Positions 1-64,000 of a DNA stretch of 64,000 nt are shown here, one piece after another. A model generated the notes under the pieces. That model worked only from the letters and a program-made list of their open reading frames with translations, was not told where the DNA came from and made no database searches. The DNA is from Polychytrium aggregatum (Eukaryota > Chytridiomycota > Chytridiomycetes > Polychytriales): assembly GCF_025602895.1 (NCBI RefSeq), contig NW_026516294.1, positions 124,001-188,000 of the forward strand, written 5' to 3'. The translations under genes and the position numbers were made by a program. Within the stretch, counting starts at the first letter, position 1; every line of letters begins with the position of its first letter.

Positions 1-1985
1 GCAACGGGGTGAAGAGCGCCGTCAGGGTCAAACTGAGAAAGGACGGCACCCAAAGCAAAGTCAGAAGCATCGGGCTCGATGACAGCGGGTTTAGAGAAAT
101 CAAAGTATCGAAGAATAGGTGCGGAAGTGAAGGAAAGTTTAAGAGAATCAAAAGCCTCTTGGGCCTCGGGAGACCAAGAGAAGGTGGAGGATTTGGTAGT
201 GAGGGAAGTCAAAGGACGAGCAAGTGCGGAAAAGTCCTTGACGAAGCGGCGGTAAAAGTTTGCGAAACCAATAAAGACTTGGATATCGCGAGCAGAAGAG
301 GGAACAGGCCAAAGGGAAACGGCCTCGACCTTGGCAGGGTCCATTTTGATGCCATCGGCAGAAATGATCATGCCGAGAAAGTCAACTTCAGAAAGGTCAA
401 AAGAACACTTGGCCGGATTGACCTTAAGGGAGTGTTCACGAAGGCGAGAGAGAACAAGCTTAACATGCTCCTCATGCTCCTGGGGATCTTTTGAGAAGAT
501 CAGGATGTCGTCAAGATAAATGACAACACAGACACCAAGGAGGTCCGAGAAGATGTCGTTCATAAAAAACTGAAAAGCAGCGGGGGCATTCGAAAGACCA
601 AAGGGGATAACATTGTACTCAAATGAGCCAGATTTGCAAACAAAAGCAGTCTTCCACTCATCGCCCTTCTTGACACGAACCAAGTGGTAAGCATCAGGAA
701 GGTCGAGGTGTGAGAAGACGCGGGCAGAAGAAAGTTTATCCAGAAGATCCTGGAAGAGGGGAAGTGGGTAACGGTTCTTCTTCGTGATGGCATTGAGGCC
801 TCGGTAGTCGACGCAAAGGCGAAGACCACCATTGGGCTTCTTCACGAAGAAGCAGGGAGCACCAACGGGAGAAGAGGATTTGGAGATCCAACCACGTGCG
901 AGGGCGTTGGTCAGATACTCCGAAAGAGCAGATTCCTCGGCCGGGGACAAAGGATAGACTTTCCCCGGCTTTGGCAAACGAGGTTCCTTTCCATCCTCGG
1001 TCCGTACAAACTCAATGGACAAGTCATACGGACGATGAGGAGGCAAGGAAGAAGGAGGGTCAGACTTGAGGCTGAAAACGTCGCCAAACTCATTGTATTT
1101 GAGTGGGACGCCTCGAGAGTCAACAGGGGTGCCAGACTCGGCATACACCTTCGTCGTGAGCACGGACCTTATCGACACCGTAGGATACGTCTCCGGCGAA
1201 GGAGGACGGATATCCATTTGGGCAGCGAAAATGTCGAGCTTGTCTTCCCGTGCAAGACGGAGAAGACTCGCCGCATTAACGAGCTCAATGTCGGGTGAAG
1301 ATAAAGCCGTTGGCTCTTCAGAAAGCGAAGCAGAGTCAAGGCGGGAAGAAAGGGAAGGCGAAGTGCCAAAGGAGGGAACCGGTGTAAGGGAAGGACCGGA
1401 GGGAGGAGGAGTCAAAGGCGAAGTGCCCGAAGGGGGAGGCGAGGAGCCGGAAGCGGACGGAGTGTCCAAGGAAGAAGCAGAGACATCCGCGAGGATGTGT
1501 CCATCAGCAAGGCAAGAGGGATCGGAGAATGAAAGGGAGAGGGACTTCCAATTAACAACTGGATTATGCAAGCGCATCCAGGGAAGACCAAGAGTGATGG
1601 GAGTGGTGGAGAGTCGAGTCACAAGAAAAGAAATCGACTCGGTGTGGGAACCAATGGTCAGAGTCAAAGGCGCGGTTTGGAAACGAATGAAACCGGCCGA
1701 AGAACCATCAGCAAGGGAAACGGAGTAAGGAGTAGAAAGAGGGATAAGAGAGAGTTTATGGAGATCGGCAAAGGCAGGATCAATGAGGGCAAGAGCGGAA
1801 CATCCATCATCAATAAAAACAGAAAGGGAGATGGAGACCGGGCCAGAAAGACTCATGACGATAAGAGTGGCCGGAAGAAGAAGCTTATCGTCCGATAGTG
1901 ACGAGTCAGAGGGGGAAGATGTTCGTATCGCCGAACAGACCACCTCGCTTACTTGCGAGGTGCTGCTCGGCTGTGAGCATTTCCC
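1..1985 (-). CDS. pol: A1 Pol polyprotein (protease, RT, start of RNase H), partial
   Basis: Minus-strand frame entered from gag by a -1 shift at 1979-1985; it runs off the left edge. It shares the sequence of A2 pol (11600-14934) and, unlike A2, stays in frame at the RNase H start near position 30. Order: short linker, aspartic protease whose catalytic motif reads IDDGC (about 1806-1820) instead of the usual D-S/T-G, then reverse transcriptase with the YLDD box near 505-519 and the FGLSNAPAAFQ-type segment, then the N-terminal RNase H. Product: Gypsy-type Pol that copies element RNA and integrates the cDNA. The DDG protease motif is shared by A2, so it is a family trait rather than a late mutation. 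I did not check every codon for stops. Confidence 0.85.
1931..1985 (-). promoter_or_regulatory. Programmed -1 frameshift signal, family A
   Basis: On the minus strand the heptamer GGGAAAT (1985-1979) lies in gag phase G_GGA_AAT. After 8 nt comes a long stem: CCGAGCAG then CACCTCGC (1970-1955), loop AAGTAA (1954-1949, holding the gag TAA), then GCGAGGTG (1948-1941), a 2-nt bulge and CTGTTCGG (1938-1931). That is 16 pairs including one G-U. Slipping back one base enters the pol frame. A2 keeps the same heptamer (14928-14934) and stem. Confidence 0.85.
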
Positions 1986-2902
1986 GAGTTCCGTTTGACC
2001 AGAACCGGGCACTGCTGAACATCGCGACTGCCGGGACAAGACTTTTCCCCGCAGTACAAGCAGAGACCCTGCTCACGACGTCGCTTTTTCTCGACGTCGG
2101 AGAGCTTAGCAGGGCGGACCGAGACAGAGTCAAGGTCCATGGGAGTGGGTGCAGAAGAGGAGGAAGAAGAAACATGCGCGGGAGAATGGTGGTGATGGGG
2201 AGCAGAGCGAGAAGAAGGAGGAGGAGGTTGGGAACGGGAGGAGACCTTGAGACGATGGAGGGCATCGTCGTACTCGACCGCTGCCTTGATCAACTCGGGC
2301 AAGGAAGCGGGAGCGGGGCGGAGACCGATGAGGTGGAACTTGACCTCAGACTTCAAACCCTCCTTGAAGAAGTGCATCTTGGTGGGTTCGTCAGTCTGGA
2401 CGCGGGCGGCGAGCTGGACGAAGCGGGTGGCGAAGGCTTGGCAGGACTTGAGCTGGACCAAGCGTTTGAGGTCGTTCAAGGCCTTATCTTGCGAGGAGGC
2501 CGTGTCCTCACCGAAGGTCGACTTGAGGGCAACTTCAAAATCCGCGAAGGAAGCCGGGAAGCGGTTGGCCATATAAAAGGCGGCCTCGTACCATTTGAAA
2601 GCTTCGCCGCGGAGGAAGGAGGTGGCATAAAGGACCTTCTGGCGCTCGGGCGCAAAGAAGGCAGGATCGGCGAGGAAGACGAGGTGGCACTGGGCGAGGA
2701 AGGCCGTCGTCTCGTCGCGGGAACCTAGGAACTCCTTGGGCTTGTTCACCTGGTAGACTTGGCGGGGAGCGGCGGCGGGAGCTTGCAGATCTTGGATCTG
2801 ACGATGGAGAGCAGCGTTCTGGGTCATGAGGGCGTTCATACGCTCCTCCATGCGCGCCAGGTACGCATTGAGATCTGCCGGGGGTGCAGCAGGCTCAGCC
2901 AT
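1949..2902 (-). CDS. gag: A1 Gag
   Basis: 317-aa capsid/nucleocapsid protein. The start is the ATG at 2902-2900 (MAEPAAPP...). The open frame extends upstream to the LTR edge, but the only start there is a TTG inside the LTR, so I reject it. An N-terminal coiled-coil-like segment (roughly residues 10-40, with a QNAALHRQIQDL stretch) precedes the Ty3-type capsid core (FLGSRDETTAFLAQC, then a TSFLRGEAFKWYE-type segment). A basic, proline/serine-rich tail follows, then a zinc knuckle variant CLYCGEKSCPGSRDVQQC, which departs from CX2CX4HX4C and lacks the histidine. It ends in the frameshift signal. Confidence 0.9.
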   Translation of the reverse strand: MAEPAAPPADLNAYLARMEERMNALMTQNAALHRQIQDLQAPAAAPRQVYQVNKPKEFLGSRDETTAFLAQCHLVFLADPAFFAPERQKVLYATSFLRGEAFKWYEAAFYMANRFPASFADFEVALKSTFGEDTASSQDKALNDLKRLVQLKSCQAFATRFVQLAARVQTDEPTKMHFFKEGLKSEVKFHLIGLRPAPASLPELIKAAVEYDDALHRLKVSSRSQPPPPSSRSAPHHHHSPAHVSSSSSSAPTPMDLDSVSVRPAKLSDVEKKRRREQGLCLYCGEKSCPGSRDVQQCPVLVKRNSGNAHSRAAPRK

Positions 2903-2959
2903 CGGATCGACGAGGGAAAGAGAGGCGAAAGAAGAAGAAAGGCCGGGAAGCCAAGAGGG

Positions 2960-2971
2960 AGCGTTCAAAAT
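2960..2971 (-). other. Self-primer binding site, family A
   Basis: Two bases after the LTR, the minus strand reads ATTTTGAACGCT. This is a perfect 12-bp complement of AGCGTTCAAAAT at 3181-3170, which lies 39 nt after the first T of the LTR TATA box (3220) and is the predicted mRNA 5' end. This is the Tf1-type self-priming arrangement: the mRNA start folds back and primes minus-strand synthesis. No tRNA-type TGG site is present. Confidence 0.8.
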
Positions 2972-2973
2972 GA

Positions 2974-3764
2974 TGTTAGAGTCCAAAGGGGACTCAACGG
3001 CAAAAGAAGAAGTGAGCTCGAAGTGAGCTCAGGGAAAGCAAGGGTAGAGTCCGAAGTGGACTCGGAGAGGGAGCGAGGGAAGCAAAGATCCGTTCAAGAT
3101 AAGACTTGTCTCGAAATGAGACGTGAGGAACACTCAGAGAATAAAGTAGAAGGCACTTTATTTAGTCCTATTTTGAACGCTAAGGTTCGACTACACATCG
3201 CGGGGGTCAGGCTATTTATAGACAAGTCCGGACTTGGCAGCGAAGGGCGGCCAAGGGAGGGAAAAGTGGGCGATCGAGCAGGGCGAAGGGGGCGATGCAC
3301 GAACGAGGGCCGAGAAGGACCACCGAGACAGGCAGAGAACCAAAGCGAGAGAGGCGCAAGCAAAAGCGAAGCACCTGGCAGGAGAAACGTGCAAAGGCGA
3401 AGCAATGTGACTCAACGTCCAAGAAGCGGATTGGTCAAGTATAAGGTTGGGGCAAATGCATGCGAGATGAACAAGAGATCGGGGCGGTCAGGCAGGTCAT
3501 GAGTCACCGGTGGGGGGACACATGACCGGCAGCCGAATTGCAACCAATCGCAGCAAGGCGCGTGCACAAACAAACCGGCGCGTGCGAAGAAGACAAAGGA
3601 AGCGGAGCAGCGCGGGAAAACGGAAGTGCGGAAGGAGCGGAAAAGACAGGCAAAAGGCGGAAAATCGGAGGGGAACTGCAAGGCTACACACAAACAAACA
3701 GAAAGGCAAAAGAATAGCCAAGTGTGCAGTCAAAGTGGAGAACAAGCAGGAGCTATCCCTAACA
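2974..3764 (-). repeat. A1 5' LTR (791 bp)
   Basis: Ends TGTTAG/CTAACA (6-bp inverted termini). On the minus strand: U3 from 3764, TATAAATAG at 3220-3212, predicted mRNA start AGCGTTCAAAAT at 3181, and AATAAA at 3162-3157. R/U5 (3122-2979) carries four evenly built hairpins, each with a 5-6 bp stem and a 5-nt loop, at 3108-3122, 3047-3063, 3014-3030 and 2979-2995. Copies: 15083-15874, 53228-54238 (with an insertion) and 63918 to the window end. Confidence 0.93.
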
Positions 3765-5877
3765 GCTGCTCCTTCTCGTGCACGGGATAGTTGATCTCGT
3801 GTTGGGACAGTTTGCGCGACTCGAAGGCAACGGGCCTTCCCTCCTGCATCAAAACAGCTCCCACCGCAAAGTCGGAGGCGTCGGTGTGCACGGAGACATC
3901 CGTGTTCGGGTCGAACACAGCGAGGACAGGAGCGTTCGTCAAGGCGTGCTTGAGGGTCTCGAACGCTTGGCGTTGTGGGTGGTCCCACACGAAGGGGCAC
4001 TCTTTGCGGAGTAGGTCTGTGAGTGGACCGGCAGTGCGCGCCAGATCGGGGATGAATCGGCGGTAGTAGTTGACGAGACCGAGAAACGACTGCACGTCAG
4101 AGACGCATGCGAGCGGCGGCCACTCGACCACAGACTTGACCTTGGCGGGGTCGACTTCGATTCCTCTTCCTGAGACAACGTGTCCCAGGAACGGGACTTG
4201 ATTCTTGAAGAACTCACACTTGGACAGTTTGGCATACAACTTGTGCTCGCGTAGCTTGGCCAGCACGCGGGCGACATGACCTTCATGGGTCGCTTCATCC
4301 TTGCTGTACACAAGGATATCATCCAGGTACACGATGACAGAGTTGTCGAGCTCTTGGCGGAACACATCGTTCATCAGCTGCATGAACGTGGCAGGTGCGT
4401 TCGTCAATCCGAACGGCAGCACTAGGAACTCGTACAGTCCGTAGCGAGTCCTGAAGGCGGTCTTGTGGACATCATCCTCGTGGATGCGGATCTGATGGTA
4501 GCCTGAGCGGAGGTCTATCTTGCTAAAGACCTTTGCTCCACTCAGACGATCCATCAACTCGTCGATCCTGGGCAACGGGTAGGTGTTCTTGATGGTCTGT
4601 TTGTTTAGTGCGCGATAGTCGACGCACATCCTGAGATCACCTTCTTTCTTCTTGACAAAGAGCACTGGTGCACCATACGGTGACTGGCTCGGGCGGATGA
4701 ACCCATGGGCGAGGAGGTCATCCAACTGGCGCTTGAGTTCGTCCATCTCCGTCAGCGACAGTTGGTACGTCGGTCTTGACGGAGGCGACGAGCCTGGTTC
4801 GATGTCGATGCGATGATCGACGGTGCGTTGGGGTGGCAGGCATTGTGGCAACTGGTCGGGGAATACGTCCTTGTACTCGTCGAGCAGCTTGGTCACCACA
4901 GGCGGGGGACCGGGACCGGCTTGGTCGGTGTCGTCGACCTCACGCACGACACAGAGGAACGACGTGTCCTTCTTGATCAGCCTCTTGAATTGCATGGCTG
5001 AGAGGAGAGGTGGCATGTTGGGTGAGGCCATGCCCTGCAGGACAATGTCAGGGCCAACACGGACAGTGCGGCCTTTCCAGTCGACGACTGGAGTCGGCTC
5101 GGCACGAGCAAGCCAGCTCATGCCGAGGATGGCATCGAACTTGGTGTCGATCACTTGGAACAACAGGACAGGATGGTACTTGGGATGGAGGGCCACTCGC
5201 AGGACCACTTGGTGTGTGCACTGCTGCACACGATCGTCTGCAAGCGCCACACTCATCGGCGACTTCTTCTTGGTTGCATGTATGTTGAGCTCCTGGAGCA
5301 AGCGTCTGCTGACAAAGTTGCAGCTTGCTCCAGAGTCCACCATCATTCGGACGGTGTGACCTTGGACGGTGGCAGGGAGGTACAGCAGGGACTCTTCATG
5401 GTCCTCCTGCACAGCCTCCTGCACCATGACTTGACTTGGGGGAACGGGCGACACTTGGTCTTGGTTGGCTTCATCACGGCCACTCGGACATTTTGGATAG
5501 GGTTCGGCCATTGCGGGGGCCTGCGGCGTCAGCACGCCATTGCACACGACGTCCACGGCTTGCGGACACATGTCGGAAGCATCCGACACACACGACTTGA
5601 CAGGGGTGAGGGCACAGGCGGTCCTGTCCCTCAAGGGTTCTTGATTTTCTTTTTTGTTTTGGTTTTCAATTTTGGTTTTCTCTTCACGTTCGTGGAGAGG
5701 CAGGCGGCTTGCGCCACCATGCACCTCTCGCACGACGCACAACACTTGGTTTGTTTCTCCTTCGGGGGAGGGGGCGAGGTGAACTTCCTCTGGAGACGCG
5801 TGGACTGCATTGAGCAATCCACGGCGTTGGTCTCCTACTAGGGCTCCAGAGCCACCTAGTAGGGTCGGCCGTTTCCC
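3765..5877 (-). CDS. pol: B1 Pol, truncated in RNase H by A1
   Basis: Pol frame entered at the GGGAAAC heptamer (5877-5871). Domains in order: a low-complexity linker with a lysine/asparagine-rich stretch, aspartic protease (VDSGASCNF), reverse transcriptase ([25 protein letters not shown]) and RNase H ([15 protein letters not shown]). The frame is lost after HEKEQ, where the A1 LTR begins; integrase and chromodomain lie beyond A1, outside the window. There is no ATG at the pol start (the first in-frame candidate is GTG), which supports synthesis as a Gag-Pol frameshift product. No stop occurs inside the visible part. Confidence 0.92.
5834..5877 (-). promoter_or_regulatory. Programmed -1 frameshift signal, B1
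   Basis: Same signal as in B2 (36545-36588): heptamer GGGAAAC (5877-5871), 7-nt spacer, then CCTACTAGG pairing with CCTAGTAGG around the gag stop. Confidence 0.88.
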
Positions 5878-6677
5878 GACTTCATGGGGCACTCCTTGGC
5901 CTGGTGTCCCGGTCGGTGACAGAAGAAGCAGGAACCATGGCGGAGGTCCTCCTGCTTCTGTCTGTCCTTGGGGGAGACAGTGGCAGCTTGCTGGAACCGG
6001 GAGCGGGGAGGGCCACGAGCCTCCATGGCGTTGACGTCAACGTCCATGGGCTCAGGCATGGGTCTTGCGGGCGGGGCCGGGCGAGGCGGACGGGCTGGGA
6101 CGTGATGAGACCGATGGCCGCCTGCCAGCTGCGGGTAGAACTGGCGGCCATGGTACTGGACGTTGTCGAGGTTCTCGGCAACGTCCATCATCACGTCCAG
6201 GGACTTGCGGGCATCAGGGTTGCTGGCGATGTACTCTCTGATCTTGGGCTTGAGGCCCTTCTGGAAGAGGTACATCGCATCAGCAGAGCCCAGCTCCTCA
6301 ATCTGGGAGGAGAGGTCTTCAAACTCCTCGATGTAGCGGGTCACAGAACCACGCTGCACGAGAGAGTATAGCTTGTCACGGGCAATGAGTTCAGCATTGG
6401 GGCTGCCGAAGCGGCGACGGAGGCGGTCCTTGAAGTCGTCAAACACACCTTCGCTCTGCTCGTCGAACCCTTGGCGGCGGTACCAACGGTACGCCTGGTC
6501 CTTTAAGCAGAGCTTGGCGGCGACGATGTGGTGGGTGGGGGCGACTTGGGCAGCATCGAGGTAGTCCTCGAGTTGCTGCAGCCAGTCCTCCACCGAGGAG
6601 GAGCGGCTCTTCCCAGTAAACACTGGGGCACGGAAGGTCTTGAGGAAGGCTTCCGGAAGTGGGCGGGGGTTGCTCAT
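5856..6677 (-). CDS. gag: B1 Gag
   Basis: 273-aa Gag, identical to B2 Gag. ATG at 6677 ([11 protein letters not shown]). The capsid-like core carries [12 protein letters not shown], a KDQAYRWYR motif typical of Ty3-type Gag, and a [16 protein letters not shown] segment. The zinc knuckle [14 protein letters not shown] (CX2CX4HX4C) lies close to the C-terminus, about residues 252-265. The last codons overlap the frameshift heptamer. It should form the virus-like particle and bind the element RNA. Confidence 0.93.
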
Positions 6678-6799
6678 GGCAGGGGCAGGCTCCAGGGACA
6701 GAGAGGAGAGTCGGTCGGCAAGAGAGGCGGGATCCAGCTTGAGGATCTAGAAAGAGGACAAACAGGACGAAAACAAGACGAGGATTTCCGATGCTACCA

Positions 6800-7108
6800 T
6801 GTAACGTCCACTACTGGGACGTTGGGGCAAGACGGGGAGGGAGGGGGTACAAGACAAGACAGGACGGGGCAGAACAGGGCGGTGCTAGGCTACTCTAGCG
6901 GACGGGTGAGCTCGGGGAGCACTTACGTTTATTCACGATAAAACCGAACTCCAGACAAACGGGGGGAACGGGGGCAACCCGCAGGTATACCCTGCGGTGG
7001 CCTGCCTGCGGTGCGTGAAAACGCAAAGCGCAGCACAGGTCACGACCCACTGCGCCGCGCAGTACGCGCAGTACGCGCAGCACAGCGTCGGAGATACCAT
7101 CTCCTACA
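6800..7108 (-). repeat. B1 5' LTR (309 bp) with adjacent tRNA-type primer site
   Basis: On the minus strand it starts TGTAGGAG and ends ACGTTACA; length and visible sequence agree with the B2 5' LTR (35314-35622). Directly inside it, at 6799-6788, is TGGTAGCATCGG, a tRNA-type primer site resembling those for initiator tRNA-Met. Confidence 0.92.
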
Positions 7109-10100
7109 GGTGAAGGAGGGGGTGGAGAACGTCCGGGTATGTGGTTTTCATGGTAATGGCTAAACATACTCACATGAAAGACAGGGTGTATGTTCATCGT
7201 GTCGGGGAGCGCAAGCTTGAAGGCCACTGGGTTGACCTGTTCGATAATCGCGAAGGGGCCGAGTTTCACATTGTCCAGCTTTGTCGATGGTCTTCTGGTG
7301 ACAATATTCTTTCGGATTAACCACACTTTGTCACCAACACTGAACTGATGATCCCGGCGAGAGCGGTCCGCAAAGCGACGTGCATCTTCTTGTGACTGCT
7401 TCAGTGATTTCTCAAGAAAGGCGTTGACTTCCTTGAGTCGCTCGAGATGAGATTTGGCTGCGGGGATGTTCACTTCGTCTCTCAAGCTTGCCTCGAAATC
7501 ACCACGCGGATGAAAACCATAGTTGGCAAAAAACGGAGACATCTGAGTGCTTGCGTTCGGACAGTTGTTATGGGCAAATTCTGCGATAGGAAGCAGTTGA
7601 GACCAATCGTCCTGCTCATAGTTCACGAAACAACGAAGGTATTGTTCGAGGGACTGATTCGTTCTTTCGGTCTGTCCATCTGTTTCCGGATGGTATGCCG
7701 TGGAGAGCTTGAGGCGTATCCCGAGCGATTTGGTTAAAGCCTTCCAGAAATGGGATCGGAATTGGGGTCCGCGGTCGGAAATGATTGACTGAGGGAGCCC
7801 ATGGTACTTGAACACATTATCGATGAACAAGGTTGCTGTCTTCTCCGCATCGATGGTCTCGCAGCAGGGGACGAAGTGTGCCTGCTTGGTACGGCGGCAC
7901 ACGAGGACTAGGATCGAATCGTATCCGTTTGACTTGGGAAGCTTCACGATGAAATCCATGGTCACAGACGACCATGGTGCGCTTGCGATAGGCAAGGGCT
8001 CGAGGAGTCCAAATGGTTTCGCTCGTTCGGCTTTGTTTCGTTGACAGGTCTCACAAGATTTCACGTACTCTTTCACGAATCTTCTCATGTCGGGCCAATA
8101 GAAGTCTCTACTGACAAGTTCGAAAGTTCTTGCTTGTCCTGGATGGCCTGCGGTCGGTGCATCATGTCGCGACTTGAGGATTTCGAGTTTCCTCGATTCG
8201 TCAGCGATTACTTCTTGGTGTGGCATCCTTACCATTGTTGCACGAGCCCAAAGTGTATCCGGCAACTGAGTCATGTGTCTCTTGGAGGGTGCAATGCCAT
8301 CCTCCTCTTCAGGGGCAAGGTCTGGTCGTCTTGAGAGTGCATCGGCTACTGCGTTGAGGTGACCTGGGGTGTAACATAGTTTGTAGTCGAATTCGGACAA
8401 CAGTTCGGCCCACCGGGCGTGTCTTTGTTTCAACTGTCGCCTGCTTCTGAAAAATGTAAGATTCTTGTGGTCTGAAAATACGTTGATCTCCTTTGAGCCA
8501 ACCAAATAGTGTCTCCAATGTCGGAATGCCTCGACAATTGCTAGTAATTCCTTATCGTGCACGGTGTAATTCCTCTCGGCATCGTCCAGTTTCCGAGAGA
8601 AGAACGCTACAGGGTGGATGGCCGAGAGCGGGTCATCGGATTCGCGTTGCGACAGCACCGCTCCGAGTGCGAAATCGGACGCGTCCGTCTCCAGGATGAA
8701 GGGAAGTGTTGGGTCGGCATGTTTGAGGAGCGGAGCGGAGGTCATGGCTACCTTGAGGGAGTCGAATGCCTCTGTTGCACTTGTCGACCATCCGAATGGT
8801 GTGTCCTTCTTGGTCAAATCTGTGAGGGGTTTAGCGACTTCGGAATAATGGCTGATAAATTTGCGGTAGAAATTGCATAGTCCGAGGAAGCTCTGGACCT
8901 CCTTCAAGGATCGGGGTTGCTTCCATTCCACGATAGAGCGGACCTTGTCAGGAGCCATGCTTGACTCCGTTCGCGGAAATCACAAACCCAAGGAACTCGA
9001 CCGTGGTTTGATGGAACTCGCATTTCTCAAGTTTTGCATACAGGTTGTTGTCTCGTAACCGCTTGAGGACTTCCGAGACGTGGGGTATATGTTCTTCGAG
9101 TGTGGGAGAAAATACGAGGATATCATCCAAGTAGACAACAACGAATCTGTCGATGATGTCCCGGAAGATGTGGTTCATCATGCTCTGGAATATTGCCGGT
9201 GCGTTAGTCAGCCCGAACGGCATGACGAGGTACTCATAATGGCCGAATTTCGATCGAAATGCAGTTTTCCATTGGTCTTCAGGTTTCATCCTGACAAGAT
9301 TGTATGCGCCACGGAGGTCGATCTTTGTAAATATTCGGGATTGGCCGAGCCGGTCGAGGAGTTCCGAAATCAAAGGAAGCGGATATCTATTCTTGATAGT
9401 CATTTCGTTCAAATTTCGGTAATCGATACATGGTCTGAGTCCTCCATCTTTCTTCCTGACGAAAAAGATAGGCGCGCCAGCTGGGGACTTGGAGGGCTTG
9501 ATGAATCCTTTGTTGAGCATCTCGTTGATGTATCCTTCGAGAGCCTTTGACTCTTGCGGTGAGAGGTTGTACAATGGTTTGAAAGGCGGTGGCAAGGTCT
9601 CGTCCTTTAGGGGTATATCGCAGTCGAAGGGTCTTTGAGTGGGCAGGAGGTCCGCCTTGGTCTTGGAAAAGACCTCGGCAAGGCAGCTATATTCCATGGG
9701 TATCTTAGGCGATGTGGGTTCCTCAGGTGACGGTGTTTCAACTGTGCCAATCACCAGAGGGGGGATTGCCGCTTTCTGGTTCAGGTCTTGGAAGGACTTG
9801 GGTTCAGGGTAGAGGATGTCAATATCTTTGCAATCTCGGGGAAAGAGAACTTCTCCTGTGACCCAGTTGATGGAGGGGTTGTTTCGTTGTAGCCACGGCA
9901 TCCCAAGGATGAGGCTGTATTCCTTGGAGTTGCATCCAAAGAGGTCAAGCACAGCCTTATCACTGTGTGGCGGGGTATCAATATTCAAGGTGAGGGGCAC
10001 TGTCTCGGCTGTAATGAATTGTGAGATTGAGCTGTCGGCCAGGTGGACAACCACTGGGCGGGGCTTCTTCGTAAAGGGTATCTTCTTTTCTTTGGCAAAG

Positions 10101-10306
10101 GAGGAGTCGATCAAGTTGCATGAGGATCCAGAGTCAATCAAGGCAAGAGCTGGAATTGGAGTTTTGTTTTGAGAAGAAAGTGTAACAGAGATGATCAAGT
10201 TCTTTGAAGGCTTTTTTGAAATGTGTGAAACATGTGCGATAGAGGGGGTTAACAGGGTGGAGTCCAGGTTCGTCCCCTCTACAAGGCCTGGACTGGTCCT
10301 TTTGGG
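7109..10306 (-). pseudogene. pol: C1 Pol: frameshifted and truncated by B1
   Basis: Entered by -1 shift at the CCCAAAA heptamer (10306-10300). Protease (LIDSGSSCNLID), then RT ([26 protein letters not shown]). The frame breaks near 8959, where one extra base in AAG-C-ATG shifts to a second frame that carries the end of RT, RNase H ([15 protein letters not shown]), the integrase HHCC finger (ending CETCQ), the DDE core (VTMDFIV, ISDRGPQF) and the linker to the chromodomain region, where the B1 LTR cuts it. C2 has the same extra base at the same place (57141), so the lesion or shift predates the split of the two copies. Confidence 0.88.
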
Positions 10307-11211
10307 GACTGTTTCTTAGGGCATTCCTTGGCAATGTGCCCCGGCTCTCCACAATAGAGACAGAGACCAAGCTTCATTCTTCTATCCTTCTCGATCTTGG
10401 TGAGGGGGCTGCGAGGGAGGACTTGTACGGAGTCAATTTGCATCGCGTCCCCTCGAGGATGTTCAGGCGATGGTGTGAATGGAGTCCTTGCCGTGAACTC
10501 GTTACGACCATTGATCGATCGTTCCAACCTGCGAGAGAATTGTCTGTTATCGAGTTGAATACAGAGGATTTGGAATCTGTCAAGGGATTCCGGGACGTCG
10601 AGAGTCTGCGACAGGACATCCTTGATGGTCTCAGAAAGTCCGTCATAGTAATACTGAAAGAGAGCTCCATCGTTGTAGTCCGCTTCCAGTGCGAGTTGCT
10701 TGAAGCGCGTCGTGTAGCTCACACAAGATTGGCGGCCTTGTTTGAGGGTCTTGAGTCTTGTCCTGGCTGTCCAGATGGCATGCGGGTCGCCAAATGTGGC
10801 TGTCATGGCTGACCAGAGGTCGTTGAGGGAGTCTGGAAGCCCGGGGAGAGTACGGAACCACGACAGGGCTTGGTCTGCGAGGAGGGTTCCGACATATCGT
10901 ACCTTGATCTGCTCTGTCGGAAATCTGGATGGTTGTAGGGCGATAAGGTTCTCAACATTGGACATGAAGTTCTTGATTTCTTTGGCATAGCCGTGGAATC
11001 TTTCCGGATCGGGGACCTTTGGTTCCCTGGCATGGGCATGAGGTTGTTCGGCCCTGGGTTGCTGAAATTGTTGGAGTTGTTGCTGCTGCTGGAGCACTTG
11101 CATTTGTTGCTGGAGTTGAGCCTGGAGCTGCTGAATTGCTTGTTGTTGCTGTTGGCATTGAGCAGTGAGTGCAGCGATCTGTTCAATGGCAGGGTGGGCG
11201 ACGTCGTCCAT
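10279..11211 (-). CDS. gag: C1 Gag
   Basis: 310 aa, same as C2 Gag. ATG at 11211 (MDDVAHPAIEQ). Residues about 15-50 form a glutamine-rich coiled coil (runs of QQQ and LQAQLQQQ). The Ty3-type capsid core follows (KNFMSNVENLIAL; LADQALSWFRTL), then the zinc knuckle CLYCGEPGHIAKEC near residue 290. It ends at the frameshift signal (heptamer 10306-10300). The glutamine-rich N-terminus probably drives Gag oligomerisation; that is inference from composition. Confidence 0.92.
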   Translation of the reverse strand: MDDVAHPAIEQIAALTAQCQQQQQAIQQLQAQLQQQMQVLQQQQQLQQFQQPRAEQPHAHAREPKVPDPERFHGYAKEIKNFMSNVENLIALQPSRFPTEQIKVRYVGTLLADQALSWFRTLPGLPDSLNDLWSAMTATFGDPHAIWTARTRLKTLKQGRQSCVSYTTRFKQLALEADYNDGALFQYYYDGLSETIKDVLSQTLDVPESLDRFQILCIQLDNRQFSRRLERSINGRNEFTARTPFTPSPEHPRGDAMQIDSVQVLPRSPLTKIEKDRRMKLGLCLYCGEPGHIAKECPKKQSPKGPVQAL

Positions 11212-11228
11212 GGTCGAGTGAAGTATGA

Positions 11229-11599
11229 TGTAAGAAACAGGGGCAGGAACAGAGCTGGGGCGGAGGCTGACTTGGTGGAGGGAAGACTGAGGAGGTTTAC
11301 TGGAAGTACAAGGGGCAAGAGACTAGGTAGAGTGATGATTTATTGGAATACTTCACTGGCGGGTTTACAGGCGGGGTCAAGGTCGGGTATAAATGGGTCG
11401 GCTGGCCTTTGCTGGCAATTTTCTAGAAAAGAGGCTACCCTACAAAGACGTTTCTGTGGAGAAGGAATGGGACGCCCCTGCTTCTCTAGGCCGGGGCAGT
11501 GGATCTAGAATTCCAAAAGCGCAGCAACCTCTACTGCCAATCAGTCGCGAGTGGTGACCGTGTGTCTCTCTCTGCACCTGCATGTCCTGATTCATAACA
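11229..11599 (-). repeat. C1 5' LTR (371 bp) with self-primer site
   Basis: Reads TGTTATG...CTTACA on the minus strand; the same length as the C2 LTR. Internal to it, AGTGAAGTAT on the plus strand at 11217-11226 is the primer-site complement of the predicted mRNA start, as in C2. Confidence 0.88.
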
Positions 11600-14500
11600 C
11601 ACAGTGTAGGACTCTTGGGCAACCCGGAGGTTGGCCTTGAGATCCTCGAGAACGGTCTGAAGTCGGTCGACACGTTCTTCGGCAGAGGGCACAATAGAGG
11701 GATCACGGATGATGGAGGGATCAAAAATGGGGTGATGGCCATGGACTGCAAAGAAGGGAGTCATGCCAGTGGAGGTGTTTTCCGAGTTGTTGTAAGTGAA
11801 CTCGGCAAGGGGAAGGTGAAGGGTCCAGTCGTCTTGCAGGTAATTGCAATGGATACGCAAATACTGCTCGATGACCTGGTTGAGAACCTCGGTCGAACCG
11901 TCGGTCTCGGGGTGGAAGGCAGAAGAAAGGGAAATCTTCGTCTCCAGAAGCTCATTGAAGCGCCTCCAGAAGGCCGAAGTAAACTGAGTTCCTCGGTCCG
12001 AAACAATAGACCGGGGACAACCATGCAAGCGGAAGATGTGGGAGAGGGAGAGTTCGGCGGTTTGCTCGCCTGTAACCGTCTTCGTGGTGGGCACAAAGTG
12101 TGCTTGTTTGGACAGGCGGTCCTTAACCACGAAGATGGAGTCAAAGCCGTTCGAAGGTGGGAGATCCGTGATGAAGTCCATCGACAGGTCCCACCAACGT
12201 TCGGAAGGAACGGGGAGAGGGTGAAGTAAACCATAAGGGGAGTGACGGGACGGCTTGGCTCGCTGGCACGCTTCACAATTAGCAATGAAGCGACGCACAG
12301 ACTTACGAAGCCGGGGCCAGTGAAAGTCCCGGGAGATGAGCTCAACGGTCTTGGCAAGACCAAAGTGACCAGCGGCAGCGGAGCAGTGACGTTGCTCAAA
12401 CACTTTGAGCTGGAGCTCGGGGGAAGGGACAACGATCAGGTCTTTAAAGTAAAGGAGACCGTCACGGAAGGAGTAATCGCCATCAAGACGTTTGGCATTA
12501 AAGTCGGAAAGGAGGGAACAAGAAAGGGTGGCAGCTCGAATCTCGGAAAGAAAGTCGGGATTCGAGCCGATAACAGTGATGCTGTCGAGAGAAATAGACT
12601 CGAACAGCTGAAGGAAGTTGGTGGAGTGGAGGGAGTCGCCAGGCTTTATCTCAAAGTCAGAACGGCGACTGAGAGCATCGGCTTTGGTGTTGAGGCGACC
12701 AGGGCGGTGGTAAATGCGAAAGGCAAAGTCAGAAAGGAATTGGGCCCACCGGAACTGGCGGCGAGAAAGTTGGGAAGCGGAAGTGAACCGGGTAAGGTTC
12801 TGGTGATCAGAGAAAACAAGAGTGGGATGATCGGGGTCGGCAGCCATCAAGTAATGACGCCAGGCGGTAAAGGAATCGACAATGGCGAGGAGCTCTTTGT
12901 CGTGAGTGTCATAATTCACCTAGGCGGGACGGAATTGCCGAGAGTGAAAAGCAACGGGGTGAAGAGCGCCGTCAGGGTCAAATGGGAAAGGACGGCACCC
13001 AAAGCAAAGTCAGAAGCATCGGGCTCAATGACAGCGGGTTTAGAGAAATCAAAGTATCGAAGAATAGGTGCGGAAGTGAATGAACGTTTGAGAGAATCAA
13101 AAGCCTCTTGGGCCTCGGGAGACCAAGAGAAGGTGGAGGATTTGGTAGTGAGGGAAGTCAAAGGACGAGCAAGTGCAGAAAAGTCCTTGACGAAGCGGCG
13201 ATAAAAGTTTGCGAAACCAATAAAGACTTGGATATCGCGAGCAGAAGAGGGAACAGGCCAAAGGGAAACGGCCTCGACCTTGGCAGGGTCCATTTTGATG
13301 CCATCGGCAGAAATGATCATGCCGAGAAAATCAACTTCAGAAAGGTCAAAAGAACACTTGGCCGGATTGACCTTAAGGGAGTGTTCACGAAGGCGAGAAA
13401 GAACAAGCTTAACATGCTCCTCATGCTCCTGGGGATCTTTTGAGAAGATCAGGATGTCGTCAAGATAAATGACAACACAGACACCAAGGAGGTCCGAGAA
13501 GATGTCGTTCATAAAAAACTGGAAAGCAGCGGGGGCATTTGAAAGACCAAAGGGGATAACGTTGTACTCAAATGAGCCAGATTTGCAAACAAAAGCAGTC
13601 TTCCACTCATCGCCCTTCTTGACACGAACCAAGTGGTAAGCATCAGGAAGGTCAAGGTGTGAGAAGACGCGGGCAGAAGAAAGTTTATCCAGAAGATCCT
13701 GGAAGAGGGGAAGAGGGTAACGATTCTTCTTCGTGATGGCATTGAGGCCCCGGTAGTCGACGCAAAGGCGAAGACCACCATTGGGCTTCTTCACGAAGAA
13801 GCAGGGAGCACCAACGGGAGAAGAGGATTTGGAGATCCAACCACGTGCGAGGGCGTTGGTCAGATACTCCGAAAGAGCAGATTCTTCGGCCGGGGACAAA
13901 GGATAGACTTTCCCCGGCTTTGGCAAACGAGGTTCCTTTCCATCCTCGGTCCGTACAAACTCAATGGACAAGTCATACGGACGGTGAGGAGGCAAGGAAG
14001 AAGGAGGGTCAGACTTGAGGCTGAAAACGTCGCCAAACTCATTGTATTTGAGTGGGACACCTCGGGAGTCAACGGGGGTGCCAGACTCGGCATACACCTT
14101 CGTCGTGAGCACGGACCTTATCGACACCGTAGGATACGTCTCCGGCGAAGGAGGACGGATATCCATTTGGGCAGCGAAAATGTCGAGCTTGTCTTCCCGT
14201 GCAAGACGGAGAAGACTCGCCGCATTAACGAGCTCAATGTCGGGCGAAGATAAAGCCGTTGGCTCTTCAGAAAGCGAAGCAGAGTCAAGGCGGGAAGAAA
14301 GGGAAGGCGAGGTGCCAAAGGAGGGAACCGGTGTAAGGGAAGGACCGGAGGGAGGAAGAGTCAAAGGCGAAGTGCCCGAAGGGGGAGGCGAAGAGCCAGA
14401 AGGGGACGAAGTGTCCAAGGAAGAAGCAGAGACATCCGTGAGGATGTGTCCATCAGCAAGGCAAGAGGGATCGGAGAATGAAAGGGAGAGGGACTTCCAA

Positions 14501-14934
14501 TTGACAACTGGATTGTGCAAGCGCATCCAGGGAAGACCAAGAGTGATGGGAGTGGTGGAGAGTCGAGTCACAAGAAAAGAAATCGACTCGGTGTGGGAAC
14601 CAATGGTCAAAGTCAAAGGCACGGTTTGGAAACGAATGAAACCGGCCGAAGAACCATCAGCAAGGGAAACGGAGTAGGGAGTAGAAAGAGGGATAAGAGA
14701 GAGTTTATGGAGATCCGCAAAGGCAGGATCAATGAGGGCAAGAGCGGTACATCCATCATCAATGAAAACAGAAAGGGAGATGGAGACCGGGCCAGAAAGA
14801 CTCATGACGATAAGAGTGGCCGGAAGAAGTAGCTTATCGTCCGATAGTGACGAGTCAGAGGGGGAAGATGTTCGTATCGCCGAACAGACCACCTCGCTTA
14901 CTTGCGAGGTGCTGCTCGGCTGTGGGCATTTCCC
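11600..14934 (-). pseudogene. pol: A2 Pol: frameshift and stop in RNase H, truncated by C1
   Basis: From heptamer GGGAAAT (14934-14928) the frame runs through a protease with IDDGC and a complete RT (VCVVIYLDDILIFS). In early RNase H one base is missing near 12982-12985 relative to A1, and a TAG lies at 12922-12920 in the original frame. A second open stretch then carries RNase H (THDKELLAIV), the integrase zinc finger (CEACQRAK) and the DDE core (LSMDFITDLPPS, IVSDRGTQF, HPETDGSTE). It ends where the C1 LTR starts. Serine/proline-rich spacers flank the protease. Confidence 0.9.
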
Positions 14935-15082
14935 GAGTTCCGTTTGACCAGAACCGGGCACTGCTGAACATCGCAACTGCCGGGGCAAGACTTTTCCCCG
15001 CAGTACAAGCAGAGACCCTGCTCACGACGTCGCTTTTTCTCGACGTCGGAGAGCTTAGCAGGGCGGACCGAGACAGAGTCAA
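14898..15082 (-). pseudogene. gag: A2 Gag remnant (C-terminal zinc-knuckle part only)
   Basis: Only the last ~60 codons of Gag remain, from DSVSVRPAKL to the stop, including CLYCGEKSCPGSCDVQQC. Compared with A1, about 840 bp from 2137 to 2973 are missing: most of gag plus the primer site. The LTR end TGTTAG is joined directly to gag sequence with at most 1 bp of microhomology. Confidence 0.88.
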
Positions 15083-15874
15083 TGTTAGAGTCCAGAGGGG
15101 GACTCAACGGCAAAAGAAGAAGTGAACTCGAAGTGAGCTCAGGGAAAGCAAGGGTAAAGTCCGAAGTGGACTCGGAGAGGGAGCGAGGAAAGCAAAGATC
15201 CGTTCAAGATAAGACTTGTCTCGAAATGAGACGTGAGGAACACTCAGAGAATAAAGTAGAAGGCACTTTATTTAGTCCTATTTTGAACGCTGAGGTTCGA
15301 CTACACATCGCGGGGGTCAGGCTATTTATAGACAAGTCCGGACTTGGCAGCGAAGGGCGGCCAAGGGAGGGAAAAGTGGGCGATCGAGCAGGGCGAAGGG
15401 GGCGATGCACGAACGAGGGCCGAGAAGGACCACCGAGACCAGCAGAGAACCAAAGCGAGAGAGGCGCAAGCAAAAGCGAAGCACCTGGCAGGAGAAACGT
15501 GCAAAGTCGAAGCAATGTGACTCAACATCCAAGAAGCGGATTGGTCAAGTATAAGGTTGGGGCAAATGCATGCGAGATGAACAAGAGATCGGGGCGGTCA
15601 GGCAGGTCATGAGTCACCGGTGGGGGGACACATGACCGGCAGCCGAATTGCAGCCAATCGCAGCAAGGCGCGTGCACAAACAAACCGGCGCGTGCGAAGA
15701 AGACAAAGGAAGTGGAGCAGCGCGGGAAAACGGAAGTGCGGAAGGAGCGGAAAAGACAGGCAAAAGGCGGAAAATCGGAGGGGAACTGCAAAGCTACACA
15801 CAAACAAACAGAAAGGCAAAAGAACAGCCAAGTGTGCAGTCAAAGTGGAGAACAAGCAGGAGCTATCCCTAACA
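15083..15874 (-). repeat. A2 5' LTR (792 bp)
   Basis: TGTTAG...CTAACA. It is very similar to the A1 LTR, with scattered substitutions that include single changes in the U5 hairpin stems, one of them keeping a G-U pair. TATA box and mRNA-start motif are retained. Confidence 0.92.
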
Positions 15875-16022
15875 GGATCTTCTCACGGCCACAGTCTACC
15901 AGCGCAAGCTCGACGACCCCGACATTGTCGAGCAAATCACCTCCAGGGCCCGTGAGATCGCCCAAGGAAGAACAGGCCGCCCCCCGATGGGCGGACGCAC
16001 AGAACCCCAATCCCATCAATGA
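15875..16022 (+). CDS. LINE ORF1, C-terminal fragment
   Basis: The last 48 codons of ORF1, in the frame beginning at the second base after the A2 LTR (DLLTATVYQRK...) and ending HQ-stop at 16020-16022. The TGA overlaps the ORF2 ATG as ATGA, the usual coupled arrangement of two-ORF LINEs. The fragment is charged and has no recognisable domain; the N-terminal part lies beyond A2. ORF1 proteins of LINEs bind the element RNA; here that role is inferred from position only. Confidence 0.7.
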
Positions 16023-16145
16023 ATCAGGTACCCAACGTACCGACAATCAGGTTCGCGACTCTCAACGTGAACGGCCTTGAAACCTCATACCACGAAATCA
16101 TTGAAGTACTCGACAAACAGAAACTGGAATTCATCACAGTTCAAG
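16019..16145 (+). CDS. LINE ORF2, piece 1 (endonuclease N-terminus)
   Basis: ATG at 16019-16021. The 42 codons include ATLNVNGL, the first conserved block of APE-type endonucleases, and end in FITVQ. The next residues (ETWLKP, completing the QETW catalytic block) are found at 32427 after the E/F/G composite. The frame is kept: 127 nt here, then two bases of the glutamate codon from 32427. Together with pieces 2 and 3, ORF2 is 3480 nt (1159 aa) with no stop. Confidence 0.88.
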
Positions 16146-16530
16146 TGTGATGATCATGCACGTTGGGAACACGTGTGGACTGCTGCGCGTGATGCACCGT
16201 GAGTCATGTTTGTTTGTCTTGGCGTGTATTCCCTGATTGGCTGGCGCCGATGACTCTTACTTCGCCTCCGACTGCGCTGTGCTTCGCCCCTCTCGCTGGA
16301 TGCTCCGCCTCCCTCGCACCCCCTTCTCGTCCCTCGTTTGTCGCTCCACCCTTCTCGCCCACTTTCGCCCTTCGGTTTCCCTCTTGGCTATAAAGACCCT
16401 CCTTTCTTGCACCCATTTTGTATCTTCAGTTCGAACAACTCTTGTTGTTATCTGATAAGTCGTAATATAGCTTATCGTTGTTCGCCAAGCACCTGGTCGT
16501 CCAGTGTCGTTGCTTGTCGTGGTCCTCACA
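16146..16530 (+). repeat. E 5' LTR (385 bp)
   Basis: TGTGATG...CTCACA (TGTGA/TCACA inverted ends). TATAAAG starts at 16389. The predicted mRNA 5' motif AGTTCGAACAA lies at 16428-16438, again 39 nt after the first T of the TATA box. No clear AATAAA follows. Confidence 0.85.
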
Positions 16531-16532
16531 TA

Positions 16533-16543
16533 TTGTTCGAACT
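16533..16543 (+). other. Self-primer binding site, family E
   Basis: TTGTTCGAACT, two bases inside the LTR end, is an exact 11-bp complement of AGTTCGAACAA at 16428-16438. The core GTTCGAAC is itself a palindrome, so RNA dimer pairing is also possible. Confidence 0.8.
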
Positions 16544-16650
16544 CCCTCTCTCTGTCTGACCACCTGCTTGGCTGAGGCTTCGTTGCTGCCCTCATCCTTC
16601 TATTCTCTGTTCTCTTCTCTGCACTCTCCATCCTCGTTTTTATTTCCCAC

Positions 16651-17634
16651 ATGGACCAACTCCAGGCCCAAATCGTTGCCCTCCAGGAGGAACTGGTTCT
16701 CCTCCGGACCACACACTCTTCCGCCGCCCCGCAGCTCCCCCACATGCCGACCCCGGACAAGTTCGACGGCACCAGGTCAAAGTTCCGCCCCTTCGTCAAC
16801 CAGTGCCGCCTGCTCATGATGCTCCAGGCATCCAGGTTCCCGTCCGAGCAAGTCAAGGTGGGTTACGTCTTGAGTCTGCTCACTGGTCCGGCCCTCCAGT
16901 GGGCGACTCCCTTGATCGAGTCGAACGATCAAATCCTGCACTCGTTCGACTCGTTCATGGAACGCTTTCGCCAAGCGTTTGACGATCCCGACCGCACCCA
17001 TACTGCCGAGCTGCTCCTTTCCTCCATGGCACAGGGCAACCGATCGTGCATGGACTACGCTTCCGAGTTCCTCCGCGTTGCCGCCGACCTTCCCTGGAAC
17101 GACGAAGCCAAGATATCCGCCTTCCGCCGTGGCCTGTCGAGGGAGATCAAGCAGCGTCTCTCCTTCATTGACCCTCTCCCTCTCCGCCTGGTCCCGTTCG
17201 TCGAGCGTTGCCTCAAGATCGATGCACGCATCATCGAGCTCAACAACGAGCTCCGAAACACTGGCCCTGTTTCCTTCGGCACCCAGGCCTTCAACTCCCG
17301 CACCCCGTCCTTCCAGCCGCCCGCCCAGGAGCCTCCGGTCCTCTACTCCGAGCCGATGCAGATCGACGCCGCCGTCGTCAGCCGCCTGACCCCCGAGAAG
17401 AAGAACCGCCGCTTCCAGGAGCGCCTCTGCTTCCGCTGTGGCAAGCCCGGCCACGTCGCCAAGTCCTGCCCCCTCAAGTCCGGCTCCCGTGCTCCCGCCT
17501 CTGGTTCCCGCTTCCCTGGCTCCCGTCCTCAGGCTCCCGGCTCCCGACCCCGTTCGAAGGTTGTCCGAACCATCGTCTACGATGATGGTGAGGAGGAACA
17601 CTTCGAGTCGGGAAACGACCAGGCCCAGATCTAA
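16651..17634 (+). CDS. gag: E Gag
   Basis: 327 aa, ATG at 16651 (MDQLQAQIVALQEEL), a leucine-zipper-like coiled coil over the first ~20 residues. The Ty3-type capsid core follows ([42 protein letters not shown]), then the zinc knuckle CFRCGKPGHVAKSC at about residues 260-273 and a proline/serine/arginine-rich tail. No stop occurs before the normal end. The final codons contain the frameshift heptamer, and the TAA lies within the downstream stem. Confidence 0.92.
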   Translation: MDQLQAQIVALQEELVLLRTTHSSAAPQLPHMPTPDKFDGTRSKFRPFVNQCRLLMMLQASRFPSEQVKVGYVLSLLTGPALQWATPLIESNDQILHSFDSFMERFRQAFDDPDRTHTAELLLSSMAQGNRSCMDYASEFLRVAADLPWNDEAKISAFRRGLSREIKQRLSFIDPLPLRLVPFVERCLKIDARIIELNNELRNTGPVSFGTQAFNSRTPSFQPPAQEPPVLYSEPMQIDAAVVSRLTPEKKNRRFQERLCFRCGKPGHVAKSCPLKSGSRAPASGSRFPGSRPQAPGSRPRSKVVRTIVYDDGEEEHFESGNDQAQI

Positions 17635-17652
17635 GTGGAGGTTTAGATCTGG
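17610..17652 (+). promoter_or_regulatory. Programmed -1 frameshift signal, family E
   Basis: Heptamer GGGAAAC (17610-17616) in gag phase G_GGA_AAC, 8-nt spacer, then CCAGATCTAA (17625-17634) pairing perfectly over 10 bp with TTAGATCTGG (17643-17652), loop 8 nt. The gag stop TAA forms the top of the stem. The -1 frame is open from here to the pol domains. Confidence 0.9.
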
Positions 17653-20600
17653 AGCCGTCCCCCCTTCCTCCAGAAGCAAGCGTCGATGGTAAGGAGCATG
17701 AGGTAAGTGTCGAACGCATGGCTATGTGTGGAATGATCAATGTAGTCGGTGGTGGATCGCACTCTGTCAAACCCGCCTCTTCTAAGGGCACATCTGGCTC
17801 CCAGATGTCTTTGACAGAGCTCCCGATCTCCACACCACCTGCGAACTTGGTCATCTGCTCGAACCATGCCGCCGACACTACTTTCTGCTCCGAGCCTTCT
17901 TCGTGCGTCTCGTCCGTTTCTTCTTCTTCTCCCGTTTTCTCCGCTTCTCTTGTTCTCCCTTCTGGTCGCTCCCTCTCTTGCCAACTTCTCGTCGATTCTG
18001 GCGCCTCCGGCAACTTCATCGACGAGAGCTTTGTTGACCGCTTCTCGGTCCCCCTCATTTCCAAATCCACTCCCCTCCCTGTCCAAGGTGTCGATGGCCA
18101 GCCACTTTCTTCCGGCCCCATCACTTTTGAGACGGAACCCCTCAAGATTGTTCTTGGGGACTACACTCAACACCTTTCCTTTGATGTCATTAAGTCTCCC
18201 CACCAACCCGTTATCCTTGGCTATCCCTGGCTGCAGTCCATCGAACCCAGGCTTCACTGGGCTCGTGGACTCCTTTGCCTTCCCCGTCCTGCAAACCACA
18301 TCCTCAAGGTTGTGAGTGCCTCTTCCCTCCCTTCCGTTTCTTCCGTTTCTCCTTCTCCCCTTCCTCTTGTTGGCGACACACCCAATGTTTTCCCTCGTGC
18401 CTCTACCGACACCACTGTGGTGCTCGCTTCTTCGCCTCGCACCGTTTGTACTCGCGAAGATGATCAGAATAAAGTGATCGCTCAACGTTATTCTGATTGT
18501 GTTCCGAGTGAGGTGTCCTGTTCCTGTGCTTCCCGTCCTGGTCCCTCCGGTCTCGTCTCCGTCCGTCCTGGTCTCCCCGGTCCCGTTGCTCCCAGCCCCG
18601 CTCCTGTCCGTGTCCAAGCGATCAGGTACAAGTCCTTGGAGCAGTCCGTCCTCGACACACAGTCTAGCCCCGACCCCCTGACTGTGTTCCAAGTCCTCGT
18701 CCTTCCTGCCACCGATCCGGATCCGACGCCCCTCTCGACGTCGATCCCCGAGGAGTACAAGTCGTTTGGCTCAGTCTTCTCGAAGCAGGAAGCCGACTCG
18801 TTACCCCCGCACCGGACGTACGACTGCCCGATCGACCTGGAGCCTGGCAAGACCCCCAAGTTCGGACCGCTCTACTCCCTGTCAGAGCCCGAACTCAAGG
18901 CCCTTCGTGAATACCTCGACGACAACCTCGTCAAAGGGTTCATCCGTCCTTCGTCCTCTCCCGCCGGTTCCCCGATCTTTTTCGTCAAGAAGAAGGACGC
19001 CTCTCTGCGTCTCTGCGTGGACTATCGCGCATTGAACACGATCACGGTCAAGAATCGTTATCCCTTACCGTTGATCAACGAGATGCTGGACCGAGTCCGG
19101 GACGCGAAGGTGTTCACGAAGCTGGACCTCCGCGGGGCCTACAACCTGCTGCGTATCCGCGCAGGCGACGAGTGGAAGACGGCCTTTCGCACTCGTTACG
19201 GCCAGTTCGAGTACTTGGTGATGCCCTTTGGACTCACCAATGCTCCGGCCACCTTCCAGCACTTCATCAACGATGTCCTTCGTGATGAACTGGACAACTT
19301 TGCGATTGCCTACCTTGACGACATTTTGATTTACAGCGCTGACCTCACTCAGCATGCAAATCACGTCAAGCAGGTCCTGGCCAAGCTCCAGGCTGCAAAG
19401 TTGTACTGCAAGCTGGAGAAGTGCGAGTTCTCCAAGGACAAGGTCTCGTTCCTCGGCTACGTCATCTCGCCCAAGGGTATCGAGATGGAACGAGCAAAGC
19501 TCTCCGCCATTGTCGACTGGCCCGTCCCCCGCAATGTCTCCGACCTTCGCTCCTTCATTGGGTTCTCGAACTTTTACCGTCGCTTCATTGACGGATATGC
19601 CAAGATCGCCGGTCCGCTCACGCTCCTGTTCAAGAAGTCCCAGGTCTTCCGCTGGTCCCCCGACGCCCACAAGGCTTTCCAGCCCCTCAAGGAAGCCTTC
19701 GTCTCCTAGCCCGTCCTTGCGCACCCCGACCCATCCAAGCCCTTTGTCGTGGAGTCTGATGCCTCAGACTTTGCGATCGGATGCGTCCTGTCCCAGCGCG
19801 GCTCCGATGGCCACCTGCACCCGTGCTCCTTCCACTCCCGCACGCTCATGGATGCTGAACGCAACTACAGCATCTATGAGAAGGAGCTCTTGGCCATCAA
19901 GGAGGCTTTCGAGGTCTGGCGACACTACCTCGAAGGTGCCCAACACCCAGTCCAAGTCCTTACCGACCACAAGAACTTGGAATACCTGGCGTCGGCCCGC
20001 ATCCTCAACCAGCGACACGCCCGGTGGTCGCAGTTCCTGTCTCGGTTCGACCTCCGGATTCAATACCTCCCCGGTCCAAAGAACGGCAAGGCCGACGCTC
20101 TCTCCCGCCGCCCGGACTACGTCCCTCCGTCCGCACCTGTGTCCAAGGAGCCTCCCCCGTTGCTGCCACCCTCGTCGTTCGCCTGTGCCGTCCGTCGCTC
20201 CTCGGATGCAAGTTCCACTCGCCCTGTGGACTTGCTCAAGCTCATTGCCGAGGAGCAACCCAAGGACCCGTCCCTGGACCAGCTCCGCAACGATCCCAAG
20301 TATGTCCTGAAGGATGGTCTCCTCACCTTCATGGACAAGATCGTTGTGCCCGAGTCGTGTCGAGTCCCCGTCCTCAAGTCATGCCACGATCCTGTCGCTG
20401 TTGGACATCCTGGCATTCGGCGGACCCGAGCACTGATCTCGAGGCAGTTCTGGTGGCCCTCGATCCGCAAGGATGTCCAGGCTTATGTCTCGACGTGCGA
20501 CACTTGTGCACGCTCGAAAGTCCCTCGACATAAGCCGTTTGGATACTTGCAACCGCTCCCGACGGCATCGCGACCCTGGTCTCTGGTGACGATGGACTTA

Positions 20601-20689
20601 TCACCGACCTCCCCGAGTCCAACGGCAAGACTTGCATCTTCGTCGTGGTCGATAGCCTGACCAAGATGGCCCACTTCCTTCCCTGCCGG
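17610..20689 (+). pseudogene. pol: E Pol: nonsense, frameshift, 3' truncation
   Basis: In order: serine-rich linker, protease ([12 protein letters not shown]), further low-complexity spacer, RT ([27 protein letters not shown]), RNase H ([15 protein letters not shown]) and the integrase HHCC finger (HPGIRRTRAL...CDTCARSK). Defects: TAG at 19707-19709 where F has GAG (VSEPVL), a missing base near 20600 just after VTMD at the start of the integrase core, and the cut by F at 20690. It cannot make a functional Pol. Confidence 0.92.
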
Positions 20690-21108
20690 TGTGATGACCA
20701 GCATCACAACGGACCAATGAGACTGTCCCGCATGCTCTCGCCCTCCGCACCAATCATGAGTCCCCACGTGTTTGTTTGCCCCCATGCATGAGCACGCGCC
20801 GTTGCCACCCGCGTCTACTGGTTTCCTGCCTCCCCCACCGCTCGGCACATGTCCCCGGGCTGTGCCAAGCCTCTCTCGCTTGCACACCAGCCACTCTCGC
20901 ACCCCCTTCTCGCTTCTCTGTGATGCTCCACCCTTCTCGCCCACTTTTGCCCCTCGACCTCCTCCCGGTCTATAAATAGCCCTGCATGTCTGAGCCTATG
21001 TTGAACACCAGTTCGAACAAAACTTGTTCTTTGGTGTTCGGGGCTAAAAGCTAATAAAGCTCATACCAAGCACTTGGTCTTCGTCCTTGCGCTTGTTCAC
21101 TCCTTACA
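20690..21108 (+). repeat. F 5' LTR (419 bp)
   Basis: TGTGATG...CTTACA. The first 19 bases form a perfect hairpin, TGTGATG-ACCAG-CATCACA. TATAAATAG starts at 20971, the predicted mRNA start motif AGTTCGAACAAA at 21010 (39 nt later), AATAAA at 21053-21058. Confidence 0.92.
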
Positions 21109-21109
21109 C

Positions 21110-21121
21110 TTTGTTCGAACT
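21110..21121 (+). other. Self-primer binding site, family F
   Basis: TTTGTTCGAACT, one base after the LTR, is a perfect 12-bp complement of AGTTCGAACAAA at 21010-21021. Confidence 0.82.
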
Positions 21122-21280
21122 CTCTTCTACTGATACCACCTGCTTGGTATCTTCCGCTCCTAGCCCCGCCCCTTTCCTAGTCCTGTCCGAACCTCAAGCA
21201 CACTTGTGCCTGAGCCCTCTTCGCTCTCCTGTTCTTGAACCTCCTCGCTTTTTTTTCCCAGTCCCAGTCCCAGTCCCGCC

Positions 21281-22258
21281 ATGGATCCTGCCCTCGTGGA
21301 CCGCCTCCGTGCCTTGGAGGCCGAGCTCGCCGAGCTCCGGACAGCTCGCGATGCTCCTGCCGCTGGGTACAGCGTGCAGATGCCGGACCGTTACGACGGT
21401 AACCGGCAAGGGTTCCGGGCATTCGTAAATCAGTGCAAACTGTATATACGAATGCAGCCCCACCGGTTCCCTGCTGACCCGATTAAGGTCGGATTCGTCA
21501 TTAGTCTGCTCACTGGACCGGCTCTCCAGTGGGCGACTCCGATGCTTGAGATGGGTGATCCCCGACTCAACTCTTTTGGCGATTTCCTAGAACGCTTTTC
21601 TAAAGTGTTTGACGACCCTGATCGGGCCAGGACTGCCGAGTCAGTGATCACCACACTGTCTCAGGGCAACCGCCCGTGCGCAGTCTATGCATCCGAGTTC
21701 CTTCGTATTGCCGCCGATACGACTTGGAACGACGGTGCAAAGATCTCGTTCTTCCGACTTGGCTTGTCGGATGATGTCAGAGACGAACTTTCGCGAGTTC
21801 GCCCTCTGCCACGAGATCTGGAGGAGTACATTGAGCTTTGTAACGAGCTCGATGCACGAATCCGCGAGCGCCGTCAAGAGCGCCGAAGCACGCCTGCCCG
21901 CTACCGGTCTTCCCAGTTCGCCTTTGGTTCCGCCTCCGCTGCCGTTCCCGCCATCGCTCCCGCGCCAGTCCTCGCTCCGCCGCACCCCTCCTACATTGTT
22001 TCCGAGCCCATGCAAGTGGACTCTGCCGTCTCTGGACCCCTGACCGCCGAGGAGAAACAACGCCGCCGCCGCTTTGGACTCTGCCTGTACTGTGGCAAGA
22101 AGGGCCACTTGGTACGAAACTGCCCCGTCAAGTTTGGATTTACCAGAGCTACCGGACCGCCCCCTGGACCTCCCGGCCCGAGGATCATCCGCACCATCGT
22201 TTACGAGGATGGAGAAGTGCAAGACTTCAGTTCGGGAAACGACCAGGCCCGGTTCTAA
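21281..22258 (+). CDS. gag: F Gag
   Basis: 325 aa, ATG at 21281 ([16 protein letters not shown]), with a short N-terminal coiled coil ([15 protein letters not shown]). The capsid core resembles E Gag ([39 protein letters not shown]). After an alanine/proline-rich spacer comes the zinc knuckle [14 protein letters not shown] at about residues 267-280. The end SSGNDQARF overlaps the frameshift site, and the TAA at 22256-22258 is the first codon of the stem loop. It is intact. Confidence 0.92.
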
Positions 22259-22276
22259 GTGAAGGCCTTGAACCGG
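22234..22276 (+). promoter_or_regulatory. Programmed -1 frameshift signal, family F
   Basis: GGGAAAC (22234-22240) in phase G_GGA_AAC, 8-nt spacer, stem CCGGTTC (22249-22255) with GAACCGG (22270-22276). The 14-nt loop starts with the gag TAA and can pair further (AAG/CTT). Confidence 0.88.
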
Positions 22277-25200
22277 AGCCGTGCCCACCGCCTTCCGAAA
22301 GTGAAGACATTGGTAAGGTGCCTTTGGTAAGTACTGGGGAAGCAGTGATGTGCGGACAGCTTCGCCTTGCCTCTGGACCGGCGGACACTCTCAGCTCTGG
22401 CATAGTACCCGTGGCACCTCTGGTGTCACTGGGAACTGCACCTCATCCACAGGTGCAAATACCTGAGCTGTCCTGCCAACCCTCGGCAAAGTTAACTGTC
22501 TGTGCTAGCCGCAACCCTGGTGCCGAAGCTGGTACCGAACCAAAGTCTTGTGTTTCGTCTGTTCGTCGTTGCTCGTTGGTTGTTTCCGTCGCTGTTCGTC
22601 TTCCTTCTGGTGATTCTCTGTCGTGCGAAGGACTTGTCGATTCTGGTGCCTCTGGCAACTTTATCGACGAGGACTTTGTTACTCGACACTCTGTCCCCAC
22701 CTGCTCCAAGGCTTCGCCCTTGGCAGTGGAAGGCGTGGATGGTAAGCCGCTGTCGTCTGGCCCCATCCTCCGCGAGACTGCTCCACTCGAGGTGATTCTC
22801 GGGGACGTCTCGCAACGCCTTCGGTTCGATGTGATCAGGTCTCCACATCAACCACTTATCCTTGGCTTTCCTTGGTTGCGCACCGCCGAGCCCAAGATTG
22901 TCTGGTCTCGCGGTCTTCTTTGTCTCCCTCCTTCTGTTGATTCCGACCCCTCTCCATGCACTACTTCTCTTTCGTCTTGCTCCACTTCCTCCAATGTCAC
23001 TCCCCTTCTTGATGATTCCACTCCTTTGATTGATCTAAGCTCCTCTCCTACGCTCCCACCTTCGTCTTCCCCTTCTTGTCTTGTTCCTCCCGAACCCCTT
23101 CGCTCTTCCCAAACCCCTTCTCCTGCTGTCAGTTCTCTTTCCCTCCTTGATGTACCTCCTCCTGTTGTTTGTTCTTCGGACATTGTTCAGAATAAAGTAA
23201 CCGTCGAACATTATTCTGACCTTGTCCACGCCCCTCCTCTCAGCTCGGACGCTCCTCTCCGCGTCTGCAGCATTGATTACCGCTCGATGCGCGAGTCTTT
23301 GGATGCATGCAGGCATGGAACGCAACCCCTGACCATCTTTCAGGTCCATGTCCTGCCCACTGACGAGCCGAGCACTGCGACTGTCGAAGTGCCTGCGGAG
23401 TACAAGGACTTCCTGTCTGTTTTCTCTAAACAGGAAGCTGACTCCTTGCCTCCGCATCGCCCTTACGACTGCCCCATTGACTTGGAGCCGGGCAAGTCGC
23501 CAAAGTTCGGGCCTCTGTACTCACTGTCCGAGCCCGAAGCTTCACGCTCTGCGTGACTATCTCGACGAGAATCTTGCCAAGGGATTCGTTCGTCCTTCGT
23601 CGTCCCCAGCAGGCTCACCAATCCTCTTCGTCAAGAAGAAGGACGGCTCACTTCGTCTTTGCGTTGACTACCGCGCACTGAACGGTATCACGGTAAAGAA
23701 CCGTTACCCTTTACCGCTGATCGGCGAGCTGCTGGACCGACTTCGAGGCGCGAAGGTGTTCACTAAGCTGGACCTTCGTGGAGCCTACAATCTGCTGCGC
23801 ATCCGCTCCGGGGACGAGTGGAAGACAGCTTTCCGTACTCGATATGGGCACTTCGAGTACTTGGTGATGCCCTTTGGGCTCACCAACGCGCCAGCGACGT
23901 TCCAGCACTTCATCAACGACGTCCTGCGCACCGAGTTGGACCAGTTCGCAATTGCGTATCTTGACGATATCTTGATCTACAGTGCTGATCCGTCGCAGCA
24001 TGTAGAGCACGTCAAGCAGGTCCTCTCGAAGCTCCGAGCTGCAAAGCTGTATTGCAAGCTGGAGAAGTGCGAGTTCTCCAAAACCTCGGTCTCGTTCCTT
24101 GGTTTCATGGTCTCGCCCGAGGGCATCGGTATGGAGCGATCCAAGCTCTCTGCGATCTTGGATTGGCCCATACCGCACAACATCTCGGATCTTCGATCCT
24201 TTGTCGGGTTTGCGAACTTCTATCGACGCTTCATCGATGGATACGCAAAGATCGCGGGGCCCATGACTCGGCTCTTCCGGAAGACGCATGGCTTCCAGTG
24301 GTCCCGCGAAGCCGATAAAGCATTCAGATCCTTGAAGGATGCCTTCGTTTCGGAGCCCGTTCTGGTGCATCCGGACCCATCCAAGCCGTTCGTCGTAGAG
24401 TCAGATGCGTCGGACTTTGCGCTTGGATGCGTGCTCTCCCAGCAGGGGTGCTGATGATCGCCTTCATCCTTGCTCGTTCCATTCGCGGACACTCTCGAAT
24501 GCTGAACGTAACTACAGCATATACGAGAAAGAGCTGTTGGCGATCAAGGAGGCTTTCGAGGCGTGGCGACACTACCTCGAAGGCGCCCAGCATCCCGTTG
24601 CCGTTCTGACCGACCACAAGAACTTGGAGTACCTGGCAACGGCTCGCATCCTAAACCAGCGTCATGCACGGTGGTCCCAGTTCTTGTCTCGGTTCGACAT
24701 CCGCATCCAGTACCGTCCTGGTGCGAGGAACGGCAAGGCCGATGCCCTGTCTCGTCGCTCGGACTACATCCCTTCGTCGGCCTCCGTGTCGAGGGATCCG
24801 CCTCTGCTTCTCGATCCTGCCGCGGTGATACGCGTGCTGCGAAGCAGAGACGCCCGCTCTTCGGTTGCAAGTCGCAGTGACCCTGTGGACTTGCTGCAGC
24901 TCATAGCCGAAGAGCAGGCTCGGGATCCCGGTCTAGACAAATACCGTCGTGACCCGAAGTTCGTCTGGAATGGCCAGTACCTCACCTTCCAGAACAGGAT
25001 TGTGGTCCCAGAGTCGTGCCGAGTTCCGGCGCTCAAGTCGTGCCATGACCCAGTCGCTGTGGGTCATCCAGGCATCCGACGGACTCTGGCTCTGGTATCG
25101 CGACAGTTTTGGTGGCAAACCTATCGGAAAGATGTCAAAGAGTACGTCTCGACGTGCGACACCTGTGCACGCTCGAAAGCTCCGCGACACAAGCCGTTTG

Positions 25201-26342
25201 GGTTCCTGTTGCCACTCCAGACAGCCGATCGACCCTGGGGGACACTGACCATGGACTTTATCACTGATCTGCCAAAGTCCAAGGGTCACACCTGCATCTT
25301 TGTGGTGGTATGCAGCCTCACAAAGATGGCACACTTTATGTCCTGGCGTTCACTGCCGTCGGCGGAGGAGACTGCGTCACTGTTCCTCGACAATGTCTTT
25401 CGTCTCCATGGCCTCCCCGACACAGTGGTTTCAGACCGAGGAAGTCAGTTCACCTCTCGGTTCTGGAAGGCACTCTGCACGCAGCTCGGGATCCAAACCA
25501 GTCTGTCCACGGCCTTCCATCCCCAGACCGATGGACAGACTGAGAGGGTCAACCAGGTCATCAACCAATACCTGCGCTGTTACACGTCGTATCAGCAAGA
25601 TGACTGGGCCGAGCTGCTGCCGTTGGCCGAGTTCTCTTACAATAACCTCGAGAACTCGTCAACACATGCCTCGCCATTCTTGGCAACCTATGGGTTCCAC
25701 CCAAGGTTCGAAGTCCCCGTTGTCGCTGGCGGCCCTGATGTTCCCTCTGCCACGGAGAGGGTTGAACATCTCCAGCGGAACCTGGCACTGTTGAAGGAGA
25801 ATCTTGAGAAGGCAAAGTCTGACTACAAGCACTTCTCAGATCTCCGGAGGTCCCAGGCTCCCGACTTGCGTCCGGGCGATCAAGTCTGGGTGCTGACTCG
25901 TAACATCAGCACCACTCGCCCAAGCAAGAAGCTGGATTACCAGAGGATTGGACCATTCACCATCCTCGAGGCCGTCGGGACATTGGCTTTCCGCCTGGAC
26001 TTGCCAAAGGACATAAAGGTGCACCCGGTGTTCCATGTGTCTCTTCTTGAGCCCTACAAGAAGAACTCGCTTCCGGGTCGGGTGCAAGCGCCGCCCCCTG
26101 CGGTGGTCATCGATGGGAACTTGGAGTGGGAGGTCGAAGAGATCTTAGACTCCAAGTTCGTGCGCGGAAAGCTGCACTATCTCATCGATTGGAAAGGCTA
26201 CCCGGTCACCGATCGAAGTTGGGAGCCCGCCGACATTGTCTTTGCCCCAACGGTGGCCGCGGAGTACCACCGACGCTACCCAGACAAGCCTGGCCCCAGG
26301 AGAACTCAAGATGGAACACGCCGTAGTTTGAGGAGGAGATAG
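22234..26342 (+). pseudogene. pol: F Pol with chromodomain, two frameshifts
   Basis: Domains: protease ([13 protein letters not shown]), spacer, RT ([27 protein letters not shown]), RNase H ([15 protein letters not shown]), integrase finger (HPGIRRTLAL...CDTCARSK), DDE core (LTMDFITDLP, VSDRGSQF, HPQTDGQTE), GPF/Y-type region (QRIGPFTILE) and a C-terminal chromodomain (EWEVEEILDSK...YLIDWKGYPVTDRSWEP). Frameshifts: near 23540, where SEPE is followed by a shifted frame, and near 24450, where an extra t gives SQQGC-stop. The stop is at 26340-26342 and the purine tract GAGGAGGAGATAG (about 26330-26342) overlaps it. Confidence 0.93.
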
Positions 26343-26761
26343 TGTGATGACCAGCATCACAACGGACCAATGAGATTGTCCCGCATGCTCTCGCCCTCCG
26401 CACCAATCATGAGTCCCCACGTGTTTGTTTGCCCCCATGCATGAGCACGCGCCGTTGCCACCCGCGTCTACTGGTTTCCTGCCTCCCCCACCGCTCGGCA
26501 CATGTCCCCGGGCTGTGCCAAGCCTCTCTCGCTTGCACACCAGCCACTCTCGCACCCCCTTCTCGCTTCTCTGTGATGCTCCACCCTTCTCGCCCACTTT
26601 TGCCCCTCGACCTTCTCCCGGTCTATAAATAGCCCTGCATGTCTGAGCCTATGTTGAACACCAGTTCGAACAAAACTTGTTCTTTGGTGTTCGGGGCTAA
26701 AAGCTAATAAAGCTCATACCAAGCACTTGGTCTTCGTCCTTGCGCTTGTTCACTCCTTACA
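26343..26761 (+). repeat. F 3' LTR (419 bp)
   Basis: Direct copy of 20690-21108 with very few differences. The next base is the first base of the 71-bp minisatellite. Confidence 0.93.
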
Positions 26762-27148
26762 CTGCCCAAGGCCCCCGCCGTCTGCCCAACGTTCCGATCT
26801 CTCCTGTGAGGCTCTGCCGTGAGCCTGTCTGTCTGCCCAAGGCCCCCGCCGTCTGCCCAACGCTCCGATCTCTCCTGTGAGGCTCTGCCGTGAGCCTGTC
26901 TGTCTGCCCAAGGCCCCCGCCGTCTGCCCAACGTTTCGATCTCTCCTGTGAGGCTCTGCCGTGAGCCTGTCTGTCTGCCCAAGGCCCCCGCCGTCTGCCC
27001 AACGTTCGATCTCTCCTGTGAGGCTCTGCCGTGAGCCTGTCTGTCTGCCCAAGGCCCCCGCCGTCTGCCCAACGCTCCGATCTCTCCTGTGAGGCTCTGC
27101 CGTGAGCCTGTCTGTCTGCCCAAGGCCCCCGCCGTCTGCCCGACGCCC
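26762..27148 (+). repeat. 71-bp minisatellite, five full units plus a partial
   Basis: Units start at 26762, 26833, 26904, 26975, 27045 and 27116 (periods 71, 71, 71, 70, 71); the last is partial. Each begins ctgcccaaggcccccgccg. They differ almost only at one short site (acgttccg, acgctccg, acgtttcg, acgttcg). The array fills the space between the F 3' LTR and the G gag start. No reverse-strand frame has stop codons, which explains the long spurious reverse ORFs here. Confidence 0.92.
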
Positions 27149-27178
27149 GAACTTGCTGGGGAGGCCCTGCCAGTACCC

Positions 27179-30100
27179 ATGACGGAGGATACAATTACTT
27201 TTGAAGACCTTATTGCAGGGGAGTGGAAGCAATTCTGCAGTGTGGATGGCGACCTCAATCGGCTTGCCATCTCACTCACCCCCGAACAGCAAACCCTGGT
27301 CAGAACATTTTCTGCCAATTATCGACTCCGAGGACCCGCTGCAACGGACGTTCAACACACCCAACGCCAGTGGGAGATCAAGGTTGCTTTCCTCAGAAAG
27401 CTGGAGGCTGCGGTGCCGCCTTTCAAAGGCAGCCGCGAGGCCGGCACTGTGAATGCCTTCCTTGTTTCAATGGATCAGGTTTTCTCGTATGCGGAGGACT
27501 ACTATGTCGGACCAGCCCAGGTCCAGGCTGCCGCGACCCACTTCCAAGACAAAGCTCACACATGGTGGTTCTCGCAGGACAACGCTGCCATGAGGTCCTC
27601 GTTAGACTCGTGGCAGAGCCTGCGGGACATCATAGTGGCAACATTCATTCCTGCGGACTCAGCCACAAAGGCTGAACAGGAACTTAAAGCCTTTTGCCAA
27701 GCAAAGAAGCTTCGAAGCCTCTCCAAGTATATCGAGCGATTCCTGGAGCTCTCCGCAGCCGCAACAAAATTGACCACCTTTTCGAAGACCGGCTACTTCG
27801 TGGGCGGCCTTCACGACTCAGTGAGGCCGTATGTCCAGATGCTGCCTAACTACGAGACGGAGCTCCGCGAGGACATTCCAGCACTGATCCGAGAGACGCT
27901 TCGTCTCGGCAGCATCTGGGACAAACAAGCTGCAACGGCTTATCAGCCCCCGCCTCCGCCGCCGCTCCCGCAAGTAGTCCCCATGGACATCGATGCTATC
28001 CATAGGGGACCAAGAGGTAGTGGCTCGTACCTCTCCTCACGAGAGAGAGAGTTCCTTATACGAAACAAAGGGTGTTTCTACTGCCGCAAAGCCAATGCTG
28101 GGCATGTAGCCGCCCGTTGCCCGGAGAAGGAGAGGAACAAGACCCGTCAGAGAATCCCCGTGCGACAAGTCACGGCGACCTACGACCCCTACGAGCAAAC
28201 GAACGCCTCCCACAGCTACCGATTGGAACCTCCCAATGCCACCGAGCCAAGACAGTCTCATGTTGGAAGCGATGACTCCCCTCAGTACGTATTCGGACCT
28301 GCTGCTCCGGACAATCGTGACAAGCCTGGACTAACGGGTTGCCGCTCTCCAGTCAAGGTTGAACAAGTTCAAGGAGAGCAGACCCGTGGCCAGGAAGTCA
28401 CGAGAAGTCCGCATGGGAGCGCAGATGCCGAGGTACATGAGGGTGATGTCTACGCTTGCCAAATAAAGACACTACCAAGTTCAATCGACCTGACGAGAGT
28501 GGTCGGGAAGCGAAGAGAGCCACCGCACGAAGGAGCAATGAACGCCATATCAGAGAGCGCTTGCTTCCACTTCGTGGGTGCTGCTGGGGGACCAACCGGC
28601 ATTCAAAAGCGCATCCGGTTCCTGCGAGACTCTGGAGCCAAGGGCAACGTTATCAAGCAAGCCCTAGCCCAGAGTCTAGGATGCAAGATGATCCCCTGCG
28701 ATATACAGCTACGATTTGCGGACGATCGCACTTCTGTCTCGACAACAGCCACGGTCATCAGCCTCCGATGTGGATCGTACACGAGGCTCATCAATTGTGT
28801 TGTCGCCGACATTAAAGATGACCTCATCCTGGGCAATCCATTCGATGAGGAGGTCCGCGTCCTGGATCAGAGGACCCAGGAGGGTCGGACAAGGATCACT
28901 TTCGTGGATCGGCGTAACACCCGACATGTTTGGACCAGCCTGCCAGCCGTGAAGGATCAACGAGTTAGGGCGATCCACATCGAAGCGGTATCCTTCAAGC
29001 AGCTCCAGAGAGAACTCAAAGAAGATGAAGTGCAGGTTGGAGTCGTCTTGGTAAGCCAATCCGAGGTTACCCAGATTAACAGAAACCCGAACGATAAGTC
29101 GCTGGCGGAACAGAAGGAGGAATACCTGGCCAAGCTTCCGCCAGCCATCCGATCTGTCCTGGAGAGATACATGGACGTATTCGAGGACCCCAAAGGTCTG
29201 CCCCCGCCTCGGCCGGAAGATCAGCACATCGAGCTGATCGATTCGAGGAAGCCTCCACCGTACAGACCCATCTTCCACTTGAGTCCCGAGGAGTTGACGG
29301 TGCTGAAGGCCAAGCTGGACGAGTTGCTCGAGAAGGGGCATATCCGCCCCTCGACTTCCAACTACGGTGCTCCGGTACTCTTTGTCAAAAAGGCTGACGG
29401 CACATTACGTATGTGTGTGGACTACAGGGCATTGAACGCCAACACGGTCAAGAACCGCACTCCGCTTCCGTTCATTGCGGAGATGCGGGACCGCTTGGCA
29501 AACAAAAGATTCTTCAGCGGACTCGATGTTCGCGACGGGTTCAACACGGTCCGCATGGATGAAGGCAGCATTGCGAAGACGGCCTTTCGGACAAGATATG
29601 GAACATTTGAATACCTAGTAATGCCGATGGGGCTTACCAACTCCCCGGCCTGCTTCATGACGATGATGAACCGCATATTTCACGAGTTCTACGACAAGTT
29701 TATGGTCGCCTATGTCGACGATGTCCTTGTCTACTCGGACACTTTAGAAGAGCATGCAGCCCACCTGGAGCGAGTTCTCAAGAAGTTTAAGGAGAACGGC
29801 CTCTATGCCAAGTTGATGAAGTGCAGCTTCGCTCAGGAATCGGTCCCGTTCTGTGGACATGAGGTGTCCAGACATGGGCTGAGTATCACGAAGGACAAGG
29901 CCAACGCTGTCCTGGACTTTGGCCAGCTGTCCTCGATCACGGATGTGCAAGCCTTCCTGGGACTCACCAACTGGGTGAAGGACTTCATCCCCGGATACGC
30001 CGAGATATGTCTGCCATTGACAGGGCTACTTCCGAAGAACACCGGATGGATATGGACCGAACAGGAACAGACCGCGGTAAGGGTGCTTCAGCACCACATA

Positions 30101-32086
30101 TCGTCATACCCGGTCCTGAGATTCTACGACACCCAACTGCCGGTCGAGGTCCACTCTGACGCCTCCCGCTATGCGGGGGGTGGGGTGATCTTGCAACGAT
30201 TCGACGATGGGCTTCACCCCATCCTGTATTGGTCCAGGAAGTGGACGAACACTGAACGCAACTACTCGACGTACGAGCATGAACTGCTGGCATTGCATGA
30301 TTTAGTCAAACATGGTCGGCCATATCTGATGGGTTGCCAGTTCCATGTGGTTACGGACCATAAGGCACTCATCTGGCTCAACACCCAAGCCAATATCAAT
30401 CGACGCCAGGCCCGGTGGATCCTGGATTTTCAAGATTATGACTTCACTATTGAACATGCCCCCGGATCTCGAAACACAATCGCAGATGTACTCAGTCGAG
30501 CGCCATGCCACAGGCCCCTCTGCTCCAAGTGTAGGGGGAAGATTGACTCGGACACAGCTGCAGTCGATGTGAGGCCGGTCACGACCAGTCTCTCTGCCTC
30601 TTCCCTCCGTGACGAAGTAGGAGACGCTCTGGGGAACGATGAATTGGCAATGACACTGCAGAAGTATCTCGATGGTCAGGATGTAGATGGCCGCTCCAAG
30701 GACGCACCACTGGAGCGTCTTACAAGAGTGGATGGCCTGATCTTTTACGACCACGATCGACTCTACGTCCCGAAGGTGGAGTCGATACGAACACGGATCC
30801 TTCAAGAGCACCACGACGTCATCACTGTGGGCCATGTTGGACAGCTACGGACGCTCGAAAAGATTTCGCGCCAGTTCTGGTGGCCCACGTTGCGAGCGGA
30901 TGTGACCCGCTATGTTGCAGCATGCGAGGTGTGCCAGAAGTCCAAACCCCGCAACCACCTCCTCGACGGCCTGCTGCATCCGTTGCCCATCCCTGAGGAA
31001 CGATTCAGCTCGGTGTCCATGGACTTTGCCTTTATGCCACTGTCGAAGAAAGGCAACGACAAGTGTCTGATCCTGGTGGATCGACTCACCAAGCTGGCAC
31101 GGTTCGTTCCGTGCACAACCAAGTCCACGGCCGAGGACGTGGCATTGTTGTTTATTCAATACTGGGTCGTCTCCTTCGGACTCCCGACGGAGCTAATCTC
31201 GGACCGAGACTCCCTTTTCACATCGAACTTTTGGATAAAAGTCCTGACCACGCTTAAGATTTCCCAGAAGCTTACGACGGCCCGGCACCAACAGGCCAAT
31301 GGCCAAGCCGAAGCAACGGTCAAGGACCTCAAGCAAAGACTGGTCCCATTCGCCAACTACAAGGGCGATAATTGGGACGAGGTGGTGCACCTGCTGGAGT
31401 TTGGACACAACGACTCGGTGCACACCTCCACCGGATTCTCCCCATTCTATTTGGCATTCGGGGTACACCCAAGGACGATGCCCGGCAACGAGCATGCCAC
31501 CGATGATCGAGTGGCAACCTGGAGTCTCCTGGAGGACCTCGAAGCCATACGAAGGATTGCAACACAACAACTCCAGGAGGCTCAGGATCATCAAACCCGG
31601 AGCGGGAACGAGAGAAGACAGGCGGGGGAGGAGCTCAAGGTTGGAGACATGGTCCTCCTTGAGCGCGAAGGTATCAACTGGGAGGCCCACAAGTTCAGGC
31701 CAGACCAAATCATCCCGCGTCGGCTGGGTCCGTTCAAGATTACGGAGATCGAAGGACTCAACCACACCCTGGAGCTACCCCCTACACTAAGCCACATACA
31801 CCCGACATTCCACCGCAAACTCCTGCGGAAGTTTATTGAGACGCCGGACGACTTCGCTTCAAGAGCGACTTACACAAGACCACCTGCAATCTCGGACGTC
31901 GAACCAATATTCAAGGTGGAGAAGTTGGTCAACGACAGAAAATACCGCAGGAAGCAACAGTACCTGGTACTGTGGGAAGGATATCCCCTTGAAGATGCCA
32001 CTTGGGAATACGAAGACAACATCGCGGATGATGTGATAGGAGATTACTGGAGAGAGAAGGATGTGGGTGTAGGGAGTAGTATGTAG
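27179..32086 (+). CDS. gag-pol: G Gag-Pol single polyprotein with chromodomain
   Basis: One ORF of 1635 aa from the ATG at 27179 (MTEDTITFEDL). An in-frame upstream ATG at 27089 lies inside the minisatellite and is less likely. Gag core about 60-250; zinc knuckle at about 299, CFYCRKANAGHVAARC, spaced CX2CX6HX4C instead of CX2CX4HX4C. Protease DSGAKGN at about 484; RT FFSGLDVRDGFNTVRM and YVDD at about 845; RNase H SDASRY near 990; integrase finger (HVGQLRTLEK...CEVCQKSK); catalytic D at about 1282 (SMDFAF) and 1342 (ISDRDS), then QANGQAEAT; chromodomain about 1576-1635 (FKVEKLVNDR...YLVLWEGYPLEDATWEYE). Gag and Pol are fused with no frameshift signal, as in Tf1. No internal stop. Confidence 0.94.
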   Translation: MTEDTITFEDLIAGEWKQFCSVDGDLNRLAISLTPEQQTLVRTFSANYRLRGPAATDVQHTQRQWEIKVAFLRKLEAAVPPFKGSREAGTVNAFLVSMDQVFSYAEDYYVGPAQVQAAATHFQDKAHTWWFSQDNAAMRSSLDSWQSLRDIIVATFIPADSATKAEQELKAFCQAKKLRSLSKYIERFLELSAAATKLTTFSKTGYFVGGLHDSVRPYVQMLPNYETELREDIPALIRETLRLGSIWDKQAATAYQPPPPPPLPQVVPMDIDAIHRGPRGSGSYLSSREREFLIRNKGCFYCRKANAGHVAARCPEKERNKTRQRIPVRQVTATYDPYEQTNASHSYRLEPPNATEPRQSHVGSDDSPQYVFGPAAPDNRDKPGLTGCRSPVKVEQVQGEQTRGQEVTRSPHGSADAEVHEGDVYACQIKTLPSSIDLTRVVGKRREPPHEGAMNAISESACFHFVGAAGGPTGIQKRIRFLRDSGAKGNVIKQALAQSLGCKMIPCDIQLRFADDRTSVSTTATVISLRCGSYTRLINCVVADIKDDLILGNPFDEEVRVLDQRTQEGRTRITFVDRRNTRHVWTSLPAVKDQRVRAIHIEAVSFKQLQRELKEDEVQVGVVLVSQSEVTQINRNPNDKSLAEQKEEYLAKLPPAIRSVLERYMDVFEDPKGLPPPRPEDQHIELIDSRKPPPYRPIFHLSPEELTVLKAKLDELLEKGHIRPSTSNYGAPVLFVKKADGTLRMCVDYRALNANTVKNRTPLPFIAEMRDRLANKRFFSGLDVRDGFNTVRMDEGSIAKTAFRTRYGTFEYLVMPMGLTNSPACFMTMMNRIFHEFYDKFMVAYVDDVLVYSDTLEEHAAHLERVLKKFKENGLYAKLMKCSFAQESVPFCGHEVSRHGLSITKDKANAVLDFGQLSSITDVQAFLGLTNWVKDFIPGYAEICLPLTGLLPKNTGWIWTEQEQTAVRVLQHHISSYPVLRFYDTQLPVEVHSDASRYAGGGVILQRFDDGLHPILYWSRKWTNTERNYSTYEHELLALHDLVKHGRPYLMGCQFHVVTDHKALIWLNTQANINRRQARWILDFQDYDFTIEHAPGSRNTIADVLSRAPCHRPLCSKCRGKIDSDTAAVDVRPVTTSLSASSLRDEVGDALGNDELAMTLQKYLDGQDVDGRSKDAPLERLTRVDGLIFYDHDRLYVPKVESIRTRILQEHHDVITVGHVGQLRTLEKISRQFWWPTLRADVTRYVAACEVCQKSKPRNHLLDGLLHPLPIPEERFSSVSMDFAFMPLSKKGNDKCLILVDRLTKLARFVPCTTKSTAEDVALLFIQYWVVSFGLPTELISDRDSLFTSNFWIKVLTTLKISQKLTTARHQQANGQAEATVKDLKQRLVPFANYKGDNWDEVVHLLEFGHNDSVHTSTGFSPFYLAFGVHPRTMPGNEHATDDRVATWSLLEDLEAIRRIATQQLQEAQDHQTRSGNERRQAGEELKVGDMVLLEREGINWEAHKFRPDQIIPRRLGPFKITEIEGLNHTLELPPTLSHIHPTFHRKLLRKFIETPDDFASRATYTRPPAISDVEPIFKVEKLVNDRKYRRKQQYLVLWEGYPLEDATWEYEDNIADDVIGDYWREKDVGVGSSM

Positions 32087-32116
32087 TTAGAAATTTGATT
32101 TCAAATTTAGGGGGGG

Positions 32117-32419
32117 TGTGACACGATTGAGGATAATCGAGGTATAGCCGTGAGCGAGAGCTTTCTTACGATACCGATTTCATCCAGAACGGATGAGAAC
32201 TGACTGCTGTAGCACCTTGGGAAAGATTGTAGTGTATCGAGGGAGTAGTCCTGGGTTACTGTGTGTGTGTGTGTAGCTGGGGAACGGATAAGGAAATGGG
32301 GCACGCTCCTGTATGACTCTGGGCGCGTCAACGCGTCAGGCTGCTGGACATATAAGGCCGCCCCCTCGCCCTGCTCTGCTGGAGATCATCTGGAAAAATA
32401 TAGTGGCCTTGGCTACACA
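32117..32419 (+). repeat. G 3' LTR (about 303 bp)
   Basis: Follows the G-tract agggggg (purine tract, about 32109-32116). Starts TGTGACACG, ends CTACACA (TGTG/CACA ends). It holds a (tg)n run near 32260-32275 and TATAAGG at 32351. With no second copy in the window the right end is uncertain by about 2 bp. Confidence 0.72.
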
Positions 32420-32426
32420 GTTCAAG

Positions 32427-35313
32427 AAACATGGCTGAAACCTCATAGCTCAATTGGACCACTCAAGAACCTCATAGTCTTCGAGACACGCGAGCCGGAC
32501 CCAAACGGCCGCAGCCGAGGTACCGGTGGGATCGCCCTGATCCGGAACCCACGAAGAACCAACATGGAGGACTTTAGCAACTTCTATGTAGGCCCGCACC
32601 ACACCAGTATCTGGTTCAAGTTCAGAGGAATCACCTTCGGTTCATTCTACCTCAAACCACTACTCCGTGAGAAAGTCAAGGAGGGCCTGTCCATCATCAA
32701 GAGACAGACTACCCAGCAAGGCACCCCGATCCCATCTGTGATCATGGGTGACTTCAACACCAGACTCGGCCAAATGGCCAGGGACTCTCGTTTCAACGAC
32801 CGAAGACCAACCCTCCTCTCGGCCGCCACCGAGGGACTACTCACCTTCGTCGATTCGTCCAACCCTCGCGGGGACCACTGGACACACTACTGCGATGTGG
32901 AAGGGACGTCAGTAATCGACTTATTCTTCGCATCGATTGCCCTCCGACGGAAGCAAAAGACCGTCAAAGTACAAACAAACACCACCTGCAACTCGGACCA
33001 CCGACTAGTAACGATGGAGCTCGAGTGGGACGCCGAAAGGCAACCCCGACAGCCCACGATACATGTCTGGCGCACCAAGCAATTGGAATTCCCACGGGTC
33101 CACGAAGAGTACCTCGAGGCCTTCGAGCAAGTACACCCGGTAGTAATCGAGCAGCTCACCCAACTCGAACAACGATTCCCACGGCGGGAAGGACTACTCG
33201 GACCACCCGACGCCGAGACCCTCATAGAAAACGGATGGTCGATCATCAAAGGCCACATCAACTCGATTGCCAACATCGTCATCGGGAAGCGCAAGAAGTA
33301 CGGAGCCGTCCCCCCGAATGGCTTCTGGACCCCAGAGATGACCGAGATCAAGAGGCGCCGGAACGCAGCGTACCTACTCGCTTCCAGAGCGCCCCACGGC
33401 TCGAGACTACAAGTCGAAAGCGCGGCAGAGTACAATCTCCAGAACATTACCCTCCGCAAACTTGTCAAACGTCGCAAGCGAGAATTCTACAACAACTGGG
33501 CCGAATCACTTCCGACCAAGCCTGACACCGAGCTCATGAAGGAAATCAGCAAGCGTGAGAAGATCAAGAGTGGTTACTTCAACCGCTCAGTACTCCCGAA
33601 CGACGCAGAAAGCTTGGAAACCTACAGAACTCACTTCGGAAACATTTCAAGCCGACATGGGGTCCAAGAAGACCGAGTAGTCGCGCCCAGGCAACATGTC
33701 GCATTCAGTCGAGTGGGCGTGGGAGACATCACCCCCGCACAAGTACAAGAGGCCATCAAGTACACAGGAAAGCGCAAGGCCCCAGGGTCAGACGGAATCA
33801 GTGCCGAACTACTCCACCCAGTCAAGGAATGGGTTTCAGCATGGCTGAGCCGTTTTTTCAACTGGTGCATATGGACCGGCATCATTCCCAAGGAATGGAA
33901 CATCGCTGTCAACCATCCAATCTGGAAACAGAAAGGAGAGGAAGGAGACATCAAGATGTACCGCCCCATCTCACTACTACAAGTAACGAGGAAGATATTC
34001 GAAAGGATCGTTCACAGCCGCCTCCTGGAAGAAATGGGCCCCATCGACATTGCCCAGGGAGGCTTCCGACACAAACGTGGAACCCTCGACCAAGTATTCA
34101 CACTCGACGTCCTCGTCAAGAAACTCAACAACGAAGGCCACACCCCCTGGGTAGTCTTCATGGACATCAAAGCAGCCTACGACTCTGTCGACCGTGAGAT
34201 TCTCTGGCCAAAGCTAGAGCTACGGGGAGTACACATGTCCACCGTCAGAATACTCAGAACACTATTCGACAACGTCAAAACCACGGTACTCATCAGCGGA
34301 GCCCGTTCCCACACTTACTGGCTCGAAATCGGACTACTACAGGGCTCGGTCATCTCACCAACCCTGTACAGCCTTTTCGTCGACGACCTCCCCCAGAGGC
34401 TCCGGAGAATCGACTCACCAAAGATTGGCGACCTGACCATCAACAATGTCATGTACGCCGACGACATGGCACTGGTCGCGACCAATCACGACGACGCACA
34501 ACGACTACTCGACATCTGTGAGGCACATGCGGCGGAGCACAAGTACTCCTTCGCCCCGACCAAGTGTGAAGTACTCACAGCGACACCAAACCCCGAACCA
34601 CTGACTCTCGGAGGAACCGAGCTCGGCTTCGTCCGAAGTACTTTCAAGTACCTCGGAGTACAGTTCGGGGCCAAGGGAATTGACGACGAAGCACATGTCA
34701 CACACCTGAAACACCGCGCCACATTCCAAACGAAGAAATTCAGGATGTACGGCATCTTCAGCAAACAAGTACACCCCGGTGTCATCAACAAAATCTTCAA
34801 AACCTTTATCAGACCACGCCTAGAATACGGGCTGGCAATCATGAGACCCAGTGCAAGGGTAATGACTAGTCTACGTACATGTATGCTGGACAACCTCCGG
34901 GCAGCCTTCAACGTGCGAAAAACCACCTCAGGACACGCCCTCATGACGGTCACGGGGGTCTACTCCATGGCCGTGAGACGAGAAGTACTCATGATCAAGT
35001 GTTACGGCCGCTGGTTCGAAAGGATCAACGACCCTGGGTTCCTGGGCTCCCGAGTACTCAAGTACCTCCTGGAGCTCCCGGACAGGGACCGCAACAAGTC
35101 GATTCTCACACCAGTCCTGAGCAACGACTGGTGGAAAAAGGTGTCAGCACTGAAGATCCGCTTCCCGACTCGATCACGTGTTCAACTGTTCGAGAAAGCA
35201 CTACCCGGAAGTACCCCACTGAAACGAAGAATGATCACCAAATTCTTCGAGGACGGACGAGACCCCGAAAAAATCATGTCAGTAGCAGGGACGTACCGCT
35301 GGAAGGGTGACCC
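32427..35313 (+). CDS. LINE ORF2, piece 2 (endonuclease and reverse transcriptase)
   Basis: Continues piece 1 in frame with ETWLKP. Endonuclease blocks: RGTGGIALIRN, catalytic GDFNT (about residue 150 of the whole ORF2) and SDHRLV (about 232). RT: KAPGSDGI, FMDIKAAYDSVDRE (catalytic D about 621), QGSVISPTLYSLFVDDLP, and YADDMALVA with the catalytic aspartates at about 720-721. A thumb and linker region follow (HALMTVTGVY). There is no RNase H. B2 interrupts it after TYRWKGD at 35313 with the 5-bp duplication gaccc. The role is target-primed reverse transcription. All catalytic residues seen are present. The track-like open frame upstream to 32261 is LTR G sequence, not LINE. Confidence 0.92.
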
Positions 35314-35622
35314 TGTAGGAGATGGTATCTCCGACGCTGTGCTGCGCGTACTGCGCGTACTGCGCGGCGCAGTGGGTCGTGACCTGTGCTGCGCTTTGCG
35401 TTTTCACGCACCGCAGGCAGGCCACCGCAGGGTATACCTGCGGGTTGCCCCCGTTCCCCCCGTTTGTCTGGAGTTCGGTTTTATCGTGAATAAACGTAAG
35501 TGCTCCCCGAGCTCACCCGTCCGCTAGAGTAGCCTAGCACCGCCCTGTTCTGCCCCGTCCTGTCTTGTCTTGTACCCCCTCCCTCCCCGTCTTGCCCCAA
35601 CGTCCCAGTAGTGGACGTTACA
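35314..35622 (+). repeat. B2 5' LTR (309 bp)
   Basis: TGTAGGAG...ACGTTACA. Both ends carry hairpins: GGAGAT-GGT-ATCTCC at the left, AACGTCC-CAGTAGT-GGACGTT at the right. AATAAA at 35489-35494. A repeated tgcgcgtac motif lies near 35344-35365. Confidence 0.94.
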
Positions 35623-35675
35623 TGGTAGCATCGGAAATCCTCGTCTTGTTTTCGTCCTGTTTGTCCTCTTTCTAG
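35622..35675 (+). other. Upstream mini-ORF over the LTR/primer-site junction, family B
   Basis: The last base of the LTR plus the first two of the primer site form an ATG (35622-35624), opening 17 codons that end TAG at 35673-35675. Gag starts later at 35745. In family D the equivalent ATG is the Gag start itself. Translation of this short frame is not shown. Confidence 0.5.
35623..35634 (+). other. tRNA-type primer binding site, family B
   Basis: TGGTAGCATCGG abuts the LTR with no gap. The TGGTAGC start fits a tRNA ending GCTACCA, as in many initiator tRNA-Met genes. The identity of the tRNA needs the genome's own tRNA set. Confidence 0.7.
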
Positions 35676-35744
35676 ATCCTCAAGCTGGATCCCGCCTCTC
35701 TTGCCGACCGACTCTCCTCTCTGTCCCTGGAGCCTGCCCCTGCC

Positions 35745-36566
35745 ATGAGCAACCCCCGCCCACTTCCGGAAGCCTTCCTCAAGACCTTCCGTGCCCCAGT
35801 GTTTACTGGGAAGAGCCGCTCCTCCTCGGTGGAGGACTGGCTGCAGCAACTCGAGGACTACCTCGATGCTGCCCAAGTCGCCCCCACCCACCACATCGTC
35901 GCCGCCAAGCTCTGCTTAAAGGACCAGGCGTACCGTTGGTACCGCCGCCAAGGGTTCGACGAGCAGAGCGAAGGTGTGTTTGACGACTTCAAGGACCGCC
36001 TCCGTCGCCGCTTCGGCAGCCCCAATGCTGAACTCATTGCCCGTGACAAGCTATACTCTCTCGTGCAGCGTGGTTCTGTGACCCGCTACATCGAGGAGTT
36101 TGAAGACCTCTCCTCCCAGATTGAGGAGCTGGGCTCTGCTGATGCGATGTACCTCTTCCAGAAGGGCCTCAAGCCCAAGATCAGAGAGTACATCGCCAGC
36201 AACCCTGATGCCCGCAAGTCCCTGGACGTGATGATGGACGTTGCCGAGAACCTCGACAACGTCCAGTACCATGGCCGCCAGTTCTACCCGCAGCTGGCAG
36301 GCGGCCATCGGTCTCATCACGTCCCAGCCCGTCCGCCTCGCCCGGCCCCGCCCGCAAGACCCATGCCTGAGCCCATGGACGTTGACGTCAACGCCATGGA
36401 GGCTCGTGGCCCTCCCCGCTCCCGGTTCCAGCAAGCTGCCACTGTCTCCCCCAAGGACAGACAGAAGCAGGAGGACCTCCGCCATGGTTCCTGCTTCTTC
36501 TGTCACCGACCGGGACACCAGGCCAAGGAGTGCCCCATGAAGTCGGGAAACGGCCGACCCTACTAG
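35745..36566 (+). CDS. gag: B2 Gag
   Basis: 273 aa, same sequence as B1 Gag: capsid core with KDQAYRWYR, arginine/proline-rich linker, zinc knuckle [14 protein letters not shown] (about 252-265), ending GNGRPY-stop. The TAG at 36564-36566 sits inside the 5' arm of the frameshift stem. The start ATG at 35745 follows a 120-nt leader. Confidence 0.94.
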   Translation: MSNPRPLPEAFLKTFRAPVFTGKSRSSSVEDWLQQLEDYLDAAQVAPTHHIVAAKLCLKDQAYRWYRRQGFDEQSEGVFDDFKDRLRRRFGSPNAELIARDKLYSLVQRGSVTRYIEEFEDLSSQIEELGSADAMYLFQKGLKPKIREYIASNPDARKSLDVMMDVAENLDNVQYHGRQFYPQLAGGHRSHHVPARPPRPAPPARPMPEPMDVDVNAMEARGPPRSRFQQAATVSPKDRQKQEDLRHGSCFFCHRPGHQAKECPMKSGNGRPY

Positions 36567-36588
36567 GTGGCTCTGGAGCCCTAGTAGG
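36545..36588 (+). promoter_or_regulatory. Programmed -1 frameshift signal, family B
   Basis: GGGAAAC (36545-36551) in gag phase TCG-GGA-AAC; 7-nt spacer; stem CCTACTAGG (36559-36567) with CCTAGTAGG (36580-36588), perfect over 9 bp, extended by GCT/AGC above a 2-nt bulge. The gag TAG is in the 5' arm. The -1 frame continues GKRPTLLGG into pol. Confidence 0.93.
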
Positions 36589-37736
36589 AGACCAACGCCG
36601 TGGATTGCTCAATGCAGTCCACGCGTCTCCAGAGGAAGTTCACCTCGCCCCCTCCCCCGAAGGAGAAACAAACCAAGTGTTGTGCGTCGTGCGAGAGGTG
36701 CATGGTGGCGCAAGCCGCCTGCCTCTCCACGAACGTGAAGAGAAAACCAAAATTGAAAACCAAAACAAAAAAGAAAATCAAGAACCCTTGAGGGACAGGA
36801 CCGCCTGTGCCCTCACCCCTGTCAAGTCGTGTGTGTCGGATGCTTCCGACATGTGTCCGCAAGCCGTGGACGTCGTGTGCAATGGCGTGCTGACGCCGCA
36901 GGCCCCCGCAATGGCCGAACCCTATCCAAAATGTCCGAGTGGCCGTGATGAAGCCAACCAAGACCAAGTGTCGCCCGTTCCCCCAAGTCAAGTCATGGTG
37001 CAGGAGGCTGTGCAGGAGGACCATGAAGAGTCCCTGCTGTACCTCCCTGCCACCGTCCAAGGTCACACCGTCCGAATGATGGTGGACTCTGGAGCAAGCT
37101 GCAACTTTGTCAGCAGACGCTTGCTCCAGGAGCTCAACATACATGCAACCAAGAAGAAGTCGCCGATGAGTGTGGCGCTTGCAGACGATCGTGTGCAGCA
37201 GTGCACACACCAAGTGGTCCTGCGAGTGGCCCTCCATCCCAAGTACCATCCTGTCCTGTTGTTCCAAGTGATCGACACCAAGTTCGATGCCATCCTCGGC
37301 ATGAGCTGGCTTGCTCGTGCCGAGCCGACTCCAGTCGTCGACTGGAAAGGCCGCACTGTCCGTGTTGGCCCTGACATTGTCCTGCAGGGCATGGCCTCAC
37401 CCAACATGCCACCTCTCCTCTCAGCCATGCAATTCAAGAGGCTGATCAAGAAGGACACGTCGTTCCTCTGTGTCGTGCGTGAGGTCGACGACACCGACCA
37501 AGCCGGTCCCGGTCCCCCGCCTGTGGTGACCAAGCTGCTCGACGAGTACAAGGACGTATTCCCCGACCAGTTGCCACAATGCCTGCCACCCCAACGCACC
37601 GTCGATCATCGCATCGACATCGAACCAGGCTCGTCGCCTCCGTCAAGACCGACGTACCAACTGTCGCTGACGGAGATGGACGAACTCAAGCGCCAGTTGG
37701 ATGACCTCCTCGCCCATGGGTTCATCCGCCCGAGCC
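36545..37736 (+). CDS. pol: B2 Pol, piece 1 (protease and RT start)
   Basis: From the frameshift site: linker with a lysine/asparagine-rich stretch, protease ([15 protein letters not shown]), then the N-terminal RT up to HGFIRPS, where D1 was inserted. This piece is 1192 nt and joins in frame to piece 2 at 43461 (2726 nt), giving 1305 aa without a stop. It matches B1 Pol throughout. Confidence 0.93.
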
Positions 37737-38202
37737 TGTCAGATCACGGGATCAAGAGGAGATCAAAAGAAAAAGATAGAGAAGGGTTTTATTGATCTTA
37801 GCGAGGCTAGGATCTAGAGTCAAGTGTGTCTGGGGTCGAAGGTGATGACCAGAAACATGAGCGGGTGAAGGCGGGCTATTTATCTGTCTGGCGGTCCCGG
37901 AGGCGAAGCCTGCCGCAGCGGGGGCGAAGCAGCGGAGGCGGCGGGACAGCAGCCAGGCAGCAACGGCTAACCGGAGAAACATGTGAAAGTCTGACAAATG
38001 CTCGGTGGCTGACAAATGCGGGTGACACAGCGTCTGACTAATGCATGGTCGATGACAAATGCAGGGAAAACAGAGCGGCGTGTGCAACATGAGAGCAAGG
38101 AAAAAGGAAAGGCGTCACAGGACAAAGGAAAAGGAAAGTGTGCGACGCAAACAGTGACACAAGTGCGACGGTGCAGCTAGGCGGGCAGAGCGATCTGTGA
38201 CA
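37737..38202 (-). repeat. D1 3' LTR (466 bp)
   Basis: Minus strand TGTCACAG...CTGACA. TATA-like GATAAATAG at 37884-37876, AATAAA at 37793-37788. Identical in length to the 5' LTR. The purine tract CTGGGGGGGA directly precedes it (38212-38203). Confidence 0.95.
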
Positions 38203-38236
38203 TCCCCCCCAGAAAAATTGTGCTCAAGTCAAACCA

Positions 38237-41200
38237 TCAATTTTTCGATCCCGAGTTGCGTTGCACTTGTGCTTGGCAAAGGTCGATCAGTGTGTCCATT
38301 TCCGGAAGGTTGCGGTTGCGGCTGAGGAAGTCGTGGATATCTGCGAGTCCTCCATCCAAGAGTTCGGCCAGTGGTGCCCACGAGTCGTAAGATGGGTCGT
38401 ATCCCTGCCAGCGGAGCAAGAACTCGTGTCGATATCCAGGAAGTCGACGTCGTCGGTTGATCCTGTGTCCAATGATCGCTTCGAACACTGATTCGTCGTT
38501 GTGGTTGGGTCCGGGTTCATCAAACACAAGTTGGTCGGTCGATGGTGTGTTGTAGGGGACGAGGGCGGAAGCGGGGAGTTCGGTTGTAAATCGGAGGGTC
38601 CTCGGGAGTCGAAGTCGATATCCAGTCGTTCCGATCTTCTCGATGATCTTGAAGGGTCCCAAGTACGGCATCCGCATCTTGGAGGGTGTGACGTCGTCCG
38701 TGCTGAAGTGATACGCGGTCGTGTCGATCAGGACTTGGTCGCCAATGTCGTAGCTGATATCGCGTCGATGTCGGTTGGCGTAGTACAGGGCCCGGTCCTG
38801 GGCCTTGCCGATGTTGTCCGAGACCAAGTCCAGAGTCGCTTGCATCTCCTCGATCGACTGTGCTGCAGGGTTGGACTCGGCGATGATGTCGGTGTTGGCA
38901 GGAGTGCGAGGATGCTGACCGTGCATCAGGAAGAAGGGCGAATGTCCAGTCGAAGCTGAGCTGTGTGAGTTGAGCGCGAACTGGATGTATGGCACTTGAT
39001 CGATCCAGCGGGAGCCGAGGGCCAGAGTCGAACAGCGGATGGCCTCGGCGACGGTTGCCACAAAGCGTTCGACTTGTCCGGCGGCCTCGTGGTGGTGGGC
39101 AAAGGCGATCCGGAGTTCGGTCTTGAGCAGAGTGTTAAGTCCTGTCCAGAAGGCCGACCGGAAGCGTGTGTCGTGATCCGAGATGAAAGTGCCGGCGAGT
39201 CCAAAGTGCACAAAGACATCGCGGAAGTACTGGCGGGCGACGTCTTCGGCCGAGTCGGTCTTGTTGCCAGGAACCAGGACGACGTACTTGGTGAGGGAGT
39301 CGACAAAGATCGTGATCGAGTTGAAGGTGCGTCCCGAGAGTGAGTCCGTGACAGGCGGGAGTCCGAGGATGAAGTCGAGGGCGACAGTGTCCATCTTGCG
39401 GGTGGCCACAGGGATCCGGGAGAAGTGACCGTATGCTTGTTGTCGTCGGATCTTGGCTCGCTGGCAGATGTCGCAGTGCGAGACCCACTCGGCAATGTCC
39501 TTGGACATGGCGGGCCAGTAGTAGTGTGTCGAGATGGCCTTGTAGAGCGTGTTGGTGCCGGGGTGAGCTGCACAGACAGAGTCGTGGTGGTCCTTGATGA
39601 TCGAGATGCGGAGGTCCTTGCCGGGGATGCAGATGCGGGTCGAGTCGAAGTAGAGAATCCCGTGTCGAAGTGAGAAGCGGTGCAGCTGTGCCTTCATCCA
39701 CGGCTTGAGTCCGTCGGTCGAGTTGTCGCGGAGGACCGAGATCAGTGCTGACAGGATCGGGTCGGAGCTGTACTGAGTGCGGATGGTGTCCAAGAGATCG
39801 TCGGGCGAGGGTCCGAGGTTGACAATCGCGTTGATGATCGAGACTTGGACGGCCTTGGAGATGGCTGTCGGTGTGCGCGAGAGCACGTCGGCGACCTTGT
39901 TCCACGAGCCGGGGATCCACTGGATCTCGAGGTCAAAGTCCAGCATCGTGTCGATGGCTCGCTGTTGGCGCTTGTTGAGGGTCTTGGAGTCGAGGATGTG
40001 CTTGAGCGCCTTCTGGTCGGTGTGGAGGAAGACTTTGCGGCCGACGAGGTAGTTCTTGAACTTGTCGAGGTGGCGGGTGATCGACAGCAGCTCGCCGTTG
40101 TAGGGCGAGTAGTTGAGTTCGGATCCGTGCAGTTTCTGCGAGTTGAAAGCGATGGGGCGCACCGTGCCGGATCCGTCCATGTCCTGCCCGATCCATCCAC
40201 CAATCGATGCGCTTGACTCGGACCAGTCGGTGAAGAGGTGAATGTCCTTGTCCGGGTTGACCATGTGCAGCGACTGAGGCGAGAGCAACTTGAGCTGCTC
40301 GAAGGCGGCGATGGCGTTGTCGTCCCAGACGACGGACTTGGTCGAGTTGGCGGAGCGGGTGGTGATCAGAGTCGAGAGTGGACCGGCGAGGGCAGCGTAG
40401 CCAGGGACAAAGCTCATGATGGTGTTGGTCAAGCCGAGGAAGCTGCGGAGTTCGTGTTCGGTCGTTGGTCGCGGGTAGTTCTTGATGGCGTCGATGCGCG
40501 AGGGATGCACTTGGATGCGTCCTTCGCCGATGATGAAGCCGAGATAGGTGACGGTCGAGTTGAAGAACGAACACTTCTCGGGTCGGATCTTGAAGCCGTG
40601 TCGGTGGATCTTGTCGAGGACCAGTTCGATGTGGCGGATGTGCTGGTCCTCGTCCTCGGATGCGATCAGGATGTCGTCGATGTAGACGAACACAAAGTCG
40701 TCGATGAACTCGCGGAAGATGTCGTTCATCGCGGCTTGGAACACGGAGGGACTGTTGGCGAGGCCGAAGGGCATCACAAGCCACTCAAAGTGGCCGTACT
40801 TGGTCCTGAAGGCCGTCTTGGGGGTGTCGGCGTCGGCAATGCGGATCTGGTGGAATCCGCGTTGCAAGTCGAGCTTGGAGAAGACACGGCACTTGGACAG
40901 GCGGTCGATGATCTCGCGCATGTTGGGCAGCGCGGTGCGGTCCTTGACGGTGATCTTGTTGAGGGCGCGGAAGTCAAAGACGAGTCGGAACTTGTCGCCC
41001 TGCTTGACCCAGAAGATCGGTGCGCCGAAGGGCGAGACGGACTTGCGGATGTGGCCGATCCGGAGCAATCGGTCGAGTTCGTCTTTGAGACGAGCGAGTT
41101 CTTCGGCCGACATTTGGTAGAGCGACGACCAGGTTGGCTTGGCAGAGTCGTCGAGTCGGATGTTCATGTCGATGCCGGGTCGGTGAGGCGGGAGTTCCTT

Positions 41201-41974
41201 GAGTTCGTTGAAGGCATCGCGGTACTTTGCGATGATGGATCGGTGTTCGGGGGTCAGTGGTTCGAGGACACGGGCAAGTTGGGCAACGGGGTCGTAGGGT
41301 TCAACAGCAACTGTATTCAAGTCACTGCTCAGAGTACAAACATACACGGCGCCGGGAGTCGAAGCCAGTGCGTTGATCTGCTGGGTCGACATGTGGTACT
41401 GGGATCGGAGTTCGAGGGTCGTGAGTGGCATTCCGGTGTCGGGTCGCGATGCCGTCCAAGTGTGGTGCTTCCCGTCGATCGAGAACTTGATTCGGTTGGA
41501 GGGCCAGTCGATCTCGGGGTTGGTCTGGTCGAGCCAGTTCTTGCCGAGGATAACGTCCCAGGTGAGTGGCGCGGTGAAGAGGTTGATGCGGGCGTGGTAG
41601 TCGTGGATGGTGAGGTCGACGGGATCGGTGACGGAGGACGGGAAGGACTTGCCGTTGGGCATCGTGACGGCGTTGGCGGTGGTCTTGGTTCGAAGGTCGA
41701 GGGTCGAGGCGAGGGTCTCGGAGATGTGCGAGTTGGTCGCACCAGGGTCGATGAGGACGGTGATCGGGGAGCCGTTGAGGGTGGCGTCGATCACAAGCAG
41801 TCCCTTGCCGTGGTTGGCGGCAATGCGGTGGGGTTCGTCGATGAGAGAGTTGATCAGGTGAGGTCCGGTGGCGAGAGTCAATAGTTCAGCGTCGGGGGTC
41901 GGAGTCGGATGGCGGCAACTCGCCGGGTCCTTCAGAGGTCGTAGTATCCAGGGGTTGCCGCCTCGTCGTTTCCC
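38237..41974 (-). CDS. pol: D1 Pol (protease, RT, RNase H, integrase, chromodomain-like)
   Basis: 1245 aa from heptamer GGGAAAC (41974-41968). Protease motif LIDPGATNSHI, with D-P-G in place of D-S/T-G, followed by a VILGKNWL flap region. RT FSKLDLQRGFHQIRI and VYIDDILIAS; RNase H (FTDWSESSASIGGWI, a diverged form of the DAS-type motif); integrase finger (HPGTNTLYKAI...CDICQRAK); DDE core (VALDFILGLP, ISDHDTRF, HHEAAGQVERF); C-terminal chromodomain-like segment (FEAIIGHRINRRRR...FLLRWQGYDPSYDSWAP). The frame is open throughout, and D2 encodes the same protein. Confidence 0.94.
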   Translation of the reverse strand, partial: GKRRGGNPWILRPLKDPASCRHPTPTPDAELLTLATGPHLINSLIDEPHRIAANHGKGLLVIDATLNGSPITVLIDPGATNSHISETLASTLDLRTKTTANAVTMPNGKSFPSSVTDPVDLTIHDYHARINLFTAPLTWDVILGKNWLDQTNPEIDWPSNRIKFSIDGKHHTWTASRPDTGMPLTTLELRSQYHMSTQQINALASTPGAVYVCTLSSDLNTVAVEPYDPVAQLARVLEPLTPEHRSIIAKYRDAFNELKELPPHRPGIDMNIRLDDSAKPTWSSLYQMSAEELARLKDELDRLLRIGHIRKSVSPFGAPIFWVKQGDKFRLVFDFRALNKITVKDRTALPNMREIIDRLSKCRVFSKLDLQRGFHQIRIADADTPKTAFRTKYGHFEWLVMPFGLANSPSVFQAAMNDIFREFIDDFVFVYIDDILIASEDEDQHIRHIELVLDKIHRHGFKIRPEKCSFFNSTVTYLGFIIGEGRIQVHPSRIDAIKNYPRPTTEHELRSFLGLTNTIMSFVPGYAALAGPLSTLITTRSANSTKSVVWDDNAIAAFEQLKLLSPQSLHMVNPDKDIHLFTDWSESSASIGGWIGQDMDGSGTVRPIAFNSQKLHGSELNYSPYNGELLSITRHLDKFKNYLVGRKVFLHTDQKALKHILDSKTLNKRQQRAIDTMLDFDLEIQWIPGSWNKVADVLSRTPTAISKAVQVSIINAIVNLGPSPDDLLDTIRTQYSSDPILSALISVLRDNSTDGLKPWMKAQLHRFSLRHGILYFDSTRICIPGKDLRISIIKDHHDSVCAAHPGTNTLYKAISTHYYWPAMSKDIAEWVSHCDICQRAKIRRQQAYGHFSRIPVATRKMDTVALDFILGLPPVTDSLSGRTFNSITIFVDSLTKYVVLVPGNKTDSAEDVARQYFRDVFVHFGLAGTFISDHDTRFRSAFWTGLNTLLKTELRIAFAHHHEAAGQVERFVATVAEAIRCSTLALGSRWIDQVPYIQFALNSHSSASTGHSPFFLMHGQHPRTPANTDIIAESNPAAQSIEEMQATLDLVSDNIGKAQDRALYYANRHRRDISYDIGDQVLIDTTAYHFSTDDVTPSKMRMPYLGPFKIIEKIGTTGYRLRLPRTLRFTTELPASALVPYNTPSTDQLVFDEPGPNHNDESVFEAIIGHRINRRRRLPGYRHEFLLRWQGYDPSYDSWAPLAELLDGGLADIHDFLSRNRNLPEMDTLIDLCQAQVQRNSGSKN
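41911..41974 (-). promoter_or_regulatory. Programmed -1 frameshift signal, family D
   Basis: Minus strand GGGAAAC (41974-41968) in phase CAG-GGA-AAC, 5-nt spacer, stem GGCGGCAAC (41962-41954) with GTTGCCGCC (41919-41911), perfect over 9 bp. The 34-nt loop contains the gag stop (41934-41932). Present also in D2 (heptamer 50433-50439), D3 (62317-62323) and the fragment near 54320. Confidence 0.9.
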
Positions 41975-42990
41975 TGATCTTCGTAGAAGGTGGCCTGGTC
42001 GGCGGTCTCGACGATGGCGTTGATGCGGGGCTGGTTCAAGGGACACTGCGAGGCGATGTGGCCGAACTTGCGGCAGCGGAAGCAGCCTCCGTTACGGCGG
42101 AGGTACTCCTTCTCGCGGTCGGTGAGCTTCTTGATCGGGCGCATGTCGACGTTGTCGAGGTCCATGGCGTTGGGGTCACGTGCGGGAGGCTGGGTCGGCT
42201 GGAAGGCGGGACGAGGAGGACGGACCATTGGGCGGAACTGCGGCTGACCAGGTGGAGCGCGGAAGAGAGGAGGTCGCTGGAACTGGAGCTCGCGGAAGGG
42301 TTGATCGCGGAACTGAGTGCGAGCGGGCTGCTGCATCAGGGGTTGCGATTGACCCATAATGGACTCGTATCGCTCGGCGAGGGCCATGGCATCTTCGAGG
42401 GTGGCTGTGTTGGAGTCAAGCTTCCATTCGACTTCGATGCGCACCCTGTGCTTGAGCTTGGTGAGGTAGCGCTGCAGGTTCTGGCGGTTGTTGCTGAAGT
42501 GGGGCAGCTCGAGGAGGAGATCGCGGAAGCGAGAGTTGAACTGCTCGACGGAGCCGGTGTGGCGCAGTGCTTCGAACTCATCCTCGGTGGTGCGCAGCGA
42601 GGTGGACGGAAGGAAGGTGTCGCGGACGAGGGACAGGACGGCGGCCGGGGTCAGGTTGTCGAGTTGCTTGCCCTGGGACCAGAGGCGCCACCAGGTCTTG
42701 GCCTTGCCCTTGAGGTTCATGGCGACGGTGGCGACAGCGGTGGCGTCATCGAGACTGTGGAAGGCAATGTACTCGGTCATTGAGAAGACAAACTCGTCAA
42801 CGACAGCAGCCTTACGCTCGCCAGTGAAGGCGTCGGGGAGCGGGATCTTGGGACGCTTGAAACCGGGAGGGACCGTGGGGAGATTCGGCTGGGCAGTCAG
42901 GGCGGAGAGGACCAGGGCGCGGTCCTCGAGCGATAGTTGTTCAAGGGCCTGGAGACAGGCATTGACGGCGGGATCGTCCGATGCTACCAT
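41932..42990 (-). CDS. gag: D1 Gag, start codon built across the LTR/primer-site junction
   Basis: 352 aa. The ATG is the last LTR base plus the first two bases of the primer site (42990-42988), and the primer site encodes VASD. An in-frame TGA lies three codons upstream and the next ATG is about 70 codons downstream, past part of the capsid region, so this start is well supported. Capsid core: PDAFTGERKAAVVDEFVF; LKGKAKTWWRLW; SVEQFNSRFRDLL. Zinc knuckle CFRCRKFGHIASQC at about 301-314. A glutamine/proline/arginine-rich spacer precedes it. Confidence 0.92.
   Translation of the reverse strand: MVASDDPAVNACLQALEQLSLEDRALVLSALTAQPNLPTVPPGFKRPKIPLPDAFTGERKAAVVDEFVFSMTEYIAFHSLDDATAVATVAMNLKGKAKTWWRLWSQGKQLDNLTPAAVLSLVRDTFLPSTSLRTTEDEFEALRHTGSVEQFNSRFRDLLLELPHFSNNRQNLQRYLTKLKHRVRIEVEWKLDSNTATLEDAMALAERYESIMGQSQPLMQQPARTQFRDQPFRELQFQRPPLFRAPPGQPQFRPMVRPPRPAFQPTQPPARDPNAMDLDNVDMRPIKKLTDREKEYLRRNGGCFRCRKFGHIASQCPLNQPRINAIVETADQATFYEDQGNDEAATPGYYDL
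42978..42989 (-). other. tRNA-type primer binding site, family D
   Basis: TGGTAGCATCGG on the minus strand, abutting the LTR and lying inside the gag reading frame. Same 12 bases as in family B. Confidence 0.72.
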
Positions 42991-43455
42991 GTCAGATCAC
43001 GGGATCAAGAGGAGATCAAAAGAAAAAGATAGAGAAGGGTTTTATTGATCTTAGCGAGGCTAGGATCTAGAGTCAAGTGTGTCTGGGGTCGAAGGTGATG
43101 ACCAGAAACATGAGCGGGTGAAGGCGGGCTATTTATCTGTCTGGCGGTCCCGGAGGCGAAGCCTGCCGCAGCGGGGGCGAAGCAGCGGAGGCGGCGGGAC
43201 AGCAGCCAGGCAGCAACGGCTAACCGGAGAAACATGTGAAAGTCTGACAAATGCTCGGTGGCTGACAAATGCGGGTGACACAGCGTCTGACTAATGCATG
43301 GTCGATGACAAATGCAGGGAAAACAGAGCGGCGTGTGCAACATGAGAGCAAGGAAAAAGGAAAGGCGTCACAGGACAAAGGAAAAGGAAAGTGTGCGACG
43401 CAAACAGTGACACAAGTGCGACGGTGCAGCTAGGCGGGCAGAGCGATCTGTGACA
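42990..43455 (-). repeat. D1 5' LTR (466 bp)
   Basis: Same sequence as the 3' LTR by inspection. Right flank gagcc completes the target duplication. Confidence 0.95.
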
Positions 43456-43460
43456 GAGCC

Positions 43461-46186
43461 AGTCACCGTATGGTGCACCAGTGCTCTTTGTCAAGAAGAA
43501 AGAAGGTGATCTCAGGATGTGCGTCGACTATCGCGCACTAAACAAACAGACCATCAAGAACACCTACCCGTTGCCCAGGATCGACGAGTTGATGGATCGT
43601 CTGAGTGGAGCAAAGGTCTTTAGCAAGATAGACCTCCGCTCAGGCTACCATCAGATCCGCATCCACGAGGATGATGTCCACAAGACCGCCTTCAGGACTC
43701 GCTACGGACTGTACGAGTTCCTAGTGCTGCCGTTCGGATTGACGAACGCACCTGCCACGTTCATGCAGCTGATGAACGATGTGTTCCGCCAAGAGCTCGA
43801 CAACTCTGTCATCGTGTACCTGGATGATATCCTTGTGTACAGCAAGGATGAAGCGACCCATGAAGGTCATGTCGCCCGCGTGCTGGCCAAGCTACGCGAG
43901 CACAAGTTGTATGCCAAACTGTCCAAGTGTGAGTTCTTCAAGAATCAAGTCCCGTTCCTGGGACACGTTGTCTCAGGAAGAGGAATCGAAGTCGACCCCG
44001 CCAAGGTCAAGTCTGTGGTCGAGTGGCCGCCGCTCGCATGCGTCTCTGACGTGCAGTCGTTTCTCGGTCTCGTCAACTACTACCGCCGATTCATCCCCGA
44101 TCTGGCGCGCACTGCCGGTCCACTCACAGACCTACTCCGCAAAGAGTGCCCCTTCGTGTGGGACCACCCACAACGCCAAGCGTTCGAGACCCTCAAGCAC
44201 GCCTTGACGAACGCTCCTGTCCTCGCTGTGTTCGACCCGAACACGGATGTCTCCGTGCACACCGACGCCTCCGACTTTGCGGTGGGAGCTGTTTTGATGC
44301 AGGAGGGAAGGCCCGTTGCCTTCGAGTCGCGCAAACTGTCCCAACACGAGATCAACTATCCCGTGCACGAGAAGGAGCAGCTTGCGATCATCTACGCGCT
44401 GCAGAAGTTCCGAGTGTACCTCCACGGTACCGCCAAGCCCTTCAAGATTGTGACGGACCACCAGTCACTGCGTTACCTCGACACCAAGAAGAACCTGAGC
44501 CGACGCCAAGCGCGATGGATGGAGTTCCTCGCCGAGTACAACTACGAGGTTGTATACCAGAAAGGCAAACTCAATGTGGTGCCTGACGCACTGTCCCGAC
44601 GCCCCGACTACCAATTGGCGTCACTGTACGAGTCGACTGTCAGTGTCGACAACACGATGCTGGATGTTGTCCGAGACAACATCGCCAACGACAAACAGTT
44701 CGGAGAACTGTTCCGAAAGGTGTCTAAGCTCCCCAAGGACGACGAATCATCCGAGTACACAGTGCGTGATGGCCTGCTCCTCCTGAAGAAGGACAGCCGT
44801 GTCTGTGTGCCGGACATTCCGTCGTTGAAGACCAAGTTGCTCCAAGAGGTCCACGACTCGCCCCTCGCTGGACACTTTGGAGTCGAGAAGACATACGACC
44901 GACTGGCCAAAGTCGCATACTGGCCTGGAATGAAGCGCACCGTCGAGAAGTACATCGAGTCCTGCCATACCTGCAAGATGGTCAAGTCACGCACGACCCG
45001 AGAGCAAGGATTGCTGCAACCCCTGCCTGTTCCCGACCGCCCCTGGACCAGCATGTCCATGGATCTCATCACGCATCTACCGACGACCAAGTTGGACCAC
45101 GATGCAATCGCTGTCTTTGTCGACAGGTTCAGCAAGATGGCACACTTTGTGCCGTGCCAGACGACATGCTCCGCGCCTGACCTTGCACTGCTGTTCTTCA
45201 AGCATGTGTTCAAGCACCACGGCCTCCCAAAGTCCATCGTCAGTGATCGAGACCCCCGATTCACCTCCTTGTTTTGGACAAGTCTGTTCGACCATCTCGG
45301 CACCAAGCTGAACATGTCAACCTCGCACCACCAACAAACGGATGGACAGTCCGAGCGGACGATCCGCACCCTCGAGCAATACCTGAGGACATACGCCTCG
45401 ACCAGCCAAGACGACTGGGACATACAGCTGAGTCATGCAGAGTTTGCATACAACACCGCCAAGTCGAGCACAACTGGCTTGAGCCCCTTTGAGGCGCTCT
45501 ACGGATTCCAGCCTGATGTTCCCACCTCCTTGACACTGACCGAGTCCACGGCTGGATTGCCTCCCAAACCAAGTGCCTTTGTCAAAGATCATCAAGTCCG
45601 ACACAAGATGATCGCCGACGCGCTCACGGATGCGCAACAAGTGATGGCGAAGTACTACGACCGCCGACACCAGGATGTCTCCTTTGAAGTTGGAGACCTT
45701 GTCTACCTGGACGCCGACAACATCAAGGTCCCCGAAGCCCAGTCAAAGAAGTTGTTGCCCAAGTACCGAGGACCGTTCAAGATAGCGGCCCGACCCAGTC
45801 CCCTCAACTACCTGTTGGACTTGCCACCTGGAAGCAAGCTCCATCCTGTCTTCCATGTGTCCAAGCTGCGTCGCCACACGACCCGCAGTCCAGCACAGTT
45901 CCCCGACGCCGACGAAGGTGTCCCGGACGACGCACCACTGGAAGACGACCTCGGACAATACTATACTCAAGAATATGAAGTCGAAAGGATCGTGAGGCAC
46001 AAGAAAGTGGCTGATGGGTCACTTCGGTTTTATGTCAAGTGGGTTGGTTACCCACACTCGGGCAACACATGGCAAACACTGGAGGACTTGTCCCATGCAC
46101 CCGAGGAGCTGAGTAAATACGGTAAACACCTCGAGGAGCCCCAAATAAAGAGCACACGCAGGGCTCCTCGCAGGAAGCCTTCTTAA
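43461..46186 (+). CDS. pol: B2 Pol, piece 2 (RT, RNase H, integrase, chromodomain)
   Basis: Resumes with [17 protein letters not shown] after D1 and its duplicated gagcc (43456-43460). [17 protein letters not shown] and [10 protein letters not shown]; RNase [16 protein letters not shown]; integrase finger ([13 protein letters not shown]...CHTCKMVK); DDE core ([30 protein letters not shown]); GPF/Y-like [11 protein letters not shown]-terminal chromodomain ([11 protein letters not shown]...[16 protein letters not shown]). Stop TAA at 46184-46186, followed at once by the purine tract and the 3' LTR. Confidence 0.94.
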
Positions 46187-46195
46187 GTGTGGGAG

Positions 46196-46201
46196 TGTAG
46201 G
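46196..46201 (+). repeat. B2 3' LTR, first 6 bp before D2
   Basis: tgtagg, the LTR start. D2 inserted here and duplicated gtagg (46197-46201 and 51921-51925). Confidence 0.92.
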
Positions 46202-46667
46202 TGTCAGATCACGGGATCAAGAGGAGATCAAAAGAAAAAGATAGAGAAGGGTTTTATTGATCTTAGCGAGGCTAGGATCTAGAGTCAAGTGTGTCTGGGG
46301 TCGAAGGTGATGACCAGAAACATGAGCGGGTGAAGGCGGGCTATTTATCTGTCTGGCGGTCCCGGAGGCGAAGCCTGCCGCAGCGGGGGCGAAGCAGCGG
46401 AGGCGGCGGGACAGCAGCCAGGCAGCAACGGCTAACCGGAGAAACATGTGAAAGTCTGACAAATGCTCGGTGGCTGACAAATGCGGGTGACACAGCGTCT
46501 GACTAATGCATGGTCGATGACAAATGCAGGGAAAACAGAGCGGCGTGTGCAACATGAGAGCAAGGAAAAAGGAAAGGCGTCACAGGACAAAGGAAAAGGA
46601 AAGTGTGCGACGCAAACAGTGACACAAGTGCGACGGTGCAGCTAGGCGGGCAGAGCGATCTGTGACA
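46202..46667 (-). repeat. D2 3' LTR (466 bp)
   Basis: Matches 37737-38202. Confidence 0.95.
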
Positions 46668-46701
46668 TCCCCCCCAGAAAAATTGTGCTCAAGTCAAACC
46701 A

Positions 46702-49700
46702 TCAATTTTTCGATCCCGAGTTGCGTTGCACTTGTGCTTGGCAAAGGTCGATCAGTGTGTCCATTTCCGGAAGGTTGCGGTTGCGGCTGAGGAAGTCGTG
46801 GATATCTGCGAGTCCTCCATCCAAGAGTTCGGCCAGTGGTGCCCACGAGTCGTAAGATGGGTCGTATCCCTGCCAGCGGAGCAAGAACTCGTGTCGATAT
46901 CCAGGAAGTCGACGTCGTCGGTTGATCCTGTGTCCAATGATCGCTTCGAACACTGATTCGTCGTTGTGGTTGGGTCCGGGTTCATCAAACACAAGTTGGT
47001 CGGTCGATGGTGTGTTGTAGGGGACGAGGGCGGAAGCGGGGAGTTCGGTTGTAAATCGGAGGGTCCTCGGGAGTCGAAGTCGATATCCAGTCGTTCCGAT
47101 CTTCTCGATGATCTTGAAGGGTCCCAAGTACGGCATCCGCATCTTGGAGGGTGTGACGTCGTCCGTGCTGAAGTGATACGCGGTCGTGTCGATCAGGACT
47201 TGGTCGCCAATGTCGTAGCTGATATCGCGTCGATGTCGGTTGGCGTAGTACAGGGCCCGGTCCTGGGCCTTGCCGATGTTGTCCGAGACCAAGTCCAGAG
47301 TCGCTTGCATCTCCTCGATCGACTGTGCTGCAGGGTTGGACTCGGCGATGATGTCGGTGTTGGCAGGAGTGCGAGGATGCTGACCGTGCATCAGGAAGAA
47401 GGGCGAATGTCCAGTCGAAGCTGAGCTGTGTGAGTTGAGCGCGAACTGGATGTATGGCACTTGATCGATCCAGCGGGAGCCGAGGGCCAGAGTCGAACAG
47501 CGGATGGCCTCGGCGACGGTTGCCACAAAGCGTTCGACTTGTCCGGCGGCCTCGTGGTGGTGGGCAAAGGCGATCCGGAGTTCGGTCTTGAGCAGAGTGT
47601 TAAGTCCTGTCCAGAAGGCCGACCGGAAGCGTGTGTCGTGATCCGAGATGAAAGTGCCGGCGAGTCCAAAGTGCACAAAGACATCGCGGAAGTACTGGCG
47701 GGCGACGTCTTCGGCCGAGTCGGTCTTGTTGCCAGGAACCAGGACGACGTACTTGGTGAGGGAGTCGACAAAGATCGTGATCGAGTTGAAGGTGCGTCCC
47801 GAGAGTGAGTCCGTGACAGGCGGGAGTCCGAGGATGAAGTCGAGGGCGACAGTGTCCATCTTGCGGGTGGCCACAGGGATCCGGGAGAAGTGACCGTATG
47901 CTTGTTGTCGTCGGATCTTGGCTCGCTGGCAGATGTCGCAGTGCGAGACCCACTCGGCAATGTCCTTGGACATGGCGGGCCAGTAGTAGTGTGTCGAGAT
48001 GGCCTTGTAGAGCGTGTTGGTGCCGGGGTGAGCTGCACAGACAGAGTCGTGGTGGTCCTTGATGATCGAGATGCGGAGGTCCTTGCCGGGGATGCAGATG
48101 CGGGTCGAGTCGAAGTAGAGAATCCCGTGTCGAAGTGAGAAGCGGTGCAGCTGTGCCTTCATCCACGGCTTGAGTCCGTCGGTCGAGTTGTCGCGGAGGA
48201 CCGAGATCAGTGCTGACAGGATCGGGTCGGAGCTGTACTGAGTGCGGATGGTGTCCAAGAGATCGTCGGGCGAGGGTCCGAGGTTGACAATCGCGTTGAT
48301 GATCGAGACTTGGACGGCCTTGGAGATGGCTGTCGGTGTGCGCGAGAGCACGTCGGCGACCTTGTTCCACGAGCCGGGGATCCACTGGATCTCGAGGTCA
48401 AAGTCCAGCATCGTGTCGATGGCTCGCTGTTGGCGCTTGTTGAGGGTCTTGGAGTCGAGGATGTGCTTGAGCGCCTTCTGGTCGGTGTGGAGGAAGACTT
48501 TGCGGCCGACGAGGTAGTTCTTGAACTTGTCGAGGTGGCGGGTGATCGACAGCAGCTCGCCGTTGTAGGGCGAGTAGTTGAGTTCGGATCCGTGCAGTTT
48601 CTGCGAGTTGAAAGCGATGGGGCGCACCGTGCCGGATCCGTCCATGTCCTGCCCGATCCATCCACCAATCGATGCGCTTGACTCGGACCAGTCGGTGAAG
48701 AGGTGAATGTCCTTGTCCGGGTTGACCATGTGCAGCGACTGAGGCGAGAGCAACTTGAGCTGCTCGAAGGCGGCGATGGCGTTGTCGTCCCAGACGACGG
48801 ACTTGGTCGAGTTGGCGGAGCGGGTGGTGATCAGAGTCGAGAGTGGACCGGCGAGGGCAGCGTAGCCAGGGACAAAGCTCATGATGGTGTTGGTCAAGCC
48901 GAGGAAGCTGCGGAGTTCGTGTTCGGTCGTTGGTCGCGGGTAGTTCTTGATGGCGTCGATGCGCGAGGGATGCACTTGGATGCGTCCTTCGCCGATGATG
49001 AAGCCGAGATAGGTGACGGTCGAGTTGAAGAACGAACACTTCTCGGGTCGGATCTTGAAGCCGTGTCGGTGGATCTTGTCGAGGACCAGTTCGATGTGGC
49101 GGATGTGCTGGTCCTCGTCCTCGGATGCGATCAGGATGTCGTCGATGTAGACGAACACAAAGTCGTCGATGAACTCGCGGAAGATGTCGTTCATCGCGGC
49201 TTGGAACACGGAGGGACTGTTGGCGAGGCCGAAGGGCATCACAAGCCACTCAAAGTGGCCGTACTTGGTCCTGAAGGCCGTCTTGGGGGTGTCGGCGTCG
49301 GCAATGCGGATCTGGTGGAATCCGCGTTGCAAGTCGAGCTTGGAGAAGACACGGCACTTGGACAGGCGGTCGATGATCTCGCGCATGTTGGGCAGCGCGG
49401 TGCGGTCCTTGACGGTGATCTTGTTGAGGGCGCGGAAGTCAAAGACGAGTCGGAACTTGTCGCCCTGCTTGACCCAGAAGATCGGTGCGCCGAAGGGCGA
49501 GACGGACTTGCGGATGTGGCCGATCCGGAGCAATCGGTCGAGTTCGTCTTTGAGACGAGCGAGTTCTTCGGCCGACATTTGGTAGAGCGACGACCAGGTT
49601 GGCTTGGCAGAGTCGTCGAGTCGGATGTTCATGTCGATGCCGGGTCGGTGAGGCGGGAGTTCCTTGAGTTCGTTGAAGGCATCGCGGTACTTTGCGATGA

Positions 49701-50439
49701 TGGATCGGTGTTCGGGGGTCAGTGGTTCGAGGACACGGGCAAGTTGGGCAACGGGGTCGTAGGGTTCAACAGCAACTGTATTCAAGTCACTGCTCAGAGT
49801 ACAAACATACACGGCGCCGGGAGTCGAAGCCAGTGCGTTGATCTGCTGGGTCGACATGTGGTACTGGGATCGGAGTTCGAGGGTCGTGAGTGGCATTCCG
49901 GTGTCGGGTCGCGATGCCGTCCAAGTGTGGTGCTTCCCGTCGATCGAGAACTTGATTCGGTTGGAGGGCCAGTCGATCTCGGGGTTGGTCTGGTCGAGCC
50001 AGTTCTTGCCGAGGATAACGTCCCAGGTGAGTGGCGCGGTGAAGAGGTTGATGCGGGCGTGGTAGTCGTGGATGGTGAGGTCGACGGGATCGGTGACGGA
50101 GGACGGGAAGGACTTGCCGTTGGGCATCGTGACGGCGTTGGCGGTGGTCTTGGTTCGAAGGTCGAGGGTCGAGGCGAGGGTCTCGGAGATGTGCGAGTTG
50201 GTCGCACCAGGGTCGATGAGGACGGTGATCGGGGAGCCGTTGAGGGTGGCGTCGATCACAAGCAGTCCCTTGCCGTGGTTGGCGGCAATGCGGTGGGGTT
50301 CGTCGATGAGAGAGTTGATCAGGTGAGGTCCGGTGGCGAGAGTCAATAGTTCAGCGTCGGGGGTCGGAGTCGGATGGCGGCAACTCGCCGGGTCCTTCAG
50401 AGGTCGTAGTATCCAGGGGTTGCCGCCTCGTCGTTTCCC
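46702..50439 (-). CDS. pol: D2 Pol
   Basis: Same 1245-aa product as D1 Pol: protease with DPG, RT with YIDD, RNase H, integrase and chromodomain-like C-terminus. Entered by -1 shift at heptamer 50439-50433. No difference from D1 was noticed in the encoded protein. Confidence 0.94.
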   Translation of the reverse strand, partial: GKRRGGNPWILRPLKDPASCRHPTPTPDAELLTLATGPHLINSLIDEPHRIAANHGKGLLVIDATLNGSPITVLIDPGATNSHISETLASTLDLRTKTTANAVTMPNGKSFPSSVTDPVDLTIHDYHARINLFTAPLTWDVILGKNWLDQTNPEIDWPSNRIKFSIDGKHHTWTASRPDTGMPLTTLELRSQYHMSTQQINALASTPGAVYVCTLSSDLNTVAVEPYDPVAQLARVLEPLTPEHRSIIAKYRDAFNELKELPPHRPGIDMNIRLDDSAKPTWSSLYQMSAEELARLKDELDRLLRIGHIRKSVSPFGAPIFWVKQGDKFRLVFDFRALNKITVKDRTALPNMREIIDRLSKCRVFSKLDLQRGFHQIRIADADTPKTAFRTKYGHFEWLVMPFGLANSPSVFQAAMNDIFREFIDDFVFVYIDDILIASEDEDQHIRHIELVLDKIHRHGFKIRPEKCSFFNSTVTYLGFIIGEGRIQVHPSRIDAIKNYPRPTTEHELRSFLGLTNTIMSFVPGYAALAGPLSTLITTRSANSTKSVVWDDNAIAAFEQLKLLSPQSLHMVNPDKDIHLFTDWSESSASIGGWIGQDMDGSGTVRPIAFNSQKLHGSELNYSPYNGELLSITRHLDKFKNYLVGRKVFLHTDQKALKHILDSKTLNKRQQRAIDTMLDFDLEIQWIPGSWNKVADVLSRTPTAISKAVQVSIINAIVNLGPSPDDLLDTIRTQYSSDPILSALISVLRDNSTDGLKPWMKAQLHRFSLRHGILYFDSTRICIPGKDLRISIIKDHHDSVCAAHPGTNTLYKAISTHYYWPAMSKDIAEWVSHCDICQRAKIRRQQAYGHFSRIPVATRKMDTVALDFILGLPPVTDSLSGRTFNSITIFVDSLTKYVVLVPGNKTDSAEDVARQYFRDVFVHFGLAGTFISDHDTRFRSAFWTGLNTLLKTELRIAFAHHHEAAGQVERFVATVAEAIRCSTLALGSRWIDQVPYIQFALNSHSSASTGHSPFFLMHGQHPRTPANTDIIAESNPAAQSIEEMQATLDLVSDNIGKAQDRALYYANRHRRDISYDIGDQVLIDTTAYHFSTDDVTPSKMRMPYLGPFKIIEKIGTTGYRLRLPRTLRFTTELPASALVPYNTPSTDQLVFDEPGPNHNDESVFEAIIGHRINRRRRLPGYRHEFLLRWQGYDPSYDSWAPLAELLDGGLADIHDFLSRNRNLPEMDTLIDLCQAQVQRNSGSKN

Positions 50440-51455
50440 TGATCTTCGTAGAAGGTGGCCTGGTCGGCGGTCTCGACGATGGCGTTGATGCGGGGCTGGT
50501 TCAAGGGACACTGCGAGGCGATGTGGCCGAACTTGCGGCAGCGGAAGCAGCCTCCGTTACGGCGGAGGTACTCCTTCTCGCGGTCGGTGAGCTTCTTGAT
50601 CGGGCGCATGTCGACGTTGTCGAGGTCCATGGCGTTGGGGTCACGTGCGGGAGGCTGGGTCGGCTGGAAGGCGGGACGAGGAGGACGGACCATTGGGCGG
50701 AACTGCGGCTGACCAGGTGGAGCGCGGAAGAGAGGAGGTCGCTGGAACTGGAGCTCGCGGAAGGGTTGATCGCGGAACTGAGTGCGAGCGGGCTGCTGCA
50801 TCAGGGGTTGCGATTGACCCATAATGGACTCGTATCGCTCGGCGAGGGCCATGGCATCTTCGAGGGTGGCTGTGTTGGAGTCAAGCTTCCATTCGACTTC
50901 GATGCGCACCCTGTGCTTGAGCTTGGTGAGGTAGCGCTGCAGGTTCTGGCGGTTGTTGCTGAAGTGGGGCAGCTCGAGGAGGAGATCGCGGAAGCGAGAG
51001 TTGAACTGCTCGACGGAGCCGGTGTGGCGCAGTGCTTCGAACTCATCCTCGGTGGTGCGCAGCGAGGTGGACGGAAGGAAGGTGTCGCGGACGAGGGACA
51101 GGACGGCGGCCGGGGTCAGGTTGTCGAGTTGCTTGCCCTGGGACCAGAGGCGCCACCAGGTCTTGGCCTTGCCCTTGAGGTTCATGGCGACGGTGGCGAC
51201 AGCGGTGGCGTCATCGAGACTGTGGAAGGCAATGTACTCGGTCATTGAGAAGACAAACTCGTCAACGACAGCAGCCTTACGCTCGCCAGTGAAGGCGTCG
51301 GGGAGCGGGATCTTGGGACGCTTGAAACCGGGAGGGACCGTGGGGAGATTCGGCTGGGCAGTCAGGGCGGAGAGGACCAGGGCGCGGTCCTCGAGCGATA
51401 GTTGTTCAAGGGCCTGGAGACAGGCATTGACGGCGGGATCGTCCGATGCTACCAT
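50397..51455 (-). CDS. gag: D2 Gag
   Basis: Same 352-aa product as D1 Gag, with the start codon again spanning the LTR/primer-site junction (51455-51453) and the zinc knuckle CFRCRKFGHIASQC near the C-terminus. Confidence 0.93.
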   Translation of the reverse strand: MVASDDPAVNACLQALEQLSLEDRALVLSALTAQPNLPTVPPGFKRPKIPLPDAFTGERKAAVVDEFVFSMTEYIAFHSLDDATAVATVAMNLKGKAKTWWRLWSQGKQLDNLTPAAVLSLVRDTFLPSTSLRTTEDEFEALRHTGSVEQFNSRFRDLLLELPHFSNNRQNLQRYLTKLKHRVRIEVEWKLDSNTATLEDAMALAERYESIMGQSQPLMQQPARTQFRDQPFRELQFQRPPLFRAPPGQPQFRPMVRPPRPAFQPTQPPARDPNAMDLDNVDMRPIKKLTDREKEYLRRNGGCFRCRKFGHIASQCPLNQPRINAIVETADQATFYEDQGNDEAATPGYYDL

Positions 51456-51920
51456 GTCAGATCACGGGATCAAGAGGAGATCAAAAGAAAAAGATAGAGA
51501 AGGGTTTTATTGATCTTAGCGAGGCTAGGATCTAGAGTCAAGTGTGTCTGGGGTCGAAGGTGATGACCAGAAACATGAGCGGGTGAAGGCGGGCTATTTA
51601 TCTGTCTGGCGGTCCCGGAGGCGAAGCCTGCCGCAGCGGGGGCGAAGCAGCGGAGGCGGCGGGACAGCAGCCAGGCAGCAACGGCTAACCGGAGAAACAT
51701 GTGAAAGTCTGACAAATGCTCGGTGGCTGACAAATGCGGGTGACACAGCGTCTGACTAATGCATGGTCGATGACAAATGCAGGGAAAACAGAGCGGCGTG
51801 TGCAACATGAGAGCAAGGAAAAAGGAAAGGCGTCACAGGACAAAGGAAAAGGAAAGTGTGCGACGCAAACAGTGACACAAGTGCGACGGTGCAGCTAGGC
51901 GGGCAGAGCGATCTGTGACA
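51455..51920 (-). repeat. D2 5' LTR (466 bp)
   Basis: Matches 42990-43455; flanked by the duplicated gtagg at 51921. Confidence 0.95.
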
Positions 51921-51925
51921 GTAGG

Positions 51926-52228
51926 AGATGGTATCTCCGACGCTGTGCTGCGCGTACTGCGCGTACTGCGCGGCGCAGTGGGTCGTGACCTGTGCTGCGC
52001 TTTGCGTTTTCACGCACCGCAGGCAGGCCACCGCAGGGTATACCTGCGGGTTGCCCCCGTTCCCCCCGTTTGTCTGGAGTTCGGTTTTATCGTGAATAAA
52101 CGTAAGTGCTCCCCGAGCTCACCCGTCCGCTAGAGTAGCCTAGCACCGCCCTGTTCTGCCCCGTCCTGTCTTGTCTTGTACCCCCTCCCTCCCCGTCTTG
52201 CCCCAACGTCCCAGTAGTGGACGTTACA
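51926..52228 (+). repeat. B2 3' LTR, remaining 303 bp
   Basis: Continues from 46201 and ends ACGTTACA. Same as 35320-35622. Followed by gaccc, the B2 target duplication. Confidence 0.93.
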
Positions 52229-52233
52229 GACCC

Positions 52234-52699
52234 CATACTCAGCGGTCGCAAACCGGTAGCCTCCGTGGGACAGGTACGACGGATATTCCTGTGGAGACTC
52301 GGAGTATTCCCCCCCAAGCCAGACAGAATCTGCAAAAAATGTGAAAGAGAGGGCCACCCAGATGTCAAAGTCAACCGCCGACACGTGGCAGAATGCATAG
52401 ACGCCGAAGGACGACTGTGGGAATTTCTTAGAACTCCGCCACCACCAGAAGGATTATCGTATATTGACCAAGCCATCGATGCCCTCCCCAAGCTCAAGCG
52501 ACTACCCCAGAAGCCGTTCACGACCGACGAAACAAGACTAGAAGCATGGCGGACCGAGTACCAAAAAGTACTCGACCAGTCCCCACCACTGTGGAGAGCA
52601 GTGCTGGAAACCCTAGGTGCAGTCACCAACCAATGTATGGGTTGGACTGACGACATAACAGCCCCCGCGAGAGTCGCAAGGGACCATGTGGACAACTGA
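52234..52699 (+). CDS. LINE ORF2, piece 3 (C-terminal zinc finger)
   Basis: Resumes ORF2 after B2 and its duplicated gaccc with a PILSGRKPVASV frame. A cysteine/histidine finger, CKKCEREGHPDVKVNRRHVAEC (split here as CKKC, then HPDV and HVAEC), lies near residues 1038-1059 of the whole protein, in the position of the C-terminal zinc knuckle of many LINE ORF2 proteins. Ends HVDN-stop at 52697-52699. All three pieces together give 1159 aa without stop or frameshift. Confidence 0.9.
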
Positions 52700-52956
52700 T
52701 CCCACGGCCACACGGAGAAAAATAGTGTGGGATAGGGGCATGCTCTGACAACCTCGTGCTAAAGGGCGATGAGTACTCGCAAATCTTGACATCGCTTGAC
52801 CTCTCCCTGCCGCTTGAACCCTCACGGGTGATGAGGGGAAGGAACACCCACTACTATCCCAGCTGGCCGCATGGCCAGCAACCAGTGCCAGAGCCCGAAC
52901 GGGACGCTAAGGCAAAAGTCTGTCTAATAAACGGACCCATCTGATGAAAAAAAAAA
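52700..52956 (+). other. LINE 3' UTR, poly(A) signal and A-run
   Basis: 257 bp without an ORF. AATAAA at 52926-52931 and ten A at 52947-52956 mark the 3' end of the LINE. Confidence 0.8.
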
Positions 52957-53067
52957 TGAGCTAATTCCCCAGGTTTGCCCCGATCTCGTTATCGAGTGTT
53001 CCGCGGACGCACCTTTTGAATTACTGCCCTCCCATTGCCTACCAACAAAACCAACCCGGTATCAACC

Positions 53068-53227
53068 ATGCCCCCCGACGACTCGCCTGCCCCCGAAATG
53101 GCCGTAGACGTCCATGACAGTGTCCCTGGACCCTCCAGAGCACCCCCTGAGGCCCAAACTCAGCCCGAAACAATCGATCTCACGGACCAGCCCACGCCCA
53201 AGAAACGCAGAGGCGATGGCCAAGAAG
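53068..53227 (+). CDS. Unassigned ORF start, cut by LTR A3 (possible LINE ORF1 N-terminus)
   Basis: ATG at 53068 opens 53 codons (MPPDDSPAPEMAVDVHD...) that run into the A3 LTR at 53228. The open frame reaches back to a TTG at 53035, but the ATG is the better start. It is acidic and proline-rich with a basic NLS-like patch (PKKRR) near the break. It begins about 110 bp after the LINE A-run, so it could be ORF1 of a second, head-to-tail LINE copy; no ORF1 N-terminus is available in the window to compare. The 111 bp between (52957-53067) show nothing else I recognise. Confidence 0.45.
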
Positions 53228-54238
53228 TGTTAGAGTCCGAAAGTGACTCAACGGCAAAAGAAGAAGTGAACTCGAAGTAAGCTCAGGGAAAGCAAGGGTA
53301 AAGTCCGAAGTGGACTCGGAGAGGGAGCGAGGAAAGCAAAGATCCGTTCAAGATAAGACTTGTCTCGAAATGAGACGTGAGGAACACTCAGAGAATAAAG
53401 TAGAAGGCACTTTATTAAGTCCTATTTTGAACGCTGAGGTTCGACTACACATCGCGGGGGTCAGGCTATTTATAGACAAGTCCGGACTTGGCAGCGAAGG
53501 GCGGCCAAGGGAGGGAAAAGTGGGCGATCGAGCAGGGCGAAGGGGGCGATGCACGAGCGAGGGCCGAGAAGGACCACCGAGACAGGCAGAGAACCAAAGC
53601 GAGGGAGGCGCAAGCAAAAGCGAAGCACCTGGCAGGAGAAATATGATATAGACATACCTCTTTTATTTCCGTTGCCCCCTCCATCGAGGCGGGGCGAGCA
53701 GCCGCCTTTTATGCCTGGTGGTGGGGGCCGTTGGCGCGTGTTGGGTCCCACAACAGCGCGCACCCATTTCCATATCCATTACTTCGACACCCTACATCAT
53801 GTGACTTCAACCTTAGTTCGACCACGTCGCTATCCCTGTGCTTATTGTCCATTACAAGAAACGTGCAAAGGCGAAGCAATGTGACTCAACGTCCAAGAAG
53901 CGGATTGGTCAAGTATAAGGTTGGGGCAAATGCATGCGAGATGAACAAGAGATCGGGGCGGTCAGGCAGGTCATGAGTCACCGGTGGGGGGACACATGAC
54001 CGGCAGCCGAATTGCAGCCAATCGCAGCAAGGCGCGTGCACAAACAAACCGGCGCGTGCGAAGAAGTCAAAGGAAACGGAGCAGCGCGGGAAAACGGAAG
54101 TGCGGAAGGAGCGGAAAAGACAGGCAAAAGGCGGAAAATCGGAGGGGAACTGCAAAGCTACACACAAACAAACAGAAAGGCAAAAGAACAACCAAGTGTG
54201 CAGTCAAAGTGGAGAACAAGCAGGAGCTATCCCTAACA
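53228..54238 (-). repeat. A3: lone family A LTR with an internal insertion, no target duplication
   Basis: Family A LTR (TGTTAG...CTAACA), 791 bp once the 215-bp insertion and its 5-bp duplication are removed. The flanks differ (agaag on the left, ccaca on the right) and belong to different sequences, so it is not a simple solo LTR. Hairpin stems in U5 are partly degraded. Confidence 0.88.
53642..53856 (-). mobile_element. 215-bp LTR-like insertion inside LTR A3
   Basis: Flanked by a 5-bp duplication agaaa (53637-53641 and 53857-53861). On the minus strand it begins TGTAATGG and contains a TATA-like CATAAAAGG and, near its end, AATAAA. This looks like a small solo LTR of a family not otherwise present. 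The other end (TATATCATA) is not a perfect CA terminus, so the class is uncertain. Confidence 0.6.
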
Positions 54239-54403
54239 CCACATCGCCTCGCAGTGTCCCTTGAACTAGCCCCGCATCAACGCCATCGTCGAGACCGCCG
54301 ACCAGGCCACCTTCTACGAAGATCAGGGAAACGACGAGGCGGCAACCCCTGAATCCTACGACCTCTGAAGGACCCGGTGAGTTGCCGCCATCCGACTCCG
54401 ACT
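54239..54403 (+). pseudogene. Family D gag/pol fragment, plus strand
   Basis: Matches the D Gag C-terminus from the zinc knuckle on (ASQCPLN, then RINAIVETADQATF...) and the first bases of pol. It includes GGGAAAC and the GTTGCCGCC arm. A CAG-to-TAG change makes a stop early in the fragment. Orientation is opposite to D1-D3. Bounded by A3 on the left and a D LTR fragment on the right. Confidence 0.88.
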
Positions 54404-54500
54404 GTCAGATCACGGGATCAAGAGGAAGTCAAAATAAAATGATAGAGAAGGTGCTTTTATTGATCTTAGCGAGGCTATGATCTAGATTCAAGTGTGTCTG
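54404..54500 (-). repeat. Family D LTR fragment (about 97 bp), cut by C2
   Basis: Starts exactly at a D LTR terminus (tgtcagatcacggg) and matches the first ~97 bp of a D LTR with several differences, then meets the C2 LTR. Opposite orientation to the D coding fragment beside it, so it belongs to a different D copy. Confidence 0.85.
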
Positions 54501-54871
54501 TGTAATGAATCAGGACATGCAGGTGCAGAGAGAGACACACGGTCACCACTCGCGACTGATTGGCAGTAGAGGTTGCTGCGCTTTTGGAATTCTAGATCCA
54601 CTGCCCCGGCCTAGAGAAGCAGGGGCGTCCCATTCCTTCTCCACAGAAACGTCTTTGTAGGGTAGCCTCTTTTCTAGAAAATTGCCAGCAAAGGCCAGCC
54701 GACCCATTTATACCCGACCTTGACCCCGCCTGTAAACCCGCCAGTGAAGTATTCCAATAAATCATCACTCTACCTAGTCTCTTGCCCCTTGTACTTCCAG
54801 TAAACCTCCTCAGTCTTCCCTCCACCAAGTCAGCCTCCGCCCCAGCTCTGTTCCTGCCCCTGTTTCTTACA
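54501..54871 (+). repeat. C2 5' LTR (371 bp)
   Basis: TGTAATG...CTTACA (TGTAA/TTACA ends). TATA-like TTTATA at 54707-54712, predicted mRNA start AGTGAAGTAT at 54743, AATAAA at 54756-54761. Confidence 0.88.
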
Positions 54872-54873
54872 TC

Positions 54874-54883
54874 ATACTTCACT
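54874..54883 (+). other. Self-primer binding site, family C
   Basis: ATACTTCACT, two bases after the LTR, complements AGTGAAGTAT at 54743-54752 over 10 bp. Confidence 0.72.
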
Positions 54884-54888
54884 CGACC

Positions 54889-55821
54889 ATGGACGACGTC
54901 GCCCACCCTGCCATTGAACAGATCGCTGCACTCACTGCTCAATGCCAACAGCAACAACAAGCAATTCAGCAGCTCCAGGCTCAACTCCAGCAACAAATGC
55001 AAGTGCTCCAGCAGCAGCAACAACTCCAACAATTTCAGCAACCCAGGGCCGAACAACCTCATGCCCATGCCAGGGAACCAAAGGTCCCCGATCCGGAAAG
55101 ATTCCACGGCTATGCCAAAGAAATCAAGAACTTCATGTCCAATGTTGAGAACCTTATCGCCCTACAACCATCCAGATTTCCGACAGAGCAGATCAAGGTA
55201 CGATATGTCGGAACCCTCCTCGCAGACCAAGCCCTGTCGTGGTTCCGTACTCTCCCCGGGCTTCCAGACTCCCTCAACGACCTCTGGTCAGCCATGACAG
55301 CCACATTTGGCGACCCGCATGCCATCTGGACAGCCAGGACAAGACTCAAGACCCTCAAACAAGGCCGCCAATCTTGTGTGAGCTACACGACGCGCTTCAA
55401 GCAACTCGCACTGGAAGCGGACTACAACGATGGAGCTCTCTTTCAGTATTACTATGACGGACTTTCTGAGACCATCAAGGATGTCCTGTCGCAGACTCTC
55501 GACGTCCCGGAATCCCTTGACAGATTCCAAATCCTCTGTATTCAACTCGATAACAGACAATTCTCTCGCAGGTTGGAACGATCGATCAATGGTCGTAACG
55601 AGTTCACGGCAAGGACTCCATTCACACCATCGCCTGAACACCCTCGAGGGGACGCGATGCAAATTGACTCCGTACAAGTCCTCCCTCGCAGCCCCCTCAC
55701 CAAGATCGAGAAGGATAGAAGAATGAAGCTTGGTCTCTGTCTCTATTGTGGAGAGCCGGGGCACATTGCCAAGGAATGCCCTAAGAAACAGTCCCCAAAA
55801 GGACCAGTCCAGGCCTTGTAG
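54889..55821 (+). CDS. gag: C2 Gag
   Basis: 310 aa. ATG at 54889, only five bases after the self-primer site. Glutamine-rich coiled coil (about 15-50), capsid core (LADQALSWFRTL), zinc knuckle CLYCGEPGHIAKEC (about 285-298), stop TAG at 55819-55821 within the frameshift stem-loop. Intact. Confidence 0.92.
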   Translation: MDDVAHPAIEQIAALTAQCQQQQQAIQQLQAQLQQQMQVLQQQQQLQQFQQPRAEQPHAHAREPKVPDPERFHGYAKEIKNFMSNVENLIALQPSRFPTEQIKVRYVGTLLADQALSWFRTLPGLPDSLNDLWSAMTATFGDPHAIWTARTRLKTLKQGRQSCVSYTTRFKQLALEADYNDGALFQYYYDGLSETIKDVLSQTLDVPESLDRFQILCIQLDNRQFSRRLERSINGRNEFTARTPFTPSPEHPRGDAMQIDSVQVLPRSPLTKIEKDRRMKLGLCLYCGEPGHIAKECPKKQSPKGPVQAL

Positions 55822-55839
55822 AGGGGACGAACCTGGACT
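55794..55839 (+). promoter_or_regulatory. Programmed -1 frameshift signal, family C
   Basis: CCCAAAA (55794-55800) in gag phase TCC-CCA-AAA, 5-nt spacer, stem AGTCCAGG (55806-55813) with CCTGGACT (55832-55839), perfect over 8 bp. The gag TAG is in the 18-nt loop. The -1 frame is open into pol. C1 has the same (heptamer 10306-10300). Confidence 0.88.
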
Positions 55840-58800
55840 CCACCCTGTTAACCCCCTCTATCGCACATGTTTCACACATTTCAAAAAAGCCTTCAAAGAA
55901 CTTGATCATCTCTGTTACACTTTCTTCTCAAAACAAAACTCCAATTCCAGCTCTTGCCTTGATTGACTCTGGATCCTCATGCAACTTGATCGACTCCTCC
56001 TTTGCCAAAGAAAAGAAGATACCCTTTACGAAGAAGCCCCGCCCAGTGGTTGTCCACCTGGCCGACAGCTCAATCTCACAATTCATTACAGCCGAGACAG
56101 TGCCCCTCACCTTGAATATTGATACCCCGCCACACAGTGATAAGGCTGTGCTTGACCTCTTTGGATGCAACTCCAAGGAATACAGCCTCATCCTTGGGAT
56201 GCCGTGGCTACAACGAAACAACCCCTCCATCAACTGGGTCACAGGAGAAGTTCTCTTTCCCCGAGATTGCAAAGATATTGACATCCTCTGCCCTGAACCC
56301 AAGTCCTTCCAAGACCTGAACCAGAAAGCGGCAATCCCCCCTCTGGTGATTGGCACAGTTGAAACACCGTCACCTGAGGAACCCACATCGCCTAAGATAC
56401 CCATGGAATATAGCTGCCTTGCCGAGGTCTTTTCCAAGACCAAGGCGGACCTCCTGCCCACTCAAAGACCCTTCGACTGCGATATACCCCTAAAGGACGA
56501 GACCTTGCCACCGCCTTTCAAACCATTGTACAACCTCTCACCGCAAGAGTCAAAGGCTCTCGAAGGATACATCAACGAGATGCTCAACAAAGGATTCATC
56601 AAGCCCTCCAAGTCCCCAGCTGGCGCGCCTATCTTTTTCGTCAGGAAGAAAGATGGAGGACTCAGACCATGTATCGATTACCGAGATTTGAACGAAATGA
56701 CTATCAAGAATAGATATCCGCTTCCTTTGATTTCGGAACTCCTCGACCGGCTCGGCCAATCCCGAATATTTACAAAGATCGACCTCCGTGGCGCATACAA
56801 TCTTGTCAGGATGAAACCTGAAGACCAATGGAAAACTGCATTTCGATCGAAATTCGGCCATTATGAGTACCTCGTCATGCCGTTCGGGCTGACTAACGCA
56901 CCGGCAATATTCCAGAGCATGATGAACCACATCTTCCGGGACATCATCGACAGATTCGTTGTTGTCTACTTGGATGATATCCTCGTATTTTCTCCCACAC
57001 TCGAAGAACATATACCCCACGTCTCGGAAGTCCTCAAGCGGTTACGAGACAACAACCTGTATGCAAAACTTGAGAAATGCGAGTTCCATCAAACCACGGT
57101 CGAGTTCCTTGGGTTTGTGATTTCCGCGAACGGAGTCAAGCATGGCTCCTGACAAGGTCCGCTCTATCGTGGAATGGAAGCAACCCCGATCCTTGAAGGA
57201 GGTCCAGAGCTTCCTCGGACTATGCAATTTCTACCGCAAATTTATCAGCCATTATTCCGAAGTCGCTAAACCCCTCACAGATTTGACCAAGAAGGACACA
57301 CCATTCGGATGGTCGACAAGTGCAACAGAGGCATTCGACTCCCTCAAGGTAGCCATGACCTCCGCTCCGCTCCTCAAACATGCCGACCCAACACTTCCCT
57401 TCATCCTGGAGACGGACGCGTCCGATTTCGCACTCGGAGCGGTGCTGTCGCAACGCGAATCCGATGACCCGCTCTCGGCCATCCACCCTGTAGCGTTCTT
57501 CTCTCGGAAACTGGACGATGCCGAGAGGAATTACACCGTGCACGATAAGGAATTACTAGCAATTGTCGAGGCATTCCGACATTGGAGACACTATTTGGTT
57601 GGCTCAAAGGAGATCAACGTATTTTCAGACCACAAGAATCTTACATTTTTCAGAAGCAGGCGACAGTTGAAACAAAGACACGCCCGGTGGGCCGAACTGT
57701 TGTCCGAATTCGACTACAAACTATGTTACACCCCAGGTCACCTCAACGCAGTAGCCGATGCACTCTCAAGACGACCAGACCTTGCCCCTGAAGAGGAGGA
57801 TGGCATTGCACCCTCCAAGAGACACATGACTCAGTTGCCGGATACACTTTGGGCTCGTGCAACAATGGTAAGGATGCCACACCAAGAAGTAATCGCTGAC
57901 GAATCGAGGAAACTCGAAATCCTCAAGTCGCGACATGATGCACCGACCGCAGGCCATCCAGGACAAGCAAGAACTTTCGAACTTGTCAGTAGAGACTTTT
58001 ATTGGCCCGACATGAGAAGATTCGTGAAAGAGTACGTGAAATCTTGTGAGACCTGTCAACGAAACAAAGCCGAACGAGCGAAACCATTTGGACTCCTCGA
58101 GCCCTTGCCTATCGCAAGCGCACCATGGTCGTCTGTGACCATGGATTTCATCGTGAAGCTTCCCAAGTCAAACGGATACGATTCGATCCTAGTCCTCGTG
58201 TGCCGCCGTACCAAGCAGGCACACTTCGTCCCCTGCTGCGAGACCATCGATGCGGAGAAGACAGCAACCTTGTTCATCGATAATGTGTTCAAGTACCATG
58301 GGCTCCCTCAGTCAATCATTTCCGACCGCGGACCCCAATTCCGATCCCATTTCTGGAAGGCTTTAACCAAATCGCTCGGGATACGCCTCAAGCTCTCCAC
58401 GGCATACCATCCGGAAACAGATGGACAGACCGAAAGAACGAATCAGTCCCTCGAACAATACCTTCGTTGTTTCGTGAACTATGAGCAGGACGATTGGTCT
58501 CAACTGCTTCCTATCGCAGAATTTGCCCATAACAACTGTCCGAACGCAAGCACTCAGATGTCTCTGTTTTTTGCCAACTATGGTTTTCATCCGCGCGGTG
58601 ATTTCGAGGCAAGCTTGAGAGACGAAGTGAACATCCCCGCAGCCAAATCTCATCTCGAGCGACTCAAGGAAGTCAACGCCTTTCTTGAGAAATCACTGAA
58701 GCAGTCACAAGAAGATGCACGTCGCTTTGCGGACCGCTCTCGCCGGGATCATCAGTTCAGTGTTGGTGACAAAGTGTGGTTAATCCGAAAGAATATTGTC

Positions 58801-58856
58801 ACCAGAAGACCATCGACAAAGTTGGATAATGTGAAACTCGGCCCCTTCGCGATTAT
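55794..58856 (+). pseudogene. pol: C2 Pol: shared frameshift, truncated by D3
   Basis: Protease (LIDSGSSCNLID), RT ([26 protein letters not shown]), then an extra c at 57141 (AAG-C-ATG) ends the first frame at 57152. The second frame carries the end of RT, RNase H ([15 protein letters not shown]), the integrase finger (HPGQARTFEL...CETCQRNK) and the DDE core (VTMDFIV, ISDRGPQF, HPETDGQTE). Few protein differences from C1. The same extra base in both copies means either the active source already had it or a +1 shift is used here. Confidence 0.88.
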
Positions 58857-59264
58857 TGTCAGATCACGGGATCAAGAGGAAGTCAAAAGAAAAAGATAGA
58901 GAAGGGTTTTATTGATCTTAGCGAGGCTAGGATCTTGAATCAAGTGTGTCTGGGGTCGAAGGTGATGACCAGAAACATGAGCGGGCGAAGGCGGGCTATT
59001 TATCTGTCTGGCGATCCCGGAGGCGAAGCCTGCCGCAGCGGGGGCGAAGCAGCGGAGGCGCCGGGACAGCAGCCAGGCAGCAGCGGCTAACCGGAGAAAC
59101 ATGTGAAAGTCTGACAAATGCTCGGTGGCTGACAAATGCGGGTGACACAGCGTCTGACTAATGCATGGTCGATGACAAATGCAGGGAACACAGAGCGGCG
59201 TGTGCAACGCAAACAGTGACTCAAGTGCGACGGTGCAGCCAAGCGGGCAGAGGGATCTGTGACA
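58857..59264 (-). repeat. D3 3' LTR (408 bp)
   Basis: TGTCAGATC...CTGTGACA on the plus strand. Carries the 58-bp internal deletion shared with the right-hand copy. Confidence 0.93.
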
Positions 59265-62200
59265 CTGACCTGCATCAGGAAGAAGGGCGAATGTCCAGTC
59301 GAAGCTGAGCTGTGTGAGTTGAGCGCGAACTGGATGTACGGCACTTGATCGATCCAGCGGGAGCCGAGGGCCAGAGTTGAACAGCGGATGGCCTCGGCGA
59401 CGGTTGCCACAAAGCGTTCGACTTGTCCGGCGGCCTCGTGGTGGTGGGCAAAGGCGATCCGGAATTCGGTCTTGAGCAGAGCGTTAAGTCCTGTCCAGAA
59501 GGCCGACCGGAAGCGTGTGTCGTGATCGGAGATGAAAGTGCCGGCGAGTCCAAAGTGCACAAAGACATCGCGGAAGTACTGGCGGGCGACGTCTTCGGCC
59601 GAGTCGGTCTTGTTGCCAGGAACCAGGACGACGTACTTGGTGAGGGAGTCGACAAAGATCGTGATCGAGTTGAAGGTGTGTCCCGAGAGTGAGTCCGTGA
59701 CAGGCGGGAGTCCGAGGATGAAGTCGAGGGCGACAGTGTCCATCTTGCGGGTGGCCACAGGGATACGGGAGAAGTGGCCGTATGCTTGTTGTCGTCGGAT
59801 CTTGGCTCGCTGGCAGATGTCGCAGTGCGAGACCCACTCGGCAATGTCCTTGGACATGGCGGGCCAGTAGTAGTGTGTCGAGATGGCCTTGTAGAGCGTG
59901 TTGGTGCCGGGGTGAGCTGCACAGACAGAGTCGTGGTGGTCCTTGATGATCGAGATGCGGAGGTCCTTGCCGGGGATGCAGATGCGGGTCGAGTCGAAGT
60001 AGAGAATCCCGTGTCGAAGTGAGAAGCGGTGCAGCTGTGCCTTCATCCACGGCTTGAGTCCGTCGGTCGAGTTGTCGCGGAGGGCCGAGATCAGTGCTGA
60101 CAGGATCGGGTCGGAGCTGTACTGAGTGCGGATGGTGTCCAAGAGATCGTCGGGCGAGGGTCCGAGGTTGACAATCGCGTTGATGATCGAGACTTGGACG
60201 GCCTTGGAGATGGCTGTCGGTGTGCGCGAGAGCACGTCGGCGACCTTGTTCCACGAGCCGGGGATCCACTGGATCTCGAGGTCAAAGTCCAGCATCGTGT
60301 CGATGGCTCGCTGTTGGCGCTTGTTGAGGGTCTTGGAGTCGAGGATGTGCTTGAGCGCCTTCTGGTCGGTGTGGAGGAAGACTTTGCGGCCGACGAGGTA
60401 GTTCTTGTACTTGTCGAGGTGGCGGGTGATCGACAGCAACTCGCCGTTGTAGGGCGAGTAGTTGAGCTCGGATCCGTGCAGTTTCTGCGAGTTGAAGGCG
60501 ATGGGGCGCACTGTGCCGGATCCGTCCATGTCCTGGCCGATCCATCCACCAATCGATGCGCTTGACTCGGACCAGTCCGTGAAGAGGTGAATGTCTTTGT
60601 CCGGGTTGACCATGTGCAGCGACTGAGGCGAGAGCAACTTGAGCTGCTCGAAGGCGGCGATGGCGTTGTCGTCCCAGACGACGGACTTGGTCGAGTTGGC
60701 AGAGCGGGTGGTGATCAGCGTCGAGAGCGGACCGGCGAGGGCAGCGTAGCCAGGGACAAAGCTCATGATGGTGTTGGTCAAGCCGAGGAAGCTGCGGAGT
60801 TCGTGTTCGGTCGTTGGTCGCGGGTAGTTCTTGATGGCGTCGATGCGCGAGGGATGCACTTGGATGCGTCCTTCGCCGATGATGAAGCCGAGATAGGTGA
60901 CGGTCGAGTTGAAGAACGAACACTTCTCGGGTCGGATCTTGAAGCCGTGTCGGTGGATCTTGTCGAGGACCAGTTCGATGTGGCGGATGTGCTGGTCCTC
61001 GTCCTCGGATGCAATCAGGATGTCGTCGATGTAGACAAAGACAAAGTCGTCGATGTACTCACGGAAGATGTCGTTCATCGCGGCTTGGAACACGGAGGGA
61101 CTGTTGGCGAGGCCGAAGGGCATCACAAGCCACTCAAAGTGGCCGTACTTGGTCCTGAAGGCCGTCTTGGGGGAGTCGGCGTCGGCGATGCGGATCTGGT
61201 GGAATCCGCGTTGCAAGTCGAGCTTGGAGAAGACACGGCACTTGGACAGGCGGTCGATGATCTCGCGCATGTTGGGCAGCGCGGTGCGGTCCTTGACGGT
61301 GATCTTGTTGAGGGCGCGGAAGTCAAAGACGAGTCGGAACTTGTCGCCCTGCTTGACCCAGAAGATCGGTGCGCCGAAGGGCGAGACGGACTTGCGGATG
61401 TGGCCGATTCGGAGCAGTCGGTCGAGTTCGTCTTTGAGTCGAGCGAGTTCTTCGGCCGACATCTGGTAGAGCGACGACCAAGTTGGCTTGGCAGAGTCGT
61501 CGAGTCGGATGTTCATGTCGATGCCGGGTCGGTGAGGCGGGAGTTCCTTGAGTTCGTTGAAGGCATCGCGGTACTTTGCGATGATGGATCGGTGTTCGGG
61601 GGTCAGTGGTTCGAGGACACGGGCGAGTTGGGCAACAGGGTCGTAGGGTTCAACAGCAACTGTATTCAAGTCACTGCTCAGAGCACAAACATACACGGCG
61701 CCGGGAGTCGAAGCGAGTGCGTTGATCTGCTGGGTCGACATGTGGTACTGGGATCGGAGTTCGAGGGTCGTGAGTGGCATTCCGGAGTCGGGTCGCGATG
61801 CCGTCCAAGTGTGGTGCTTCCCGTCGATCGAGAACTTGATTCGGTTGGAGGGCCAGTCGATCTCGGGGTTGGTCTGGTCGAGCCAGTTCTTGCCGAGGAT
61901 AACGTCCCAGGTGAGTGGCGCGGTGAAGAGGTTGATGCGGGCGTGGTAGTCGTGGATGGTGAGGTCGACGGGATCGGTGATGGAGGACGGGAAGGACTTG
62001 CCGTTGGGCATCGTGACGGCGTTGGCGGTGGTCTTGGTTCGAAGGTCGAGGGTCGAGGCGAGGGTCTCGGAGATGTGCGAGTTGGTCGCACCAGGGTCGA
62101 TGAGGACGGTGATCGGGGAGCCGTTGAGGGTGGCGTCGATCACAAGCAGTCCCTTGCCGTGGTTGGCGGCAATGCGGTGGGGTTCGTCGATGAGAGAGTT

Positions 62201-62323
62201 GATCAGGTGAGGTCCGGTGGCGAGAGTCAATAGTTCAGCGTCGGGGGTCGGAGTCGGATGGCGGCAACTCACCGGGTCCTTCAGAGGTCGTAGGATCCAG
62301 GGGTTGCCGCCTCGTCGTTTCCC
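59265..62323 (-). pseudogene. pol: D3 Pol lacking its C-terminus
   Basis: From heptamer GGGAAAC (62323-62317): protease with LIDPGATNSHI, RT with YIDDILIAS, RNase H, integrase finger and DDE core, all in frame. It then reads through the deletion junction into the LTR and stops inside it (59087). The integrase C-terminal domain and chromodomain-like end are missing. Several substitutions relative to D1 (for example DDFVFVY context E-Y for E-F). Confidence 0.9.
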
Positions 62324-63339
62324 TGATCTTCGTAGAAGGTGGCCTGGTCGGCGGTCTCGACGATCGCGTTGATGCGGGGCTGGTTCAAGGGACACTGCGA
62401 GGCGATGTGGCCGAACTTGCGGCAGCGGAAGCAGCCTCCGTTACGGCGGAGGTACTCCTTCTCGCGGTCGGTGAGCTTCTTGATCGGGCGCATGTCGACG
62501 TTGTCGAGGTCCATGGCGTTGGGGTCACGTGCGGGAGGCTGGGTCGGCTGGAAGGCGGGACGAGGAGGACGGACCATGGGGCGGAACTGCGGCTGGCCAG
62601 GTGGAGCGCGGAAGAGAGGAGGTCGCTGGAACTGGAGCTCGCGGAAGGGTTGGTCACGGAACGGAGTGCGAGCGGGCTGCTGGATCAGGGGTTGCGATTG
62701 ACCCATGATGGACTCGTATCGCTCGGCGAGGGCCATGGCATCTTCGAGGGTGGCTGTGTTGGAGTCAAGTTTCCATTCGACTTCGATGCGCACCCTGTGC
62801 TTGAGCTTGGTGAGGTAGCGCTGCAGGTTCTGGCGGTTGTTGTTGAAGTGGGGCAGCTCGAGGAGGAGATCGCGGAAACGGGAGTTGAACTGCTCGACGG
62901 AGCCGGTGTGGCGCAGTGCTTCGAACTCATCCTCGGTGGTGCGCAGCGAGGTGGACGGAAGGAAGGTGTCGCGGACGAGGGACAGGACGGCGGCCGGGGT
63001 CAGGTTGTCGAGTTGCTTGCCCTGGGACCAGAGGCGCCACCAGGTCTTGGCCTTGCCCTTGAGGTTCATGGCGACGGTGGCGACGGCGGTGGCGTCATCG
63101 AGACTGTGGAAGGCAATGTACTCGGTCATTGAGAAGACAAACTCGTCAACGACAGCAGCCTTACGCTCGCCAGTGAAGGCGTCGGGGAGCGGGATCTTGG
63201 GACGCTTGAAACCAGGAGGGACCGTGGGGAGATTCGGCTGGGCGGTCAGGGCGGAGAGGACCAGGGCGCGGTCCTCGAGCGAGAGTTGCTCAAGGGCTTG
63301 GAGGCAGGCATTGACGGCGGGATCGTCCGATGCTACCAT
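62281..63339 (-). CDS. gag: D3 Gag
   Basis: 352 aa, close to D1 Gag with a few substitutions. The start codon again spans the LTR/primer-site junction (63339-63337). Zinc knuckle CFRCRKFGHIASQC retained. Open throughout. Confidence 0.92.
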   Translation of the reverse strand: MVASDDPAVNACLQALEQLSLEDRALVLSALTAQPNLPTVPPGFKRPKIPLPDAFTGERKAAVVDEFVFSMTEYIAFHSLDDATAVATVAMNLKGKAKTWWRLWSQGKQLDNLTPAAVLSLVRDTFLPSTSLRTTEDEFEALRHTGSVEQFNSRFRDLLLELPHFNNNRQNLQRYLTKLKHRVRIEVEWKLDSNTATLEDAMALAERYESIMGQSQPLIQQPARTPFRDQPFRELQFQRPPLFRAPPGQPQFRPMVRPPRPAFQPTQPPARDPNAMDLDNVDMRPIKKLTDREKEYLRRNGGCFRCRKFGHIASQCPLNQPRINAIVETADQATFYEDQGNDEAATPGSYDL

Positions 63340-63746
63340 GTCAGATCACGGGATCAAGAGGAAGTCAAAAGAAAAAGATAGAGAAGGGTTTTATTGATCT
63401 TAGCGAGGCTAGGATCTTGAGTCAAGTGTGTCTGGGGTCGAAGGTGATGATCAGAAACATGAGCGGGCGAAGGCGGGCTATTTATCTGTCTGGCGGTCCC
63501 GGAGGCGAAGCCTACCGCAGCGGGGGCGAAGCAGCGGAGGCGCCGGGACAGCAGCCAGGCAGCAGCGGCTAACCGGAGAAACATGTGAAAGTCTGACAAA
63601 TGCTCGGTGGCTGACAAATGCGGGTGACACAGCGTCTGACTAATGCATGGTCGATGACAAATGCAGGGAACACAGAGCGGCGTGTGCAACGCAAACAGTG
63701 ACTCAAGTGCGACGGTGCAGCCAAGCGGGCAGAGGGATCTGTGACA
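63339..63746 (-). repeat. LTR shared by D3 (5') and D4 (3') (408 bp)
   Basis: Serves as the 5' LTR of D3; on its right a second D pol begins, so it also has the position of the 3' LTR of D4. Confidence 0.9.
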
Positions 63747-63917
63747 CTGACCTGCATCAGGAAGAAGGGCGAATGTCCAGTCGAAGCTGAGCTGTGTGAG
63801 TTGAGCGCGAACTGGATGTACGGCACTTGATCGATCCAGCGGGAGCCGAGGGCCAGAGTTGAACAGCGGATGGCCTCGGCGACGGTTGCCACAAAGCGTT
63901 CGACTTGTCCGGCGGCC
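63747..63917 (-). pseudogene. pol: D4: second D pol fragment in tandem, cut by A4
   Basis: 171 bp identical by eye to 59265-59435, including the same deletion junction, then interrupted by a family A LTR at 63918. It encodes part of the integrase C-terminal core only. Confidence 0.88.
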
Positions 63918-64000
63918 TGTTAGAGTCCAAAGGGGACTCAACGGCAAAAGAAGAAGTGAGCTCGAAGTGAGCTCAGGGAAAGCAAGGGTAGAGTCCGAAG
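63918..64000 (-). repeat. A4: start of another family A LTR, cut by window edge
   Basis: The first 83 bp of the LTR (TGTTAGAGTCC...), identical by eye to 2974-3056 of A1, including three of the U5 hairpins in whole or part. Confidence 0.9.

Follow-up and report, generated by a model that had tools for sequence, protein, structure and literature searches.

The window, that is, the whole stretch of 64,000 nucleotides analysed here, corresponds to positions 124001-188000 of a contig in a 64.7-Mb, 418-contig genome, whose fungal nature is indicated by eleven Fungal_trans matches. It holds six Gypsy families (A-F) with two ORFs each, and the ORFs scanned against Pfam contained gag, protease, reverse transcriptase (RT), RNase H and integrase domains, protease and/or RT being detected in the -1 ORF of each of A-E. 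A seventh Gypsy family, G, was present as a single ORF of 1,683 aa (27035-32086), and a 71-nt tandem repeat (26724-27216) lies just before this frame and extends into it. A chromodomain was detected by Pfam in D and in G, and was not found in the C ORF at 57121-58899. The window also carries a LINE-like ORF with endonuclease and reverse transcriptase domains (32249-35527) and two D copies with identical 466-nt LTRs (37737-38202, 42990-43455, 46202-46667 and 51455-51920), a sign of very recent insertion. A segment of 164 nt (54239-54402), an orphan D fragment adjoining a C copy, matches the D gag/pol overlap at 98% identity and includes both a GGGAAAC (54326) and the complete stem.

The preliminary description had assigned to each two-ORF family a pol in the -1 frame, an in-phase slippery heptamer, a short spacer and a stem, and all of these were confirmed when the overlaps were re-read (Table 1). 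In all six families the heptamer stood in the X_XXY_YYZ phase of gag with the downstream ORF in -1, the -1 frame was open far past the gag stop, and a spacer of 5-8 nt (the canonical criterion is about 5-9 nt) preceded the stem, S1. The gag stop was located 27 (A), 12 (B), 18 (C), 33 (D), 15 (E) and 15 nt (F) past the heptamer end, within the 5' arm of S1 in B and E and within its loop in A, C, D and F.

Table 1. Modules at the gag/pol overlaps and proposed second stems (S2); positions are those of the window.
Feature	Position	Strand	Details
B heptamer	36545..36551	+	GGGAAAC, gag phase G_GGA_AAC; direct reading
B S1	36559-36567 / 36580-36588	+	9 bp; gag stop TAG 36564-36566 in 5' arm
B proposed S2	36571-36578 with 36627-36634	+	CTCTGGAG with CTCCAGAG; inferred from complementarity by reading
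B hairpin between S2 arms	36600-36622	+	9 pairs
B second copy	5788..5877	-	heptamer 5877-5871; S1 5863-5855 with 5842-5834
B second copy, proposed S2	5851-5844 with 5795-5788	-	
C	55794..55839	+	heptamer CCCAAAA 55794-55800; S1 55806-55813 with 55832-55839
C proposed S2	55818-55826 with 55853-55861	+	9 pairs; L3 13 nt; shuffle p 0.015
C second copy, same module	10239..10306	-	heptamer 10306-10300
D	41911..41974	-	heptamer GGGAAAC 41974-41968; S1 41962-41954 with 41919-41911, enclosing a 34-nt loop
D second copy of module	50376..50439	-	
D third copy of module	62260..62323	-	loop is the sole difference from the first
E	17610..17652	+	heptamer GGGAAAC 17610-17616; S1 17625-17634 with 17643-17652, 10 bp, extendable by GGC/GCC with a bulge
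E proposed S2	17636-17641 with 17667-17672	+	TGGAGG with CCTCCA; shuffle p 0.068
F	22234..22276	+	heptamer GGGAAAC 22234-22240; S1 22249-22255 with 22270-22276, 7 bp
F proposed S2	22261-22266 with 22290-22295	+	GAAGGC with GCCTTC; shuffle p 0.022
A	1931..1985	-	heptamer GGGAAAT 1985-1979; hairpin 1970-1931, 16 pairs and a bulge

Across twelve window ORFs, totalling 7,510 codon positions, only 14 in-phase X_XXY_YYZ heptamers were found, and six of these were the modules, one per family. With the rate taken from the other eight, 0.012-0.146 heptamers per overlap were expected by chance, the product over the six families being 3e-9, which is too strong a figure given the homology of E and F. In-phase heptamers are rare and some overlaps have little length (34 nt in C, 40 nt in E), so that one is unexpected there by chance. 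GGGAAAC as such was not enriched in the window (13 found vs. 11.1 expected); what matters is its phase and place, not its bare frequency. The only in-phase heptamers of the single-ORF family G were AAACCCG and GGGGGGT, as would be predicted for a signal confined to places of frame change. Compared to 6,000 random window positions, S1 alone was individually modest in A-F (p 0.005-0.06). In most families p against random window positions ranged from 0.001 to 0.06, and S1 was absent or weak in the loci L129, L083, L102 and L133 (p 0.08-0.57).

Relatives of the modules elsewhere in the genome

A gag profile search of the genome, in which 150 of 1,163 candidates were scored, provided 20 regions downstream of gag matches. 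Ten of them had an in-phase heptamer followed by a -1 frame open to the region end, and corresponded to two families, H and I, with GGGTTTT, to a family J with GGGAAAC (GGGAAAA in L081), and to F. Among the same 20 regions, no usable module was found in L073, L075, L076, L079, L084, L085 and L086; L075, considered as a +1 family, was rejected, as its three-frame reading looks like a decayed H/I relative. The remaining L074, L078 and L082 carried the H/I stem with GGATTTT replacing GGGTTTT, and kept all nine S1 pairs, one of them as G-U in L078. This heptamer was in gag phase in L074, and the stems of L078 and L082 were not in the gag frame as read; GGATTTT may be either a functional variant or a product of decay.

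Relatives of C were sought in 20 regions taken from among 117 listed matches, and 17 of them had CCCAAAA or CCCAAAC followed by the stop at a distance of 18 nt, several being identical copies. The -1 frame was open to the region end in 15 of these 17, with earlier closure in L101 and L107. The C module was not found in L099, L102 and L104, and L102 had an in-phase GGGTTTT with a weak stem. Eight more regions picked from an RNase H match list yielded one H copy and three copies (L150, L152 and L155) that look like two further Gypsy families, M and N, whereas L151, L154, L156 and L157 were not gag/pol junctions. In the M/N copies the apparent slip site was G_GAA_AAC, with Pol in the -1 frame; the stem has 7 bp, and its 5' arm includes the gag stop, TAG. 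Both this site and that of L074 (G_GAT_TTT) deviate from X_XXY_YYZ at the P site; passages of a review name G_GA as a P-site exception in some viruses, and G_GGA_AAC and G_GGU_UUU among the most shifty sites (PMC5009743). Finally, among ten additional regions, L133 and L134 had a heptamer without S1 (the latter judged by eye) and L137 was an A-like copy diverging past the heptamer. In near-identical copies the module was stable: all 30 B loci had it, as did 29 of the 30 E loci, the latter in two variants.

Covariation of the stem and a possible second stem

Aligning further copies for compensatory changes in the stems, as had been proposed, gave a positive result with the J and C relatives, ten modules of which align without gaps over 46 nt, and smaller samples were available from E/F and H/I. 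S1 pairing was preserved in 91% of the cells of the ten J/C relatives, compared to 20-42% after displacing the arms by one to three columns. Both sides had changed in five of the ten pairs (14 cells), and the covariation score was 0.424 vs. at most 0.092 in the slid alignments, although two of the five measures (the pair types and the number of pairs with both sides altered) were not above shuffles. Between E and F, two S1 pairs were changed on both sides and two were broken in F; between H and I, one pair was changed on both sides and no measure was clearly beyond shuffles. Covariation thus places the gag/pol overlaps under selection for RNA structure, bearing out the earlier claim. That the stems differ entirely in sequence was in turn wrong for E and F, which have the same spacer and 14 of 20 S1 positions in common.

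Copies of A, B and D were discarded as a covariation sample. Those scored (113 of 1,671 candidates for A, 40 of 370 for B and 107 of 1,521 for D) were 99-100% identical, and in 11 D copies fetched as divergent the loop and flanks differed with S1 unchanged; being near-identical or unchanged in S1, these copies are uninformative.

In the C, E/F and H/I lineages, the loop of S1 was complementary to a stretch 8-16 nt downstream, with which it could form a second stem, S2. The loop and downstream strands were GTAGAGGGG/CCCCTCTAT in C, GGGGCC/GGCCCC in its relative C2, TGGGCC/GGCCCA in C3, GGGCC/GGCCC in C4, TCAGGAG/CTCCTGA in H and CAGGAG/CTCCTG in I. S2 was assayed by shuffling the downstream bases, with L3 limited to 5-17 nt and with S1 fixed by comparison, which superseded an earlier mechanical setting of S1. 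In addition to the values in Table 1 for C, E and F, p was 0.064 for C2, 0.035 for C3, 0.165 for C4, 0.002 for H, 0.010 for I and 0.015 for L074, whereas B, D and four J members gave 0.67-0.99 with such a short L3. Fisher combination over B, C, C2, D, F, H and J gave 0.0013, A being omitted on account of its 6-nt loop; when L3 was allowed to reach 70 nt, the combination over B, C, D, F, H and J gave 0.008. These values are flattering, because the idea was post hoc, the seven families include two C relatives, and F was chosen over E. The combinations over favourable families only (4e-5 and 8e-7) were not relied on.

These matches suggest, with somewhat better than even probability, that the stem of C, E/F and H/I is stem 1 of an H-type pseudoknot, for which the dimensions proposed are 7-10 bp for S1, 5-9 bp for S2 and 8-16 nt for L3. 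It is also quite possible, if less probable, that the stimulator is a plain stem-loop giving the same frameshifting, and that S2 is a chance pairing of G-rich loops with the C/T-rich pol linker. S2-like matches were indeed common at random window positions having a stem, the hairpin of A needs no S2, and B, D and J are without one at short L3. Moreover, two of the three M/N copies, which were fetched after the pseudoknot idea arose, can form a 6-bp S2 (L3 of 15 and 18 nt), but none of the three was above shuffles. Against chance pairing stand the p values of 0.002-0.035 reached by C, C3, F, H and I at a similar geometry, and the comparison of E and F, in which one of six S2 pairs was changed on both sides (another was broken in F). 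Thus, the stem-loop put forward as stimulator in the preliminary description is real in its S1, which covaries, and is probably incomplete in C, E/F and H/I, where the S2 matches point to the pseudoknot.

Outside these lineages, B may perhaps fit a larger, three-stem pseudoknot, in which an L3 of 38 nt would surround the 9-pair hairpin of Table 1; its S2 had p 0.037 with L3 up to 70 nt and 0.67 with 5-17 nt. A putative S2 of J, 54-67 nt away, is a hint only. No convincing S2 was found in A and D, neither of which fits a version of the pseudoknot.

Descent and priming of the families

An RT tree was built internally, with no named references, from 14 of 17 rows; C2 and C4 were dropped because no recognisable RT was found in their stretches, and J_L081 because it was partial. 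The 14 rows were 37-86% identical, with identity between lineages falling to 37-68%. The modules of J and C, of E and F, and of H and I are homologous, those of J and C having the stop at the same columns of their gap-free alignment, and GGGAAACGAC is common to D, E, F and several J copies. Shared descent probably accounts for much of the uniformity of the modules: the stems drifted by compensatory change and the slippery sites changed, while much of the likeness was inherited. Independent acquisition by the families, the uniformity then being convergence, would fit the low RT identity between lineages and the variation of heptamers, stop positions and S1 layouts among A, B, C/J, D, E/F and H/I. 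We nevertheless consider convergence unlikely in view of the three homologous pairs, of the distribution of GGGAAACGAC, and of the -1 frameshifting reported in the available text on the wider Tf1/sushi group (PMC10085805). For the same reasons of homology and precedent, to describe the uniformity across families as striking was an overstatement.

The families had also been divided into self-primed and tRNA-primed ones, and this held for the two examined by the LTR test: F has a self-primer of 11 nt immediately following the LTR (0 of 1,000 shuffles), and no self-primer was found in D. The module therefore crosses priming types, as far as these two families are concerned.

Routes from gag to pol and known frameshift signals

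From the frames, the phase of the heptamers and S1 as read directly, each module is very probably a programmed -1 ribosomal frameshift signal, slippage itself, its efficiency and the pseudoknot being what we infer from the sequence. A ribosome near the end of gag would meet the slippery heptamer with a fold of the RNA, hard to unwind, lying 5-8 nt downstream; a minority would slip back one base and pass the gag stop, producing Gag-Pol, and the remaining ribosomes would terminate 3-33 nt later, producing Gag. The folded RNA would probably be the H-type pseudoknot in C, E/F and H/I, perhaps the three-stem one in B, and a long bulged hairpin in A. Access to pol by splicing, internal initiation or stop readthrough, with incidental heptamers, is very improbable: pol-frame ATGs were found less than 100 nt from the heptamer only in J_L081 (-30), J_L083 (+39/+90) and C3 (-24/+27), and the 0 frame stays open more than 160 nt past the gag stop in H, J_L077, J_L081 and C4, but no GTRNGY/YAG pair restored the frame within the scanned range in any of the 15 contexts, in 11 of them the 0 frame was closed by a second stop no more than 102 nt past that of gag, and readthrough alone cannot reach a pol that lies in the -1 frame.

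The gag stop had been placed in the stem-loop or at its edge, which is the case in A-F, whereas in H and I it lies in the spacer before the stem. Since it is found from 3 nt (H, I) to 33 nt (D) past the heptamer, in some families ahead of the 5' arm of S1 and in others inside it or past it, the proposal that a stop in the stem couples termination to slippage finds no support.

As judged from the parts of the sources available to us, several known systems resemble these modules. Tf1/sushi Ty3/gypsy elements of fungi and vertebrates likewise have gag and pol in two frames, -1 frameshifting being predominant outside fission yeasts, and are self-primed, as in F and unlike D, which has no self-primer (PMC10085805, 2023); the available text of that paper does not contain the words slippery, heptamer or pseudoknot. 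PEG10 also has GGGAAAC in X_XXY_YYZ phase, a 5-nt spacer, a 3' pseudoknot and a -1 shift into a protease-bearing frame, but it is a domesticated mammalian host gene derived from Ty3/gypsy with a 61-nt overlap, and the pseudoknots are likened by description (PMC2800197, PMC10570562). The betaretroviral gag-pro signals of MPMV, SRV-1 and JSRV share GGGAAAC; their tabulated row of 7, 6, 6, 1 and 11-12, taken as spacer, S1, S2 and loops, gives an S1 of 6 bp compared to 7-10 bp here, and L1 is longer in C, F, H and I (PMC3835772). The Verticillium elements VdLTRE2-4 are fungal Gypsy elements with pol in the -1 frame, although no RNA structure is described in the text available (PMC3441728), and Sireviruses have a conserved stem with covariant nucleotides at the gag/pol junction, but are plant elements with pol in the +1 frame (PMC5009743). 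Our literature search recognised no description of pseudoknots at fungal Gypsy gag/pol junctions, by which we do not claim their absence from print.

Given -1 frameshifting in Tf1/sushi, the -1 pol of Verticillium and the GGGAAAC with pseudoknot of PEG10, the mechanism is known; what is new are further members, the covariation, and a better, though unproven, structural model, in which the single stem-loop is replaced in three lineages by a testable pseudoknot. It may tentatively be proposed that a pseudoknot signal kept its architecture across several Ty3/gypsy lineages of one genome while stems and slippery sites turned over. The slippery sites found comprise GGGAAAC, GGGAAAT, GGGAAAA, GGGTTTT, CCCAAAA and CCCAAAC, with G_GAA_AAC and G_GAU_UUU off consensus. 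If the proposal is true, they would form part of a natural series with heptamer and stimulator varying independently, to which B would add a three-stem version, and would supply naturally occurring variants with which to study the matching of slippery site to stimulator; the E/F, H/I and J members already carry compensatory differences.
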